From: Nannochloropsis oceanica
Lineage: Eukaryota; Sar; Eustigmatophyceae; Eustigmatales; Monodopsidaceae
DNA: 64,000 bases
Direction: 5' to 3'
Assembly: GCA_004519485.1 (NCBI GenBank)
Contig: CP038133.1
Location: forward strand, 62,001 to 126,000
Shown here: one piece after another, positions 1-64,000 of the stretch
Numbering within the stretch: position 1 is the stretch's first letter
How the letters are laid out: each line of letters opens with the position of its first letter
Notes under the pieces: generated by a model
Told to the model about the DNA's origin: nothing
Seen by the model: only the letters and a program-made list of their open reading frames with translations
Databases searched by the model: none
Translations under genes and position numbers: made by a program

Positions 1-684
1 CAAAGGCAAAACTGAGGAAAAGAAACGTGGAGCGAATCGATGATTCGAACGAGAATCTCTAAAAAAGAAACGTGAAGCATGAACCAACTTTGATTTTACA
101 CTCCCCTCGTGTTTTTTTTTTCCCTTTTCTCTATCTTCTCCATCTCTATTCCTTGCTTTTCCTCTTCCTCCGATTTTCTCTTGCTCCAACTCCATGCCCC
201 CTCTCCCTATTTCCATCCCTTCCATCCCTCAAAACAGTCCGTGAAAAAATCGCTATTTAGATGCCCGTGATCGGCGATGCACTCTTCCAATTACACACAC
301 AACACTTACACGCATAAGATCTAGATTGAGGGGGGGTGGGAACACCGCATCTCGATTATCTCCTGCACTGTTTCTTCTCCCCCCCTCCTCCCCTTTTCCT
401 TCTTGCCATTCTCTCTACTTTCCAAGAGGCCCTTTGACTTCCTTTTTTTTCACAGTACACACACAAACACACACACACACACAATGTCTCTCTCTCCCTC
501 TCTTTTTCTTTTCAACCCTAAAATTACTTTTGCACATCCTCCCTCCCTCTTCTTCCTCTTCCTCCTTCTTCGTCTCCCTCTCTTCCTCCTTGTGTCCTCT
601 CTTCTCCCCTTCCTCTTTTCCTCTCACCATCCGACACGCCACCGCCACTAAAATGCGTATCTTTTACTTCAAGTGCAACCGCAA
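1..684. other. Pyrimidine-rich flank without a recognised gene
   Basis: This stretch is strongly T/C-rich on the + strand and holds a short AC dinucleotide run near 460-483. It lies downstream of the carboxylase gene that ends at 685. Open frames on either strand are low-complexity Ser/Pro/Leu or Lys/Glu translations of the biased composition, with no domain. It probably contains the 3' untranslated region of the carboxylase and intergenic DNA. Confidence 0.5.
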
Positions 685-3499
685 CTACTGCTTCTGCTTC
701 CTCTCCTTTCCTTCCTCCATCCTTCCCTTTTGCGCGGCAAAATCGAGAATTACCTGGTCAAGCTTCAGACTTGCTCCGACCACTGCCCGGACCTTGGCAA
801 TTCTCGTTTTCATTGGTGCCCTTAATATATTCTGCATCTTCATCGCCTCCACCACCGCGAGCTCCTGCCCTGCCTCCACCTCATCCCCTTCCTCGACTGC
901 CAAGGAAATCAATTGTCCGGGCATGGGGCATTGCAGAAACTCGCTCTTATCCACTTCCAACAAGGGCAGCATGTAGCCCAGAAAACTCTGCTCCTGCGGC
1001 GTGTACACCCGCAACGCCAGGTACGCCCCCCCAAAGAAGAGATCATAGCCCAGGGTATGCGCTCTCAGGCACTGCAATGTCCTCAGCGCTCCGTCCATAT
1101 GGGCTCGAAACAGCGGCTCCCCCAACTCCCAATCAATGTCCGTCACTGCCACCGACCTCGCCTCCCCCTCCTTCCCTCCCTCCACGGGTGTGACCCTGAT
1201 CACCGTCCCCGCCTGCGTGGACGCCGCCGAATCCAGCATCACCTCAAACACCTCCTCCTCCTTCCCCCCCCTCCCACCCCCCAGGTGGACAAACAGCCGT
1301 TCCCCCCCGTGGAGGTCCCCACGCCCGTTACTCGCCAACTGCCCCTCGACCGTTGACAGCGTATCTGCCTTCATCAGATGCATCAACACCGCGGATGCCA
1401 CTGCGTGATCTTTTTCCTGCTCCATCAATTTCACTCCCTTGAATCCCTCGGGAAACTCTTCCGGGATGAACTTCGTCGACGTCGCCCCCTTCTCAAAGCG
1501 CGGATGCCGGGCGAGTTCCTTCAAGAAGCACAAGTTGTGGCTTAGGCCTTGTATCACATACGAATCCAAAGCCTCGTTCAACTTCTTCAACGCCTCTTTC
1601 CTCGTTGTCCCAAACGCGACCAATTTGGAGATCATGGGGTCGTAAAACATCGATATCTCAGCTCCCTCATACACGCCCGTATCGACCCTCACCGCCGGCA
1701 CCCCACTCCCTTCCTCCCCCTCTACCACGGACCCCATCAAGTGTGTAGGCTCGCGATAAGTGATCAACTGGCCGGTGGACGGAAGGAAGCCACGCAGAGG
1801 GTCTTCTGCATACACCCGGGCCTCCATCGCCCACCCCTTGAAGGGGACAGGATTGGAGGTGAGGCGAGGGGGAAGGGCCTCCCCAGCCGCCACCCACAGC
1901 ATGTGCTCGACAAGATCCTCACCCGTGACGTATTCAGTGACGGGATGTTCGACTTGGAGGCGGGTATTCATCTCCAGAAAGTAGAAATTCTTGACAAGGG
2001 GAAAAGGGAGGAGGGAGGGAGGGAGGGAGGGAGGGAGGGAGGGAGGCAAGGAAGGTTAGGGAGAAAGAAGAGACCAATCGCCAGCGGTAGCAGCAGAGCA
2101 CCATTTCAGCCAACCCTCCCTCCCTCCCTCCTTCCCTCCTTCCTTCCCACCCTACCTGCTTCTCATCGACCAAGAATTCCACCGTCCCCGCGCTCCGATA
2201 CTGAACCGCGCGGGCTAGCATGGCAGCCTGCTCCTGCATCGCTTGCCTCGTTTTCGGGGTCAAGAGCATCGAAGGGCTCTCCTCCAGCACCTTCTGATTC
2301 CGCCGCTGGATGCTGCATTCTCGTTCAGGAAAACACGCGACGCCCCCGTGGGTGTCAGCAACGAGCTGGATCTCGATGTGGTGAGGATTTTCAATAAATT
2401 TTTCAACGAAAATTCGGTCGTCCCCGAAGCTTTTCCGCGCCTCCTCTGTCGAGAGCCTAGGTAGGTAGGGAGGGATGTAGGGAGGGAGGGAGGGGTAAGT
2501 TGACACAAACAATTTCGAAATGCAAAAATATGTCGTTGACGATGTTTGATGTTTGTAGGATGAGTAGGTAGGACGAAGGTAGGAGGGAGGAATGGAGGGT
2601 CAGTACAAAAGAAAACTCACCTAAACCCCTCCTTTGCCTCTTGATCATTATAGGCGACCCGCATTCCCTTCCCACCCCCTCCAGCGCTCGCTTTAATCAT
2701 CACAGGGTATCCGATCTCCCCCGCAATCCTCGCTGCCTCCTCCCCGTCTTTTACAATACCCTGATAGCCAGGGACGGTATGCACGCCCGCGGCCAACGCC
2801 AGTTTCTTGCTCGTGATTTTATCACCCATCGCGTCGATGCTGTACTCGGTAGGGCCGATGAAGACAGCTCCCGCTTCCTCTTCCACTGCCTTGGAAAACA
2901 GCTTGTTCTCCGAGAGAAAGCCATAACCGGGGTGCACAGCCTGTGCGCCCGTGGCCTTAATGGCGGCAATAATCTTAGGGATGCTTAGGTAAGACTGCAG
3001 GGACGGCGCAGGGCCGATGCAGATGGCCTCGTCGGCTTGCCGGACGTGTAGGGCATGAGAGTCTGCTTCGCTATAAATGGCGACGGTTTGGATGCCGAGG
3101 CGTTTGCAGGTCCGAATGACGCGGCAGGCGATTTCACCGCGGTTAGCAATGAGAACCTAAGGCAGGGAGGGGAGGAAGGAGGGGTTGAATGAGGGTATTG
3201 CTAGTCGACAACTTGCCGCAAGAAAGCGCTGAGGCTGTTCCTCTTCCATCCTCTCACATTCTTGTTTTTCGTAGCTCTTCAATTGAACGTACCTTGTCAA
3301 ATGGCTTCCGCTTGGCGTGCACCTGTTTGCTCTGTTCCGACACGTGGGAGGAAGAGGGTGACGAGGCGTCCTTTGGAGCGGCCGCGGCGGCGCACATGAA
3401 TCGCATGCCCATCGTCGTCATCACGTTGCTGCTGTTGCTGGGACCAAGCGCGGAGTGAGAACGGAGGCGAATAGTGCCGCGCCGCACAGAGGCCAACAT
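685..3499 (-). CDS. PCCA: Propionyl-CoA carboxylase alpha chain, biotin-containing
   Basis: This subunit carboxylates biotin with ATP and bicarbonate and passes the carboxyl to propionyl-CoA on the beta subunit, giving methylmalonyl-CoA. In this family it works in the mitochondrial matrix. Exons read on the minus strand are 3499-3293, 3156-2621, 2456-2156 and 1989-685, giving 782 residues; all introns are GT-AG and phases match. After a Ser/Arg-rich presequence come the biotin carboxylase start ([10 protein letters not shown]), the ATP-grasp loop ([12 protein letters not shown]), [12 protein letters not shown] and [14 protein letters not shown]. The C-terminal biotinyl domain carries EAMKMQN with the biotin lysine near residue 732. 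The linker ([30 protein letters not shown]) and the MKMQN sequence fit PCCA better than methylcrotonyl-CoA carboxylase. The ATG at 3499 is the first in frame before a targeting-type N-terminus. The third intron holds facing GGGA and CCCT runs. Confidence 0.92.
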
Positions 3500-4076
3500 G
3501 ATGTTTGTTGAGTTTGACGCGGCTTGCCTTGCTTGATGATGGTGATGAAGAGAAGAAAAGACGGTGGCCGCGTCAGGAGAATGTCCGACAAGTTGACCAA
3601 GGCAAGCTGACCGATCGACCTGTGCGTAGAATGAGTCCATGGGGTACATGTGGCATGTCCTGTGTGAGTTGAGGTACTTGCGGAGCGAAAGAAGCGAAGA
3701 AAACGCAAAATCGCTGTCGATCACTGCAACTATTGTAAGAAAGGACACGGATAACCCCTCATCATGGGAAAGAGTCAAACGAGGTGACATATGAAGCATT
3801 ACTCCTCATTATCGGAGCAGGGAGTCACGCTTTACTTGCTGCAATCATTCTTTTAGTAAGTCTCTTGGCCGTACTGGTCGGGCGTCGTACAGTCAGTCCT
3901 TACGTTCCTCCTCCTGCTGCTGCTACTGCTGCTGCTGCTGCTGTTGCTGTTGTGTCTGGTCCTAACCCTTGTTTTGTTCGGCACAATTTGTCGCATGCAC
4001 TCATGTATTGTCATTCAATCGATACTATACATAGTCATCCTCTCTCCTCTCTCTCCATCAGTCCATCTATTTTCCT
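3500..4076. other. Gap between two minus-strand genes
   Basis: These 577 bases separate the stop of the topoisomerase gene from the start of the carboxylase gene, so they hold the topoisomerase 3' end and the carboxylase promoter. A CTG-type trinucleotide run lies near 3910-3950. No coding pattern or RNA gene was seen. Confidence 0.5.
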
Positions 4077-7000
4077 TTACCAAGCATTCTTGGCTCTCTT
4101 ATTACTTCCTCTTCCCCCTCCTCCTCCTCCTCTCCCTCCACCATGACCACCACCTCGCCCATCCCTTGTGCTGGTGTTGCTGCAATTGCTGCTGCTGTTC
4201 TTCTTGTTATTGTTAGTGCTCCGAGTCCAGCCTCCACTTCCTCCTCCTCCCCCACCTTCATTACCTGCTATATTCCACCCCCGCCTCTCGTGCTGCGGCC
4301 CCTCCCCCCTTCCTCCTCCTCTCTCTACGTTCCAACCCCCTCTCACTCCTTCCCCCCCTCCTCCTCCTCCCCCTCTTCCTGACTCATCCGCCCACTGGAA
4401 AAAGCCACACCCACCTTGATCCTTCTGCCCAACCCCGCATACGTAAAACTCCCTCCCTTGATTCGGACCTTCCTTCCTCACTGTCAACTCCTTCGCAGCT
4501 ATCCCACATGTGCACTGAGGTGCCTCCACATCACCGTCCATCCCTCCGCCTCCATCTCTTCCTCCTCCCCTTCCTCCATAGGAGGAGCGGGAGCTATGGG
4601 AAGAGTTGTCGTGTCCTCGTTTGTTGGTGTTCTGGTTGCGGGTCCAGCCCCCCCCCCCTCCTCCTCCTCCTCCTCCACCACCACCACCAAAAGAAGGAAG
4701 AGATGAAGGAGGAGGAATATTCTCGTTACGACGATGCCATCCCCCCCCTCCTGCCTCTCCTCCTCTTCCCCCTCCTTCTCCCCCTTCCCCTCTCCCTCCC
4801 CCAGGCGCTGGACGCGGGAGCGGGTTGAAGACTTCCTCTCCCCCTTCTCTTCCTCCCCTCCCCCCTCCTCTCACCGCAACAGAAGCCAAGGAATCACTAA
4901 ATTTATAAGTACAATGTTCCCGCAGCAATCCGTCGCACAACACACACGCTCGGTACACCTCCTCCGTCCCCGGAGGGACTTTCCTCAAGTCCAATCTCAA
5001 CTCCAACATCTTCACCTCCCCCTTCCCTCCTCCCCTCCCTCCTCCACCTCCTCCTCTGGCACACTCCCTACAAAACGCCCCTTCCAAAACCCTCACCTCC
5101 TTCACGCCTCCCCAGAAATATATCACCCCTTTACATGCAGGAAATCCACGACAGCCCAGCATCCAACCTCTCTCGTTCCTCTTGAGCATCAACTGGTTCT
5201 TCCCCTTACACCCTCCCCTACACGCACACACCGGCTTCTCTCCTCCCTCCACCCCACGAGCCAGAGGACAAGGGAGCATGCCTTCACCCTCCTTCCCTCC
5301 CTCTCTCCCTGTGCAGTTCTGGCACCTCATTTCCTCCATGCTTCCCCCCGGAGGATGACGATAACACCACGGACACATACTATATGGACGACCTCCCACA
5401 CCTCCTTCCCTCCCTCCCTCCCCCCCTCCCTCCGGGGTCATCACTAGCGCCTCAAAGCCACACAGAGGGCACAAAATCGGCGGCTCGTGGACGCTCGGCA
5501 CAGGCACCATCATCCCTCCCTCCCTCACTCTCCCTCCTCCTCCTCCCCCTCCTCGTCTCCGTGAGAACGGCAGCACGTGCACCTCCTCACACACCTCACA
5601 TTCCAACGCCATCACCCCTCCCTTCCCCTCCCCTTCCCTCTTCAAGTCCATCTTCCCTCCACAACGCCCGCAACTTGAAAACCCCCTCCGAGCCAGCACC
5701 ATCCTTACTCCCCCTCTGTCCCCCCCTCCCTCCCCCCGACGTCTAAAATACCTCCCCACCGCCACCAACAGACTCTCTCCCTCCGCCTCACACCGTCCAA
5801 AGCACACCTGCATGGTCTCGAGACACCGCTTCACCATCTCCTCCTTCGTGACCTCCCCTCTCGCTACCCTCTTGCACTCCTTCTCCATCTCAGATCTCAA
5901 TTTAGGCTTTGTCATATCATATCCGATCTCCTCATATCCCTCCACCAACGCCAATCCCAAATTAGTCGGGGTGAACATTCTCTCTCCTCCGCCTGCTGCT
6001 CCTCCTCCTCCTCTACCTCCTGCGGCCGCAACTCGCCCCCCCCGGCCTCCAGCGGCAACCCCCCCTCCTTCCCTTCCTCGTCCTATCTGGTCAGTGGTCG
6101 TGACGTATTTTCTATCGAGGATGGTTTTAATGTGCTGGGCAATGGTGGCATCTGTGCCTATACCCTGACTGTCCATGAGGGTGATGAGGTCGGCTTCGGT
6201 GAGGAGGGAAGGCGGAGTGGTGTGCCCACTCTCCAGCGTCAAGCTGGTGGGAACGAACGACTCGCCCACCTGTTGTGTTAACAAGTGGAAGGATAACGAG
6301 ATGCACTTCGATTTAGAAGAAAAGAGGTAATGGGAGGGAGGGAGGGAGGGAGAGAGAGGTGTACCTGTAGCACGTTCACAGGCAGGGTGGAAGCAGTCCA
6401 ATGTTCCCACCCGTTGTAGACATCCAGCCAATTCCGTTCCTGTGGGGAGGGAGGGAGGGAGGGGGGGAGGGAGGGAGGGAGGGGAGGGAACGAGGGAGGG
6501 AGGGTGAGAAATGCAATATGCTCAGTTGGGACTTTATTAAGGGCAACATGGATCAGAAGATAAATTCTCGAAAACATAAAAGAATGAAAAGGGGCTCGTT
6601 TGAATTAAGAAATGAGTATATCATGTAATTTAGTGAAATGAATGAAGCAGGTTTATAAACAAATCATGAACAAAAATTATTAAAATTAAAATTTACTCGA
6701 TTCATACCTCAATGACGAGTCCCCGTGCTTTGAAGATTTCTCCACCCATGTCGACGGTTACCTGCCCGGAGGAGGGGGAGGGGAGGGAAGGAAGGAAGGA
6801 GGGGGAAAGAGATAGTCAATAAGCACAAGGAATGGTGTCAGGGAGTGAAAGATGGAGGGAGGGAGGGAGGGAGGGAGCACTCACAGAGGTCCTTTGGCCC
6901 TTGGCGTCGTCGGAGCAGCAGGCGAGAAAATGACGAGCCACCAACTCGTAGAGTTTCTGAGAGAAGGTCCGAGGAAGGGAGGGAGGAAGGGGGAAGGGGG

Positions 7001-8765
7001 GAAAGTCAAAGAGTTTGACATCGTTTCTAAGAATTTTTCAACAAAACAATCAAAACTTCAAGCGATAAATAAATCAATTGATAGACAAGCACATATAAAG
7101 TGAAATATTCAAAAAATTGCATTCACATGAAATTAAATAAAATGCACTAAAATAAAAATAGAAATAAAAATAGAAATAAATACCTGCTCATTCGCCCCGC
7201 CCAACTCCTGCGGCGTTGCCCTTTTTGTCGGGTGGATGGGGGGATGGGCCTGGTCATCATTCTGGCCCTCAATGGGGAATCGAAATTTCCCTCCGCCTTC
7301 TCCTCCCCATCCTCCTGCTCCTTCTCCTCCGGGAAAAGGAAGCAACGCCGTGGCATACGCTCCCCACGCCGGATGTCCCTCTTGTTCTCGGATTAGGGTG
7401 GTCAGGTCGGTCTCGCGGGAAAATCGCTCGGTTTCAGTGCGGGGGTAGGAGATGAAGCCTTTGGTATATAGCTCTTCGGCTACCTTCATACAAGTGTCCG
7501 AGTCCATACGGAAGAATCTGTGGTGCAAATCAGGAGGAGGGGGTTCAATATGAAGTTATGAAGGTCTGAAGGTCTGTTTTTGCCTAGGGATTACATTACG
7601 TGCGAGGATAGGAGATAGAGCCTTTCGTAAGGAGTTATTCGGCGGCCTTCATACAAATGCCCGAGTCCACGCGGAAGCATTCCAATGGCAGGGATGGTTG
7701 GAGGGGAGGGAGGGCGGGAGGGAGGGAAGGAGAGAAGGGAAAACATGTCGGAAGATAAATTATTCGGCACCCACCCTCCCTGTCCCCGCCCTTCTTTTCC
7801 TCTCCCTCTCTGACTACTCACTTGGAAGCTTTTTTCTGCAGCTCCACTGTTGACAATGGCTTGGGTCTCAGTTTTCTCTCCGGGCGACAATCCACATGCG
7901 TCACTTTCGCCTCCCCCGCTTCCACAACTATGGTATAGAGCACCACACACGCCGCCTCATCAAACAACCGGACCCGATCCCAATTGAACATCGTCATTCC
8001 CCCCCTCCCTCCCCCCCCTTCACCTTCCGAATAACCCATCTGAATCCTCCAAAACTCCTCCTCCTCAAACCCCTCGATCTTCTTAAACCGATCCACTACA
8101 AAGCCAAGCGTCGGGAACTGGCACGGACCGTAACTGATTGGACCTTCCTCCCCCACGCCCTCGAAACGATTCTGGAGCCTCTTGGTCTGAAATCGCGTGA
8201 AGGCCGCACCAAGGCGCAAGTCGATTTCCATGCGGGCATTCACGGCCTCGGACTGGTGTTTATTCGGTTGTACCAGGTTGTTTAATGCGTGAAAGATCTC
8301 CCTAGGAATGAGGGCGGAGAAGCGGGCGCGATGGACCTGGAGACGAGGGTTTGCTTTTTTGCAGACTTCCAGTACTTCGAATGCGATGTTTTCCCCCTCT
8401 AAGTCGCAGTCAAGCCAGAGGATGAGGCGTTGGCATGCTTTGGCTTCACTTTTAAGGGTCTTTTCGAGGCCTTCTTTGTCTTTGCCTACTTTCTTTTCGA
8501 CAGGAATGGTAAAGAGCTCCCCGGGCTTGCAGGCATCCCACCGTCTGTAGGGCTCAATAAATTCTAACTCATGCAAGTGGCCCAGGACGGAGGTGAAGAC
8601 CATGTCGACGTTTTCGCCATTGATCTGACAACCAAACTCGTAAATCCCGTTGTAACTTGTCCCGCCTGGGCGATGACGAGGCGCAGGGCCTTGTCCGGCG
8701 AGGATGTTGGAGATGCCCTTGGCGACACTGGGTTTCTCAGCCACATTCAGAACTTTGACTGGCAT
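4077..8765 (-). CDS. TOP3A: DNA topoisomerase III alpha (type IA) with zinc-finger/GRF tail
   Basis: A type IA topoisomerase cuts one DNA strand through a tyrosine and passes another; with RecQ helicases it dissolves double Holliday junctions. Six exons on the minus strand: 8765-7822, 7517-7184, 6956-6885, 6761-6708, 6439-6365 and 6269-4077, giving 1223 residues (human TOP3A has about 1000). Toprim motifs are [14 protein letters not shown] at the N-terminus and [10 protein letters not shown]. The active-site tyrosine is in GFISYPRTE, near residue 339. [13 protein letters not shown] and [12 protein letters not shown] follow. The tail is Gly/Arg-rich with several CxxC pairs (for example CGRCGG, CPLCG, CPWC) and a GRF-type finger from about [10 protein letters not shown] to GGCGFFQW. 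The start is the ATG at 8765; the in-frame codon two triplets earlier is GTG. Intron 1 holds a decayed copy of the active-site exon. Confidence 0.93.
7595..7682 (-). pseudogene. Decayed duplicate of a TOP3A active-site exon inside intron 1
   Basis: About 88 bases in intron 1 of the topoisomerase gene align by eye, at roughly 80% identity, with the start of exon 2 (about 7433-7517). In the matching frame the copy reads [14 protein letters not shown], a stop, then [11 protein letters not shown] and another stop, against [27 protein letters not shown] (shown here in two parts: [14 protein letters not shown] and [13 protein letters not shown]) in the live exon. It is therefore a tandem exon duplication that no longer codes, preserved long enough to drift. 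It could be a relic of mutually exclusive exons or simple local duplication. Confidence 0.8.
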
Positions 8766-9433
8766 TTTCACCGTGGCTTTGGAAAGAGGTGAATGGTGGT
8801 GGTGGTGCTAGAGGCGCTGGTGATGAAAGAGGAAGGAGGAAGCCGAGGAGTAGGAGGATCGGGCGGCGGAGTGGATGAAGACTACACCCTAAACGATTGA
8901 TGGCGGCACAGCCAAGGTGATGATAGGTGCCGATCAGACATGCGTGATTGTCGTATCGTTGCCGGTGTGCGTATGCTGTGTGCAAGTGATCGGAATGGGT
9001 TGGTGAAGGAGAAGCGCAGATGATGGGTTGCAAAAGAGAGCGGCAGGAGTGTGGGGGGGAATCCGGCCACGACTGAAGGTGGATGCATGTGAGATGTATG
9101 GGTATTAGTTGTTGTTAACGTAGGTAGGGTTAAGCGGAGTGCACAGGTGGACATAAAAGATGGAAGATGCCACCAGCCGTTACGTGCCCTCTACTAATTC
9201 TTTTCTTCCATCCCCTGCACGCGCCTGAGTTGCAGTGCAATGCGCCATTTTCTTTTCTTTGAAGCCCTCAGCATGAAAAAATCTCAATGAAAATTTATGC
9301 CGGCAAAAGCTTAGAACACCTCTGCCCTTATCATCCTCTATATCTCCCACTCACCCACTATGGCTCAACGCAACGGCCCATCCCCTAAGACTCCAAAAGA
9401 AACAGGTGCACACGCCACACACCTCTTTTGGCC
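8766..9433. promoter_or_regulatory. Divergent gap between TOP3A and the CFAP53-like gene
   Basis: This 668-base gap lies between two gene starts pointing away from each other and so must hold both promoters. An ATG at 9360 opens an 83-codon frame that overlaps the downstream start at 9434 out of frame. If transcription begins before 9360, it would act as an upstream ORF. No clear TATA box was identified. Confidence 0.45.
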
Positions 9434-10894
9434 ATGTATGCGCCTCGCAACCCCAAGGGGCGCGGTCGAAAGACGAAGCTCCCGTCCAAACTTTACAATA
9501 AGAATTTTGTCGCCCATATCAACCCCGCGGCTGCCACAACGAGCACTCCGTCCACTTCCTCCACCTTTTCACCCTTTCTTCCTCAACAAATGCCCACGTC
9601 CCCCGCTCTAATCGACTCTTCATCGACGGGTTTTAAAGATGCCCTCGCCCCAAGCGGTGGCCAAAAGCTTTCCACAACATTGATTCCCTATTTCACTGAC
9701 GACGTGGACGGGAGCCCCCGAAACGTGACGCGGCAAGGCCTCACTCTCCGGCAGCTCTACCAGCTCAAGAAGGACGCCGATGCATGGCACCTCGTGGAAT
9801 GTAAGCGCCGTCAAGATCAAGCAGCTTCTGATATGGCTGCCCGGATGAAGCAACAGGCCGAGAGGCAAGCCTTGTCCAGATGCTACAGCCAACAGGCGCA
9901 CGAGCGGCAAGTCCAAGAAGAGGTCAGCAAGGCCGAATCTCGGGTCTGGGCACGGCAGTTGAAGCAACAGGCTGCAGAAGAGCGGGCGGCTGAGATGGCG
10001 GCACGGACAGCGCACGTGGCGCAAATGGCCGCCTATCGAAGCGAATTTTGCGAGGACATGGAACGCTCAAGGCTCACAAAAATGCAGCAACGTCAAAAGA
10101 AAATCGCGTGCGAGCAAGGGGAGATAGAGACAGCGCGGCGCCTGGCGATGAAAGAAGCTCAAGCGATGCAATGCAAGAGGGAGGCAAATTTGGAGCGAAT
10201 GAAAAGAATTCAGTTGGAAGAGCAGCAGCAGATGCAGGATCGCGCCCGTCGCAAGAATGAGGAAGCGGAGGAGATCAAGAAGTTGGAAAGGGAATGGGTG
10301 GCGGCGCAGGATCAGAAAGACCAAGACCGGCATGCGGCGTTTCAGAAGATTTTGACACAGCAGGAAGCCAAAGAAGCGAAGTTTAGCATGACGACACAAG
10401 AGGCCCTGAAGAGGCAGTTAGAGGAAGATGAACACCGTGCGAGCAAGTACCGTGAGCAAGCCGAAATGGTGCGAGAGGCAGCAGATAATCGGCGTGACAC
10501 CGTGTCTCGGACGGCTGCTCGGGCCCAATTGGAGGCATTGGACCTCGAGATTCGGTTGCAGGCTGAGCGGAAGCGACAGCTCAAGGCCGACGAGCAGGTC
10601 ATTGCGCAAGAAATGCTTTCGCGGGACAAAGCGGCCTATGAGAAGGACTTAGAGATGCAGCGTGCGGCGCGCTTGGCGGTTCAGAAGCACAAGCGATTAC
10701 TCGCGGTACAGATACAGGAGCAACAGCAACAGAACCAACGCATAATCGTCGGCTTTGTTCAGCCCTCGGAGATGGCCCTGAACAAAAGTCTATTCCAGGA
10801 GATCGGCTACGTCTCGCCCGATCCCAAGGCACCTCCCCTGCAATACTTACAGGCATCGGTCACAGATGTTAATAAGGGAGTGCTTGGCGCATGA
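9434..10894 (+). CDS. Coiled-coil TPH-domain protein, CFAP53-like
   Basis: A 486-residue, intron-less protein. After a basic N-terminus (MYAPRNPKGRGRKTKLPSK) and a Ser/Thr/Pro stretch, residues from about 110 to 440 form a near-continuous Lys/Arg/Glu/Gln/Ala-rich helix. This is typical of the trichohyalin-plectin-homology (TPH) family that includes the ciliary proteins CFAP53 and MNS1. The end (KHKRLLAVQIQEQQQQ, then MALNKSLFQEIGY) resembles the CFAP53 C-terminus (YRKQLQMQIAYQQ, later NKMCLDKVQEVL). Known members sit inside axonemal doublet microtubules. The ATG at 9434 was chosen because the longer frame opens only with TTG. Assignment to CFAP53 rather than another TPH protein is inferred from short similarity recalled from memory. 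Confidence 0.65.
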   Translation: MYAPRNPKGRGRKTKLPSKLYNKNFVAHINPAAATTSTPSTSSTFSPFLPQQMPTSPALIDSSSTGFKDALAPSGGQKLSTTLIPYFTDDVDGSPRNVTRQGLTLRQLYQLKKDADAWHLVECKRRQDQAASDMAARMKQQAERQALSRCYSQQAHERQVQEEVSKAESRVWARQLKQQAAEERAAEMAARTAHVAQMAAYRSEFCEDMERSRLTKMQQRQKKIACEQGEIETARRLAMKEAQAMQCKREANLERMKRIQLEEQQQMQDRARRKNEEAEEIKKLEREWVAAQDQKDQDRHAAFQKILTQQEAKEAKFSMTTQEALKRQLEEDEHRASKYREQAEMVREAADNRRDTVSRTAARAQLEALDLEIRLQAERKRQLKADEQVIAQEMLSRDKAAYEKDLEMQRAARLAVQKHKRLLAVQIQEQQQQNQRIIVGFVQPSEMALNKSLFQEIGYVSPDPKAPPLQYLQASVTDVNKGVLGA

Positions 10895-11168
10895 AGAGGC
10901 GTGGTGAGAATGTCTATCATTATATGCAGGTGTGTACGTGCATGGAACATAATGGTGCTAGGAGGCTAAAGGGAAGGAGAGGCGGCTGACGCAGAGTTAG
11001 AGTTATGAGATTTTGAAAAATAGAGACGAAAAACAAAAATACTGCATCGTAAAATGGACTTATTGATGTGTAAAGGATAAAAAAGAGAAGTAAGCACGTT
11101 TTCGCAAAAGCGCGACATGGCCATGTTCAGCATGTCATACACCAGTACATTACTCTTTTCTCCATAAT

Positions 11169-12002
11169 TTACTTCTTGGTTGGCCGCACCAAGGGCGGCG
11201 CTGGCGTAATATTCAATTGCGCACGCATTGCGTTCAAGGGCTCATCAAACCTTCGTTCATACCACACGCACATCAACGGCTTCGCCGCGACCGCCGTCCG
11301 GACAGCCCATGGAATGTATTGCTCCCTCAATACCTTCCGCTCAGTCGCCGGTAATGATAAGGGACCAAACAAACCACTAAATGCAGCAACGGGCAGACGA
11401 GTTTGCACCATCTCAAACCATTTCAATGCCAGCTCCCCCAACACCGTCGGGGGCAACCCACACAAAACATGCCAAAAATCATGCACTTGCCGATACCTTT
11501 GGATCACAAAGGCCAATTCCGGGTCATCCACAAAACGAACGGCCGTGCGCTCATCGGCCGAATAGCCATGGTGGTCCATGAAGCATGCATATTCATGACC
11601 GAAGGTTCCAGGGGGCAGTTTTCGCAATCGGTCTGGGTGCACGGACTCCTCCTTAATGTCAGGCTTGGCCTCGAGCAGCTCGCATCCCACCGCATCGGCG
11701 GCCATAATTTCGCGCAGGCTTTGGAGGGCAACCAGTCCGGTGGTTTCTCCCAAGGCGGCCACCATGTCACCACGTTCGGGATCTCGGAGGGCAGTGGCGG
11801 CCGAGTAGCCAGCAATGAACAGTTTTTGGAAAGGGGTGGTGGGAATGTGGGTGTCATAGAGATCGGAACCAGGAGGGGCGGGCGCTGGAGAAATTATAGA
11901 GCTCTCGTCATTCTTGAGGATAGTTGCTGTGGTAAAGGCACGAGGTCGTTTGAGGAGGCGGCCAGGCAAGCGTAGGGCATAACGAAGTAGAGGGGAAGTC
12001 AT
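11169..12002 (-). CDS. COQ4: Ubiquinone biosynthesis protein COQ4, mitochondrial
   Basis: COQ4 belongs to the coenzyme Q synthesis complex on the matrix face of the mitochondrial inner membrane and acts in modification of the quinone head group. This single-exon frame gives 277 residues, close to the human 265. The N-terminus (MTSPLLRYALRLPGRLLKRP) is basic and lacks acidic residues, as expected of a mitochondrial presequence. The zinc signature HDxxHx11E is complete: H174, D175, H178 (HDFWHVLCGLPP) and E190. Other family segments are TPFQKLFIAGYSAATAL, GDMVAALGETTG and FGHEYACFMDHHGYSAD. The ATG at 12002 was chosen because the longer frame upstream starts with GTG and has a proline-rich, unlikely leader. 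It is divergent from the complex I gene NDUFS6. Confidence 0.93.
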   Translation of the reverse strand: MTSPLLRYALRLPGRLLKRPRAFTTATILKNDESSIISPAPAPPGSDLYDTHIPTTPFQKLFIAGYSAATALRDPERGDMVAALGETTGLVALQSLREIMAADAVGCELLEAKPDIKEESVHPDRLRKLPPGTFGHEYACFMDHHGYSADERTAVRFVDDPELAFVIQRYRQVHDFWHVLCGLPPTVLGELALKWFEMVQTRLPVAAFSGLFGPLSLPATERKVLREQYIPWAVRTAVAAKPLMCVWYERRFDEPLNAMRAQLNITPAPPLVRPTKK

Positions 12003-12463
12003 TGTGTGACTTAAGTTCTCCGCGTGTGCTGCACTTACGGTACGAAGAGGAGGCGGGTGAGGGCGGGGGGGGTGCAAATAGAGAGCTTGCCGGTGTGGCC
12101 CTGTGTCTGTGTGTAGTTTGCGTGTGTGGTAAGAAGGAAGTGCGTGGTTGGCAAGAGGAAAGATAAGAGTGGCCTGACTGAACGTCACTGACCGTGAACG
12201 ACTAAAAATAAAGAATCGAGAAACACATCCATCATTCGCTCACTCAAGCGCATGGGAATGGATCAGTCAATTCCATGGTGCCCTTCCCACCGGGTCCTGG
12301 ACGCACACTCCCTCGGCATGACCACCTGCCCCACGTGTACTACCAGGGGGACGAAGACTTGGTGGAGGTGAGCTGGTCTTCTCAGCACTTACTGTGGATT
12401 CCACCTACACCTCTCACTCTTACCCTCCCACCGCAACCCACAATCACAGCGTTACGTCCAATT
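12003..12463. promoter_or_regulatory. Divergent promoter region of COQ4 and NDUFS6
   Basis: These 461 bases lie between two mitochondrial genes transcribed away from each other. An ATG at 12275 is in frame with NDUFS6 and open through to it, but its 63-residue leader is proline-rich and unlike a mitochondrial presequence, so I treat it as noncoding. No defined motif was found. Confidence 0.45.
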
Positions 12464-12817
12464 ATGCTGCGTACCACCCTTACCCGGCAGCTAGCCACCG
12501 TGGGGACCGTACTTCGAGTCCGTACAGCCACTGTCAACGTCGCCCCTGCCGTCGTCGTGCGTGCCCTCTCCTTTTCCCCTCCCTCGTCCTCCAACCCAAG
12601 CAAGTCGCCCTACACTCACGGTGCCCACCGGAGCGATGCCGAGGAGCTTGTAGCTCAATTTCCCGTGACAGAGGTGCATGGGACAGTTGCATTGTGTGAT
12701 GGTGGGGGGGGGGCGATGGGGCACCCCATTGAATACATTCAGCTCAACACTGTGGGGGAGGAGATATCGGAATGCAAGTATTGTGGGCTTCGGTACAAGA
12801 TGTCGCACCATCATTAG
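12464..12817 (+). CDS. NDUFS6: NADH dehydrogenase (complex I) 13-kDa zinc subunit
   Basis: NDUFS6 is a zinc-binding accessory subunit of mitochondrial complex I needed for late assembly of the peripheral arm. The protein has 117 residues. A basic presequence (MLRTTLTRQLATVGTVLRVR) leads to a zf-CHCC domain. Its zinc ligands are C78 (ALCDGG), H87 (GHPIEY), C104 and C107 (CKYCGLRY); GHP and YCGLRY are hallmarks of the family. The ATG at 12464 gives a sensible mitochondrial presequence and a length like that of human NDUFS6 (124). A run of nine Gs lies just before the GHP motif. It shares a divergent promoter gap with COQ4. Confidence 0.92.
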   Translation: MLRTTLTRQLATVGTVLRVRTATVNVAPAVVVRALSFSPPSSSNPSKSPYTHGAHRSDAEELVAQFPVTEVHGTVALCDGGGGAMGHPIEYIQLNTVGEEISECKYCGLRYKMSHHH

Positions 12818-13090
12818 ATGGAGAGGAATGGGAGAGTAAGTCAAAAAGAGAGTTTTTTGTTTTATATATAGGAGTAACATGATGTGAGATGTGTGATTGA
12901 CCGGGATAGCAGCAAATGGGGGCATGCGAGGGCTGTCTTAACATCACGGAAGAAGAAATGGTATGACCAAGGCAGTAATCTTTTGCTTATTGCCAACTTA
13001 CAATCCATTCTGCTTACGTATTACTAATTTTCTAATCCAAATCAAGGTCCTTTCTTCGTGTAGAATTTTCTTGCTTCCTCCTCTCTCACC

Positions 13091-15353
13091 TCATCCACAC
13101 CCATCGCTTTCGCGGGGGGCCTCGGCACAACGACTGACTGTTTTCATAGCCTCCAAAGGAAGTGTCCCCGTCTCCTTTGCGCTGCCCACCCTGTTGCCCT
13201 TCTCTACCTGCTTTTTCGAATCAATGCAATTGCTCAACTTCGCCTCATTTTCCTTATCGCTCTCACTCCCCTCCCCTTCCTCCACTTCCTCATTTTCCTC
13301 TCCCTCCTCTTTCCCCTCTGATGTTGTTTCTGTGACTGATTTACACACAAGCGCGATCTTTTCTTTCTTCCGATACTGTAGCACCTCCAACGCCGCCTCC
13401 CTCCAGCGTGCTGCCTCCTTATGATCCTCCTCCTCCCCCTCCGCCTCTCCCTCGCCTTCCTTTCCTGTCGGAAATAGCATCCTGACGGTCGCATGCGCAT
13501 GAACGGTTAGCTGTGCCGGAGGCACAATGAGTAAGGTCTTGAGAGCTTCGTGTCGAACGCGTGAAGCGGTGGTTGGGCATTGAAGGACATATGTGATGGT
13601 GTCTGCGTGTGTTTGCACGACCCGTGGGCCTGATTCGGCTAGGACCATCAGAACCCGTGCTTGGTGGGAATGGATGCTGTTGCTGCCCCCCCCCCCCCCC
13701 CCTTAAAGATGTCGCTAGCCTTGCAAGACAGGCTTGTTTTATTTCGGCGTTCCGCACCCGCTGTAGTATGTTCATTGCCTGTCTGACCAATAGGGTGTCC
13801 GTCGTTCGCACGGAAGGTGGAGCAGATGGAGTAGAAGAAGGATGGAGAGGTGGAAGAAGAGGAGGACAGAGACATCCAAACACCCATATCATCAACGTTT
13901 TTTCTAACAGCGGCAAAACTACTGCAGTGCGCATGCATCCAAACACATCAACAGCCGCAGTCTGAACAGATTGTAAATATGTCGTCGTCTGCTGCTGCTG
14001 CTGCTGCTGCTGCTGCTTGTCAAGACCACCATTCTCGTCCTTGCTCTCCTTCACTGCTTTAACAGCTGCAATTATTTCATCAACGAAAGGCTCCAATGCT
14101 CGCTCTGGCACCAAATGCAGGCACTTTAGTACCGTCAATTCGCAACGAGCCGAAAGTGAGGAAGGCAAATAGGAGGAGTAAGAAGAAGAAGAGAAGGAGT
14201 GTGGCCGATAGGGACGCAAGAGCTGCAAGAGGGCATGCACGTGAGGTCGAAGGAGATCCGGATCAAGGTTACGTTGCAAGAACGTCAATGCTGCCGCCTG
14301 TGCCTCCGGCCGGGCATCGCCCACACGCTGAATAGCGATACCCACGTGTTGTGCACATAGATGCCGCGGAAGATCCGTGAGAAACTGTAGACCCAGGACA
14401 CGTACGGCAGGGCTGGACTCGCGCGCCACAGCTAAGGAGGCCACTGCCCCGTGTTGCTTCCACAGTGGTGCTTCCAGCAATCGCTTCGCCCGAAAGCACG
14501 TACGAGTCAAATAGAGCAAGGCGCACAACACTTGCATGCTATCTTCACGCACGGCTGAGCAACGAGAGAGGAGATTATATCGCAAAGAATTGATGTATTT
14601 TGGCTTAAGCAAGCCGTTACCCCCGATTTGGACTAGTGCCTTGGTTGCACTTCGGCGGACCGGGGCCGACATGTCCTCCAGACAGGCTATTACCAAAGGC
14701 ACATAAGGTTGCGATAAAGCAATGAATGGCCCCGACAGTGCTGTGAGGACTGCCATGCGTATCGTGGCACATGGGTCACTGACTAGACGTGCAGCCAAGA
14801 CGGGCAGGTGTTCGAAGACATTGTTTGGAGTCAACCCCGCCAAGAAAGCTACCACCTCAAGCCGCACCCGCCGATCGGAACTATGCTCCAAACAACTCAA
14901 AATTAAGGCCACGTGCCGTGGAAGGGCTACATCGGCTCCCACGAGCTGTCCTAAGAGGGAAACATGGATCTCGCGATTTTGGGAAGGGGAGGACGGGCAG
15001 ACCAAAGCATTTCCCAGCCATTCCGAGAGGACTAATGCGGCCTTAGGCCCAGACGTTTGGTCGTTGCGATGTTGTCGTTGAACTTGATCTAGACTGGACG
15101 CTGCGTGAATAGTAAGCGCCGAGGGATGCTCCTGGTAACTCATAACAAGAGGACAACGACGAGGGCTGGAGTGACCCTCCTCCAATGCGGGCCGTCGCCG
15201 CTTTCTCCTCTCGTGGTCCCTGAAGGCCGCAGCCGCTGCTTCGCCTGCCTCGTCGGCTGCAAGCACACTCATGAGTGCTTTTATTTGGTAATGAATGGGA
15301 GGTGAGTGCTGGTCTGTGCGTGGAAGGGCCATAAGTGCAAGCAAACAAACCAT
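13091..15353 (-). CDS. HEAT-repeat protein (possibly Integrator subunit 4-like), frame change at a C17 tract
   Basis: About 750 residues read from 15353 to 13091. From about residue 140 onward, paired helices repeat (for example LEVVAFLAGLTPNN, ATIRMAVLTALSGPF, VRRSATKALVQIG, VREDSMQVLCALLYL), the pattern of an alpha-solenoid of HEAT/ARM repeats. The spacing recalls Integrator complex subunit 4, but no diagnostic motif was seen, so that name is a guess. The frame continues into a different register across a homopolymer of 17 C (13686-13702): before it lies CLARLATSLRGGGGG, after it SIHSHQARVLMVLAESG. The C-terminus is acidic (EGKEEGEENEEVEEGEGSES). The span is one base longer than a multiple of three, so either the tract length is wrong in this sequence or the allele is broken. 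A short CTG repeat encodes nine Gln in the middle. Confidence 0.6.
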
Positions 15354-15763
15354 TGAAACAAACAGTTCAACGCGATTGGTTCAACGGCATGATTTGTCAA
15401 CGGCATTCTGCGCTTTGTGGGGAGGTTTAAAATTTTGAATATCTGTAAATCTATAAATTAGATAGGGCACATAATAATAGAGCAGTATAAGCAATATCCT
15501 GTGCATCTTTAGAGAGAATGATTTTCCAACAGTGTACTACGGTCGAGGACGGGCATACATGTGCCAGAGCCGCACAATCCTCAAGATGATTCAAGTGCAT
15601 AATAAGCACCGTGGTAGCAGTGATGCTCTGCACAATACAGTATGGGCCTGTTTCTGTATGTTCCGTAAAATAAATCCTTGACGCATACATTAAGTGAAAA
15701 CAAGACGAGACAAGCGCGCGATCACGATAAAAAATGATATAAATTTTGCGCATAGTGTACTTT
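15354..15763. other. AT-rich intergenic gap
   Basis: These 410 bases lie between the HEAT gene start and the stop of the PhyH-like gene, both on the minus strand. Composition is clearly more AT-rich than the surroundings. It should hold the HEAT gene promoter and the dioxygenase 3' end. Nothing else was recognised. Confidence 0.5.
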
Positions 15764-17098
15764 TTATGCTTTGACTATAGCGTCTTCGACATATCCATCC
15801 CCCAGTAGTCGTGACCCTAATTCAGAAAATAGAAAGACACCCTCTCCCTCCGCATTCTCGTAGATCTCAATTTTGTCCTTGTCCTCTTTCCATTGATCGT
15901 CCGGCTGCTTGCCTGCCAGGAATCGTTCGCGTTGCCGCTGCGCATACAGTCGATTGACTGGAACGTCGGGCAAAAAACTACCATAGCTCACCTGTCGAGG
16001 TGCCTCGCCCACATGCCTCGCAGCATTCGCATGAGGAATACGCCAATCAAAAGCCACTACACTTCCCGCAGGGTACAACACGGGAGCGAACTGAGCAATG
16101 ACGTCCGCATCTTCCTCTGGACGAATGGGAGTAAAGTCACCGACGCACGGCGCGGGCTTCCCTGTCTTCCTACATGGCTTTCGACAATCTGCCCATGCCT
16201 GAAATTTGCGATGCCAACCCTTGACGCACTCGAACCCACCCGTGTCTGGGGAGCGGTTGTCACTGAGTGCTATGAAGCTTTGGATGGGCCGCCATCGTTT
16301 CACTTGTTTGTCGGACGAGTAGAGAGCTGAGGGGCAGCAATCTAGATGAGGGGTGAGAGAGCGTTGTAGAGGGCGCTTACCCCTGGCATGGCACTGACTG
16401 ATGCGGTCGGGCACGCGGAACCCCGTGCGGTCCAGGTAGAAGAAGCCTTGAGTAGGGTCAAAAGCCCCGTACGGGTGGGCATATAGAAGCTTGTCTTCGA
16501 AGAAGGCGTCACTGATTTCATGTGTTTTATTGGATTTTTCGGTGTGGGAAGAGAAGAGCGGTGGAAGTGCCTCCTCGTGACGATTTGATGGTATAGCAGC
16601 GTAGGTAGCGGCCCAGAGCTGTGAAATGGCGCTGAAGAAGCGAGGGCTCTGGGCGAGGTGTAGCTTCCATGGCGGGTAAAAGAGATCCAACACGCCTCCT
16701 GAACCACCTGTGGTGGAGAGACTGCGCAAATTTCCAGCTGTCTCGTCGAGATTATCCACATCCTGTAATTACGGAGGTAGGGGGCGCTGAGTGGAGGATC
16801 AAGATAAGGACCCTTCTCATGTGGGCAACAGAGACCCGCAATATAGAGCTCTCCACATAACATAGACTGTATCACTTTTCTAAATGCTCCAGCCCAGGAG
16901 GAAGTGCTCGTCGCACAACCAGGTACTTACCACACCATGCTGCAGCAGTGTCTCGGCAAGGCCGGCTTTGGCTTCTTCTACCTCGTGATCTGTAAAGACT
17001 CCGGGAAGAACAACAACGCCATCCCGACGGAATGATTCAAGTTGTTCTGGAGGGACGTGGTAGTGCTCTTGTACGGCGGCTTCATAGGCATCCGGCAT
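15764..17098 (-). CDS. Phytanoyl-CoA dioxygenase (PhyH)-family 2-oxoglutarate oxygenase
   Basis: An Fe(II)/2-oxoglutarate-dependent oxygenase of 388 residues, substrate unknown. Exons on the minus strand: 17098-16931 and 16762-15764. The N-terminus (LESFRRDGVVVLPGVFTDHE) is the usual opening of PhyH domains. The iron triad is visible as H195-x-D197 (LTPHLDCCP) and H300 (RIPHANAARH), with R312 in APRQVSYGSF as the likely 2-oxoglutarate ligand. WRPIQSFIALSDN and TGGFECVKGWH lie between. A stretch with perfect splice-like ends at 16380-16342 (39 bases, 13 codons) is kept as coding because it carries the first iron histidine and aspartate. No targeting signal is evident. It is divergent from the plastid membrane protein gene. 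Confidence 0.82.
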
Positions 17099-17395
17099 TA
17101 GTTTGTGCCTATACGGAAATGTGGACAGCCGAGGGGTGAGGAGGTTGGCGTTCCTGCTCGCAGAAATATGTTGCGACTACATTTATTGCCCTGCGCGTGA
17201 CCAACAGACTACACGCGAGCAAACACTCATTTATCGACAATTTTGTTGTGAATCTGTGGTCGCGTTGGGAACCATAGCGAGGAAAGGGTATACAGTAATT
17301 ACCAAAAGAGCTTTTTGAGGGTTCTCATATGCCACCTCATCATTCCACTTTACACACCCCGACATGACACAGCCACAACCCCAGCCCCCCCCAAA

Positions 17396-17983
17396 ATGGC
17401 TATGCACAAGCTTTATATCTTTTCCTTGGCTTTAGTGGCGGGTATGACCTGTAGCAACGCATTTGTGCCCAAGATAGTACCCTCGTCCGGCAAAAACTCC
17501 CTTGTCGGCTGTCGAACCCCGTCGGTTCGTTTGACCCGGCAGCACTCCCTCGCTCCCTTGCCCAAGACGACTTCCATGGCGCTTTTTGCGGGTAATGACA
17601 ATGTGGAGGAGGAGGAGGAGATTGGGCCCTTGGGACTGGCGGCCACCGCGCTGGGACTCGTTGCTGCACCCGTTGTTCTCTACTCTGAATACGTGCTGAA
17701 AACGACGGGGTGTGGTTTGCCTGCTGGGCCTGGCGGAGCATTAGGAGCTCTCGAAGGGATTTCGTACCTAGTCGTAGTGGGTATTGCTGGGTTTTCCACC
17801 TACAAAAAGGTCAAGACTGGCACTGGATTGCCTGCGGGCCCTGCAGGGTTGTTGGGTGCGGTTGAGGGCTTGAGCTTCCTTGCTGTCTTGGTGGGGGCTG
17901 TGGTTTTGGGTCTGACAATCAAGGACTTTGGCTCAGTCCCCGAGGCCGTGCCGGTGGATGGAGGCCGATGCAGTGGCATTTAA
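17396..17983 (+). CDS. Plastid-targeted membrane protein with duplicated GLPAGP unit
   Basis: A 195-residue protein of unknown function. Residues 1-22 are a signal peptide, and the predicted cut lies before F23 (CSNA-FVPK), the motif that sends proteins into complex plastids of stramenopiles. A Ser/Thr/Arg-rich transit segment follows. After an acidic patch (EEEEE, 71-75), residues about 78-178 contain hydrophobic membrane segments. Two repeats carry the signature: LKTTGCGLPAGPGGALGALE (101-120) and VKTGTGLPAGPAGLLGAVEG (139-158), each followed by a hydrophobic helix. This points to internal duplication of one helix-loop unit. I do not recognise a named family. The ATG at 17396 is preferred over the TTG at 17315 that opens the longer frame. 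Confidence 0.75.
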   Translation: MAMHKLYIFSLALVAGMTCSNAFVPKIVPSSGKNSLVGCRTPSVRLTRQHSLAPLPKTTSMALFAGNDNVEEEEEIGPLGLAATALGLVAAPVVLYSEYVLKTTGCGLPAGPGGALGALEGISYLVVVGIAGFSTYKKVKTGTGLPAGPAGLLGAVEGLSFLAVLVGAVVLGLTIKDFGSVPEAVPVDGGRCSGI

Positions 17984-18871
17984 GGCATTGGATGGAGGTG
18001 TTAATGTAGAGGAAAAGACCCCTGAGAGGTAGATGTAAGCCAGGCTACAGACAAGAAGGGAGAGAATACCGAAGAGAAGAAAGCATAACAATTTGCAAAC
18101 CTCATAAACTTTTGTTGGTTTAAGTCCGTCCTTCTTCTTCCGTATCATATCCCTTCAACAACTGCTTATGCTTCACACGGCACACTCCTTGACCGCTTTT
18201 CGAAGAGTCAGATCCACAGGTCTGGTCTTTCTGCCCTTGCTTCGCTTCGAGAACAAAAGCGACTCTGTCCCATTTCGATCTTCGTACTTCTCGAGTAGCC
18301 TTCTCTTCTTCCTTTTCCATTTTCGCTTTTGCAAGGTGGATACATCCTCTCTCTACACGTCTCTTTATTCATCATCTTCATCGTATGTCACACACAGAAT
18401 GTCCTTGACCCAAACCGCGCTCTTGTATCCCGTTTCCATTTTTTCTCTGAACAGATTGATGACGAACAGACAATGAGAAACGCAGAAAGGGAGCTGACAC
18501 AGGCACACAGTGATCTGAAAACCCTCCGCATGTTGCTGGTCCAGCCTATCCAGTAATCCGTTTCTCTCTCATCTCCCTTCTCCCGTCTATTCATCTCACA
18601 AACAAGCACACCTTCCCTCACGAACCAATGCCCATGGACGAGCATCAAAGACCCGGCCCTTCGTCTTCCCCTCGTTCAATTCGCTCCAGCCTATATGAAT
18701 CTATCACACCCTCTAATAACACCCCACGCCGAGAACGCCCTCTGCCCCGAAACAGCATGAAAAAAATTCTTGCAGATGTGCGGCTCAAACCAAAACCAAT
18801 AAGGGATGATAAGACTCTATAACCGGCAGTGCTTCAATTGAACTAAGAGTATACGACGATTGAGTCTGTCT
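17984..18871. other. Gap with possible small unresolved gene at about 18450-18822
   Basis: Between the plastid protein and the polyubiquitin stop lie 888 bases. On the + strand a good acceptor (pyrimidines ending GAACAG, about 18456) precedes a segment coding an amphipathic helix (MRNAERELTQAHSDLKTLR), ending near 18556. A second frame at 18628-18822 codes a Ser/Pro/Arg-rich tail (for example MKKILADVRLKPKPIRDD) ending 50 bases before polyubiquitin. I could not join these with a convincing donor or find a first exon. On the minus strand, short segments (METGYKSAVWVKDILCVTYD near 18440-18365; a Lys/Glu-rich one at 18320-18120) also look codable. A small gene is likely, but its strand and structure are unresolved. 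Confidence 0.3.
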
Positions 18872-21062
<2,191 letters not shown>

Positions 21063-21970
21063 TGTTGGTAATCGATTTCGGTCGGGAGGGTGGTTGGTTT
21101 GGCTGTCATATGGGATGCAAGGGAAAGGGAAGTCAGATGGCTGGTCGTTGCATTTGAAAAAGTGAGGCGGACGCGTCTGCCTTGTCCATCGCCTGTCCTG
21201 GTCACCCTGTATAAAATGAATATCCGTGAGGACTGTGGGTGTGGGTAAGACGGCGCGGGGCAGGCATGATGGAGGCCTGTGTCACTGTGAGGGTGCTCAT
21301 CCTCGTGCTTCGTCAGATGCAAACGCAGTGCAACCAAAACAGACGCGCCTACGGACACTTTCCTCAACCCCGCCAGTACCCACACCACCGTCAGAAACTT
21401 GTTACACACACTCATGCATACTGTCGTGAGTCTTGGTCGGTGTATGGTGGTGCCGGGGGCTGTGCTGTAGTTGTGTATGAGCGGGAGTTTCGATCGAAGA
21501 CTGTTCTTGGAGAGTGCGCTTGCCCTCTTCCCAACGCAGACCCAACATACCGGCGCACAGACCCAGCACAAGCTATGCGTACCGCACAGAGCCACACGAG
21601 GCATATGTGGACGGCCACAACGTGTGGTGCGTGTGCGTGTGCGTGTACTGTATGTAGTCAGCCCATAACAGGGCAAAGCAAAGGCTTCCTTTCAAGAGCA
21701 ACGGCTCGACTCGCCGGAGTCAAGCTCGAGAGCGACCTCCTCCCTCTCTGGTCTTCTTGTCTCATATATCTGGACGTAGAGATAAAGATGTCTCCGCTTT
21801 AAATACCCAGCGCCAGAAATATCCTGCATCCCCTTGTCTTGAAAAAAGTGTTTTTCTGCCCCCCTCCTTCTCCCTTCCTCCACCCACCCAGCCATCATTA
21901 CTCCCCCCATCAACCCCTCATCATCCACCCACCACTCGACAAAAGGAATGCCTCTTTAGCACAAACCATC
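21063..21970. promoter_or_regulatory. Divergent gap between polyubiquitin and U2SURP
   Basis: These 908 bases hold the promoters of the minus-strand polyubiquitin gene and the plus-strand U2SURP gene. A GT/GC-rich patch lies near 21620-21655 and a CT-rich tract near 21855-21910. Open frames here are short and without recognisable similarity. Confidence 0.45.
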
Positions 21971-24082
21971 ATGTCCTCCACGAACAAACCGGCCGTGAAG
22001 AAGACCCGCTTCCAAAAGGAAAAGGAAGAACGGGAGGCGAAGAAGCGGCAGGAAGATGCGGAAGCCGCCAAGGTCTATGAGCAATTTGTGGCTTCGTTTG
22101 ACGCTGGCGATTCTAGTAATAGCAGGGGAAACAAACGCTTCGTACGGGCCCGAAACAGCCGCGGTCACCGTGAGGGATCTCCCGATCACTACCAGCCTCC
22201 CTTGCCCCCTCCTCCTTCTCCCCCTTCCTCCAGCGATGCGGCTTACCCTCCTCGGCTAGGCATGCCCACCCAGCCCAATGCCGTCAACATAATCGGCAGC
22301 AGCAGTACCAACGAGAGGAACAGCAGCGGCAGTGTGCTTCCACCCTCTTCGCTACCCAGCAACACCAAGAAAGGAAGCCGGCAGATCGATGCGTTTTTGG
22401 AGGAAATCAAGCAAAAGCAAGAATTGGGGATTGTTGTGAGCAAACGAGATTTACCGGGCTCTTATGATGATGGCGACCCGGGCACGACTAACTTGCACGT
22501 GAGTAATTTGTCGCCAACGACGACGGAGGAGAGGCTGCAAGATGTATTCGGGCGGTTCGGTCGGGTGTATTCGGTGAAGATCATGTGGCCTCGAACCGAG
22601 GACGAACGTGCCCGGGGACGCAACACGGGCTTTGTCTCGTTCCATTCCAGGGCGGATGCGGAGGACGCCAAGGAGCAATTGCATGATTGGGAGTTAGATG
22701 GACACCGGTTGGGCATCGGGTGGAGTAAGGCCGTCAAGAAGCTCGCCAATCTCTCCCCGGCGACGATAGTGGGAGGGGGGCAAGGGCACGTAGCTCCCCC
22801 TCCTGGGATGCTTTTGTCTACTCCTGGAGGTGAGGATGGGGTGAGTATGCACCCCCTGGTTCCCCTACAATTTTGTCACGATCCGGCTGGGGACGGGAGA
22901 GGAGGGCGAGGAGAGGGAGCAGCAGTAACAGGAGGAGGAGGAGCGATGCCTTTCCTGCCGCCGCTACCACCACCACCAGCAGGAGTACCACCATCACCAC
23001 CAACAGCGACAGCAGCAGTAGTGGAAGGTGGTGGCAGTGAAGGAGGAATGCCTCGCACTACAGCTGTAGCGGCCGTAGAGGCAGCCCTGGGAGGATCTTC
23101 TAGGACCACGGGAGCCCCTTCCTCCCTCCCTCCCCCCTTCTCCTCCACCTCGACTATCCTTGCCTCGTCGTCCTCCGTCCCTTTGAATCCCCTCGAAGAA
23201 GCCTTGCGCCGTGCCAGCAATATAAGCAGTCGTGTCGCGCACCAGCCATTGCCCTCCTCCTCTGCAGGGGGCGAGAGACGACTGGAGGACGACAGAAGCA
23301 GGGACCGGGGGGGAGGTCGAGAAGGGGATGGGGGGGGGGGGGGGGGAGGGAGGAAGGGGTCGTTCGGAAGGAAGGGGTTGGGAGTGGGGGAGGGAGAGAT
23401 ATGGGCACCATTCACGCTCTAGGTCCCCCGATCGCGACAGGGAGCGGCGGAAGAGGGAGGAGGAGGAGAGGGAAAGGGAGAGGAAGGAGAAAGAGGAGAG
23501 GGAGAAAGAGCGCGAACCCGGACCCGAGGACATCATGCTCGCTGTGCCGTTCCCACCTGATGCGGACGTTGAATTTTTGATCTCGCGCGTGGCGAGATAT
23601 GTGGCTAAGGATGGGGCTCCATTGGAGGAGCGGTTGAAGGTGAGCGAGAGCCAGAACCCTCTCTTTCGGTTTCTGTGGGAGGAGGCGTCGCCGGAGGGCG
23701 TGTTTTACCGGTGGCGCGTGTTTAGCCTTTTGATGGGGGACAGTGAAACGTATTGGAGGGAGAAACCCTTTCAGATGACGACCACAGGGCCTTATTGGGT
23801 TCCTCCCCCCATACCAGACGAGTGGCGAAAGATGAGGGAGAAAAAGAAGGAGGAGGCCGGGGAGGAGGGAAAGGAGGAAAAGCAGGCACGAGACGAGAAG
23901 ATGTTGGTGTCGGAGAGATATCGGGGGGAAGCCGCGCCGCGGAGGAGGAGTAGGAGTAGGAGTAGGAGTAGGGAGAGAGAGAGGGGGAGGGGGACGAGTC
24001 GTAGCAGGGAGAGGGAGAGGGACCGGCGGCGTCGGTCGAGGTCAAGAAGCAGGAGCAGGAGCAGGAGCAGGAACAGGAGCAC

Positions 24083-24113
<31 letters not shown>

Positions 24114-25805
24114 GAGATGAGACGTCGGCGCCGCAGTAGAAGCTATAGCAGAAGTAGAAGTCGCAGTCGCAGCAGGGAGAGAGGGGAGCGAGGCGGAGGA
24201 GGGTGGGAGGGAGGGCTTGAACGAAGGGAGGAGAGGGGACGAGGGAGGGAGGGAGTGAGGGAAGAGGTGAAGCCGGCGGCCGCGTATTTGACTGGACGGC
24301 AGGCGGAACGGGCTAGGGACGTAGCCAGAGGAAGGGCACCTTCGGCGAATCTGTCGGTGAAGGACCAAGAAGCATTTGTGTCTATTTTGAAGGGGTTGGA
24401 TGGAGGGAGGGAGAGGGTAAAGCAAGGGATGGGGTTTGCATTCGATCATGCCGACGCCAGTCAGGACGTGGTTGATATGCTCAAAACATCTATATGTGAC
24501 GAGGGGGGTCTGCCGGAGGAAAAATCCGCAGGGATCCCTCCCTCCCTCCCTCTCCGCCTTGCGCGGTTGCACCTGCTGTCGGACATTTTGTACAACTCGT
24601 CTGCAGCCGTGCGGAACGCCTCTACGTACCGAACCTACCTCCAACTGGCCCTTCCTTACGTGTTTGCAGCTTTTCACTCCTCCTTAGCGGCACTGGGGAG
24701 GATAACCAAGCAGCACGTCGAGGAGAAATTGATTCGTGTGTTGAGAGTGTGGGAGGGATGGTCTATCTACCCTCCGTTATTTCTGGTCGGTTTAGAAGCC
24801 ACCTTGATCGTGGATCTTGGAGGGGAGGGAGAAGAGGGGAAAGGAGGAAAGGAGGAGGAGGAGTTGGAGAAGGAAAGGGATGCGTTGATACGCCGGGCAC
24901 GGCAGGCGGGCTTGGTAACAGAGGGGTCGCTGGGGGTGGTGGTAAGGAGGATGAAGAGGTTGGATGAGTATATCAAGGAAAGGGCTACTGGAGGAGAGGG
25001 AGGAGGAGGAGGAAGAGGAAGGTCGAGGTTGGAGGGAGGAGGAGGAGGAGGGGAGGAGGACATGTCCAAATATGGACCCCGTGCTGCTGCTGCTGCGCCT
25101 CCTTTGGCTCCTACAGGTAACGCTATTGCTGGTGCTGATGCAGCTCCGTATACTTCGATACATCCATTCCAAAAGCAAGAGGACAGGGACGAGGACGATG
25201 TGGATGGGACGCCAATGGATGAGGCAGCGACGAGTATTTTCAGCAGCATGTATGGGTTGGGGGGGAGGGGGATCGATGATGAGGAGGATGACGAGGACGT
25301 AGATGGGCGGCCGGTCGACTTCCCCTTGCCATCTTCCTCGTCCACTGCTACTGCTGCTACTTCTGCTGTTGCTGCTAAGGGGAAGAAGCGAGGGAGGGCG
25401 GGTGTGGTTGCCTACTCTTCCTCTGATGACGACGACGACGACGACGATGGCCGCGCCATTTCGATAGGGGAGGCCCTTCAGCCGGAGCAACAACAGCAGC
25501 ATCAGCAGCATCAGCAGCAACAACAGCCGCAACACCAGTGGACCCCACAGGAAGAGGAGGCGAGAAGACGTATGCTACGGATGTTAGAAACGAGTCTTCT
25601 GCATCATAGAGACTACCTGGAAGCGCAAGGGGAGGAAAGCGAGAAAATAGAGGCTCAAGTCCAAGAGAGACGGACCGCGACAGTATCAGGGTGGGAGACA
25701 CAGATGCTGGCCAAACGGAAGGGGGGGGGGGGTTGCCACTGCGGTGACGGTGGAGAAAAAGCCGGTGATGGTGACGATGGCGGGGAAGGAGGAGCAGGGG
25801 GATGA
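21971..25805 (+). CDS. U2SURP: U2 snRNP-associated SURP/RRM/CID splicing factor (SR140), frame change at a G17 tract
   Basis: SR140 associates with the U2 snRNP in the spliceosome. Domains in order: a charged N-terminus (MSSTNKPAVKKTRFQKEKEE); IDAFLEEIKQKQE; an RRM (TTNLHVSNLSPTTTEERL, then TGFVSF); a SURP module (DVEFLISRVARYVAKDG, then NPLFRFLWEE); an Arg/Ser domain; a CID (LARLHLLSDILYNSSAAVRN, EEKLIRVLRVWEGWSIY); Asp- and Gln-rich stretches; and a cwf21-like helix (EARRRMLRMLETSLLHHRDY). No introns were seen. The register changes across 17 Gs at 23330-23346, and the span is one base over a multiple of three, as in the HEAT gene. From 23918 onward the gene lies in the tandem duplication. 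In this copy a G12 tract (25721-25732) gives a short Gly-rich tail, while the second copy has G11 and a longer basic tail. Confidence 0.88.
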
Positions 25806-26663
25806 GGGGAAAGAGGAGGGGGAAAGGCACGGGAAGAGGAAAAGGCAAGGGGAGGGGGAGGGACAGACGAAGACGCGGCGTCGGTAGATTCATATAATAG
25901 AACGCAATTATGCAGTAAGAGCACTTCTTTAGATACTGACTGGTCGTGTTGCTCACTGGCAAGCTCCGTCAAACAGACAGATGCTTGGATGTGATTGCAA
26001 ATGTTCTCTTCTTCTCTTTTTCAAGAGTTGGTTTTCTTCTGCGTCTTCTGTGTGATGGTATTAGGCGACCCTAACCCTTTTCTTCCTAGAGCGTTGATTG
26101 ATTTGGTTTGAGGCAACCCTTAAACCCTATGTTCCTTTTTTTTAAGAGCGTTGTCTTCTATTTATTTGGTTCAAGACGACCCTTTAATCCTTTTCTTTAT
26201 GGAGCGTTGGTCTTCTATTTCTTTTGTTGTCATTCTTTTTTAAAATGCGCCTTTTCCGGCCATCATGCAATCTCGCTCATAATCACACACTCACACACTA
26301 TCTTCCTTTCTCGTCCTCTCATACACGTTCGCTGACTGACTCTTTTTCTCTACTAGGAAGTTTTATCTTTTTAACATTCGCGGGTTGGTCCTTTTCGCCG
26401 CTGCTTTTGAGAGTATCGTCCCTTACCCCCTCTGATTCCCTCCTTCCTTCTTCGTCGTAGCTGGCTGGTCGACCTTCCCTCTTGCTTATTGTTGCTGCTG
26501 CTGGTGGTGGTGGTGGTGGTGTTGGTGTTGCTGTTGGTGGTGCTGCTACCGTTGTTCTCAAACGTTGACGACATTTCGCAATGCAATATTTTAGTACTGC
26601 ATCATGTCTCAAATCCTGCCCTCCCTCCCCTCCTCCCTCCTCTCCGCCCACACTTTCCCCCCC
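25806..26663. other. Convergent 3' gap with degenerate ~57-bp repeats (first copy)
   Basis: Between the first U2SURP tail and the orphan PP2C exon. Positions about 26060-26222 hold three imperfect units about 57 bases apart, each with a GACCCT-like block followed by GAGCGTTG (at 26088, 26145 and 26201 with small differences). A TGGTGG run lies near 26500-26550. No gene was recognised. The same sequence recurs 3209 bases downstream. Confidence 0.55.
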
Positions 26664-27051
26664 TTACGAACTCTCGGCCTCATCTCCGGAGCCCCCACTT
26701 CCTCCCCTACCTCCCCCCTCCTCTTGCTGCTGCCTCCTCCTTCGCCGCCCCTCCACACCCTCCCCCTCCTTCGCATGCCGTGCCATTCCCTCAAACCCCA
26801 CCACAACCGCCGAAATATTGTCCTTGCTATACCTGAATAAACACTGGTCAAGCAGCTCTTCTGCTACCAAGGCCATGCGCGTTTCGCCGTCGTTCAATAC
26901 CTCCTTCAAAATCTGCCCTGCTTCCTCATTCTCGCATACGTCCCACACACCATCACAGGCCAAGAGGAGCATTTCGTCTTTGCCTGCGTTCCGCGTGTGA
27001 ATCTCAATTTCGGGTACGGCGGTGACTTTCTGACGCTCAGGCGGGAGATGC
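26664..27051 (-). pseudogene. Orphan copy of the last PP2C exon
   Basis: Identical to exon 5 of the intact PP2C gene at 30260-29873, including the acceptor and stop, but in the first duplication copy it has no upstream exons: the sequence before it runs into U2SURP Arg/Ser-domain DNA. It codes from the P-E-R-Q-K segment through LLLACDGVWDVCENEEAG and KDNISAVVVG. It could be reached only by skipping over the intact last exon during splicing of a very long PP2C transcript, which seems unlikely. Confidence 0.85.
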
Positions 27052-27130
27052 CTGGGCGTGGAGGAAGAGAGGAAGGAGGGAGGGAGCGAGAGAGGGGGGG
27101 AGGGAAGAGGGGAAAATAAGGAAAATAATA

Positions 27131-27292
27131 TCGGGGGGAAGCCGCGCCGCGGAGGAGGAGTAGGAGTAGGAGTAGGAGTAGGGAGAGAGAGAGGGGGAGG
27201 GGGACGAGTCGTAGCAGGGAGAGGGAGAGGGACCGGCGGCGTCGGTCGAGGTCAAGAAGCAGGAGCAGGAGCAGGAGCAGGAACAGGAGCAC

Positions 27293-27323
<31 letters not shown>

Positions 27324-29096
27324 GAGATGAGACGTCGGCGCCGCAGTAGAAGCTATAGCAGAAGTAGAAGTCGCAGTCGCAGCAGGGAGAGAGGGGAGCG
27401 AGGCGGAGGAGGGTGGGAGGGAGGGCTTGAACGAAGGGAGGAGAGGGGACGAGGGAGGGAGGGAGTGAGGGAAGAGGTGAAGCCGGCGGCCGCGTATTTG
27501 ACTGGACGGCAGGCGGAACGGGCTAGGGACGTAGCCAGAGGAAGGGCACCTTCGGCGAATCTGTCGGTGAAGGACCAAGAAGCATTTGTGTCTATTTTGA
27601 AGGGGTTGGATGGAGGGAGGGAGAGGGTAAAGCAAGGGATGGGGTTTGCATTCGATCATGCCGACGCCAGTCAGGACGTGGTTGATATGCTCAAAACATC
27701 TATATGTGACGAGGGGGGTCTGCCGGAGGAAAAATCCGCAGGGATCCCTCCCTCCCTCCCTCTCCGCCTTGCGCGGTTGCACCTGCTGTCGGACATTTTG
27801 TACAACTCGTCTGCAGCCGTGCGGAACGCCTCTACGTACCGAACCTACCTCCAACTGGCCCTTCCTTACGTGTTTGCAGCTTTTCACTCCTCCTTAGCGG
27901 CACTGGGGAGGATAACCAAGCAGCACGTCGAGGAGAAATTGATTCGTGTGTTGAGAGTGTGGGAGGGATGGTCTATCTACCCTCCGTTATTTCTGGTCGG
28001 TTTAGAAGCCACCTTGATCGTGGATCTTGGAGGGGAGGGAGAAGAGGGGAAAGGAGGAAAGGAGGAGGAGGAGTTGGAGAAGGAAAGGGATGCGTTGATA
28101 CGCCGGGCACGGCAGGCGGGCTTGGTAACAGAGGGGTCGCTGGGGGTGGTGGTAAGGAGGATGAAGAGGTTGGATGAGTATATCAAGGAAAGGGCTACTG
28201 GAGGAGAGGGAGGAGGAGGAGGAAGAGGAAGGTCGAGGTTGGAGGGAGGAGGAGGAGGAGGGGAGGAGGACATGTCCAAATATGGACCCCGTGCTGCTGC
28301 TGCTGCGCCTCCTTTGGCTCCTACAGGTAACGCTATTGCTGGTGCTGATGCAGCTCCGTATACTTCGATACATCCATTCCAAAAGCAAGAGGACAGGGAC
28401 GAGGACGATGTGGATGGGACGCCAATGGATGAGGCAGCGACGAGTATTTTCAGCAGCATGTATGGGTTGGGGGGGAGGGGGATCGATGATGAGGAGGATG
28501 ACGAGGACGTAGATGGGCGGCCGGTCGACTTCCCCTTGCCATCTTCCTCGTCCACTGCTACTGCTGCTACTTCTGCTGTTGCTGCTAAGGGGAAGAAGCG
28601 AGGGAGGGCGGGTGTGGTTGCCTACTCTTCCTCTGATGACGACGACGACGACGACGATGGCCGCGCCATTTCGATAGGGGAGGCCCTTCAGCCGGAGCAA
28701 CAACAGCAGCATCAGCAGCATCAGCAGCAACAACAGCCGCAACACCAGTGGACCCCACAGGAAGAGGAGGCGAGAAGACGTATGCTACGGATGTTAGAAA
28801 CGAGTCTTCTGCATCATAGAGACTACCTGGAAGCGCAAGGGGAGGAAAGCGAGAAAATAGAGGCTCAAGTCCAAGAGAGACGGACCGCGACAGTATCAGG
28901 GTGGGAGACACAGATGCTGGCCAAACGGAAGGGGGGGGGGGTTGCCACTGCGGTGACGGTGGAGAAAAAGCCGGTGATGGTGACGATGGCGGGGAAGGAG
29001 GAGCAGGGGGATGAGGGGAAAGAGGAGGGGGAAAGGCACGGGAAGAGGAAAAGGCAAGGGGAGGGGGAGGGACAGACGAAGACGCGGCGTCGGTAG
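27131..29096 (+). pseudogene. Headless duplicate of U2SURP (RS domain to C-terminus)
   Basis: Copy of the 3' half of U2SURP made by the tandem duplication. It lacks the RRM, the SURP module and any promoter of its own. The first in-frame ATG, at 27327, would give MRRRRRSRSYSRSRS and 589 residues covering part of the RS domain, the CID and the cwf21-like helix. Its C-rich homologue tract is G11 (28931-28941), which keeps the frame open into a basic Lys/Arg-rich end (GKRKRQGEGEGQ, then TRRR). That tail looks more like a natural splicing-factor C-terminus than the Gly-rich end of the full-length copy. Confidence 0.8.
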
Positions 29097-29872
29097 ATTC
29101 ATATAATAGAACGCAATTATGCAGTAAGAGCACTTCTTTAGATACTGACTGGTCGTGTTGCTCACTGGCAAGCTCCGTCAAACAGACAGATGCTTGGATG
29201 TGATTGCAAATGTTCTCTTCTTCTCTTTTTCAAGAGTTGGTTTTCTTCTGCGTCTTCTGTGTGATGGTATTAGGCGACCCTAACCCTTTTCTTCCTAGAG
29301 CGTTGATTGATTTGGTTTGAGGCAACCCTTAAACCCTATGTTCCTTTTTTTTAAGAGCGTTGTCTTCTATTTATTTGGTTCAAGACGACCCTTTAATCCT
29401 TTTCTTTATGGAGCGTTGGTCTTCTATTTCTTTTGTTGTCATTCTTTTTTAAAATGCGCCTTTTCCGGCCATCATGCAATCTCGCTCATAATCACACACT
29501 CACACACTATCTTCCTTTCTCGTCCTCTCATACACGTTCGCTGACTGACTCTTTTTCTCTACTAGGAAGTTTTATCTTTTTAACATTCGCGGGTTGGTCC
29601 TTTTCGCCGCTGCTTTTGAGAGTATCGTCCCTTACCCCCTCTGATTCCCTCCTTCCTTCTTCGTCGTAGCTGGCTGGTCGACCTTCCCTCTTGCTTATTG
29701 TTGCTGCTGCTGGTGGTGGTGGTGGTGGTGTTGGTGTTGCTGTTGGTGGTGCTGCTACCGTTGTTCTCAAACGTTGACGACATTTCGCAATGCAATATTT
29801 TAGTACTGCATCATGTCTCAAATCCTGCCCTCCCTCCCCTCCTCCCTCCTCTCCGCCCACACTTTCCCCCCC
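29097..29872. other. Convergent 3' gap (second duplication copy)
   Basis: Second copy of the convergent intergenic region, including the three degenerate repeat units (about 29270-29431) and the TGGTGG run. It separates the truncated U2SURP copy from the stop of the PP2C gene. No gene was seen. Confidence 0.5.
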
Positions 29873-31403
29873 TTACGAACTCTCGGCCTCATCTCCGGAG
29901 CCCCCACTTCCTCCCCTACCTCCCCCCTCCTCTTGCTGCTGCCTCCTCCTTCGCCGCCCCTCCACACCCTCCCCCTCCTTCGCATGCCGTGCCATTCCCT
30001 CAAACCCCACCACAACCGCCGAAATATTGTCCTTGCTATACCTGAATAAACACTGGTCAAGCAGCTCTTCTGCTACCAAGGCCATGCGCGTTTCGCCGTC
30101 GTTCAATACCTCCTTCAAAATCTGCCCTGCTTCCTCATTCTCGCATACGTCCCACACACCATCACAGGCCAAGAGGAGCATTTCGTCTTTGCCTGCGTTC
30201 CGCGTGTGAATCTCAATTTCGGGTACGGCGGTGACTTTCTGACGCTCAGGCGGGAGATGCCTGGGCGTGGAGGAAGAGAGGAAGGAGGGAGGGAGCGAGA
30301 GAGGGGGGGAGGGAAGAGGGGAAAATAAGGAAGAGACCTTTGGGGGACACTGTGGAGGAGGGAGCGAAGGAGGGAGGGGAAGGAGGGATGAGAGACTTAC
30401 CTGTCTTTGTATTGGAAATCCCCGATGGACCGGGACAAGGCCAAATCACCATCGACCCTCTGCATGCTTACCATCCCTCCCGCCTCCTCGATCCTCTTCC
30501 GTTCATCGTCCAGGTAGGGCTTATGGTCCCTTGACAGCTGCTTGGCTCCATCGGATGAGAAGATCACTCCCCGGGAGTCCCCGGCATTGCCGACCACTAC
30601 ATGCGTGGGTGTGATTATGGCGCATATGGCGGTGCAGCCGCTGGTGTCCTGCTTGGACACAAATTCGTCTTGTCGTTTCAGAACCTCGTCCAGGTCGAGG
30701 AAAGCGGCGTGAATGGCGGACTGGTGGTTGGGGATTGGGAGGGGTGGGTGGAAACGATAGACCTAATCTAAAAAAGAGGGAGGGAGGGAGGAATGGAAAG
30801 GAGTGCAGGGAGGGAGGAAGGGGAGGCTCACCCGCAGGTGCGTTACGTCTCTCGTCTTCTTGTAGTCCTCAAAACCCTTGGTCTTCTTTAAAAACGAGAC
30901 CATGTGCTCCCCGCAGTAAATTGCCGAGTATTGACCCCCATGGCCATCGTAGACTGCTATAAAGGAATGTCCGTCCAGCTCGGGGTCTGATGCAAGGAGG
31001 GAAGAAGGGAGAGAAGAAAGAAGAAGAATGTGTGGATTAGGGTTGTGGTTCCTTCGTGTCTTAAGGTTAGAGTTAGGATGGTGGTGGGCATGTAGAAGAT
31101 TTTTCTATCATCTGAGAGTTACTTCCCTCCTCCCTCGCCTCTCAAGTCTTCTTACCAATTGTCTCGACGATGGTGTGTGCGTCCTCCATCTCTACTCTCC
31201 ATCCCTGTTCGTTCATGAGTTTCGAATTGTGTGTGGGGTAAGTTTGGCTGTGGTGAGGTGGACCTCACAAATCAGTCTTTTAAGTCAGGATCGCATGTAT
31301 CAGACAGGCCTACCTGCATGGCCGCTGCACCAAATTTTAACCCATGTGCCTCGCTCTCGTAATTCTCTTTTTCGGTGATGGGCTTGTCCAGGTGCGCCCC
31401 CAT
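29873..31403 (-). CDS. PP2C-type (PPM) serine/threonine protein phosphatase
   Basis: A metal-dependent protein phosphatase of 347 residues. Five exons on the minus strand: 31403-31314, 31204-31156, 30986-30832, 30762-30401 and 30260-29873, all GT-AG with matching phases. The start MGAHLDKPITEKEN resembles the N-terminus of PPM1 phosphatases. Family motifs in order: MQ/GWRVEMEDAHTI, FIAVYDGHGGQYSA, VGNAGDSRGV, LSRDHKPYLDDERKRI, DGDLALSRSIGDFQYKD, LLLACDGVWDV and DNISAVVV. The metal-binding Asp residues in MEDAH, YDGHGG, CDGVWD and KDNIS are all present. The C-terminus is Gly/Arg/Gln-rich. Its last exon lies in the second copy of the tandem duplication. It is divergent from the UDP-GlcNAc pyrophosphorylase gene. 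Confidence 0.93.
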
Positions 31404-32048
31404 GCTTGACTTAATGGAAGAGACGCCTCTCTCCCTCTCTCTCTCTGTGCGGAATGAAGGGGTGAAGAGAAGGAAGAGACGTCATTCCATATTTCGTAGC
31501 ATTGTTAGATGTGCACAGCACTCATGAGAGCTGGTTCCTCGGGTGTGGGAAGAGGGGAAAAAGGTGCTTGCATCCATCGTGTTTTCCGCGTCATGTGGAG
31601 TGTGCTTTCGCAAAAGGCGATCGGCAGATCCAGCGCCGTAGTCTGATGGCAGAGCTGATGCTCCTACTCGTAGCTGAGTGTGTCGCCATCGCTCTACCCA
31701 TGCCTAGGCGTAGCTATTGTGAACCCTGGCAGATAATCACTTCGACTAGAAGTTCGATCGCGTTACTTGCCCGGTGGCCAATGTTATGCCCCAGAAGTCA
31801 GGCTTCGCACCCTGCAATGCCCCATCGACAAGCAGACAGCTCTGTTGTAATCATTTGAAAGATTGTGGTTGTGGTTGTGTGGTTGAAGTGATTTTGGTCG
31901 ACCATAGGAGTCTGGGAAGGCCCGACGACGTCAAGTCAATGATCGCTCAATGAGCTCTCATCGCTTGTCTCATCGTAATTCGCTCGCCAATCATATATTA
32001 GAGCTTACATTCACCCCTCTCACCCTGTCTACACCTCCTCACAGAGCC
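31404..32048. promoter_or_regulatory. Divergent gap between PP2C and UAP1
   Basis: These 645 bases carry the promoters of two genes that run apart. A CT run lies at about 31430-31446. An ATG at 31951 is in frame with UAP1 but its 33-residue leader lacks similarity, so the later start is preferred. No RNA gene was identified; a tRNA-like GTTCGATC near 31750 is not flanked by complementary stems. Confidence 0.4.
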
Positions 32049-33657
32049 ATGGCGGAGGATCAAGGCGCTGAGCGGCTGGCCCGTGTTCGCGCCGCCTTGA
32101 AAGCCGCAGGGCAAGAGCACGTCCTCCATTTTGTCGACGCGGGCCATGCTACGCCCCATGAGACTACCACCCTTCTTGACCAAGTCGAGGCACTGGACCT
32201 GCCAGCCCTGAACAATATTTTTTCGGGATTGGGAATCAATAAGGAGGTGAAACCAGCGGCGGCAGCTGCAGCGGACGAGTACGCGCCGCTTTCGGAATTG
32301 GCCTCGGCTGATAGTACCCCTCCGACCCTTCTCCGAGAATGGGAGCAAGCAGGCCTTGGCGCCATTGCCCAAGGCAAGATTGCGGCGTTGGTGTTAGGTG
32401 GTGGACAGGGAACTCGCCTAGGATTTGATGGTCCCAAGGGTATGTATAAAATTGGGTTGCCCTCGGGCAAGTCCATCTTTCAGCTACTTGCTGAGAGAGT
32501 CTTGCGAGTCTCAACCCTCGCCGCGAGCAGCAGCAGCTGCTGCAGCAACAGAAAGGGGAAGCATTTACCTTTCTATGTCATGACCAGTCCTTTGAACCAT
32601 GAGGCGACGCAACACTTTTTTGAGGAGAACTCTTACTTTGGATTGACGCCTGCAGATGTCTTTTTCTTCCCCCAGGGCACCATGCCGTGCTTTGATTTGG
32701 AGGGGAAGCTGTTGTTGGCAGGCCCAGGGTCCCTTGCGCAGGCGCCCGATGGGAATGGAGGTACGTCTCTTCGAGAGATCTCTCACAATGAACGCGTTTG
32801 TTGTCACTCACCCCGATGTCGCCTCCTTTCCCCTCTTCCTCCCTCGTGCCCGCACAGGCATCTACCCCTCCCTCGCCCGCACGGGCGCACTGGCCGATAT
32901 GCGGCAGCGAGGCGTCGAGGCCTTCCACGTCTTTAGCGTTGACAACGTATTGATCAAAGTGGCTGATCCATATTTTGTTGGTTTTTGTCTGAGCCGTGGG
33001 AGTGATTGCGGGAACATGGTCGTTTGGAAGGAGGGGGTCGAGGAGAAAGTAGGGGTGGTGGTGAGGAAGAACGGGCGGCCGGCAGTGGTAGAATACAGTG
33101 AGATGGACGAGGGGATGAAGAGCCTGAGACATCAGCAAGAGGAAGGTGGGGTAGAGAGAGGAAAATTGGTGTATGGCGCGGGGAATATCTGCAGTCACTT
33201 TTTTACGGTCGATTTTGTTGAGCACGTAGTGGTACCTCGCTTCGGAAGCGTCTATCACGCGGCTCGGAAAATGATTCCCTCCCTCCCTCCCTCATCCTCC
33301 ATCCATCCTCCCGCAGCGGAGGTAAAGACCGCGGGTGTGAAATTAGAGGCTTTTATATTCGACGTGTTTCCTTTCTCGGAGCGGATGGCTTTATGGGAGG
33401 TGCGAAGGGAGGGAATGTTCGCGGGTGTCAAGGACGCTCCCGGGGGAAAAGGAGACACGCCTGAACAAGCTCGAAGGATGATGTCGGAGGAGGCAAGGCG
33501 GTGGGTGGTCAAGGCGGGGGGGAAGTTGGTGGGAGGGGGGGAGGGAGGGGAGGAAGAGGTCTCGGAAATCAGTCCTTTGGTGTCGTACAGAGGGGAGGGA
33601 TTGGAGGGGCGGGTGAAGGGGAAGGAGGTGGTGCTACCGATTCTGTTCTTGGAGTGA
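32049..33657 (+). CDS. UAP1: UDP-N-acetylglucosamine pyrophosphorylase
   Basis: Makes UDP-GlcNAc from GlcNAc-1-phosphate and UTP in the cytosol, feeding N-glycans, GPI anchors and possible wall polymers. Two exons, 32049-32760 and 32858-33657, give 503 residues. The nucleotide-binding signature LGGGQGTRLGFDGPKG is at about 116-131. Other family blocks: FYVMTSPLNHEATQHFF, FFFPQGTMPCFD, GIYPSLARTGALADM (at the splice junction), FHVFSVDNVLIKVADP and FIFDVFPFSERMALWEV. Human UAP1 has a similar length (522). A Ser/Cys run (SSSSCCS) lies in the first exon. The C-terminal part has a Gly/Glu-rich insert (VGGGEGGEEEVSEIS). Confidence 0.93.
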
Positions 33658-33997
33658 GGGAAAGAATAGTGGGTGCAAGGGAAGGAGGGAGGGAGGGGCG
33701 AGAGAAACTATGGTGCATGTGTTTTGAGACGAAATGAGGCGGAAAATGAGGCGGAAAATGGTCTGATTATCGTTGTCATCATCTTCTTTTCCTTTTTCTT
33801 TTCTTTTGCCTTCTCCCGATATTCATCATCATTTTCTTTTTCTTCGTCATCTTATTCGCTGTCAGCAGCCCCTTCCCATTTTGGATGAAATTCACCTGAA
33901 TAAGTAAGTTCACCAAACGTACACGTAAATAAAACGCATTTGAGAGACTTCATGACATTTTCACCTCTCCCCCCTCCTTCCCTCTCCCTCCTTTCCT
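33658..33997. other. Convergent 3' gap
   Basis: A short convergent gap of 340 bases between UAP1 and the ankyrin-HDAC gene. A T/C-rich run with TTC repeats lies at about 33775-33860. Both 3' ends must fall here. Nothing else was seen. Confidence 0.45.
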
Positions 33998-36900
33998 CTA
34001 CCCCTCCTTCTCCCCCTCTTTAGTCCCTCCTCCAGCAGCCGCAGCTTTCGCGTTTTGCTCCTCCTCCTTCATCTTCTTCATCAATGCTACATAATCCACA
34101 TTCGCGCTGGCCGCCCTCCTCTTCCTCCTTCCTCCTCCCCCTCCTTCCTCCTCCATCACCACAGGCTCAGCCGCCGCCGCCGCCGCCGCCGCCCCAACAG
34201 CAGCAGCAGCAGCAGGTGCACTCTCTCCTACTCCCGGCACTGCTTCCTCCCTCCCAGCCTCCCTCCACCCGATCATCCCTGCAGCCGCTAGTCTCTCCTC
34301 CATCTTTCGCACTCGATTCTCCTGCTGCCGCCCCTCCAATCCCTCTTCCCACTTCACATCCTCCTCACTCCAGCCCTCCCTGTGGACAGTGCCTTCAACC
34401 AACCCTCGTACGTGTGCGGCGACAGAGCGAGCAAACGCGGAGACGACGCCCCCCTGAATCCGATACCCGCCTTCCAACACACTCACCACTCGACCGTTAC
34501 AGAACGTGTTGGCGAGTCGGACCAAATGCCGCGTGATCCACTCGTAGTCTTCCTCGATCAAGCCGAGATAGCCCATGTTGATACAATCCTGGCGAAAGGG
34601 AGGGAGTAAGGAGGCAGAAGACGTGTGAGTGCGTGTTGGTAGGAGGGAGGTGGCAAAGGAGGAAGGGAGGGAGGGAGGGAGGCAGGGAAGGAAAGTCTCA
34701 CCTTTCGGTGCGCATCAAACCCCGCAGAAATAAAAATTATGTCCGGCTTGAACGCCGCCAGCTTCGGTATTACCATCGCTCGCATTGCCTTCCTCCACTC
34801 TACCCTGCTTGTCCCCGGCACACTCTCACTCGGGTCAACCAGGCCCATACCCACATCCAAAACCAACGGCCCTTCCCCCCCTTTCTCTTCCTCCCCCTCC
34901 TCCTCCACCTTTCCATCCACCTCCTCCTCTGCCGCCGTCGCCGCCTCCTCCTTCGCTTCTTCCCCTTTTCCCTCCTCCTTCTCCTTTTTTCCAACATGGG
35001 CCGGCACTCTCGTCTGCCCCGATCCTGGGTAAAAGGCGCCCATCCCTCTCATGTCCCTTCCTCCGTACCCGTGCACAGACACAAACAAAACGTCCTCCCC
35101 GTCCTCCTCGTTCAACCACGGTTTATATTTGGTGGATCGGAACGTGGCCTCACACCACGGAAGGCCACTACCGGTGGCGCTGCTACGGCTGGTGCTGCTG
35201 CTTTTGCCGTGCGTGCTGGTGCTGTTTCCGGTTTGCGGGAAGGTGAAGACCTCCTCCCGGGGAACAAGGTTTTCGACTATCTCCTCCGTGCCATTTCTTG
35301 AATGAGGGGAAGGGAAGGGGGGAGGACGGGAAGGATTCATGCATGAGAAAAGAGTGGATGAAAAGAGGCAAGAGGCAAGGGAGGGAGGGAGGGGGAGTTT
35401 ACGGGCTTACCCGTGATGCACGTCAAAGTCCACGATCGCCACCTTCTTGATGCCCTGGTGCCGGTACACATGCCGGGCATACGCTGCCGCGACTGCCACG
35501 TTGTTAATTAGGCAAAATCCATGCGAGCCTTGATCAGAGGGGTCGCACTTCACCACCCCTCTGGAGCCGGCATGATGCCCCGGCGGTCTCACGGCGCAGA
35601 ACGCATTCCGATTCGACTGCGCCACCACACGGTCGACTGCCAAGCAGGTCGCGCCGGCGGCACGCAAGGCCGCGGTCCACGAGGCACGTGAGACTGCCGT
35701 GTCACCGTCCAGGTGGCCGATGGCATGGGGGGAGGGAGGGAGGGAGGCACACACTCGCTGGATGCGACGGAGGTAGTCAAAATCATGCACCCTGAGAAGG
35801 TCCGCTAGAGGCGCTTCCGGAGCCTCATGGCACCATTCCACTTTCCCTTTAGATGACGAGGACGACGGGGAAGAGGAGGAGGAGGAGGAGGGAGGGAGGG
35901 AGGAGGGGCAGGGGGTGAATTCGCGGGAATGGAGGATACCAGTGTCGGGGTCGAGGAGGACCTTGAGACGATGGACGTTCTCCGGGGGAGGATCGCAGTG
36001 GGTGGCCCGGATAATGGGCGTGCAGGTGTGGTGTTCCAGACATGTTGGATCGGCGATGAGCAAGGTGGGGGAGGGCGAAGAGGGAGAGGAGGAGGGAGGG
36101 AGGGAGGAGTTGAAGAGGCCGAGGAGCTTCTTGAGGTCGTCTGGGATGGCGTGCCCGGCCCGCACAGCCATTTGGCCAGCGGTGATATGTTGCTTGTCTT
36201 TGGATTTGGAAAGGGAGGGGTCTTGGCCAAGCAGGTACTTGGCGCAGGGCCAGTGGGCGCCCAGGCAGGCGTAGTGGAGAGGTGTCATACCTCGCAGATT
36301 CCCGGCTTTGAGCGCGGCGTCCGTGTCCATGCACCCTGAGAGGAGCGCAGTTAGGGTCTCGGCATGCCCTTGCTTGGCTGCCAAGTGCAAGGGGCGATTT
36401 CCTATGCGGTCTTTCACTTCGAATGACTCGCCGGCACTGCCTGTGTGGGAGAGCAAAAGCTCCACGAACTCGGTCAGGCCATGAAACGCTGCCAGGTGTA
36501 AAGGAGTATAATTACAGTCGTCCTTCACATTGGCGTCTGCTCCCTTTTCCAACAGCAGCTGGGTGGCTTCCAAAGCAAAAGCCCGGTGTTGCGGCAAGCT
36601 GCCCACGGCCAAGGCGGTGTGCAGGGGGGTGGAGCCCTCCGTTTTCTTCACCACGCTCGCCCCGGCCTCGAGCAGCACGCGCATCGCCTCCAACTGCCGC
36701 GCATGGATAGCCACATGCAACGCCGTGCAATTGAAATTGTCTTTTTCGTTGAGATCAACCGGTTGGGCTCTGATCATCATGCCCAAGCCCCCCTCCTCCT
36801 CGTCCATGTCGTCATCCTCCTCATCCTCTTCCTCGCCATCCTCCCCCCCGCGGTAGCTCTCGTCGTCCTCGCTGTCCACCTCCTCCTCCTCCTCCTCCTC

Positions 36901-37197
36901 CTCCTCCTCCTCCTCCTCCTCCTCCTCCTCCTCCTCCTCCTTCTTCTTTTCCTCTGCGTCTCCTTTCTCCTTGTCAGCCCCCATCGCTGCCACCTTGCCA
37001 TTGTCATCCACATCCATAGCCCCTCCGTCTTCCCCTCCCTCTCCCTTCTCCCCCTCCCCCTCTCCCACCGGCTTGATCGCGATCAGGCGACGTATCGTTT
37101 CCACGTCCCCCCGCTCCGCTGCGTCGTGCAGAAGAAAACGTCGGCGGGGCGTGTAGCCCATGTCGTCCGAGCTGGCGGCAGAGGACTCGTCACTCAT
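33998..37197 (-). CDS. Ankyrin-repeat/class II histone deacetylase fusion
   Basis: A zinc-dependent deacetylase fused to an N-terminal ankyrin array, 990 residues. Exons on the minus strand: 37197-35411, 35296-34702 and 34588-33998. Residues about 20-400 hold ankyrin units ([97 protein letters not shown]). An early loop contains a poly-Glu run from a CTC repeat (about 36880-36945). The deacetylase domain follows: [51 protein letters not shown] and VLEGGYR, with zinc ligands Asp-x-His and Asp present. An acidic insert splits the domain before [13 protein letters not shown]. The C-terminus is Ala-rich and ends with a basic helix. The ATG at 37197 was chosen because the longer frame opens with GTG. 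Confidence 0.9.
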
Positions 37198-37748
37198 TGT
37201 AGAGGAGGTAGGGATGTGGTCGTGCAGAGGAGTAGCTTTTTCGCCTTGTGATGATGATGAAACAGAGTTGGAGGCTGTGGAGTGAAGGGATGCAAGGATG
37301 TGCGTCACTAGGAATGTTGAGAAACCGATAATTTAGCTGCCACTCTTCCATGGGGATGGATAAGGTGGACACAGAGGGAGAGGGCATGAAGCAATGGCCA
37401 TGACATCCCGCTTTTCCCAGCAAAACTTCTCCAGCTGTGTTGGCGCCTTTTCCCCCCTTCGATTGGATGACGGTCTGAGTCGCGATGGCGCAGTCGAATT
37501 AATAAGTCACTGGTTTCCTTTACGAGTCGACATCCAAGTCAATCATTCACTCACGCCCTTCCCCTCCTTCCTTCCATTGCAGGCAAGCTTAAACTTGCAA
37601 GCAGCTTAGGCGGGTGGAGAAAAGAGAGACCGCAGCAGGCGCAGTAGCAGCCAACCTACGAAACGGCCCGTGCTCCCATCATATAATCTCGTCAGGAAAA
37701 CTGTGTCTCCCCAAGTTTCTCACCCTAATCTACTCCAAGGACGAGCTC
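37198..37748. promoter_or_regulatory. Divergent gap between ankyrin-HDAC and SH3BGRL-like gene
   Basis: These 551 bases hold the two promoters. No clear TATA element, RNA gene or additional frame could be supported. Confidence 0.4.
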
Positions 37749-38583
37749 ATGTCCAATAAGGTAAGGAGGAATAGCAAGAGAACGAGAAACTGCAGGAGCA
37801 GCGGCAGCCGCAGCAGTTCGAGAAGGAGTATGAAGGGGTTGGGTGAGTGGAGTGGAGCAGGCCATTGTTTTAGGAAGCGGGCTTTCCAAATCAACCGGGC
37901 TCCTCCGCATTGCAGCCCCTTCCTCCTGTGGTGTCCGTTCCTTTTCCCCATCCTACCATTTCTGTGAATCTTGTCATAGATGTCGCTGTATTTTGCGCTT
38001 GATGTCCCCGAACCTTCCGTATGCCTTACCTCCCCCTTATGACCCCTCCTTCCCCCGCTCCACCACCTCCCCACCCCTCCATCCCGCTGCATCACCACGA
38101 GATCACCGCAAGAAGCCCGTATTGATGTAGTCAGAAGATCTAGTTGATCACCTTTTCCCTAGGTCCATCTCTCCCCTCCCTTCCCCTCTCCCCCTGCAGG
38201 TGCTCCTCCTATATTCGAGTCTGACATCGGATGCGGTGCAAGAGCAAGGCCAACGGCGGGCGCACGCCCTCCTGACAGCCAAAGGCATCGAGTTTACAGA
38301 GATCGATGGAGCGGATCCGAGGAATATAGAGAAACGGAACGAGCTGTTCCGATTGGGGCGGAAGGCGCGATACCCTCAGATTTACATCGAGAGGAGTGAT
38401 GGAAAGATAAATTACGTGGGGGGATGGGAGGAGGTAGAGGCCATGAACGAGTGTTGTGACATGCCCAAGGAGATTTTGAGGGCGAATCCGCATATTCAGA
38501 CATTCGATCAGGTGTTTATCCATGTGAAGAGGACAAAGAGAAATAGCCTCGGCTTGCCGCCGGCGGCGTCTTCGTATTCATAG
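37749..38583 (+). CDS. SH3BGRL-like thioredoxin-fold protein
   Basis: A 131-residue protein with a tiny first exon (37749-37760, MSNK), a 439-base intron ending in a pyrimidine tract (CCCCCTGCAG) and a second exon 38200-38583. The second exon reads VLLLYSSLTSDAVQEQGQRR, then GIEFTEIDGADP, RKARYPQIYIERSDG and YVGGWEEVEAMNEC. That matches the SH3-domain-binding glutamic-acid-rich protein family, a glutaredoxin-like fold with strand-helix order beta-alpha-beta-alpha-beta-beta-alpha. The usual glutaredoxin CxxC is absent (SSLTS instead), as in most SH3BGRL proteins, so a redox role is doubtful. The last 30 residues are basic and disordered. The short first exon is inferred from the splice sites and reading frame. 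Confidence 0.75.
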
Positions 38584-39319
38584 ATGGTCGTAGAAGGAGA
38601 GGGAGGATGTGAGAAGAGGATCGGACTAAAAAGAGACAACGAGATTGTGTGGGAACAAAGCATGTGATGGACAAAGGCTAGCAGAAGAGGAAGAAATAGA
38701 GTGTACGATATAATTTGTCACGTGCATTCCTGCGTGCGTGTCTGTCAGTGTATGTTTGCATGTCTGTATGCATAGATTGCCCCGTAGCAAGGGGAGGGAC
38801 TGTGGGAGTGGGGGTACAAACGAGTGTGCTCGAGCTGTACACTATGGACGGGGAGGCATGCGGAGATCAGCCTCCGGACTGCCCATGCTGTCAGCTCGAC
38901 AACGATCACAACCAGGAAGACGGAAAGTACAAACGGAAGGAAGGAAGAGTACTGGTTCGACTCCATTCCTCACAACGAGGGCTTCGTGGGTTTACTTTCA
39001 AATCTTTTCCTTTCATCCCTCTTATTACGCTCGCGTATTTGCCATGTCTTACGTCTTCTGCTATCTGCCTTGATTTAAGTAATGGGTCTCTGGCATCTTA
39101 TTCATCCTCTTCATCTTCTTTTTCCTCTTCTTCTTCATCATCATTTTCATCACCGTTTTCATCATCACTTTCTTCGTTTCTTCTTCTTTTCCTTGGCCTA
39201 TGCTTTTTTGTCTTTCGAATGTACATTCATACATCTATTGAGCGGGCTTTTCTTCCGTCAAAATACAAGGCGAGATCAGGAGGAAGAGACCCTCATCTCA
39301 AGCTCTCGGGCGTCAATGC
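38584..39319. other. Convergent 3' gap with TCT-type repeats
   Basis: A convergent gap of 736 bases. It has a TG-rich patch (about 38725-38770) and a TTC/TCA microsatellite (about 39100-39195). Frames on the + strand are translations of low-complexity sequence and run antisense into the next gene. No gene was supported. Confidence 0.45.
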
Positions 39320-39920
39320 TTACATATCCCCTCCATATTCGTCAGTGCTGGACATAAGCCTGCTAAACCGTTCCAGGCGATCTTTAAGCTGCGGGGAGGG
39401 GGGAGGGGCCGAAGCTGGAGAATCAAGAGGTTTTACCCCTCCTTCTCCTCTTCCTCTTCCTCCACCACCTTCTGCGCGGAAAGAGGAGGAGAAAGAGGCT
39501 GCGGATGATGCGGACGATATGGAGGAGGAGGAGAGTAAAGAGGAGGAGCGAGGGTGGGATGTGGTGGTGGAATTGCTGATTGTTTTCAAGGAGGGGGTGG
39601 AGACGACAGTGGAGGAAGGGGAGGAGGCAGATCCCGGATGAGAGACAGATGAGACTGTGGAGGAGAAGGTGGTGCCTGCAGCAGTAGCTACAGCAGTACC
39701 GCTCTCAGCCTTGCCTCTGGGGTTTATAGGTGAACGATAAATGGAGTGAGGACTCGGTGCTTGTTGCTGTTGCTGCTGCTGCTGCTGCGGTGTTCCGTCG
39801 GGTGAGGAAGAAGGGTAGAAGGAAGAGTGGGCGCCCCGACGGAAGAGTTTGCGGAAGTTGCTTGCTATGCTGCTCTTGCCCTTGGTCTTAATCTTTCGGT
39901 TCTTCTTGTTGTTGCTATCG

Positions 39921-39978
<58 letters not shown>

Positions 39979-42900
39979 CACTGTTGCTCCGACGGGTGAA
40001 GGCGAGGTACAAGTTGGGAGAACGAGGAAGGGGAACAGTTTGTGCAGACATCTCGGACTCTCGCGTGTCTCCCAAGACGTCACCTTCCTCTCCTTCATCT
40101 TGTAGAGAATCCATCCGGTTCGTATTCTCCGGTGTCGCTTCAAAAGAAATAGGCACGAAGGGGGAGGGGAGGTCGGCATCACCGTCAGGGAGGACGAGAG
40201 GGGCTCCGTATTGCTTGATCTCTTCTTCGTGACATGCACGACGTGGGATGGTAGCAGCGATGCAGGTGGGAGACTTGGGAAAGGGTACGAGGGAGATTGC
40301 GCCGCTGGCTGTACGACGAAGAGTTGAGTAAGTAAACGGAGGAGAGGAAGAGACAGGACGAGCTTGGATGTCAAACAAATTCATGACGGTGGTAGAGGGC
40401 TGCTCTTGCGGCTGCACTTGCGGCTGCGTCTGTTGCTGCTCCTCCCTAGCCTCCTGCTCTCCTTGGTGCCTTGCTCCCGATGCTGCAAGCGAGGACGAGC
40501 GAGACGACGTCTGGGTGTCAAACAAATTCATGACGGTGGTAGAGGGCTGCTCTTGCGGCTGCGTCTGTTGCTGCTCCTCCCTAGCCTCCTGCTCTCCTTG
40601 GTGCCTTGCTCCCGATGCTGCAAGCGAGGACGAGCGAGACGACGTCTGGGTGTCAAACAAATTCATGACGGTGGTAGAGGGCTGCTCTTGCGGCTGCGTC
40701 TGTTGCTGCTCCTCCCTAGCCTCCTGCTCTCCTTGGTGCCTTGCTCCCGATGCTGCAAGCGAGGACGAGCGAGACGACGTCTGGGTGTCAAACAAATTCA
40801 TGACGGTGGTAGAGGGCTGCTCTTGCGGCTGCGTCTGTTGCTGCTCCTCCCTAGCCTCCTGCTCTCCTTGGTGCCTTGCTCCCGATGCTGCAAGCGAGGA
40901 CGAGCGAGACGACGTCTGGGTGTCAAACAAATTCATGACGGTGGTAGAGGGCTGCTCTTGCGGCTGCGTCTGTTGCTGCTCCTCCCTAGCCTCCTGCTCT
41001 CCTTGGTGCCTTGCTCCCGATGCTGCAAGCGAGGACGAGCGAGACGACGTCTGGGTGTCAAACAAATTCATGACGGTGGTAGAGGGCTGCTCTTGCGGCT
41101 GCGTCTGTTGCTGCTCCTCCCTAGCCTCCTGCTCTCCTTGGTGCCTTGCTCCCGATGCTGCAAGCGAGGACGAGCGAGACGACGTCTGGGTGTCAAACAA
41201 ATTCATGACGGTGGTAGAGGGCTGCTCTTGCGGCTGCACTTGCGGCTGCGTCTGTTGCTGCTCCTCCCTAGCCTCCTGCTCTCCTTGGTGCCTTGCTCCC
41301 GATGCTGCAAGCGAGGACGAGCGAGACGACGTCTGGGTGTCAAACAAATTCATGACGGTGGTAGAGGGCTGCTCTTGCGGCTGCGTCTGTTGCTGCTCCT
41401 CCCTAGCCTCCTGCTCTCTTTGGTGCCTTGCTCCCGATGCTGCAAGCGAGGACGAGCGAGACGACGTCTGGGTGTCAAACAAATTCATGACGGTGGTAGA
41501 GGGCTGCTCTTGCGGCTGCGTCTGTTGCTGCTCCTCCCTAGCCTCCTGCTCTCCTTGGTGCCTTGCTCCCGATGCTGCAAGCGAGGACGAGCGAGACGAC
41601 GTCTGGGTGTCAAACAAATTCATGACGGTGGTAGAGGGCTGCTCTTGCGGCTGCGTCTGTTGCTGCTCCTCCCTAGCCTCCTGCTCTCCTTGGTGCCTTG
41701 CTCCCGATGCTGCAAGCGAGGACGAGCGAGACGACGTCTGGGTGTCAAACAAATTCATGACGGTGGTAGAGGGCTGCTCTTGCGGCTGCGTCTGTTGCTG
41801 CTCCTCCCTAGCCTCCTGCTCTCCTTGGTGCCTTGCTCCCGATGCTGCAAGCGAGGACGAGCGAGACGACGTCTGGGTGTCAAACAAATTCATGACGGTG
41901 GTAGAGGGCTGCTCTTGCGGCTGCGTCTGTTGCTGCTCCTCCCTAGCCTCCTGCTCTCCTTGGTGCCTTGCTCCCGATGCTGCAAGCGAGGACGAGCGAG
42001 ACGACGTCTGGGTGTCAAACAAATTCATGACGGTGGTAGAGGGCTGCTCTTGCGGCTGCGTCTGTTGCTGCTCCTCCCTAGCCTCCTGCTCTCCTTGGTG
42101 CCTTGCTCCCGATGCTGCAAGCGAGGACGAGCGAGACGACGTCTGGGTGTCAAACAAATTCATGACGGTGGTAGAGGGCTGCTCTTGCGGCTGCGTCTGT
42201 TGCTGCTCCTCCCTAGCCTCCTGCTCTCTTTGGTGCCTTGCTCCCGATGCTGCAAGCGAGGACGAGCGAGACGACGTCTGGGTGTCAAACAAATTCATGA
42301 CGGTGGTAGAGGGCTGCTCTTGCGGCTGCGTCTGTTGCTGCTCCTCCCTAGCCTCCTGCTCTCCTTGGTGCCTTGCTCCCGATGCTGCAAGCGAGGACGA
42401 GCGAGACGACGTCTGGGTGTCAAACAAATTCATGACGGTGGTAGAGGGCTGCTCTTGCGGCTGCGTCTGTTGCTGCTCCTCCCTAGCCTCCTGCTCTCCT
42501 TGGTGCCTTGCTCCCGATGCTGCAAGCGAGGACGAGCGAGACGACGTCTGGGTGTCAAACAAATTCATGACGGTGGTAGAGGGCTGCTCTTGCGGCTGCG
42601 TCTGTTGCTGCTCCTCCCTAGCCTCCTGCTCTCCTTGGTGCCTTGCTCCCGATGCTGCAAGCGAGGACGAGCGAGACGACGTCTGGGTGTCAAACAAATT
42701 CATGACGGTGGTAGAGGGCTGCTCTTGCGGCTGCGTCTGTTGCTGCTCCTCCCTAGCCTCCTGCTCTCCTTGGTGCCTTGCTCCCGATGCTGCAAGCGAG
42801 GACGAGCGAGACGACGTCTGGGTGTCAAACAAATTCATGACGGTGGTAGAGGGCTGCTCTTGCGGCTGCGTCTGTTGCTGCTCCTCCCTAGCCTCCTGCT

Positions 42901-45900
42901 CTCCTTGGTGCCTTGCTCCCGATGCTGCAAGCGAGGACGAGCGAGACGACGTCTGGGTGTCAAACAAATTCATGACGGTGGTAGAGGGCTGCTCTTGCGG
43001 CTGCGTCTGTTGCTGCTCGCCTTTCCCCTGCTCTTTAAAGGACGCCTGGGTGTCGAACAGGCTTATGATGGAAGTGCAGGGCTGCTCTTGCAGCGGCGGC
43101 TGCGTCTGTTGCTGCTCCTCCCTAGCCTTTTGCGTTCCCCTTTGGTTTGTCGAGGAGGCGGCGAACAAGGAAGAATAAGGGAAGGCTTGAGTGTCAATCA
43201 GGCTCATGTAAGCGGTGGAGGATCCGGGTGCCACCGGCGCCGATCTTAAGCTTGTGGACTCTTGCATGCCTTCAATAGTGGAAGAGGGAGAGGAGGTGGA
43301 GGAAGGGGGGGAGGAGGAATGGATAGTATCAAAGAGCCCTCTGGTGATTGGCCGGGGGTCTGCTGATTGCAACGATCCGCTTCCTTCCTTGGTGATGGAC
43401 AAGGAGAAGGAAGGGTGGCGAGGGGTGTCGAATAGCCCAAGAACGGTAGAGAGCGGAAGAGGTGTTTCCTCAGTTGGTTTCAGCGTTGCAGATGTCCGCT
43501 TATTTTGATCTGAAGTCGAGGCGGAGGAAGAGGATGAGGAGGAAAAAGGTGGGGAAGCTTGGGTGTCAAAGAGCCCTTGTACAGTACGGGAAGGCTCGAC
43601 TTCGTCTTTTCTGGGCGCGAAAGCTGCAAATGCCCGCGAACTTTCCTGCAAGAAGGGGAAGGCGGAGGAAGAGGTGGAGGAAGGGACAGAAGAGGAGGAT
43701 AGGACGGTGTCAAAAAGCCCCTTGAAGGTCCGGGATGGATGGGAATCCTCTTCCTCTTCTTGCATTTCTTTCTTTGGCACATGCCTGACATGCGTTGTCG
43801 TCTGGGTATGGGAAAGGGGAGGCTGTTGCGCTGTTTGAAAGAACTCTGTGGATGTGAAGTCTGTCATTGTACGTGGGTTGGATTCGGGCGTGGCGGTAGT
43901 GGCTGCCAGAACGGAGGAGGAAGAGGGGGGGGAGGAGGAGATGGTCGGAGTACAAGGAGGAGGCTGCTCAAGCTCGCTAGCTGTAGCAGTGGCAAAAAAC
44001 TGGCCTGGCCGTGGGCTCGTTTCCGACACTGCAGTGGTAGATGCGAAAAGGGAGGAGAAGGAAAAGGTCACTTTGGGGGTGAAAGGAGACTGGGTCGCAG
44101 TCTGGTAGAATCTTGTGGAGGTAAGATCCTCAGGCGATGCAGTCCTTGTTATAGATAGAGCAGAGGAGGAGGAGGGAGAGAAGGTAATAGTAAAAGTAGT
44201 GGAAGGGGGCTGGACATCAGTGTTGCCGGACTGGGCAGTTGTATCGGTCAGATCCGCGCGGCGTTGTGCTTGCGTTTCTTGTGAAGAGACGGAAGGAGAG
44301 GTGATAGAGGAGGAGGTGGGGGGGGGGGAAGAAAGGAAGACAGGCTCCATCGGGCGCTGTGTCTCTCGTAGGGAGACAGAAGGACCGAAGGAAGATGCCG
44401 ATGAGGTGGAGGAAGGCAGAAAGGTAACCGTTTGACTTGGAAAAGGCGGGATCTGGGAGATACCCTTGACAGTATTGGAATATGTCTGCGCTCGTGAGCT
44501 TCCCTCGTCCTCTTCCCGCATTGTCGAAGTGGCCGTTGAAGAGGGGGAGGAAGACGCTATTGGGTTAGCAGGAGGGTGAACGGTGTCGAACAGCCCCATG
44601 ATGGTTCGTGGCACTTGCCGGGGCAGCATGGGCCCGGTAGTCGATGTAGCTGGTGTTGCCGGGCAAGGCGTATTGGAGGTAGACTGTACTGTGTCGAACA
44701 GACCCATGATGGTCCGCGACACGTCCGCTGTGGGCGCAGGCGTCGTAGTGGAGGATGTGGACGTCATCATCGGACTGGCTTGAGGCTGAACGGTGTCAAA
44801 TAGTCCCATGGCTGTCTGAGAGGCCTGTTGAGGCTGGGCTGTGTCAAGCAAGCGCATAGCAGAAGTAGACGCAGGACAATGTGCGAATGATGAAGAGTTG
44901 ACAGTCTGACTAGGCGGCTGGGCTGTGTCAAGCAAGCGCATAGCATCAGTAGATATGGTCGTCAACGAAGAGGAGAGATCCGTTGTCTGGGTGGGGGCAG
45001 GTTGCACTGTGTCAAGCAAATGCATGGCTGCCGTAGATGCAGCCTCTTGTCGGTGGTGCTGCTCCGTGGCCAAATATGGGAAAGACAGGGACTGTGTAGA
45101 GGGCGGTTGAGCTGTGTCTAATAAATGCATGGCATAAGGTGTTACATGCGGAATAGGTCCTTGTTGGACTGTGGCAGGCATTATGAACGCCTTGGATGCC
45201 GAAAGGGAGGAAGAGGGACTGAAGGAGGAAGAGGAAGAGGATTGTTGGATCGTGTCGAAGAGTCCCGAAAGAGTGTTGGGGGCGGGGGATGGCCGAGATA
45301 TTGGAGCGGAGGACGGGGAGGATGCGAGGAATGACGAGGGCGGTTGTCTTCTTGTGTCGAACAGGCCCATGACGTCCATGGGTACGGGCTGTTGTGGCGC
45401 GCCACCGAGTGGTTCAGAAGAGGAGGGCGAGGGAGCGGGGGAAGAAGGAGGAGGATGCACTGTATCGAAAAGCCGCATGATAGTTTGAGAGACGGGCGGC
45501 CCGGAGGACACGGCATTCGAGGAAGCAACCGTTGGCTGGACAGCGGAGCCAGGTAAAAACGTGGCATCTTGAGAAGGAGGAGGAGGAGGAGAAGAGGAGG
45601 GAGGCTGGACGGTTTCAAAAGGCTGTCTAATGCTCTTGGAAACACCAACCGACGGTCCCTGTGGTGTTGGCACAGTCGCTCCTGAATCCTGAACGGTGTC
45701 AAAGAGGCGCATCACAGCCGTGGAGGCATGTTGGGGTTCGTTGCCGGCAGGTAGTTCCATTGTGTCCAGCATCCGCCATACCTCTTCTGAGACACCTTCA
45801 GGGCGGGGCGCCTTGACTTTGACGCCGTTCTCGTGCCTGTGCTGACTGAACCGGACGGACTTGGCAAGCGTGGCGGCAGCAGCTGGAAAGAAGGTAGGGG

Positions 45901-48900
45901 TGGGAGAGGCAAGATGCTGGCTAGGAGAGGTGGCGACTTGAGACTGAGAGTACTGCCAACCGGTGGCGGGGACGGGGACGGCGGGACTTGATTGGCCGAA
46001 AGGCCCCGTTTGATAATATGAGGTAGGAGGGGGGGGCGCGGTGGAGGAAGAGAGGGTGGAGATGGTGGGAAGTGTTTCATGCACTGCTGCTTCTAGGCGT
46101 TCTTGGCCTTCGCGTTGTTGTCGTTGGAACATAAGTGATTGTCTGGAGGGGCGGGTAAAGAGACGTTTTGATGGTCGCGGAGAATCAGGAGAGGAGGAAG
46201 AGGAAGAAGAGGGGGATGAAGCAGAGAAGGGGAATGTAGTCGTGGTCGATGACGCCGTCTGGAGCGAATCCGAATGCCGCTGCTGCTGCTGCTGCTGCTT
46301 GGACTGCTGCATGAGGGTAGCCATGGACGCCAAGGAGGGGGGAGGATCCATGGAGGAAAAGGATGAGGGAACAGAGGTGGAGGAGGAGGGAGCAGAGGTG
46401 CTGGTGGTGGAAGTGGTGGTGGTGGTGGCGGAGGAGGAGGAGGAGGAAGCAGGGAGAGAGGACGAATAGGAGGACAACGCAGACGCAGGGAGGGAGCGAG
46501 AGAAGTAGGAGGAGGAGGAGGAGGCAGGGGGAGAAGAGGAGGACGAAGAGGCGGGGGGGGAGGAAATGGTGTTGGGATCGGGGATAGACGACTGCGAGCC
46601 ATATAAAGTGGAAGGCATGTCACTCGTAGTAGTAAATCCTGCCTGACTGATAGACGAAATCATGGTGCTGTTCCCCGTTGAGCTTGCTGGGTACCTAGCC
46701 GAAGTTCCATCCCAGGAATCGTGGGGCAAAAATTGCTCCTGAACTGCCTCTGCAGGTGGTGTTACCTGCTGCTGCTGCTGCTCCCCCTCCTCCTCCTCCT
46801 CCTCTTCCTCCCACTTTCGTTGCGGGGGCCGGCTGTTGTACTGGCTGCTGCTACGCGGGAGTGGAACGGAATACCCAGCGCCGAAAGAGGGGGAGGGAGG
46901 AAGGGAATGATTGGCTGCTTTTGAGCCTAGTGCCCTGTCCGGTGAAAGGAGCTGCTGCGATTCCGATGGCTGGATCAACCCCATGCTGCTGCTATTGCTG
47001 CTGTTGCTGTTTGCAGGCTTGGATAAATCTAATTTATTGGAGGATTGTGTGGCGGACAGCTCTTCCTCCACCCTATCTGCCGCGTCAGTGAAGATAGAGC
47101 CGGAGGGGGTGGTATTATTCTCGTCGCCGTCTCTTGTTGAGGAGTCTTTCAAGGGCACGGCCGTCGGGGAGGTACCCTGTGCCTCCTCGCCTTCTTCCGC
47201 ACACCCAGACTCGTACATCGACGTTTGGCCAGCAAAGGCAGTGAACGTGGGTTTGGCCGAGTCGAGAGGCCGAGGAGCAAGAGAGGCGCGGGTGCCGCTC
47301 GGTGGGGCTAGGACTGTGTCTTCCTCCCATCCCTCCTCCTGATCCTGCGGTCGCGAGAAAATGGATGGCAATGTATCATCTCCATCGTCGAAGGAGTCCC
47401 GTGGCAAGAATGCCTGCGCTGCCTCCTCCCTCTCTCCATCACGCGCGGTCTCCCTCCAGGCCTCATCCCCTCCCATCCCTGAGGAGATCGCCTCTTCACC
47501 ATATTGCCCCTCATCCCCATCCTCCTGGTGCTGATAGTACTGTTGCGTCTGCTCCTGGTTATAGTACTGTTCTTCCTGCTGCTGCTGCTGCTTCTGTTCT
47601 TGTAGGTTCTGGTAGTACGCTTCCTCCTCTTCTTCTTCGGACTCGATTTGGGTTGACTGCTGTTGCTGTCGTCTTGACCATGACCGATTGCCTTTCACAT
47701 TCCGCGACGCCCTGGACCGCCAGCCTCCGCGACCAGAAGGTAAATTCTGCCCCTCCTGCTCTTGCCCTTCTCCCTCTTCCTCCTCATATTCGTCTTCATA
47801 AAATTCGTCCTCCTCGTCTTGGTCTACGTCTTCTTCTTCTTCTTCTTCTTCGTCGTCGTACTCCTCCTCTTGGCAGTTTCGCCTCACTCTGGACGACTTC
47901 GGCGGGGAACGCGGCGGCGTCCGAGGCGGGGAGTCAGAACGGTCATAGGATGGTGGAGGACCTGGTGGCGGTGGCAACGCGCGCTTTCTCGTCCTACACC
48001 CTTCATCCTGCTGCTCATACAGCTGGGGACTTGGCGAAATGCTCCCACTCTGTCCCACAGGCGAGCTTCGGTCGCGGCTGCAGGGTGACAGGCTCCGCCC
48101 TCGAGGGGAGGAGAGACTCCTCCGAGCACCCCCTCGCCCTTCTACTCCTCTATGCCTGTACCGATCATCCACTGAGTGCGAGCGTCGGTCGCGTTGGTCA
48201 CGTTGTTCGTCGTAGTAGTGGAGGTCCTCCCGGCGTGCGCTGACCGTTGGCCTTTCCAAGGACACCTGCAGCTTGGTCACCACCAACGAACCGGAGGGAG
48301 GGGAGAGAGATGCCCGCCCCTCGATGGTGTCGCGGACCTTGCGTAGGGCGGAGGTCGTGACGGCTTGTTCCTCGCTTTGCGGCTGGTGGCGGTGGTGATG
48401 TTGCTGCTGATGGTGGTAGCGAGGTGGGGAGGAGGGGACAACTGAACTGTGGTTGCCGCGGATGGGACCTGCCGATATAGTAGGCGAGGAATGATGGTGA
48501 TGATGCACATGCTGGCAGGGGTGTGTGCGAGATACCGGTGATCTCACCACCATCACTCTTGGGGTGGAAGGCGAGGAACGTCGATGAGGAGACTCATATC
48601 GAGGGATAGTAGGCTTGAAAGTGCATGGGCGCATTTCTTGCTCTTCTCGAATGCGACGCAGGCGCTCTAGCTTCTCCTTCGCCTCTTGCCCCTCGAACAA
48701 GAGCCGCTCTACGACGCTACCTTTCGGGACACATTCTGACTTGCGTGAAACAATGCGGGGCTTGAAAGTGCAGCGATCAAACTCAACCTCGCCTGTCGTC
48801 TTGCATGAGGGGGAATGGTGTTGGCGTTGGTGTTGCGAAGAGGAGGAGCGCTGGGTGGTCTTTGCCATACTGCTGCCACTGCCATCGTGGTAGCTGCGCT

Positions 48901-49708
48901 TGCTTTCAAGGACCTTAGGCATGAAGGTGTATTGTGCCGCGCGTTCATCCTCGATCCGCTTCACCAGCCGCTTCCGTCGTGCTCTTTGCACGTTTTCGTG
49001 CTCTTGAAAACGCACGGCAATAAGCGGTTTCTTCTTGGGCGATGCCGACCGCAACCACGGCAGAGGAGATGCAGAGCGTGTACTCCGCGTAGACAAGCCT
49101 GAGGTGAGCGTGCATTCAGGATCTTGGTACTTGGCAGCCTTTTGCCGGGCGACACGCGCCGTCCCATCCCGTGACAGCCGCTCAAACACGTTGCTGGCCG
49201 TTCGTCCCCCTCTCGAACAAGGGAGGGGCGAGGCGCTGCGTGCCCGGAGAGCACGATCACGTGCCTGACTGTTCGATATCAGTTGGGGGATGGAACCCAT
49301 TCCACGGGTCTCCTCGCTCTCCCGCTGCGCTCGTAGCATCTCCAGTCGAAGCTTTCGAGCGGCTTGGTACCGCGACAAGCGCTCATTGATAGGCAGCTGC
49401 TCCTCTGATTCGGAGCCGTACTTGTGCGCATACAAATGTGGTATGAAGGTACGATCCTCTGTCTCATCGTATTGACTTGCACGGGCCCGCTTCTCGCTGC
49501 TGCAGGTGTTGCTCTTGCCCTTCCGCGTAGGGGAGGCCGAGCACGAACGCCCTGCTCCATGCAAAACCGCCTGGATATTGCCCTCGGCGCTGCGGAAACG
49601 TTTAGCTAAGCCAGCAAAATGGTTTTGACGCGCCTCCGTATCCCGGTACATGTCATCGAATCTGTTTTGAGGCCGAACCCGTCGTTGCTCGAGCTGCATG
49701 GTTTTCAT
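39320..49708 (-). CDS. Giant LFDT-motif repeat protein (3462 residues), unknown function
   Basis: An uninterrupted 10.4-kb frame with no intron, starting at a clear ATG (MKTMQLEQRR). The first ~400 residues are basic and helical and carry four F-x-P segments (TFIPHLY, YTFMPKV, CTFKPRI, CTFKPTI), a style seen in protist cytoskeletal or ciliary proteins. Residues about 400-1300 are disordered: Arg/Ser-rich, acidic, then Gln- and Ser-rich. From about 1310 to 3115 a short motif M-x-L-[FL]-D-T-[VAQ] recurs roughly 40 times, for example VMRLFDTVQ, IMGLFDTVH, AMHLLDTAQ. Nineteen perfect or near-perfect copies sit in a 45-residue tandem repeat (VMNLFDTQTSSRSSSLAASG and a Gln/Glu-rich half). The end has a poly-Asn run (GTT repeat near 39915-39979), poly-Gln and a final Ser-rich part. 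No membrane segment or enzyme domain was seen. A multivalent scaffold is my inference. Confidence 0.8.
40366..43018 (-). repeat. 135-bp coding minisatellite in the LFDT protein
   Basis: About twenty head-to-tail units of 135 bases (45 codons), nearly identical, fully in frame. Units begin near 40378, 40517 and then every 135 bases to 42959, except one spacing of 147 bases. Two variants mark the array. A 12-base insertion (coding PQVQ) occurs at about 40405 and 41231, and a C-to-T change turning HQGE into HQRE occurs at about 41413 and 42223. Each variant recurs six units apart, indicating block duplications of six units. Because the unit is a multiple of three, long antisense frames appear on the + strand; they are artefacts. 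Confidence 0.95.
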
Positions 49709-50670
49709 AGTAATTTGAGCCTTTCAAAAACGCCGCCGCTCGTCGGGCCGCTCAAGTTCCCAAACGCCGACCACCCTACAAACTTCGCTGCTTAGCGTTG
49801 AGGCGGATAATTGAGAAAGGATCGTCGCCTACGGTGAGGCCTAGGGAGGGGAGTGGAGAAGGAGAAGGGGAATTAGCATGTTTGTGTCATCTTTCGTGTG
49901 AACGGACAACATAGCCCATACGCGCAGGCACCCATACAGCCTGTTCGTAAACGACGGTAGGCGTGCAGTAAATCGAAAAGACCCCGATCTAGATACAAGT
50001 ATGCATGGAATTGAGCCGTGGCACGCACTTTCCCGGAGACGCATGAGCATGCCAGGACGCCACAATACCCCGCCGCAAGCGCAAGCCCGCAGCCTACTCC
50101 ATTGACTCATACTCCGCAAGCCTAGGCCGTATTGCATCTACGTCGCTTTGCACGTTATACTTATCCCCACTCACGTACCTCTGTCTTCCGTAGGGTGCTC
50201 GCGTGTCTTGTCCTCGATGTTTCTCAGACGAAGAGGTGAGTGATCTAACGGTCCGCGAATTAGTTCATGATAGGTGGGTTGCGTGCCATGCTCTTTTAAA
50301 GCCGGAAGAGCAGGTCTGATGTGTCCTTGTCTGTGATATGGACAGAAAAATTATAAAGCGGATGCACGGTAGCTGATCTGTGGCTTGCACGCATGCAAGA
50401 CACAATCTAGACCCCTCGTTGGGCAGCGAGAGAACAAAGGGCCAGCCAGGTAAGCCGTTGACTTTTGAGTCTTGAAATTCAAAAGCTTGACCTCCTTCCC
50501 CCCCTAGCGTGCGGAAAGGATTTGAGAAGTAGAAACCATGCCGTCACATTCCAACTAAGTACGCATTGTACATATGATTCTTTTCACTACATTTTGTTGA
50601 CTAGATACGAGGCTCGCTCGTATGCTTGCGTGCACTCACACAACTCTCCCCATCCCTCCTTCCCTTCTTA
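49709..50670. other. Intergenic gap upstream of the LFDT gene
   Basis: These 962 bases separate two minus-strand genes and should contain the LFDT gene promoter and the 3' end of the SGNH-like gene. Composition is unremarkable. No frame with protein-like character and no RNA gene were found. Confidence 0.5.
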
Positions 50671-53507
50671 CTAATACCAAATGAGTGCCGATAACACAAC
50701 ATACTTGCCCTTGGGATTAGTGGGCATTATCTTGATAACGTGTGACCCCGCCTCGACCATCCCCTGGGTCGACCAGCAAGTAGGCGACTTGATGGTGTGC
50801 TGAAGGTAGAAATTGGTGTCCATCTCCAAACCCATCGGAACATCATCAATCGTGAACGCGGCATCGGCCCCCAAATTTCCACAATGATTAGGCATGCGGC
50901 GATCAACACTCGGCGGCTGGCAGAAGAGGAGATGCCGCTTGGTTTGTGTCTGCACGGCCAGGGTCAGCGGGCCCGCGTCCCTGTTCCCTTGCAAGACGTA
51001 CTTCATGTCGAGGTATTCAAAGCCCTGGTCTTGAGAGAATTTTGCCGCGTCATGGTCTGCTTCAAAAAGCTGGACATGCCATTTTTTACTATCTTGAGGA
51101 TCAATAGCCGGCGAGGCCTCCCTTAGGTCTTTGGGCGACAAGACCAGGTCGAGCAGGGAGGATTGTTGTTTGGGCTCGAAGGTCATGGCGCACGACGCAG
51201 GAGACCCGCAGAAAAGAGGATCGCAGTACAAAGGAGGAGGGATGTCCTTTATTTTGTCCCCACTAGTCCAATCAGCGGTGACGGCAGTACCAGTGGCAGC
51301 TGCAGCACCAGCGGCGGGTTTGGTGGATGCCAGCAGTGCCCGTACCTGGGAAGTGGCTGCTGTCCCAATGTCCACCCCCGCCGCGCTGTCTGCTTCGAGC
51401 GCAGCCTGCACGTCGACCATTGCATCGTCCAACAGCGTTAAGTAATGGTGGCCCAGAATCTGCGCGCGAAGCAAGTGCTCCCCCGGCCCCGGGTGCCAGT
51501 CAGCGGGTCTCGGTGTTGGCTTGTCGTCCTATCGGAAGGAGGGAGGAAGGAAGAGAGCGAGCGAGGGTAGAGACAAAGGACAATGTAATTCTTAAGCAAA
51601 GGTAGATCCATACGATAATTGACAGAATAGAGGGAGAGACACAGGAAGGGATGGAGGAAGGGTAAAGGAGGAAAGAAAATACGAACCTGGACCAAGGCCT
51701 TGAAATTATACTGTGGTAGGTGATCGAGCGTCCAAAGCGCCTCATACATTGCTTGAGCATGCACACCATACTCTGAATAATACTCAAATAGGCTCCCTTT
51801 CTGCCCTCCAAACCCCCACACGGATGGAAACCCTGCCCTCGGGACGGTTGGCGGTACTCCATCTGCACTCGGTTTTCTAGTTCCCTCTCCCTGGTCCACC
51901 ATCAAAAGAGCGGGGCGTTTGGGTAGGTAGAGGGCATTGCGCATCCATTCCTCAACAAACGCATTCTGTAAGTGCCCCTCTACCATCATCCCGAACTCCC
52001 AGGCAGCCACGTCTGTATCTTCGCCTAATTGACTCTTCACACAAAAGGCTGCGGGAATAGAAGGGTTGTTCCCCATGGCGTGGTTTCGAACTTCTAATTT
52101 AAGGCCCGCGGCAGCGTAGGATTTACGTAAGATTTTTCGCAAGACGATGGGGTAGGATTGCTGGAAGAAGTTGTCGTGGCCGGCCGTGACGGATGTACCG
52201 GCAAAGGACATGATAAAGTCGTGTTCGCTTTCGGCTTTATGGGGACTGCCGTTTTGGCCGAGCAGGGCGCGAATGAGCTTGTGTTTGACATAGGTTCGGT
52301 TGTGGAAGTGAAGGGAATCGAAAAGTGATTGGGCATGCTCCAGCGTATGGTCTTCTTGGAGGGCGAGGAGGGCGGAGGCGACGAGGGTCCTGGCGGCCAT
52401 TAGCTTGGTTTGTTCCTCGGCGGCATCCAGAGTAGAAAGGTTAACGGCAGGGACGTTAGGGGTATTGGTAGTGTCGTTGTCATCATTGCTGCTGCTACTG
52501 CTGCCGATGGCAGTGGTGGTGATCGATTTGAGGGAGCTGCTGGACTCCACGGGTGCTTTGGCCTTAGCAGATTTCTTGGCGGACTCTGGCTTTATTGTGG
52601 CGACTTTCTCCTCCACATCTACGTCATCCTTTTCTATCAGCGCTGCTGCCGCCGAGCCGTTCTTATCCTCCTCTTCCTTCTTTTGATGCTTTTTCGCCGC
52701 CGATATAGCTGCCGCTATTATAGCTTCTTCGTCCTTCTCCGTATTCCGTGATTTCACTTCATTCTGATCTGCTGCCGCTACCGTTGTCGATGCTTTCACC
52801 TTCATCTTATTTTTAGCTACTGCTGCTGCCGCTGCCTCGTCAATTTCAACCTTTGGCTTCCCCCCCTCTTTCTCACTTACTGCAACAGTCATTGTCGTTG
52901 TATTTGCATACCTATTCTGTTTTGCGCCTTCCTTCGTTTTCGCAGCCGCCACAGCAGATGCTACAGACGCTACTTCCTCCTTATCCGCCATCTTTTCTAC
53001 CACAGCAACTGCAGCAGCCTCCGCATCTGCCGCTGCCTTCTTGAAGATCTGCAAGTCCTCCTTGACTGCAAACGCTTCATCTTTCACTCTGTGTCGCTTG
53101 GGCGTCTCGGCGTCCAACTGCTTCTTGAGTTCCTTTTCTTCGGCAGCCGCTCCTGCCAGTGCTGCTGCCGTCGTGGCCGCCTCCGCGTCCAGTTGCTCTT
53201 TCGTGAAGGCCACGCCACGGCCGTCGGTGTCACCGCTTAGGTCGCTTTTGTCCAAATTTCCATGCATCAGGCTAATCAACAACAGCAGCAAAGTCCCCGT
53301 CATCAGGGCTGTAATGACCCGGCGCATAGAGCTGCCCTTGCCGAAGCGCTTCGCCTGCTGCTGCCATAAAGCTTCTGTCTCCCGGTCGTGATTGCTCAGG
53401 TGCTCCCGCCTCATCCGGCCTTCCTCGCTTCGCTCTATCAAATGATGATGGTCATCGTCGTCTACATCACCAGCTCCCGCCGCCGCCCCTGCTCCCCATG
53501 GCGGCAT
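50671..53507 (-). CDS. Type II membrane protein with SGNH hydrolase-like domain
   Basis: An 892-residue protein in two exons (53507-51687 and 51528-50671). A short cytosolic N-terminus is followed by one membrane helix at about 64-81 (VITALMTGTLLLLLISLM), typical of Golgi type II proteins. A long Ala/Lys/Glu-rich stalk (about 95-340) follows, then a globular domain. SGNH-like blocks are visible: FAGTSVTAGHDN with Ser about 439, GNNPS with Asn about 480, and PADWHPGPGEH with D617 and H619. The D-x-H spacing differs from the usual D-x-x-H, so catalysis is uncertain. The C-terminal ~200 residues contain several cysteines and look beta-rich. It may act on or modify a secreted glycan; this is inferred from topology and fold alone. 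It shares a 216-base divergent gap with the four-helix membrane protein gene. Confidence 0.65.
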
Positions 53508-53723
53508 GATTCTCTCTAGAGAGTGTGTTTGTTTGTGGGGGAGGATGACGATGAGATTGGGAGAAGCAGAGGCGTCTCATGGCAGACGGGTCGACAGGCT
53601 GAATAGGTGCTACGCTTGGCATAAGTTTATGCGCTACCTCTACATGGTGTCTTGATGGTGTGATTGTGACAGGAGGGAAAGAGGGAAGGCCCATGCATTT
53701 AAATTCATCTCGGCACATATTTC

Positions 53724-55007
53724 ATGTGTAGACCGTACGTTGCAGCTTTGCCAGCCCTGCCAGGAATGCTTCTTTCTTGCTCTTCCTCCACCTTCTTCAA
53801 AGATCATCAAGCCCACAAAATGCTCACTTCCTTGTCATATCACCCCAAGCGCAGACGGCTGAGTCCAGTCCACGTGCCAATCCCCCTCGGTATGGCCCCT
53901 TTTCCATCCAAACCACACCAATCAGCGATGGGACTTTGCCCCCTGCAAGCTACGGAACTCCAGTTCCTATCGCCCTGTTCCCCCTCTCTGGCATCGCCCC
54001 ACACCCGTCAGGCCCATCTCACTACGAAATGTGTCCTCTTGACCGTAGGCATCATTGCCAGCTTGGCCTGGGCCGTGGGGTTGGCCGCCGTCTTGCTTCC
54101 AGAGTGGACTGTCGAGGACGCCAATGTCGACAGCACTCTCAATGCCCACATCGGGCTCTTCGAGACCATCTACCACGTCGGAGAAGTCCGGGAGTCCTCC
54201 ACCCTTCGATTCTGCAATGGTTTGGGTCCAATTTATTCGACGGAAAAATGCGTCATGTGGCGCGTGGCACAAATTAGCGCGTTGGTTGGACTAGGCATGG
54301 GATACACGGGCCTTCTCTTCTTATACAGTGCGGTGGGGAAGAGTTGGATCCGTCCTCGGAGAATGCCAGAGGTGGTCGCGTGGGTGTGGACATTCTTTCT
54401 ACTGGCAGGTGTGTGTGCATTAGCAAGCGCGACTGCGTGGAAGTTTTTGGTGTTGGCTTTCATGCGGGACCATGGCAAGTTGGGTGATGGGTACTCGGTA
54501 AAAATGGGCGTATCGATGCTGCTTATGGCGGGGGTAGGTGTGATCTTTCTGACTTTGCCATTCTGGAGAATAGTGACGCAGTATTGGTTGGTGGGTAGTG
54601 GTAGTATAGCTGGATTTTATAGGGGGAGGAAGAGTTCGTTGCCGTCGTCGTCAGAGGCATCAGCTGTAGCAGAGACAGCGGGGAACAGCAGCAGCAGTAG
54701 CAGCCGCAGCAACAGCAGCTGCGGCAGTAGCAGCGGCGGTGGCAACAAGTCTCGTGTTCAGAGACCACCTCATCGTCATAGCTTCAACAAGGAGGGGATC
54801 TCACGCTGGCGAAAACGGGCGGCGGACATCCTGCAATTGCCCAGGGTGGATAGCATGAAGGAGAAAGAGGGAGGGTTGGAGGAAGGGGAAGAGGGGAGGG
54901 ACGCAGATGAGGAGGAAGGCGAGGGGAGCATGAGGAATCAGAAGGAAAGAATTGAATTGGCGAAACCTCCCATTGCCATTGGTTGTCAGAGTACAGAGCT
55001 TAAGTAG
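53724..55007 (+). CDS. Four-transmembrane protein with claudin/PMP22-like layout
   Basis: A 427-residue open frame without introns. Four hydrophobic helices begin near residue 102: CVLLTVGIIASLAWAVGLAA, ISALVGLGMGYTGLLFLYSA, VVAWVWTFFLLAGVCALASA and VSMLLMAGVGVIFLTLPFW. The first loop carries W (LLPEWTVED), GLF, and two cysteines (RFCNG and EKCVMW), the layout of animal claudin/PMP22/LHFPL proteins (W-GLW-C-C). The cytosolic tail is Ser-rich, then acidic. The long N-terminal part before the first helix is poorly conserved in style, so the true start may be one of the internal Met codons. Homology to claudins is not shown; convergence of layout is possible. Confidence 0.6.
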   Translation: MCRPYVAALPALPGMLLSCSSSTFFKDHQAHKMLTSLSYHPKRRRLSPVHVPIPLGMAPFPSKPHQSAMGLCPLQATELQFLSPCSPSLASPHTRQAHLTTKCVLLTVGIIASLAWAVGLAAVLLPEWTVEDANVDSTLNAHIGLFETIYHVGEVRESSTLRFCNGLGPIYSTEKCVMWRVAQISALVGLGMGYTGLLFLYSAVGKSWIRPRRMPEVVAWVWTFFLLAGVCALASATAWKFLVLAFMRDHGKLGDGYSVKMGVSMLLMAGVGVIFLTLPFWRIVTQYWLVGSGSIAGFYRGRKSSLPSSSEASAVAETAGNSSSSSSRSNSSCGSSSGGGNKSRVQRPPHRHSFNKEGISRWRKRAADILQLPRVDSMKEKEGGLEEGEEGRDADEEEGEGSMRNQKERIELAKPPIAIGCQSTELK

Positions 55008-56471
55008 TAGACAAGAAATGGATAGCACGACATTTAGATTGACTAGGAAGCGCCAAATAAAACAAATCACACAACACTAAATATACAAATACTGCCATTG
55101 TATATTTGGTTGAACAGACAGCCGTTTCCGATTTGGTTCTCTTTCTTGTCAAACTAACTTATTTTTGAATCAGAAGAACCACTTTTGTATCTGTCGGCCC
55201 TCGCCTACTTGCAACCGATGCATTTCGCCCTTGGTCAAAGTCATCACATTTGTCCTCCTGCAACCAACACGTTCCCTCCTCTCCGTCGTAGGTGTTACTT
55301 CCTGATCCTACTTGCTTCCTACATCCTTATCGCCCGCTTTCCCATTCTCTCGGACTTCTCCCCTGGTGCACGTTTTTATTTTTTTCGAAAAAAAAATACA
55401 TAGAACATAGAACATTAAACATAGAAAATCAAAATCAAAATTTCAAGAGGCGTCAAATATGCGCGACTCGACCTACACTTGCAGTACGTACTCCGGCTCT
55501 TCTTGTGCCATGGCTCTTTTTGGGGACAAAACAGACAAAATTTAACATAGAAAATCAAAATAATGGCACGCACATCTCCCGGTGATTCCCTTGGTCTCGC
55601 ACGGGCTGAAGGACATTCATTGGTGCCACTGATGGGCAGGATTCACCAGTTAGTGTTATGACACATCTAGAGAGGCAAAAGATACATCAAAATTATTGCT
55701 CCATAAATGCGGGCAAGAAATAGGACCGAGCTTCATTTGGTAGCATAACAGTCGGTGAATATATAGACATAGGCCTCCCCCCCAAACGACAAAGAACAAT
55801 GAGCTAGGTATCTCTGATTATGGGAAAGACCTAGTTCTCTGAAGTATGAAGTACGAGTAGTTCCCGGTAGGTTATATACCGTTTTTTTCCCCCAATTGTA
55901 TAAGTCAAAGCCCAGGTTGCATGCGATAGTTCTAGAGAGATGTAGGAACGCTCAAAAGAACTACTTGCAACCACACCACGGCCCGGTACGTGACGTTCAT
56001 TTCCCCTTCTCATCGATCTTCATTCACTCCTACAGTCATATCCACTCATCCTCCCTGCGTTCGGACCTCCGACTTGCTTCTTCCTCAGCTATGGCATGAG
56101 TTGACGCAGCTTCATGGCCATCATCCCTCCGTCGCTCATTCTCCCCCTCTTATTTCTTTCCCTCACTCCTTCCCTGCGAATCTTCTTTCGCCTTTGTATT
56201 CCTTGACCCCTCCCTTCCCAGCCTACGAGCTTCCAGGGTCAGGGTTACCCACCCCACGCTAGTATATATCAGTTTCATACTCTTGCTCCCCCTCTCTTTT
56301 CTTACCCTCACATGATCCTGCTTCACTTACAATAGTGCTCATGCTCCAGCGGCCTCCTTTCCTTTCTGTACTACTACAATTCCTTCGCCCTCCCTCCCTC
56401 CCCCCCTCCCTCCCTCCCTCCCCCCCTCTTTCCCTCCCTCCCTCCCTCCCTCCCTCCCTCCCTCCCTCCCC
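55008..56471. other. Long AT-rich convergent gap
   Basis: About 1.46 kb between the four-helix protein and uracil-DNA glycosylase, both ending here. It is the most AT-rich part of the window. A short motif related to ACATAGAAAATCAAAAT occurs twice (about 55415-55436 and 55543-55562). Toward the end the sequence turns pyrimidine-rich. No gene, RNA or mobile element was recognised. Confidence 0.5.
56388..56471. repeat. CCCT microsatellite next to the UNG stop codon
   Basis: A run of CCCT units on the + strand with small interruptions abuts the stop codon of the uracil-DNA glycosylase gene. In the UNG transcript it would read as GGGA repeats at the very start of the 3' untranslated region, a sequence able in principle to form G-quadruplexes. 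Confidence 0.8.
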
Positions 56472-57657
56472 CTACAATCGCCAGTCAATCGGCGCCTTCC
56501 CCAGCTCTTTCAACAGCAAATTTGCTCGCGAAAAACTTTTGGAACCAATAAAAGGCGTGCTAGTCTTGGTGGCCGAGAGAGGAGATGGATGGGCGCACTG
56601 GATAACGCGATGCTTCTTCCGGTTGATGTTTTTGCATTTCTCCTGCAGAAGGGAGGGAGGGGAGAAAGAGAGAAAATGAAAAGATTTGAATCATGGCGAT
56701 ACACCCCAGAAAATGAAGAAAACACAAACCATCGTCGTTTCAAACCCAACAGCCTTGGAAGCGTACAGCACATTAAATCCTCCTACAATACCCAAGCTCT
56801 AGCCCTTACACCCCAAAACATACCTGCGCTGGCTTACCCCACAACAAGAACACCAAACCTGTCTTCTTCGCATCCAGTTCCTTGATCACCGCGTCCGTGA
56901 AGCTCTCCCATCCCTTGCCTTTATGCGAATGTGCCTGTCCCCTTCGTACAGTCAAAACAGTGTTCAGCAGTAAAACACCCTGGCGGCTCCACGCCTCCAA
57001 GTTGCCATGAGAGGGCTTAATGAATCCAACCACGTCCATAACTGCTTCTTTAAACATATTGTTAAGACTGGGAGGGGGAGGGGTGGGGCCTACAACGGAG
57101 AAGGCGAGTCCATGGGCTTGATTGGGCCCATGGTAAGGGTCTTGGCCGATGATAACGACGCGGACGTCTGTCCACCTACAGAGGGTGAGGGCGGTAAATA
57201 CCAATGGGTAGGGCGGGTAGACGACTTGCTTGCTCGTGGCTTCTTGAGTAAGAAAGGCAAGTAGACGTTTGAAGTAGGGTTTGTTGGCTTCGTTTGTCAC
57301 CAATTGCCGCCAGCCGTCGTCCATGATGGGGAGGGACTGGAGAACAGGGTGGGGTACGAGGCTAGAGGAGAGGAAGGAGGGGGTGGAGGCGGAGGCGGAC
57401 GAGGAAGACGCCGAGGAAAAGGGGGATCGAGAAAAGGAGGAAAATGAAGAGGCAGTGCTCATGGTACTCTTTTCGACCGCCACCTTTTTGGCTGCTGGCG
57501 CCTGCACAGCCGGTGTCCCACAGTCGCCTTCGACCCCGCCTCCGCTGCTGTCAAGGGCACGCTTCGGTGCTCCAGCCCCAGATAGTGCTGCGGGATCCGG
57601 CGTGCTTTTAGTGCTTGACGACGAGGTAAAGAACGCCGAGAGCTTGGGCTGCGTCAT
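56472..57657 (-). CDS. UNG: Uracil-DNA glycosylase with N-terminal PIP box
   Basis: Removes uracil from DNA to start base-excision repair. Two exons (57657-56824 and 56642-56472) give 334 residues. The active-site motif GQDPYHG places the catalytic Asp near residue 173, and HPSPLS in exon 2 supplies the His near 296. Other blocks are [40 protein letters not shown] and GKAPIDWRL, the usual C-terminus. Residues 3-10 (QPKLSAFF) match the PCNA-interacting consensus QxxLxxFF, as at the start of human nuclear UNG2 (QKTLYSFF). This suggests a replication-linked nuclear form. A Ser-rich linker of about 80 residues follows. The upstream longer frame opens with TTG, so the ATG at 57657 was chosen. Confidence 0.95.
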
Positions 57658-58756
57658 TATTCTGTCGTCGTAAAACGGGTTAAGATGGTGTGAGCGCAAA
57701 TTTACGAGTACAGAAGGAAGAAAGAGCGCGCGGGGAGGTCGACGTCGCTTATCTGATCCTTCAGGGCTGAGTGGTTCGGGTACAGCCGCTGTGGTAGGGG
57801 AAAATAGAGCGGCAGGCGGTAAATAGCTTCTTTGCAAAGCCCTCGAGACTTTTTATCGTCTGTGATGAGGTCTCACCTCCAAGCAACGCGTCGTGTGCAC
57901 GGCCCATTGAGCGTGAATTTGGGTTCAGGTGTTTGGACACAAAAAAGGTGTATATTAAATTGCGATACCTGATTTTCTATGCTCCACGTGAAAAAGCGCT
58001 CCTCAATGCCTGTCAGTGAAGCTGGCAGCCCCCACCCCCCCAGATCTTTACCACTCCACATCGGACCCACAGCCCTCCCACCCTTGTCCCCACTACGCCG
58101 ACCGAGACTTGCTGTTGGGCTACAAAAACAAACAAGAAAAGGCTTTCCGACATCCGTGGCATCCCTCAAAGCTATGAAAGAGAGCATTTCGTATTTGTGG
58201 TACATTGCTTGCTCATGTGATATGGTCACGACTTGAATGTGTGTGCTTCTAAAACTGGCTAGTTGGGTGTGGTTATGATGTAAACGAGTCGGCGGAGTTT
58301 TCAATCAGCGGTCCAATAGAAAATATGGATAGTTTCATTGTCAGAGAAGGTAAAAGGGATGTTTTTGAAAGGGGTCTGGGGAGGGCATGACAATTTGACG
58401 ATTTTTGAAATGAGGTCTTGCAGTCTATTATGGAGGAGGATGAATATTACTTGTAGAGCCACTTTATCCTTTTCGATCGTACTTTAGTTGATTGTTTCCT
58501 AATCCAGGATTCTGCTTATGCCTATCTGGCCTTTCTTTTTATAGGGGCTGCCGTCCCTTTTCCACGCTTATCTGGTAGAGTACCTCAGTAGGGTTGTAGT
58601 CCTTAGGGTTGGGCCGATACTCCGTGTCAAGCAGATACTTTTCGTGAAAGAGTGAGAGTGTTAAGTGGGATTTGAATGAGTCTTATAAAGTAACTAAGAG
58701 GTCTAACCCTATTTAGTTCGTCCACCTCAATCGATGGGGAAAGCCGTTGAGGGAGG
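57658..58756. other. Intergenic gap upstream of UNG
   Basis: About 1.1 kb between the UNG start and the end of the lumen protein gene, both on the minus strand. A minus-strand frame at 58304-57873 opens with TTG and has no recognisable domain; I do not count it as a gene. Otherwise nothing was identified. Confidence 0.4.
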
Positions 58757-58802
58757 TCATGAGGAAGGGTCATGCATCTCTCCAGTCCAATGCTGCCAAC
58801 AA

Positions 58803-59972
58803 TCAATTCCCCACTTTCCACAAATTCCAATCTTCTCCTCTCCCCCCCCCCGCCCCAATCCTTTTTGCCTTCCATACCTGCAATGACTTAGCTTCCTTCA
58901 CGCCACAGCGCTCCAAGTATGCCAACAGCGTCTCGGCGACATAGTCCGGGTGAAACAAAAACCCTTCCCCTGTAAATTGAATATTACCGCCCAACGTCGC
59001 TGGCTCCACCACCGTCACTAGCAGCTCTAGATTATACCCGTCGTCCCAAGAAGCCCTGTCGTAATCCTCGATATTTATTTTAGAATCCTTGAGAAAGCCT
59101 TTGCTCTGCATGTAGGCCAAAATTTGCTTCATTCCTTCTATAGTTCCGTCCAATCCATCTTTTTGAGCGTCGTTGCTCTTGATACCTGGTGATCCCTTTA
59201 TGACTCCATTCAAAACTGCTTCGCCTAGGTCTCGGACAAAAACCGCTCGGGCCCGGAGATCAGGAATAAGCTTGGCGGCCACGCGGAAATCGGCGTAAGA
59301 ATAGCAATCGAAGCACCGTTCATTCGTTAAGTCGTCTGAGGGGAAAGGTGCCCGTCGTTGGAAACCCGGTTCGACAGTCTGTCGGAATGCACTCACTTCC
59401 TTGTTCACCTTCTCTAAAGATTGCCCCGAGATCTTGCTTATCAATCCGAGGGTAGTCATGTCCAGAAAGGTGGCAAAGTCTTTGTCTAGCACTCGGGCAG
59501 GGCGGATAGGGAGGGGGGACTGCTCCGCTCCACCAGTGAGAGGATTTCCTTTCAACAAATCGACGAGATATGCCTCGGCATCGAGCTCGGCCGCACCCTT
59601 GATGCGAGCAGCGTATGCGGCGGAAGGGGAAAAAAGGAATAGGGCCGCCATCGCGGATGCAGCGAGGGACGTGGTGCCCAGGTGGCTGCGTCGTTGGAAA
59701 AGACCTCGAGTCGGAGCAGCTCGCGGATGCGGCATGTTGGCGGAATCACTGTAGCCACTAAAACTTGACATAATGGTGATCCTCTTAAGAGTAGGTGGGG
59801 TCCGTGAGCGTAGTGGGGTAGCGGAATCCTCCCACTTGCTGACCGTCATCGAGCTCCGATGACGTAGCAGTGTGAAAGCCTGGGTTGGAACTAGGGTAGA
59901 GGAAAACAGAGTACTAGTGACCGCAACCGCAAGCAAAAGGAGTCGATGCCATCGACATGATGAAGGTGCCAT
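58803..59972 (-). CDS. Predicted thylakoid-lumen protein, unknown function
   Basis: A 389-residue protein with three-part targeting. A signal peptide is cut before F33 (PTQA-FTLL). A Ser/Thr/Pro/Arg-rich transit segment follows, then a twin-arginine signal: R94-R95 (LFQRRSHLG), a hydrophobic stretch and AYA before the cut at about 121. This predicts export into the thylakoid lumen by the Tat route. The mature part (about 268 residues) includes FLDMTTLGLISKISGQSLEK, NERCFDCYSYADFRVAAKL and an Asp/Glu-rich helix near 300; two cysteines (CFDC) could form a redox or metal site. No family was recognised. The 3' end is uncertain: a donor-like GTATGG at 58877 and an acceptor at 58793 would replace the last 25 residues by HWTGEMHDPSS, ending at 58757. 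Confidence 0.7.
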   Translation of the reverse strand: MAPSSCRWHRLLLLAVAVTSTLFSSTLVPTQAFTLLRHRSSMTVSKWEDSATPLRSRTPPTLKRITIMSSFSGYSDSANMPHPRAAPTRGLFQRRSHLGTTSLAASAMAALFLFSPSAAYAARIKGAAELDAEAYLVDLLKGNPLTGGAEQSPLPIRPARVLDKDFATFLDMTTLGLISKISGQSLEKVNKEVSAFRQTVEPGFQRRAPFPSDDLTNERCFDCYSYADFRVAAKLIPDLRARAVFVRDLGEAVLNGVIKGSPGIKSNDAQKDGLDGTIEGMKQILAYMQSKGFLKDSKINIEDYDRASWDDGYNLELLVTVVEPATLGGNIQFTGEGFLFHPDYVAETLLAYLERCGVKEAKSLQVWKAKRIGAGGGRGEDWNLWKVGN

Positions 59973-60126
59973 GCTGTGCGTTTATGCGAGTGTATAGGCG
60001 TTACGTAAGCCGACTTAGGCATGGTCATTGCCGCAGCCAGAGTAGGTCGATGACAATCAGCGAGCTCCGTAACAGTCGCCTCAACCACGCCTTGTTCATC
60101 TCCAAACCCGACCACAAACCACAGCC
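59973..60126. promoter_or_regulatory. Short bidirectional promoter for two lumen-protein genes
   Basis: Only 154 bases separate the ATG codons of two genes that run apart, both predicted to make Tat-exported thylakoid-lumen proteins. The gap must hold both start sites, favouring shared control. No defined motif could be assigned. Confidence 0.5.
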
Positions 60127-61151
60127 ATGCCATCAATTCCACAACCTGGCCTCTTCCTCCTCGTGCTCTTGGGGACCAGTCTCGTCGTCCAGGGTTTTCT
60201 GCCGCCCACAAGTGTGCCAACAAGAGAGGTAAGCAGTTAGGCGGGGTTGGACCTCAGAGTGCAACCCTTTCACCTGTCCATCAGAATGGGGGGTGCGCTG
60301 CACGACATGCATTCTACTTTGCCTCTGTAAGAGTCAGAACTAGCCCCAAAAGGTGTGTTCAATACTATACAGACCATGACCCCGTCCTCACTCCCCTTTC
60401 TCCCCCCCTAACACCACACAATATCAATTCTCAGACCACCAAGCTCACCGCCCTGCGTGCCACCCCGGCGTCGACACCTGAACATGATGACCGCCGTTCC
60501 TGGTTTCAACAGGTGGCGGTGTCAATGTTAGCCCTGTCCGCCACCAACACATTTCTTCGTCCGTCTTCTGCCAGTGCGACCCGCTTTGACCAAGAAACGG
60601 TGCTCGACCCTATCTATCCCAACGTCACGGAGCCCGCCTTCACGTCTACCTGTTTCCTGGAATTTGCCTCGGAGAACACCAAGTTTGGGAGAGTAGAGGT
60701 GTCACTTTATGGGAAAGTATGTCCCAAAACAGCAGCTAATTTTGAGGCCTTGTGTCGGGAGGGGTACAAGGGGAGCAATGTCTATCGGGTGCTCAAAGAT
60801 TTCTCAATTCAAATGGGCGATATTGGAAGTAAGAAACGAGGGGTCATGGGTCGGTCTAGTTTTGAGGGAGGGGCGCCTTTCGCGAAAGAAACGATGCAGG
60901 TGCAGCATTCATTGGAAGGGATGCTCTCAATGGTGAATGACAGAGAAGGTAAAGTGGACTCGAGATTTTTCATCAACCTTGGGAAGGACGGTTCGTGGGC
61001 GGACGGACGGTATGTGGCGTTTGGAAGGGTGACGAGGGGTTTGGAAGTCTTGAAGGAGCTGGAAAAGGTGGAGGTGAAGCCACCCAGTAACGTCCCGGCG
61101 ACTCCGATAAAGATTGTGGAGGCCGGCGTGCTGGAGACCCGGACGAGGTAG
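60127..61151 (+). CDS. Cyclophilin-type peptidyl-prolyl isomerase, thylakoid lumen
   Basis: Catalyses cis-trans isomerisation of proline bonds during folding. Exon 1 (60127-60228) codes only the signal peptide and the start of the transit region (LVVQG-FLPPTSVPTRE). Exon 2 (60435-61151) codes the rest; 272 residues in all. A twin-arginine signal lies at 54-55 (DDRRSWFQQ), followed by a hydrophobic stretch and SASA before a cut near residue 82. The cyclophilin domain (about 105-265) keeps VCPKTAANFEALCREG, VYRVLKDFSIQMGD (the catalytic Arg), GMLSMVNDREG, SRFFINLGKDGSW and VAFGRV. The intron falls between the two targeting parts, as if the signal peptide had been added as an exon. It resembles other lumen cyclophilins in having divergent active-site edges. 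Confidence 0.88.
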
Positions 61152-62044
61152 ATTAGAAATTCAAGGAGGTAAGATCGACACTTAATTCGTCGTCAACTAG
61201 TCAGGAATCGGCGACGAAAAAGAGTAAAATGAAAGGAAGAGACCCAAGCAGCCAGAATTCAAGACAATGAAGAGGATCTTTGTATTACTCCTGCCCTCTT
61301 TGTTTTGTCTGCCGTCTCCCCGACAATCCTCCCATCTTTCTCTGCTTTTCTTCTTAAGGCGACTGGTTCTGTCACCTTCCATTCCATCTCCATTTTTAAA
61401 AGTAGAAAAAGTTCGAGAAAATTCTGACTTTTTCTTTTTAACCTCAATCTCTTTGTCTCCCAAGCGCCTCTCCCTCCCCTACTCTCTGACTCGTCTCTCC
61501 TCGCTTTTCTCATTTTGTCATTCCTTTACTTTCTCACCATCCCTGCCATGTCTCACTCCTCCTTTTTCTGCTCTCCACAAAGATAAAGTAAAACACGTCG
61601 TTGACAAAGTATAGCTGCCTCCTTCCTTTTTCCCCCCTCCCTTCCTCCCTTGTTCCCTCCCTGTCACCTCCCTCTATACAAATATCCAAAAATAATTTGA
61701 TTGATTCCCTCCTGTTTGTCCCCCCTTCGTCACTCTCTTCTTCTCCTCCATCCCATATTTTGTGGGTAGCCCACACGACCACACGCGCGTGTATGTGCGT
61801 GCATACAGCCTCTTTCTTTACCGACCCTTGTTTTTCACTTGGTCTCTCTCGCTTGGATATCATTTCGATTTGCATTGCTTTAAGGTTTTGGGGACTCCTC
61901 CATCACCATCCACCACTGCAGCAGCCGAAAAGCCAGCAATGGTAGGAGGTGGAACCTCCTGCTTCATGTGAGTTTTATACCTCTACCCGTCAGTCCCTGT
62001 CTCGCGTTATGCCTTCCTCTCCTCCCTCCCCTTATCCTGTATAT
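61152..62044. other. Pyrimidine-rich convergent gap
   Basis: These 893 bases between the cyclophilin and bZIP stops are T/C-rich on the + strand (A/G-rich in the bZIP transcript). Short frames here are composition artefacts. No RNA gene, repeat family or coding exon was recognised. Confidence 0.5.
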
Positions 62045-62866
62045 CTATGATTCATCCTCATCCAGCTCGTCCTCGTCCTCATCCTCTTCTTCGTCCAATC
62101 CCTCGTCCTTCCCACCACGATACCCATTCACACCTCCGCCTCTTCCCTCTCCACCTCCAAGTACCCCCCCGTACTGCTGTTGCTGTTGCTGTTGCTGGAG
62201 CTGCGCCGCTGCTCCCATCGCCCCAGCTCCAGCTCGAGACATGGCTCCCCCTCCTCCCATCATGTGGTGCTGCTGATGCTGCGGCTGCGCCGCTGCTGCT
62301 GCCACCTGCATCATGAACCCCCCTCCAGGTCCACCTCCTCCCTGCTGCGGCTGCAACTGCTGGTGGTGGTGCGGTATGTGCTGCTGCAGCTGTCCTGAAA
62401 TCGATTGTGACGGCTGATGAAGCTGTTGCTGAGGCGGCTGCTGTTGCGGTAGCTGTTGAGGTCCTCCTGCTGGAGCTGAACCCCCTCCTGGCCCTGCTCC
62501 TCCTGGCATACGCCCGACCAACATCTGTCTCAAGAGTTCGTTCTGTTCACGAAGCTGATGATTCTCGTGCGTTAGATACAAGACAGATCTCTGCAATTCC
62601 TCCAAGCGCCGCTTTTTCCTCTTACGGCTTTCACGCGATGCGATGCGATTGAGTTCCAACTTCTTCTTCCGTTTATCATCCCCACCACCACCACCTTTTT
62701 TGGCACTGCCCGCCCTTCCCCCTCGCCCTCCACCACCACCACCGCCGGCCCCCTTGCCTCCTGACATTGGCATAAGATCATTTCGTGACCCATCATCAGA
62801 GCCGGAAAAGGAGCCCTGGCTTTCGTCGTCCTTGTCCGAGGTGTGAGACGAAGCAAGGGACGTCAT
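62045..62866 (-). CDS. bZIP transcription factor with Gln/Gly-rich tail
   Basis: A 273-residue nuclear DNA-binding protein. The basic region (NRIASRESRKRKKRR, N73 and R81) has the hallmark N-x7-R spacing. The zipper follows with leucines at 91, 98, 105 and 112, only about four heptads, so dimers may be weak or selective. The basic region is preceded by Gly-rich and Lys-rich stretches and an acidic Ser-rich N-terminus. The C-terminal half is rich in Gln, His, Gly and Pro, typical of an activation domain, and ends in an acidic run (DEEEDEDEDELDEDES). No LOV domain is present, so it is not an aureochrome. No introns. Targets are unknown. Confidence 0.88.
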   Translation of the reverse strand: MTSLASSHTSDKDDESQGSFSGSDDGSRNDLMPMSGGKGAGGGGGGGRGGRAGSAKKGGGGGDDKRKKKLELNRIASRESRKRKKRRLEELQRSVLYLTHENHQLREQNELLRQMLVGRMPGGAGPGGGSAPAGGPQQLPQQQPPQQQLHQPSQSISGQLQQHIPHHHQQLQPQQGGGGPGGGFMMQVAAAAAQPQHQQHHMMGGGGAMSRAGAGAMGAAAQLQQQQQQQQYGGVLGGGEGRGGGVNGYRGGKDEGLDEEEDEDEDELDEDES

Positions 62867-63708
62867 CTCCTCGAGCTGTTGCTATTACTCCTTCAGCTAG
62901 GACTGTCGCTGGTGCTGCTGGTGCTGCTAGTGGTGCCAGTGCTTGGTGCTAGATAACACGCCCTTCTTGCTTAGATGTTCCCGGCCGGTCTCCTCGATTC
63001 CGCTGTCGTCAGCTTACTTATACCTGGTCCTGTTGTCCTCCACCGTGCCGCGCTCAGGCGCTACCCAAAATTTGAGCCAGGAACAATCTTCTCCCCTGTC
63101 AAGTGTGGTGGTGTCGTTGAGAAGGGTGCCAGGATAAACTTGCAGGGCAGGCAACGTCAAATCTATGCTTTCGGAATGCCATAGCTTGAGGCATGACGCC
63201 AGCTAGAAAAGTGCGACAGCACGCACAAAACAACGCAGATACCGGCCCCGCGTGTTACCTCATGATCGTAGTATGCTAAATCTCAAGGTACAGGGTGGCG
63301 TGGGTGGTCAGGGAGTGGTACGGTATTGTGGTTGTAGAGCATTTGAGAGACTCGCGATCTGGCTGTTGGGGAAAGTGGTGTGGAAGGCGCCTCGCTGCCT
63401 CTCCCGCCGCCCGTCATCACAAGAAGAAGCTCCAGACGTCCTCCTGCCCGTTCTTTTGGGCCAGACAATCCATGTACATTCCTCGTCATGCACACACTCC
63501 CAAGGAAATTATTTTAATGTACTCTGGTGACCGCACGAATGCAGCTAGCATTCCCTCCCATGTTTGTCCTTGCTTGCAAACCAGCGGCCTCAAAACAACA
63601 AATATCACCTCACGTATCCGGTTTGACCTCAACTCACACTTGCTCCTCAACACAGTGCGCCAAGACCATAGCTACGGTTGCTCGCCCGCTGAGGAGAAGA
63701 AGACCCGC
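62867..63708. promoter_or_regulatory. Divergent gap upstream of bZIP and the terminal gene
   Basis: These 842 bases probably hold the bZIP promoter and that of the gene starting at 63709. A CTGGTG-type repeat lies near 62910-62940. Several short open frames occur but none has protein-like character. Confidence 0.4.
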
Positions 63709-63796
63709 ATGAGAAGAACTTCTAGCACGTCGCGGCCGTCTGGGAACGTCCTGATAAGAGCCGTCTTGTGCGCACTTTTGGCCTCGTCCACCGCAG
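63709..63796 (+). CDS. First exon of a secreted or membrane protein (partial)
   Basis: An ATG at 63709 opens MRRTSSTSRPSGNVLIRAVL followed by CALLASSTA: a basic start, a hydrophobic core and a small-residue cleavage site, that is, a signal peptide. A strong donor (GCAG/GTATGT) ends the exon at about 63796. No further exon is visible before the window ends, so the product is unknown. The remaining ~200 bases look intronic. Confidence 0.45.
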
Positions 63797-64000
63797 GTAT
63801 GTACGTACACCCTCTACCTGATATTGCCCTTGTCCGTTTATGTGATTTGATCATATAAGTCATGGATTCATAGAGTGTTATTTGGTTTCATGTCTGTCCT
63901 CATGCCTTGCATGTGTGCTCCGTTGGCCGTGTCCTTCCATTTACGGTGTCTGGCCGGAAGAGGGCGGAGGAAGCTCCGCGAAATCGTTGCTTTCCACGGC

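Follow-up and report, generated by a model that had tools for sequence, protein, structure and literature searches.

The 64,000-nucleotide stretch of Nannochloropsis oceanica DNA that we analyzed (the window) carries an open frame on the minus strand, 39320..49708 including the stop codon, which encodes a 3462-aa protein (P0001) without internal stops. Because each of the remaining five frames holds 17-50 stops over the divergent LFDT part, we take the minus-strand frame as the coding one, and all features given below in window coordinates lie on that strand. The protein begins with a basic region of helical arms and F-x-P segments (residues 1-420; 48449..49708) followed by a low-complexity linker with His/Gln/Glu/Ser-rich stretches (residues 421-1290; 45839..48448). 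The divergent LFDT array with 18 cores (residues 1313-2220; 43049..45772), a 135-bp minisatellite of 19 LFDTQT units (40410..43018), and a C-terminal low-complexity tail with an Asn tract (39320..40363) complete it. When the whole protein was searched against Pfam, nothing scored above the cut-off (best DUF6941, E 0.81), and the PDB gave two weak matches, one to 22 residues of the Asn tract (E 0.0055) and one in the tandem part (E 0.13). Four of five protein regions fall on the disordered side of the charge-hydropathy rule, the divergent LFDT region lying slightly on the other side, and AlphaFold2 run without alignments returned a mean pLDDT of 52.7 for residues 1-400 and 40.9 for residues 1290-1730. 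Most of the protein is apparently unstructured.

Thirty-seven cores match the pattern [LIFM][FLI][DE]T between residues 1313 and 3062, and all of them fit [LM][FLI]DT. With one PFET and one LFDI variant the array amounts to 39 copies, and the cores span positions 45772 down to 40367. Eighteen divergent copies are spaced 16-292 residues apart, and 19 further cores are inside the 135-bp minisatellite, whose last tandem copy is the LFDI variant (residue 3111; 40367..40378). A sequence-only reading of this DNA had reported about 40 LFDT copies in one protein, the older ones irregularly spaced and varied and the newest forming a minisatellite, and our count, coordinates, and spacing agree with it. 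Residues 1291-2240 hold 18 cores, whereas 5000 composition shuffles gave 0.07 on average and never more than 2. A leave-one-out profile, built from 17 divergent copies, scored the remaining one above 11.5, the 99% shuffle maximum, in 17 of 18 cases; the exception was the first copy, MLDT at residue 1313, with 4.2. One stretch of the array, between the copies at residues 1706 and 1998 (43718..44581), contains no intact core. Several decayed copies had been suspected in these 292 residues, but the only one to pass the shuffles was the diverged PFET copy (score 14.0), which lies outside the stretch at residue 1363 (45611..45622). Information exceeded the 99% random level at positions -7, -6, -4 to +5, and +7 and in no column 8-20 residues away. 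The long consensus proposed earlier, [STA]-x-[AIV]-M-x-L-[FL]-D-T-[VAQ]-[QH], is looser than claimed, with Met at -2 in 11 of 18 divergent copies.

We then compared codons among the divergent copies. Leu is present in 17 of 18 and uses all six of its codons. Asp is present in 18 of 18 and is never replaced by Glu, which the search pattern allowed, whereas Thr, which uses all four codons, was itself demanded by the pattern. Comparison of the 18 cores with each other gave pS 0.80, with synonymous codons saturated, and pN 0.09, a ratio of 0.114 (bootstrap 0.06-0.16). Random codons from the same region had a median pN/pS of 0.93 and a minimum of 0.78 in 300 draws. The flanks gave 0.93 and 0.86 (bootstrap 0.86-0.94), values that show only random-codon-like unlikeness because no true alignment exists between the flanks of one copy and those of another.

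Because the copies had been picked by their core, we masked it and searched with the wings alone. Leaving aside the intact tandem units, this recovered 13 sites: 11 intact cores, PFET, and LFDI. Outside the tandem part, 12 sites reached the 95% shuffle maximum, 11 of them with an intact core, and pN/pS of the core over these 12 wing-found sites was 0.163; 7 of the 18 divergent copies were recognizable by the core alone. The 19 tandem units have no synonymous difference and vary only by the same G>R change, seen twice, and two 12-bp insertions. These copies are uniform and too young, and therefore say nothing about selection. Among the divergent copies, the comparisons support selection as what keeps the LFDT core; the earlier claim of selective keeping holds at the codon level and survives the check for picking bias, and the docking to one partner that was attached to it would be a further step. 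As a separate observation, the Asp codon is GAC in 16 of 18 cores compared with 54% gene-wide (p 0.002), a mild excess.

The cores have a predicted helical character. In a low-confidence AlphaFold2 model of residues 1290-1730 made from one sequence (mean pLDDT 40.9), all eight predicted helices contain a copy, and of the 12 copies modelled eight are helical and four are not (circular-shift p 0.017). The helical moment exceeds the strand moment in 15 of 18 divergent copies. The pattern phi-x-x-phi-phi is satisfied by 16 of the 18 divergent copies and by every one of the 19 tandem copies; when a hydrophobic residue at +4 is also required, as in the full helical pattern, 12 of the 18 and none of the 19 remain. 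Twenty-three simple motif patterns were matched to the copies, and the general phi-x-x-phi-phi is the only one that suits the majority of the divergent copies as well as the whole tandem set. The Atg8-interacting motif (LIR), [WFY]-x-x-[LIV], overlaps the core in 10 of 18 divergent copies and in none of the 19 tandem copies, so that we do not assign the array to this class, and the clathrin box L-phi-x-phi-[DE] occurs in 0 of 37 copies.

The N-terminal region contains four F-x-P segments within residues 1-420, a number reached in 0 of 2000 shuffles: TFIPHL at residue 87 (49433..49450), TFMPKV at residue 261 (48911..48928), TFKPRI at residue 314 (48752..48769), and TFKPTI at residue 363 (48605..48622). 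AlphaFold2 placed helices at residues 107-137, 231-261, and 332-358, where block pLDDT peaks at 80, 88, and 85, respectively. We defined an FxP group as frames with at least three segments [TVHL][FWY]xPx[ILVM], above shuffles, to which the LFDT protein belongs; at least three further proteins encoded by this genome (contigs C4, C5, and C22) also carry the repeats. Like the LFDT protein, these have a charged helical arm with x-R-L followed by C-T-F-x-P-x-[ILV] or a variant, but none of the three frames contains an [LIMF][FLI]DT core. The F-x-P segments that had been noted earlier in the basic N-terminus are a real and shared repeat, while the reading of this region as a cytoskeletal anchor is a guess; Pfam and PDB gave no match showing a binding target of the segments. 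Near 1.24 Mb on contig C7 there is also an in-frame pair of C-T-F-x-P matches 2.2 kb apart.

Scanning the genome with G-L-F-D-T gave 29 places (reversed control, 13), nine in the LFDT gene and the other 20 standing singly at distances above 100 kb, and M-x-L-[FL]-D-T gave 39, of which 28 were in the gene and 11 single (control, 5). No second array was found with these two patterns, which miss some core forms. A protein search of the genome with residues 1290-2240 returned 21 matches, 20 in the LFDT gene and one (E 0.08) on contig C13, in a low-complexity frame with neither an LFDT nor an FxP motif. We found no relatives in the viral_contigs and genome_contigs sets; because algal nuclear genomes are scarce or missing there, absence elsewhere is not implied. 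Profiles of GIT_SHD and KIX had no match in the genome, but their positive controls gave none either. By title and the start of the abstract, literature searches under LFDT returned no protein motif of that name and those under CTFKP only unrelated work. A search combining Nannochloropsis, tandem repeats, and intrinsic disorder had no match, and broader searches showed nothing on the LFDT protein among the matches listed.

On the basis of a repeated motif that is kept while its spacers vary, we read the protein as a probable multivalent short-linear-motif scaffold, a term for a kind of protein and not for a homologous family. The core has been kept while its surroundings changed, which suggests repeated binding of the same partner, and docking to one partner would be the most natural reading of this conservation. 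A multivalent scaffold on which LFDT helices dock one partner is the reading that we favor, with a probability of roughly 0.6. Each copy, approximately [ST]-x-x-[VIA]-M-x-L-[FL]-D-T-[VAIQ], would be a short linear motif that when bound forms an amphipathic helix, with phi-x-x-phi-phi spacing followed by Asp-Thr, and 37 presentations of it could gather or crosslink many molecules of one folded partner. Copies, the old ones included, may be born by tandem duplication, after which the spacers would drift and selection would keep the core; beyond the tandem part, one copy, PFET, would then be visibly diverged. Through its FxP repeats, the N-terminal region probably anchors the scaffold to some cellular structure that it has in common with other FxP proteins. 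More tentatively, and with the odds somewhat against it, LFDT may be a helical docking motif of a class not yet described, present dozens of times on an FxP-anchored eustigmatophyte scaffold that concentrates a dedicated partner in a lineage-specific cell structure or condensate, with valency tuned by the fast-changing minisatellite.

To our knowledge, few algal scaffolds have been described outside the pyrenoid. Nannochloropsis is open to transformation and editing, and the 18 natural motif variants in one protein show which residues matter, so that a single peptide pull-down could serve to look for the partner. Should this partner prove specific, the gene would establish a new pairing of motif and domain, and with the young minisatellite one could test directly how copy number sets scaffold valency.

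Alternatively, the amphipathic cores could bind each other and form a condensate or gel without a dedicated partner. The many copies on a Ser/Thr/Pro/Gln-rich chain and their predominantly helical moment are consistent with this, and the stickers of PYCO1 are described as also binding one another (PMC10288592). However, a polar Asp-Thr that is kept, with Asp never Glu in 18 of 18 copies, is more than general stickiness requires, and we consider this alternative unlikely. Binding of the same amphipathic pattern to membranes, for example on lipid droplets, would fit the large oil bodies reported in Nannochloropsis (PMC7886885), but the helices would be only ~10 residues long with an Asp in every copy, and lipids would not be expected to demand a strict D-T, which makes it quite improbable. 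The DTQT of the tandem units could serve as an anchor for LC8 (dynein light chain), a canonical form of which is encoded in the same genome, and TQT is indeed present in 19 of 19 tandem copies. It is absent from all 18 divergent copies, and none of the 37 copies fits the strict pattern [^P].[KR].TQT, so LC8 cannot account for the core that is conserved; its ligands are moreover described as binding in beta-strand form (PMC6607443), which conflicts with a helical core. An array built for LC8 is thus very improbable, and LC8 binding would at most be an added function of the young units. Equally improbable is the functionless expansion and decay of a coding repeat, for which the near-identity of the tandem units, the one diverged copy, and the 292-residue gap would speak, since the divergent cores are synonymously saturated yet have kept their residues.

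A scaffold that docks one partner through many helices has parallels among known systems. The algal Rubisco linkers PYCO1 and EPYC1 are described as disordered repeat proteins whose helical stickers bind one folded partner (PMC10288592). They work in the plastid, and their main stickers number five or six and are built on a different motif (KWSP in PYCO1). That the LFDT protein is itself a linker for Rubisco or another plastid component is, despite this shared general design, scarcely credible: it has ~39 LFDT copies and no KWSP (none of its nine Trp residues lies in one), no N-terminal signal segment is evident from its sequence, and the genus is reportedly pyrenoid-less, as stated for strain CCMP 526 (PMC7886885). 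At the level of the motif, the five-residue (V/I)-(I/L)-D-(L/A)-Y, by which Msb3, Msb4, and Ste7 bind the SHD1 domain of Spa2 and beta-PIX binds GIT1, would resemble L-(F/L)-D-T-(V/A/I/Q) as a short helix in disorder with two hydrophobic residues followed by Asp (PMC12831199). It differs in the Tyr two places after Asp, which matters in the SHD1-binding motif and is found in 0 of 18 LFDT copies, and in having (L/A) where 18 of 18 LFDT copies have Thr directly after Asp; the passages of that paper to which we refer make no mention of arrays. In ASCIZ and other multivalent LC8 ligands (PMC5963919), a disordered chain likewise offers numerous short anchors to a single hub, a design that the LFDT protein would share, whereas its TQT is confined to the young tandem units and its conserved core is LFDT.

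The LFDT protein is encoded by one open frame of 3462 amino acids on the minus strand (39320–49708 in the window, which covers bases 62001–126000 of contig 7 in an assembly of 29.26 Mb and 32 contigs). The next long frame upstream on the same strand ends at 50671, leaving a gap of ~960 bases. Other minus-strand frames include a single frame at 35407–37197 with ankyrin repeats followed by a partial histone deacetylase domain, and one at 4077–6176 with a partial DNA topoisomerase domain and a GRF zinc finger. Just ahead of the first LFDT copy lies KSVRF (residues 1283–1287, window 45848–45862), which resembles a protein phosphatase 1 docking motif.

The pattern [LM][FLI]DT describes 37 cores in the protein. 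Eighteen of them, the divergent copies, are scattered at uneven intervals from residue 1313 to residue 2217, and 19 lie in a 135-bp tandem array. The last tandem unit follows these 19 and reads LFDI, and PFET at residue 1363 is one additional diverged site that scores above shuffled background with the profile of the 18 copies. Counted together, these agree with the sequence-only reading, which had put the number at about 40. Residues 1291–2240 hold 18 cores, compared with a mean of 0.07 and a maximum of 2 in 5000 shuffles. When each divergent copy was tested with a profile of the remaining 17, all but one scored above the 99% shuffle maximum (17 of 18); the exception, which fell below it, was the first copy, MLDT. 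Motif information over background peaks at Leu, Phe/Leu, Asp, and Thr. Columns −7, −6, −4 to +5, and +7 rise above the 99% random level, and none does so among the columns 8 to 20 residues from the core. The motif array is well supported.

We then compared codons. Pairwise comparison of all 18 copies gives a pS of 0.80 and a pN of 0.09 at the four core codons (ratio 0.114), whereas random codons from the same region give a median ratio of 0.93 and a minimum of 0.78 (300 draws of 18 × 4 codons). In the flanks, 9–20 residues away, the ratios on the two sides are 0.93 and 0.86, values that show no more than a dissimilarity equal to that of unrelated codons, as flanks of different copies are not truly alignable; the bootstrap ranges of core and flank ratios do not overlap. 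All four Thr codons and all six Leu codons are used in the core with a diversity resembling the rest of the gene, the exception being Asp (GAC in 16 of 18). Because the search pattern had selected the copies by their core, calling for two hydrophobic residues followed by Asp or Glu and then Thr, we repeated the scoring with the core hidden. This used positions −7 to −1 and +4 to +7 alone, and a profile that excluded the scored copy. Beyond the 19 intact tandem units, a score of at least 10.5, the 95% shuffle maximum, was obtained at 13 sites (at copy 1449, named by its residue number, only marginally): 11 with an intact core, PFET, and the LFDI unit. Excluding the LFDI unit, which belongs to the array, leaves 12 sites with a core ratio of 0.163; 7 of the 18 copies do not reach the threshold and can be recognized only by their core. 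Since the hidden-core sites mostly keep the core at this low ratio, constraint beyond picking bias is supported, in line with the earlier proposal that the core is selectively kept, for copies that are related to each other and are not independent counts.

Our main reading, to which we give a probability of roughly 60%, is a scaffold that would be held in place by its N-terminal FxP region and would present one partner with a helical docking motif in 37 copies. The copies might instead be homotypic stickers or membrane-binding helices. AlphaFold2 without an alignment predicted eight helices in residues 1290–1730 (mean pLDDT 40.9), all of which include an LFDT copy; 8 of the 12 copies in this segment fall in a predicted helix, a match reached by circular shift in 1.7% of trials. 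In 15 of the 18 divergent copies the hydrophobic moment is larger for a helix than for a strand. The complete spacing, which includes a hydrophobic residue at +4, is seen in 12 of these 18 and in none of the 19 tandem copies. These predictions weakly suggest that the motif may fold on binding.

The N-terminal region that would anchor the scaffold has four F-x-P segments plus x-R-L arms in residues 87–368. Similar C-T-F-x-P repeats occur in other protists. A genome scan for C-T-F-x-P gave 113 places; the reversed control gave 87, and most single matches are therefore chance. Among the matches listed, at least three further groups of in-frame hits < 1 kb apart were found, on contigs C4, C5, and C22. 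The frames at these sites have 7, 5, and 3 segments, respectively, numbers never equalled in 2000 shuffles each; in the frame with five, HFLPPL sits at the extreme start of the stop-to-stop frame and is perhaps untranslated. None of the three frames contains an LFDT core, their proteins had no Pfam match above cut-off, and PDB searches with the repeat profile and the C4 and C5 proteins found nothing. As these searches give no identification, a cytoskeletal role of the N-terminal region is a guess. The three FxP-repeat frames, at 3190–5712, 4053–6473, and 2447–6184 of loci L012, L013, and L014, are a repeat group deserving its own study.

The young units could also form an LC8 array. One of the proteins encoded in the genome matches dynein light chain LC8 very closely (E 1.4e-52 versus 1pwj), and all 19 tandem cores read DTQT, but none of the divergent copies does, which confines this explanation to the young units. 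Another rival is a neutral minisatellite. That the newest copies make a minisatellite, as the sequence-only reading held, is borne out: the 19 units between the tandem cores and the last one are 135 bp long in 17 cases and 147 bp long in two (units 13 and 19), and those of 135 bp are free of synonymous differences, their sole substitution being an identical Gly to Arg change in units 6 and 12. Recurrence of this change, and of the longer units, six units apart suggests block duplication within the array. The array is too recent for showing selection, and its copy number hinges on the assembly. Two antisense frames are open across it because a single stop-free unit is repeated. The window has other tandem repeats. 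A minus-strand polyubiquitin gene (18872–20905) encodes 8 ubiquitin domains as tandem repeats of 228 bp, and its opposite strand is also open (729 aa, with Pfam matches that look spurious). A near-identical tandem duplication of ~3.2 kb (23918–27123 and 27128–30332) carries a frame with Surp and CID domains over the first copy and one with CID only in the second. A plastid linker is the last rival explanation of the LFDT protein.

A literature search for LFDT returned no protein motif so named, judged by titles and abstract openings. Among the motifs met, the nearest in print is the helical (V/I)-(I/L)-D-(L/A)-Y motif of Spa2 SHD1 ligands (PMC12831199), which shares two hydrophobic residues and the Asp, but its important Tyr is absent from the LFDT copies. 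The sequence motif of LC8 ligands is absent from the divergent copies. PYCO1, EPYC1, and ASCIZ are also multivalent motif scaffolds and, although the sequence motifs of PYCO1 are absent from it, the LFDT protein would work alike.
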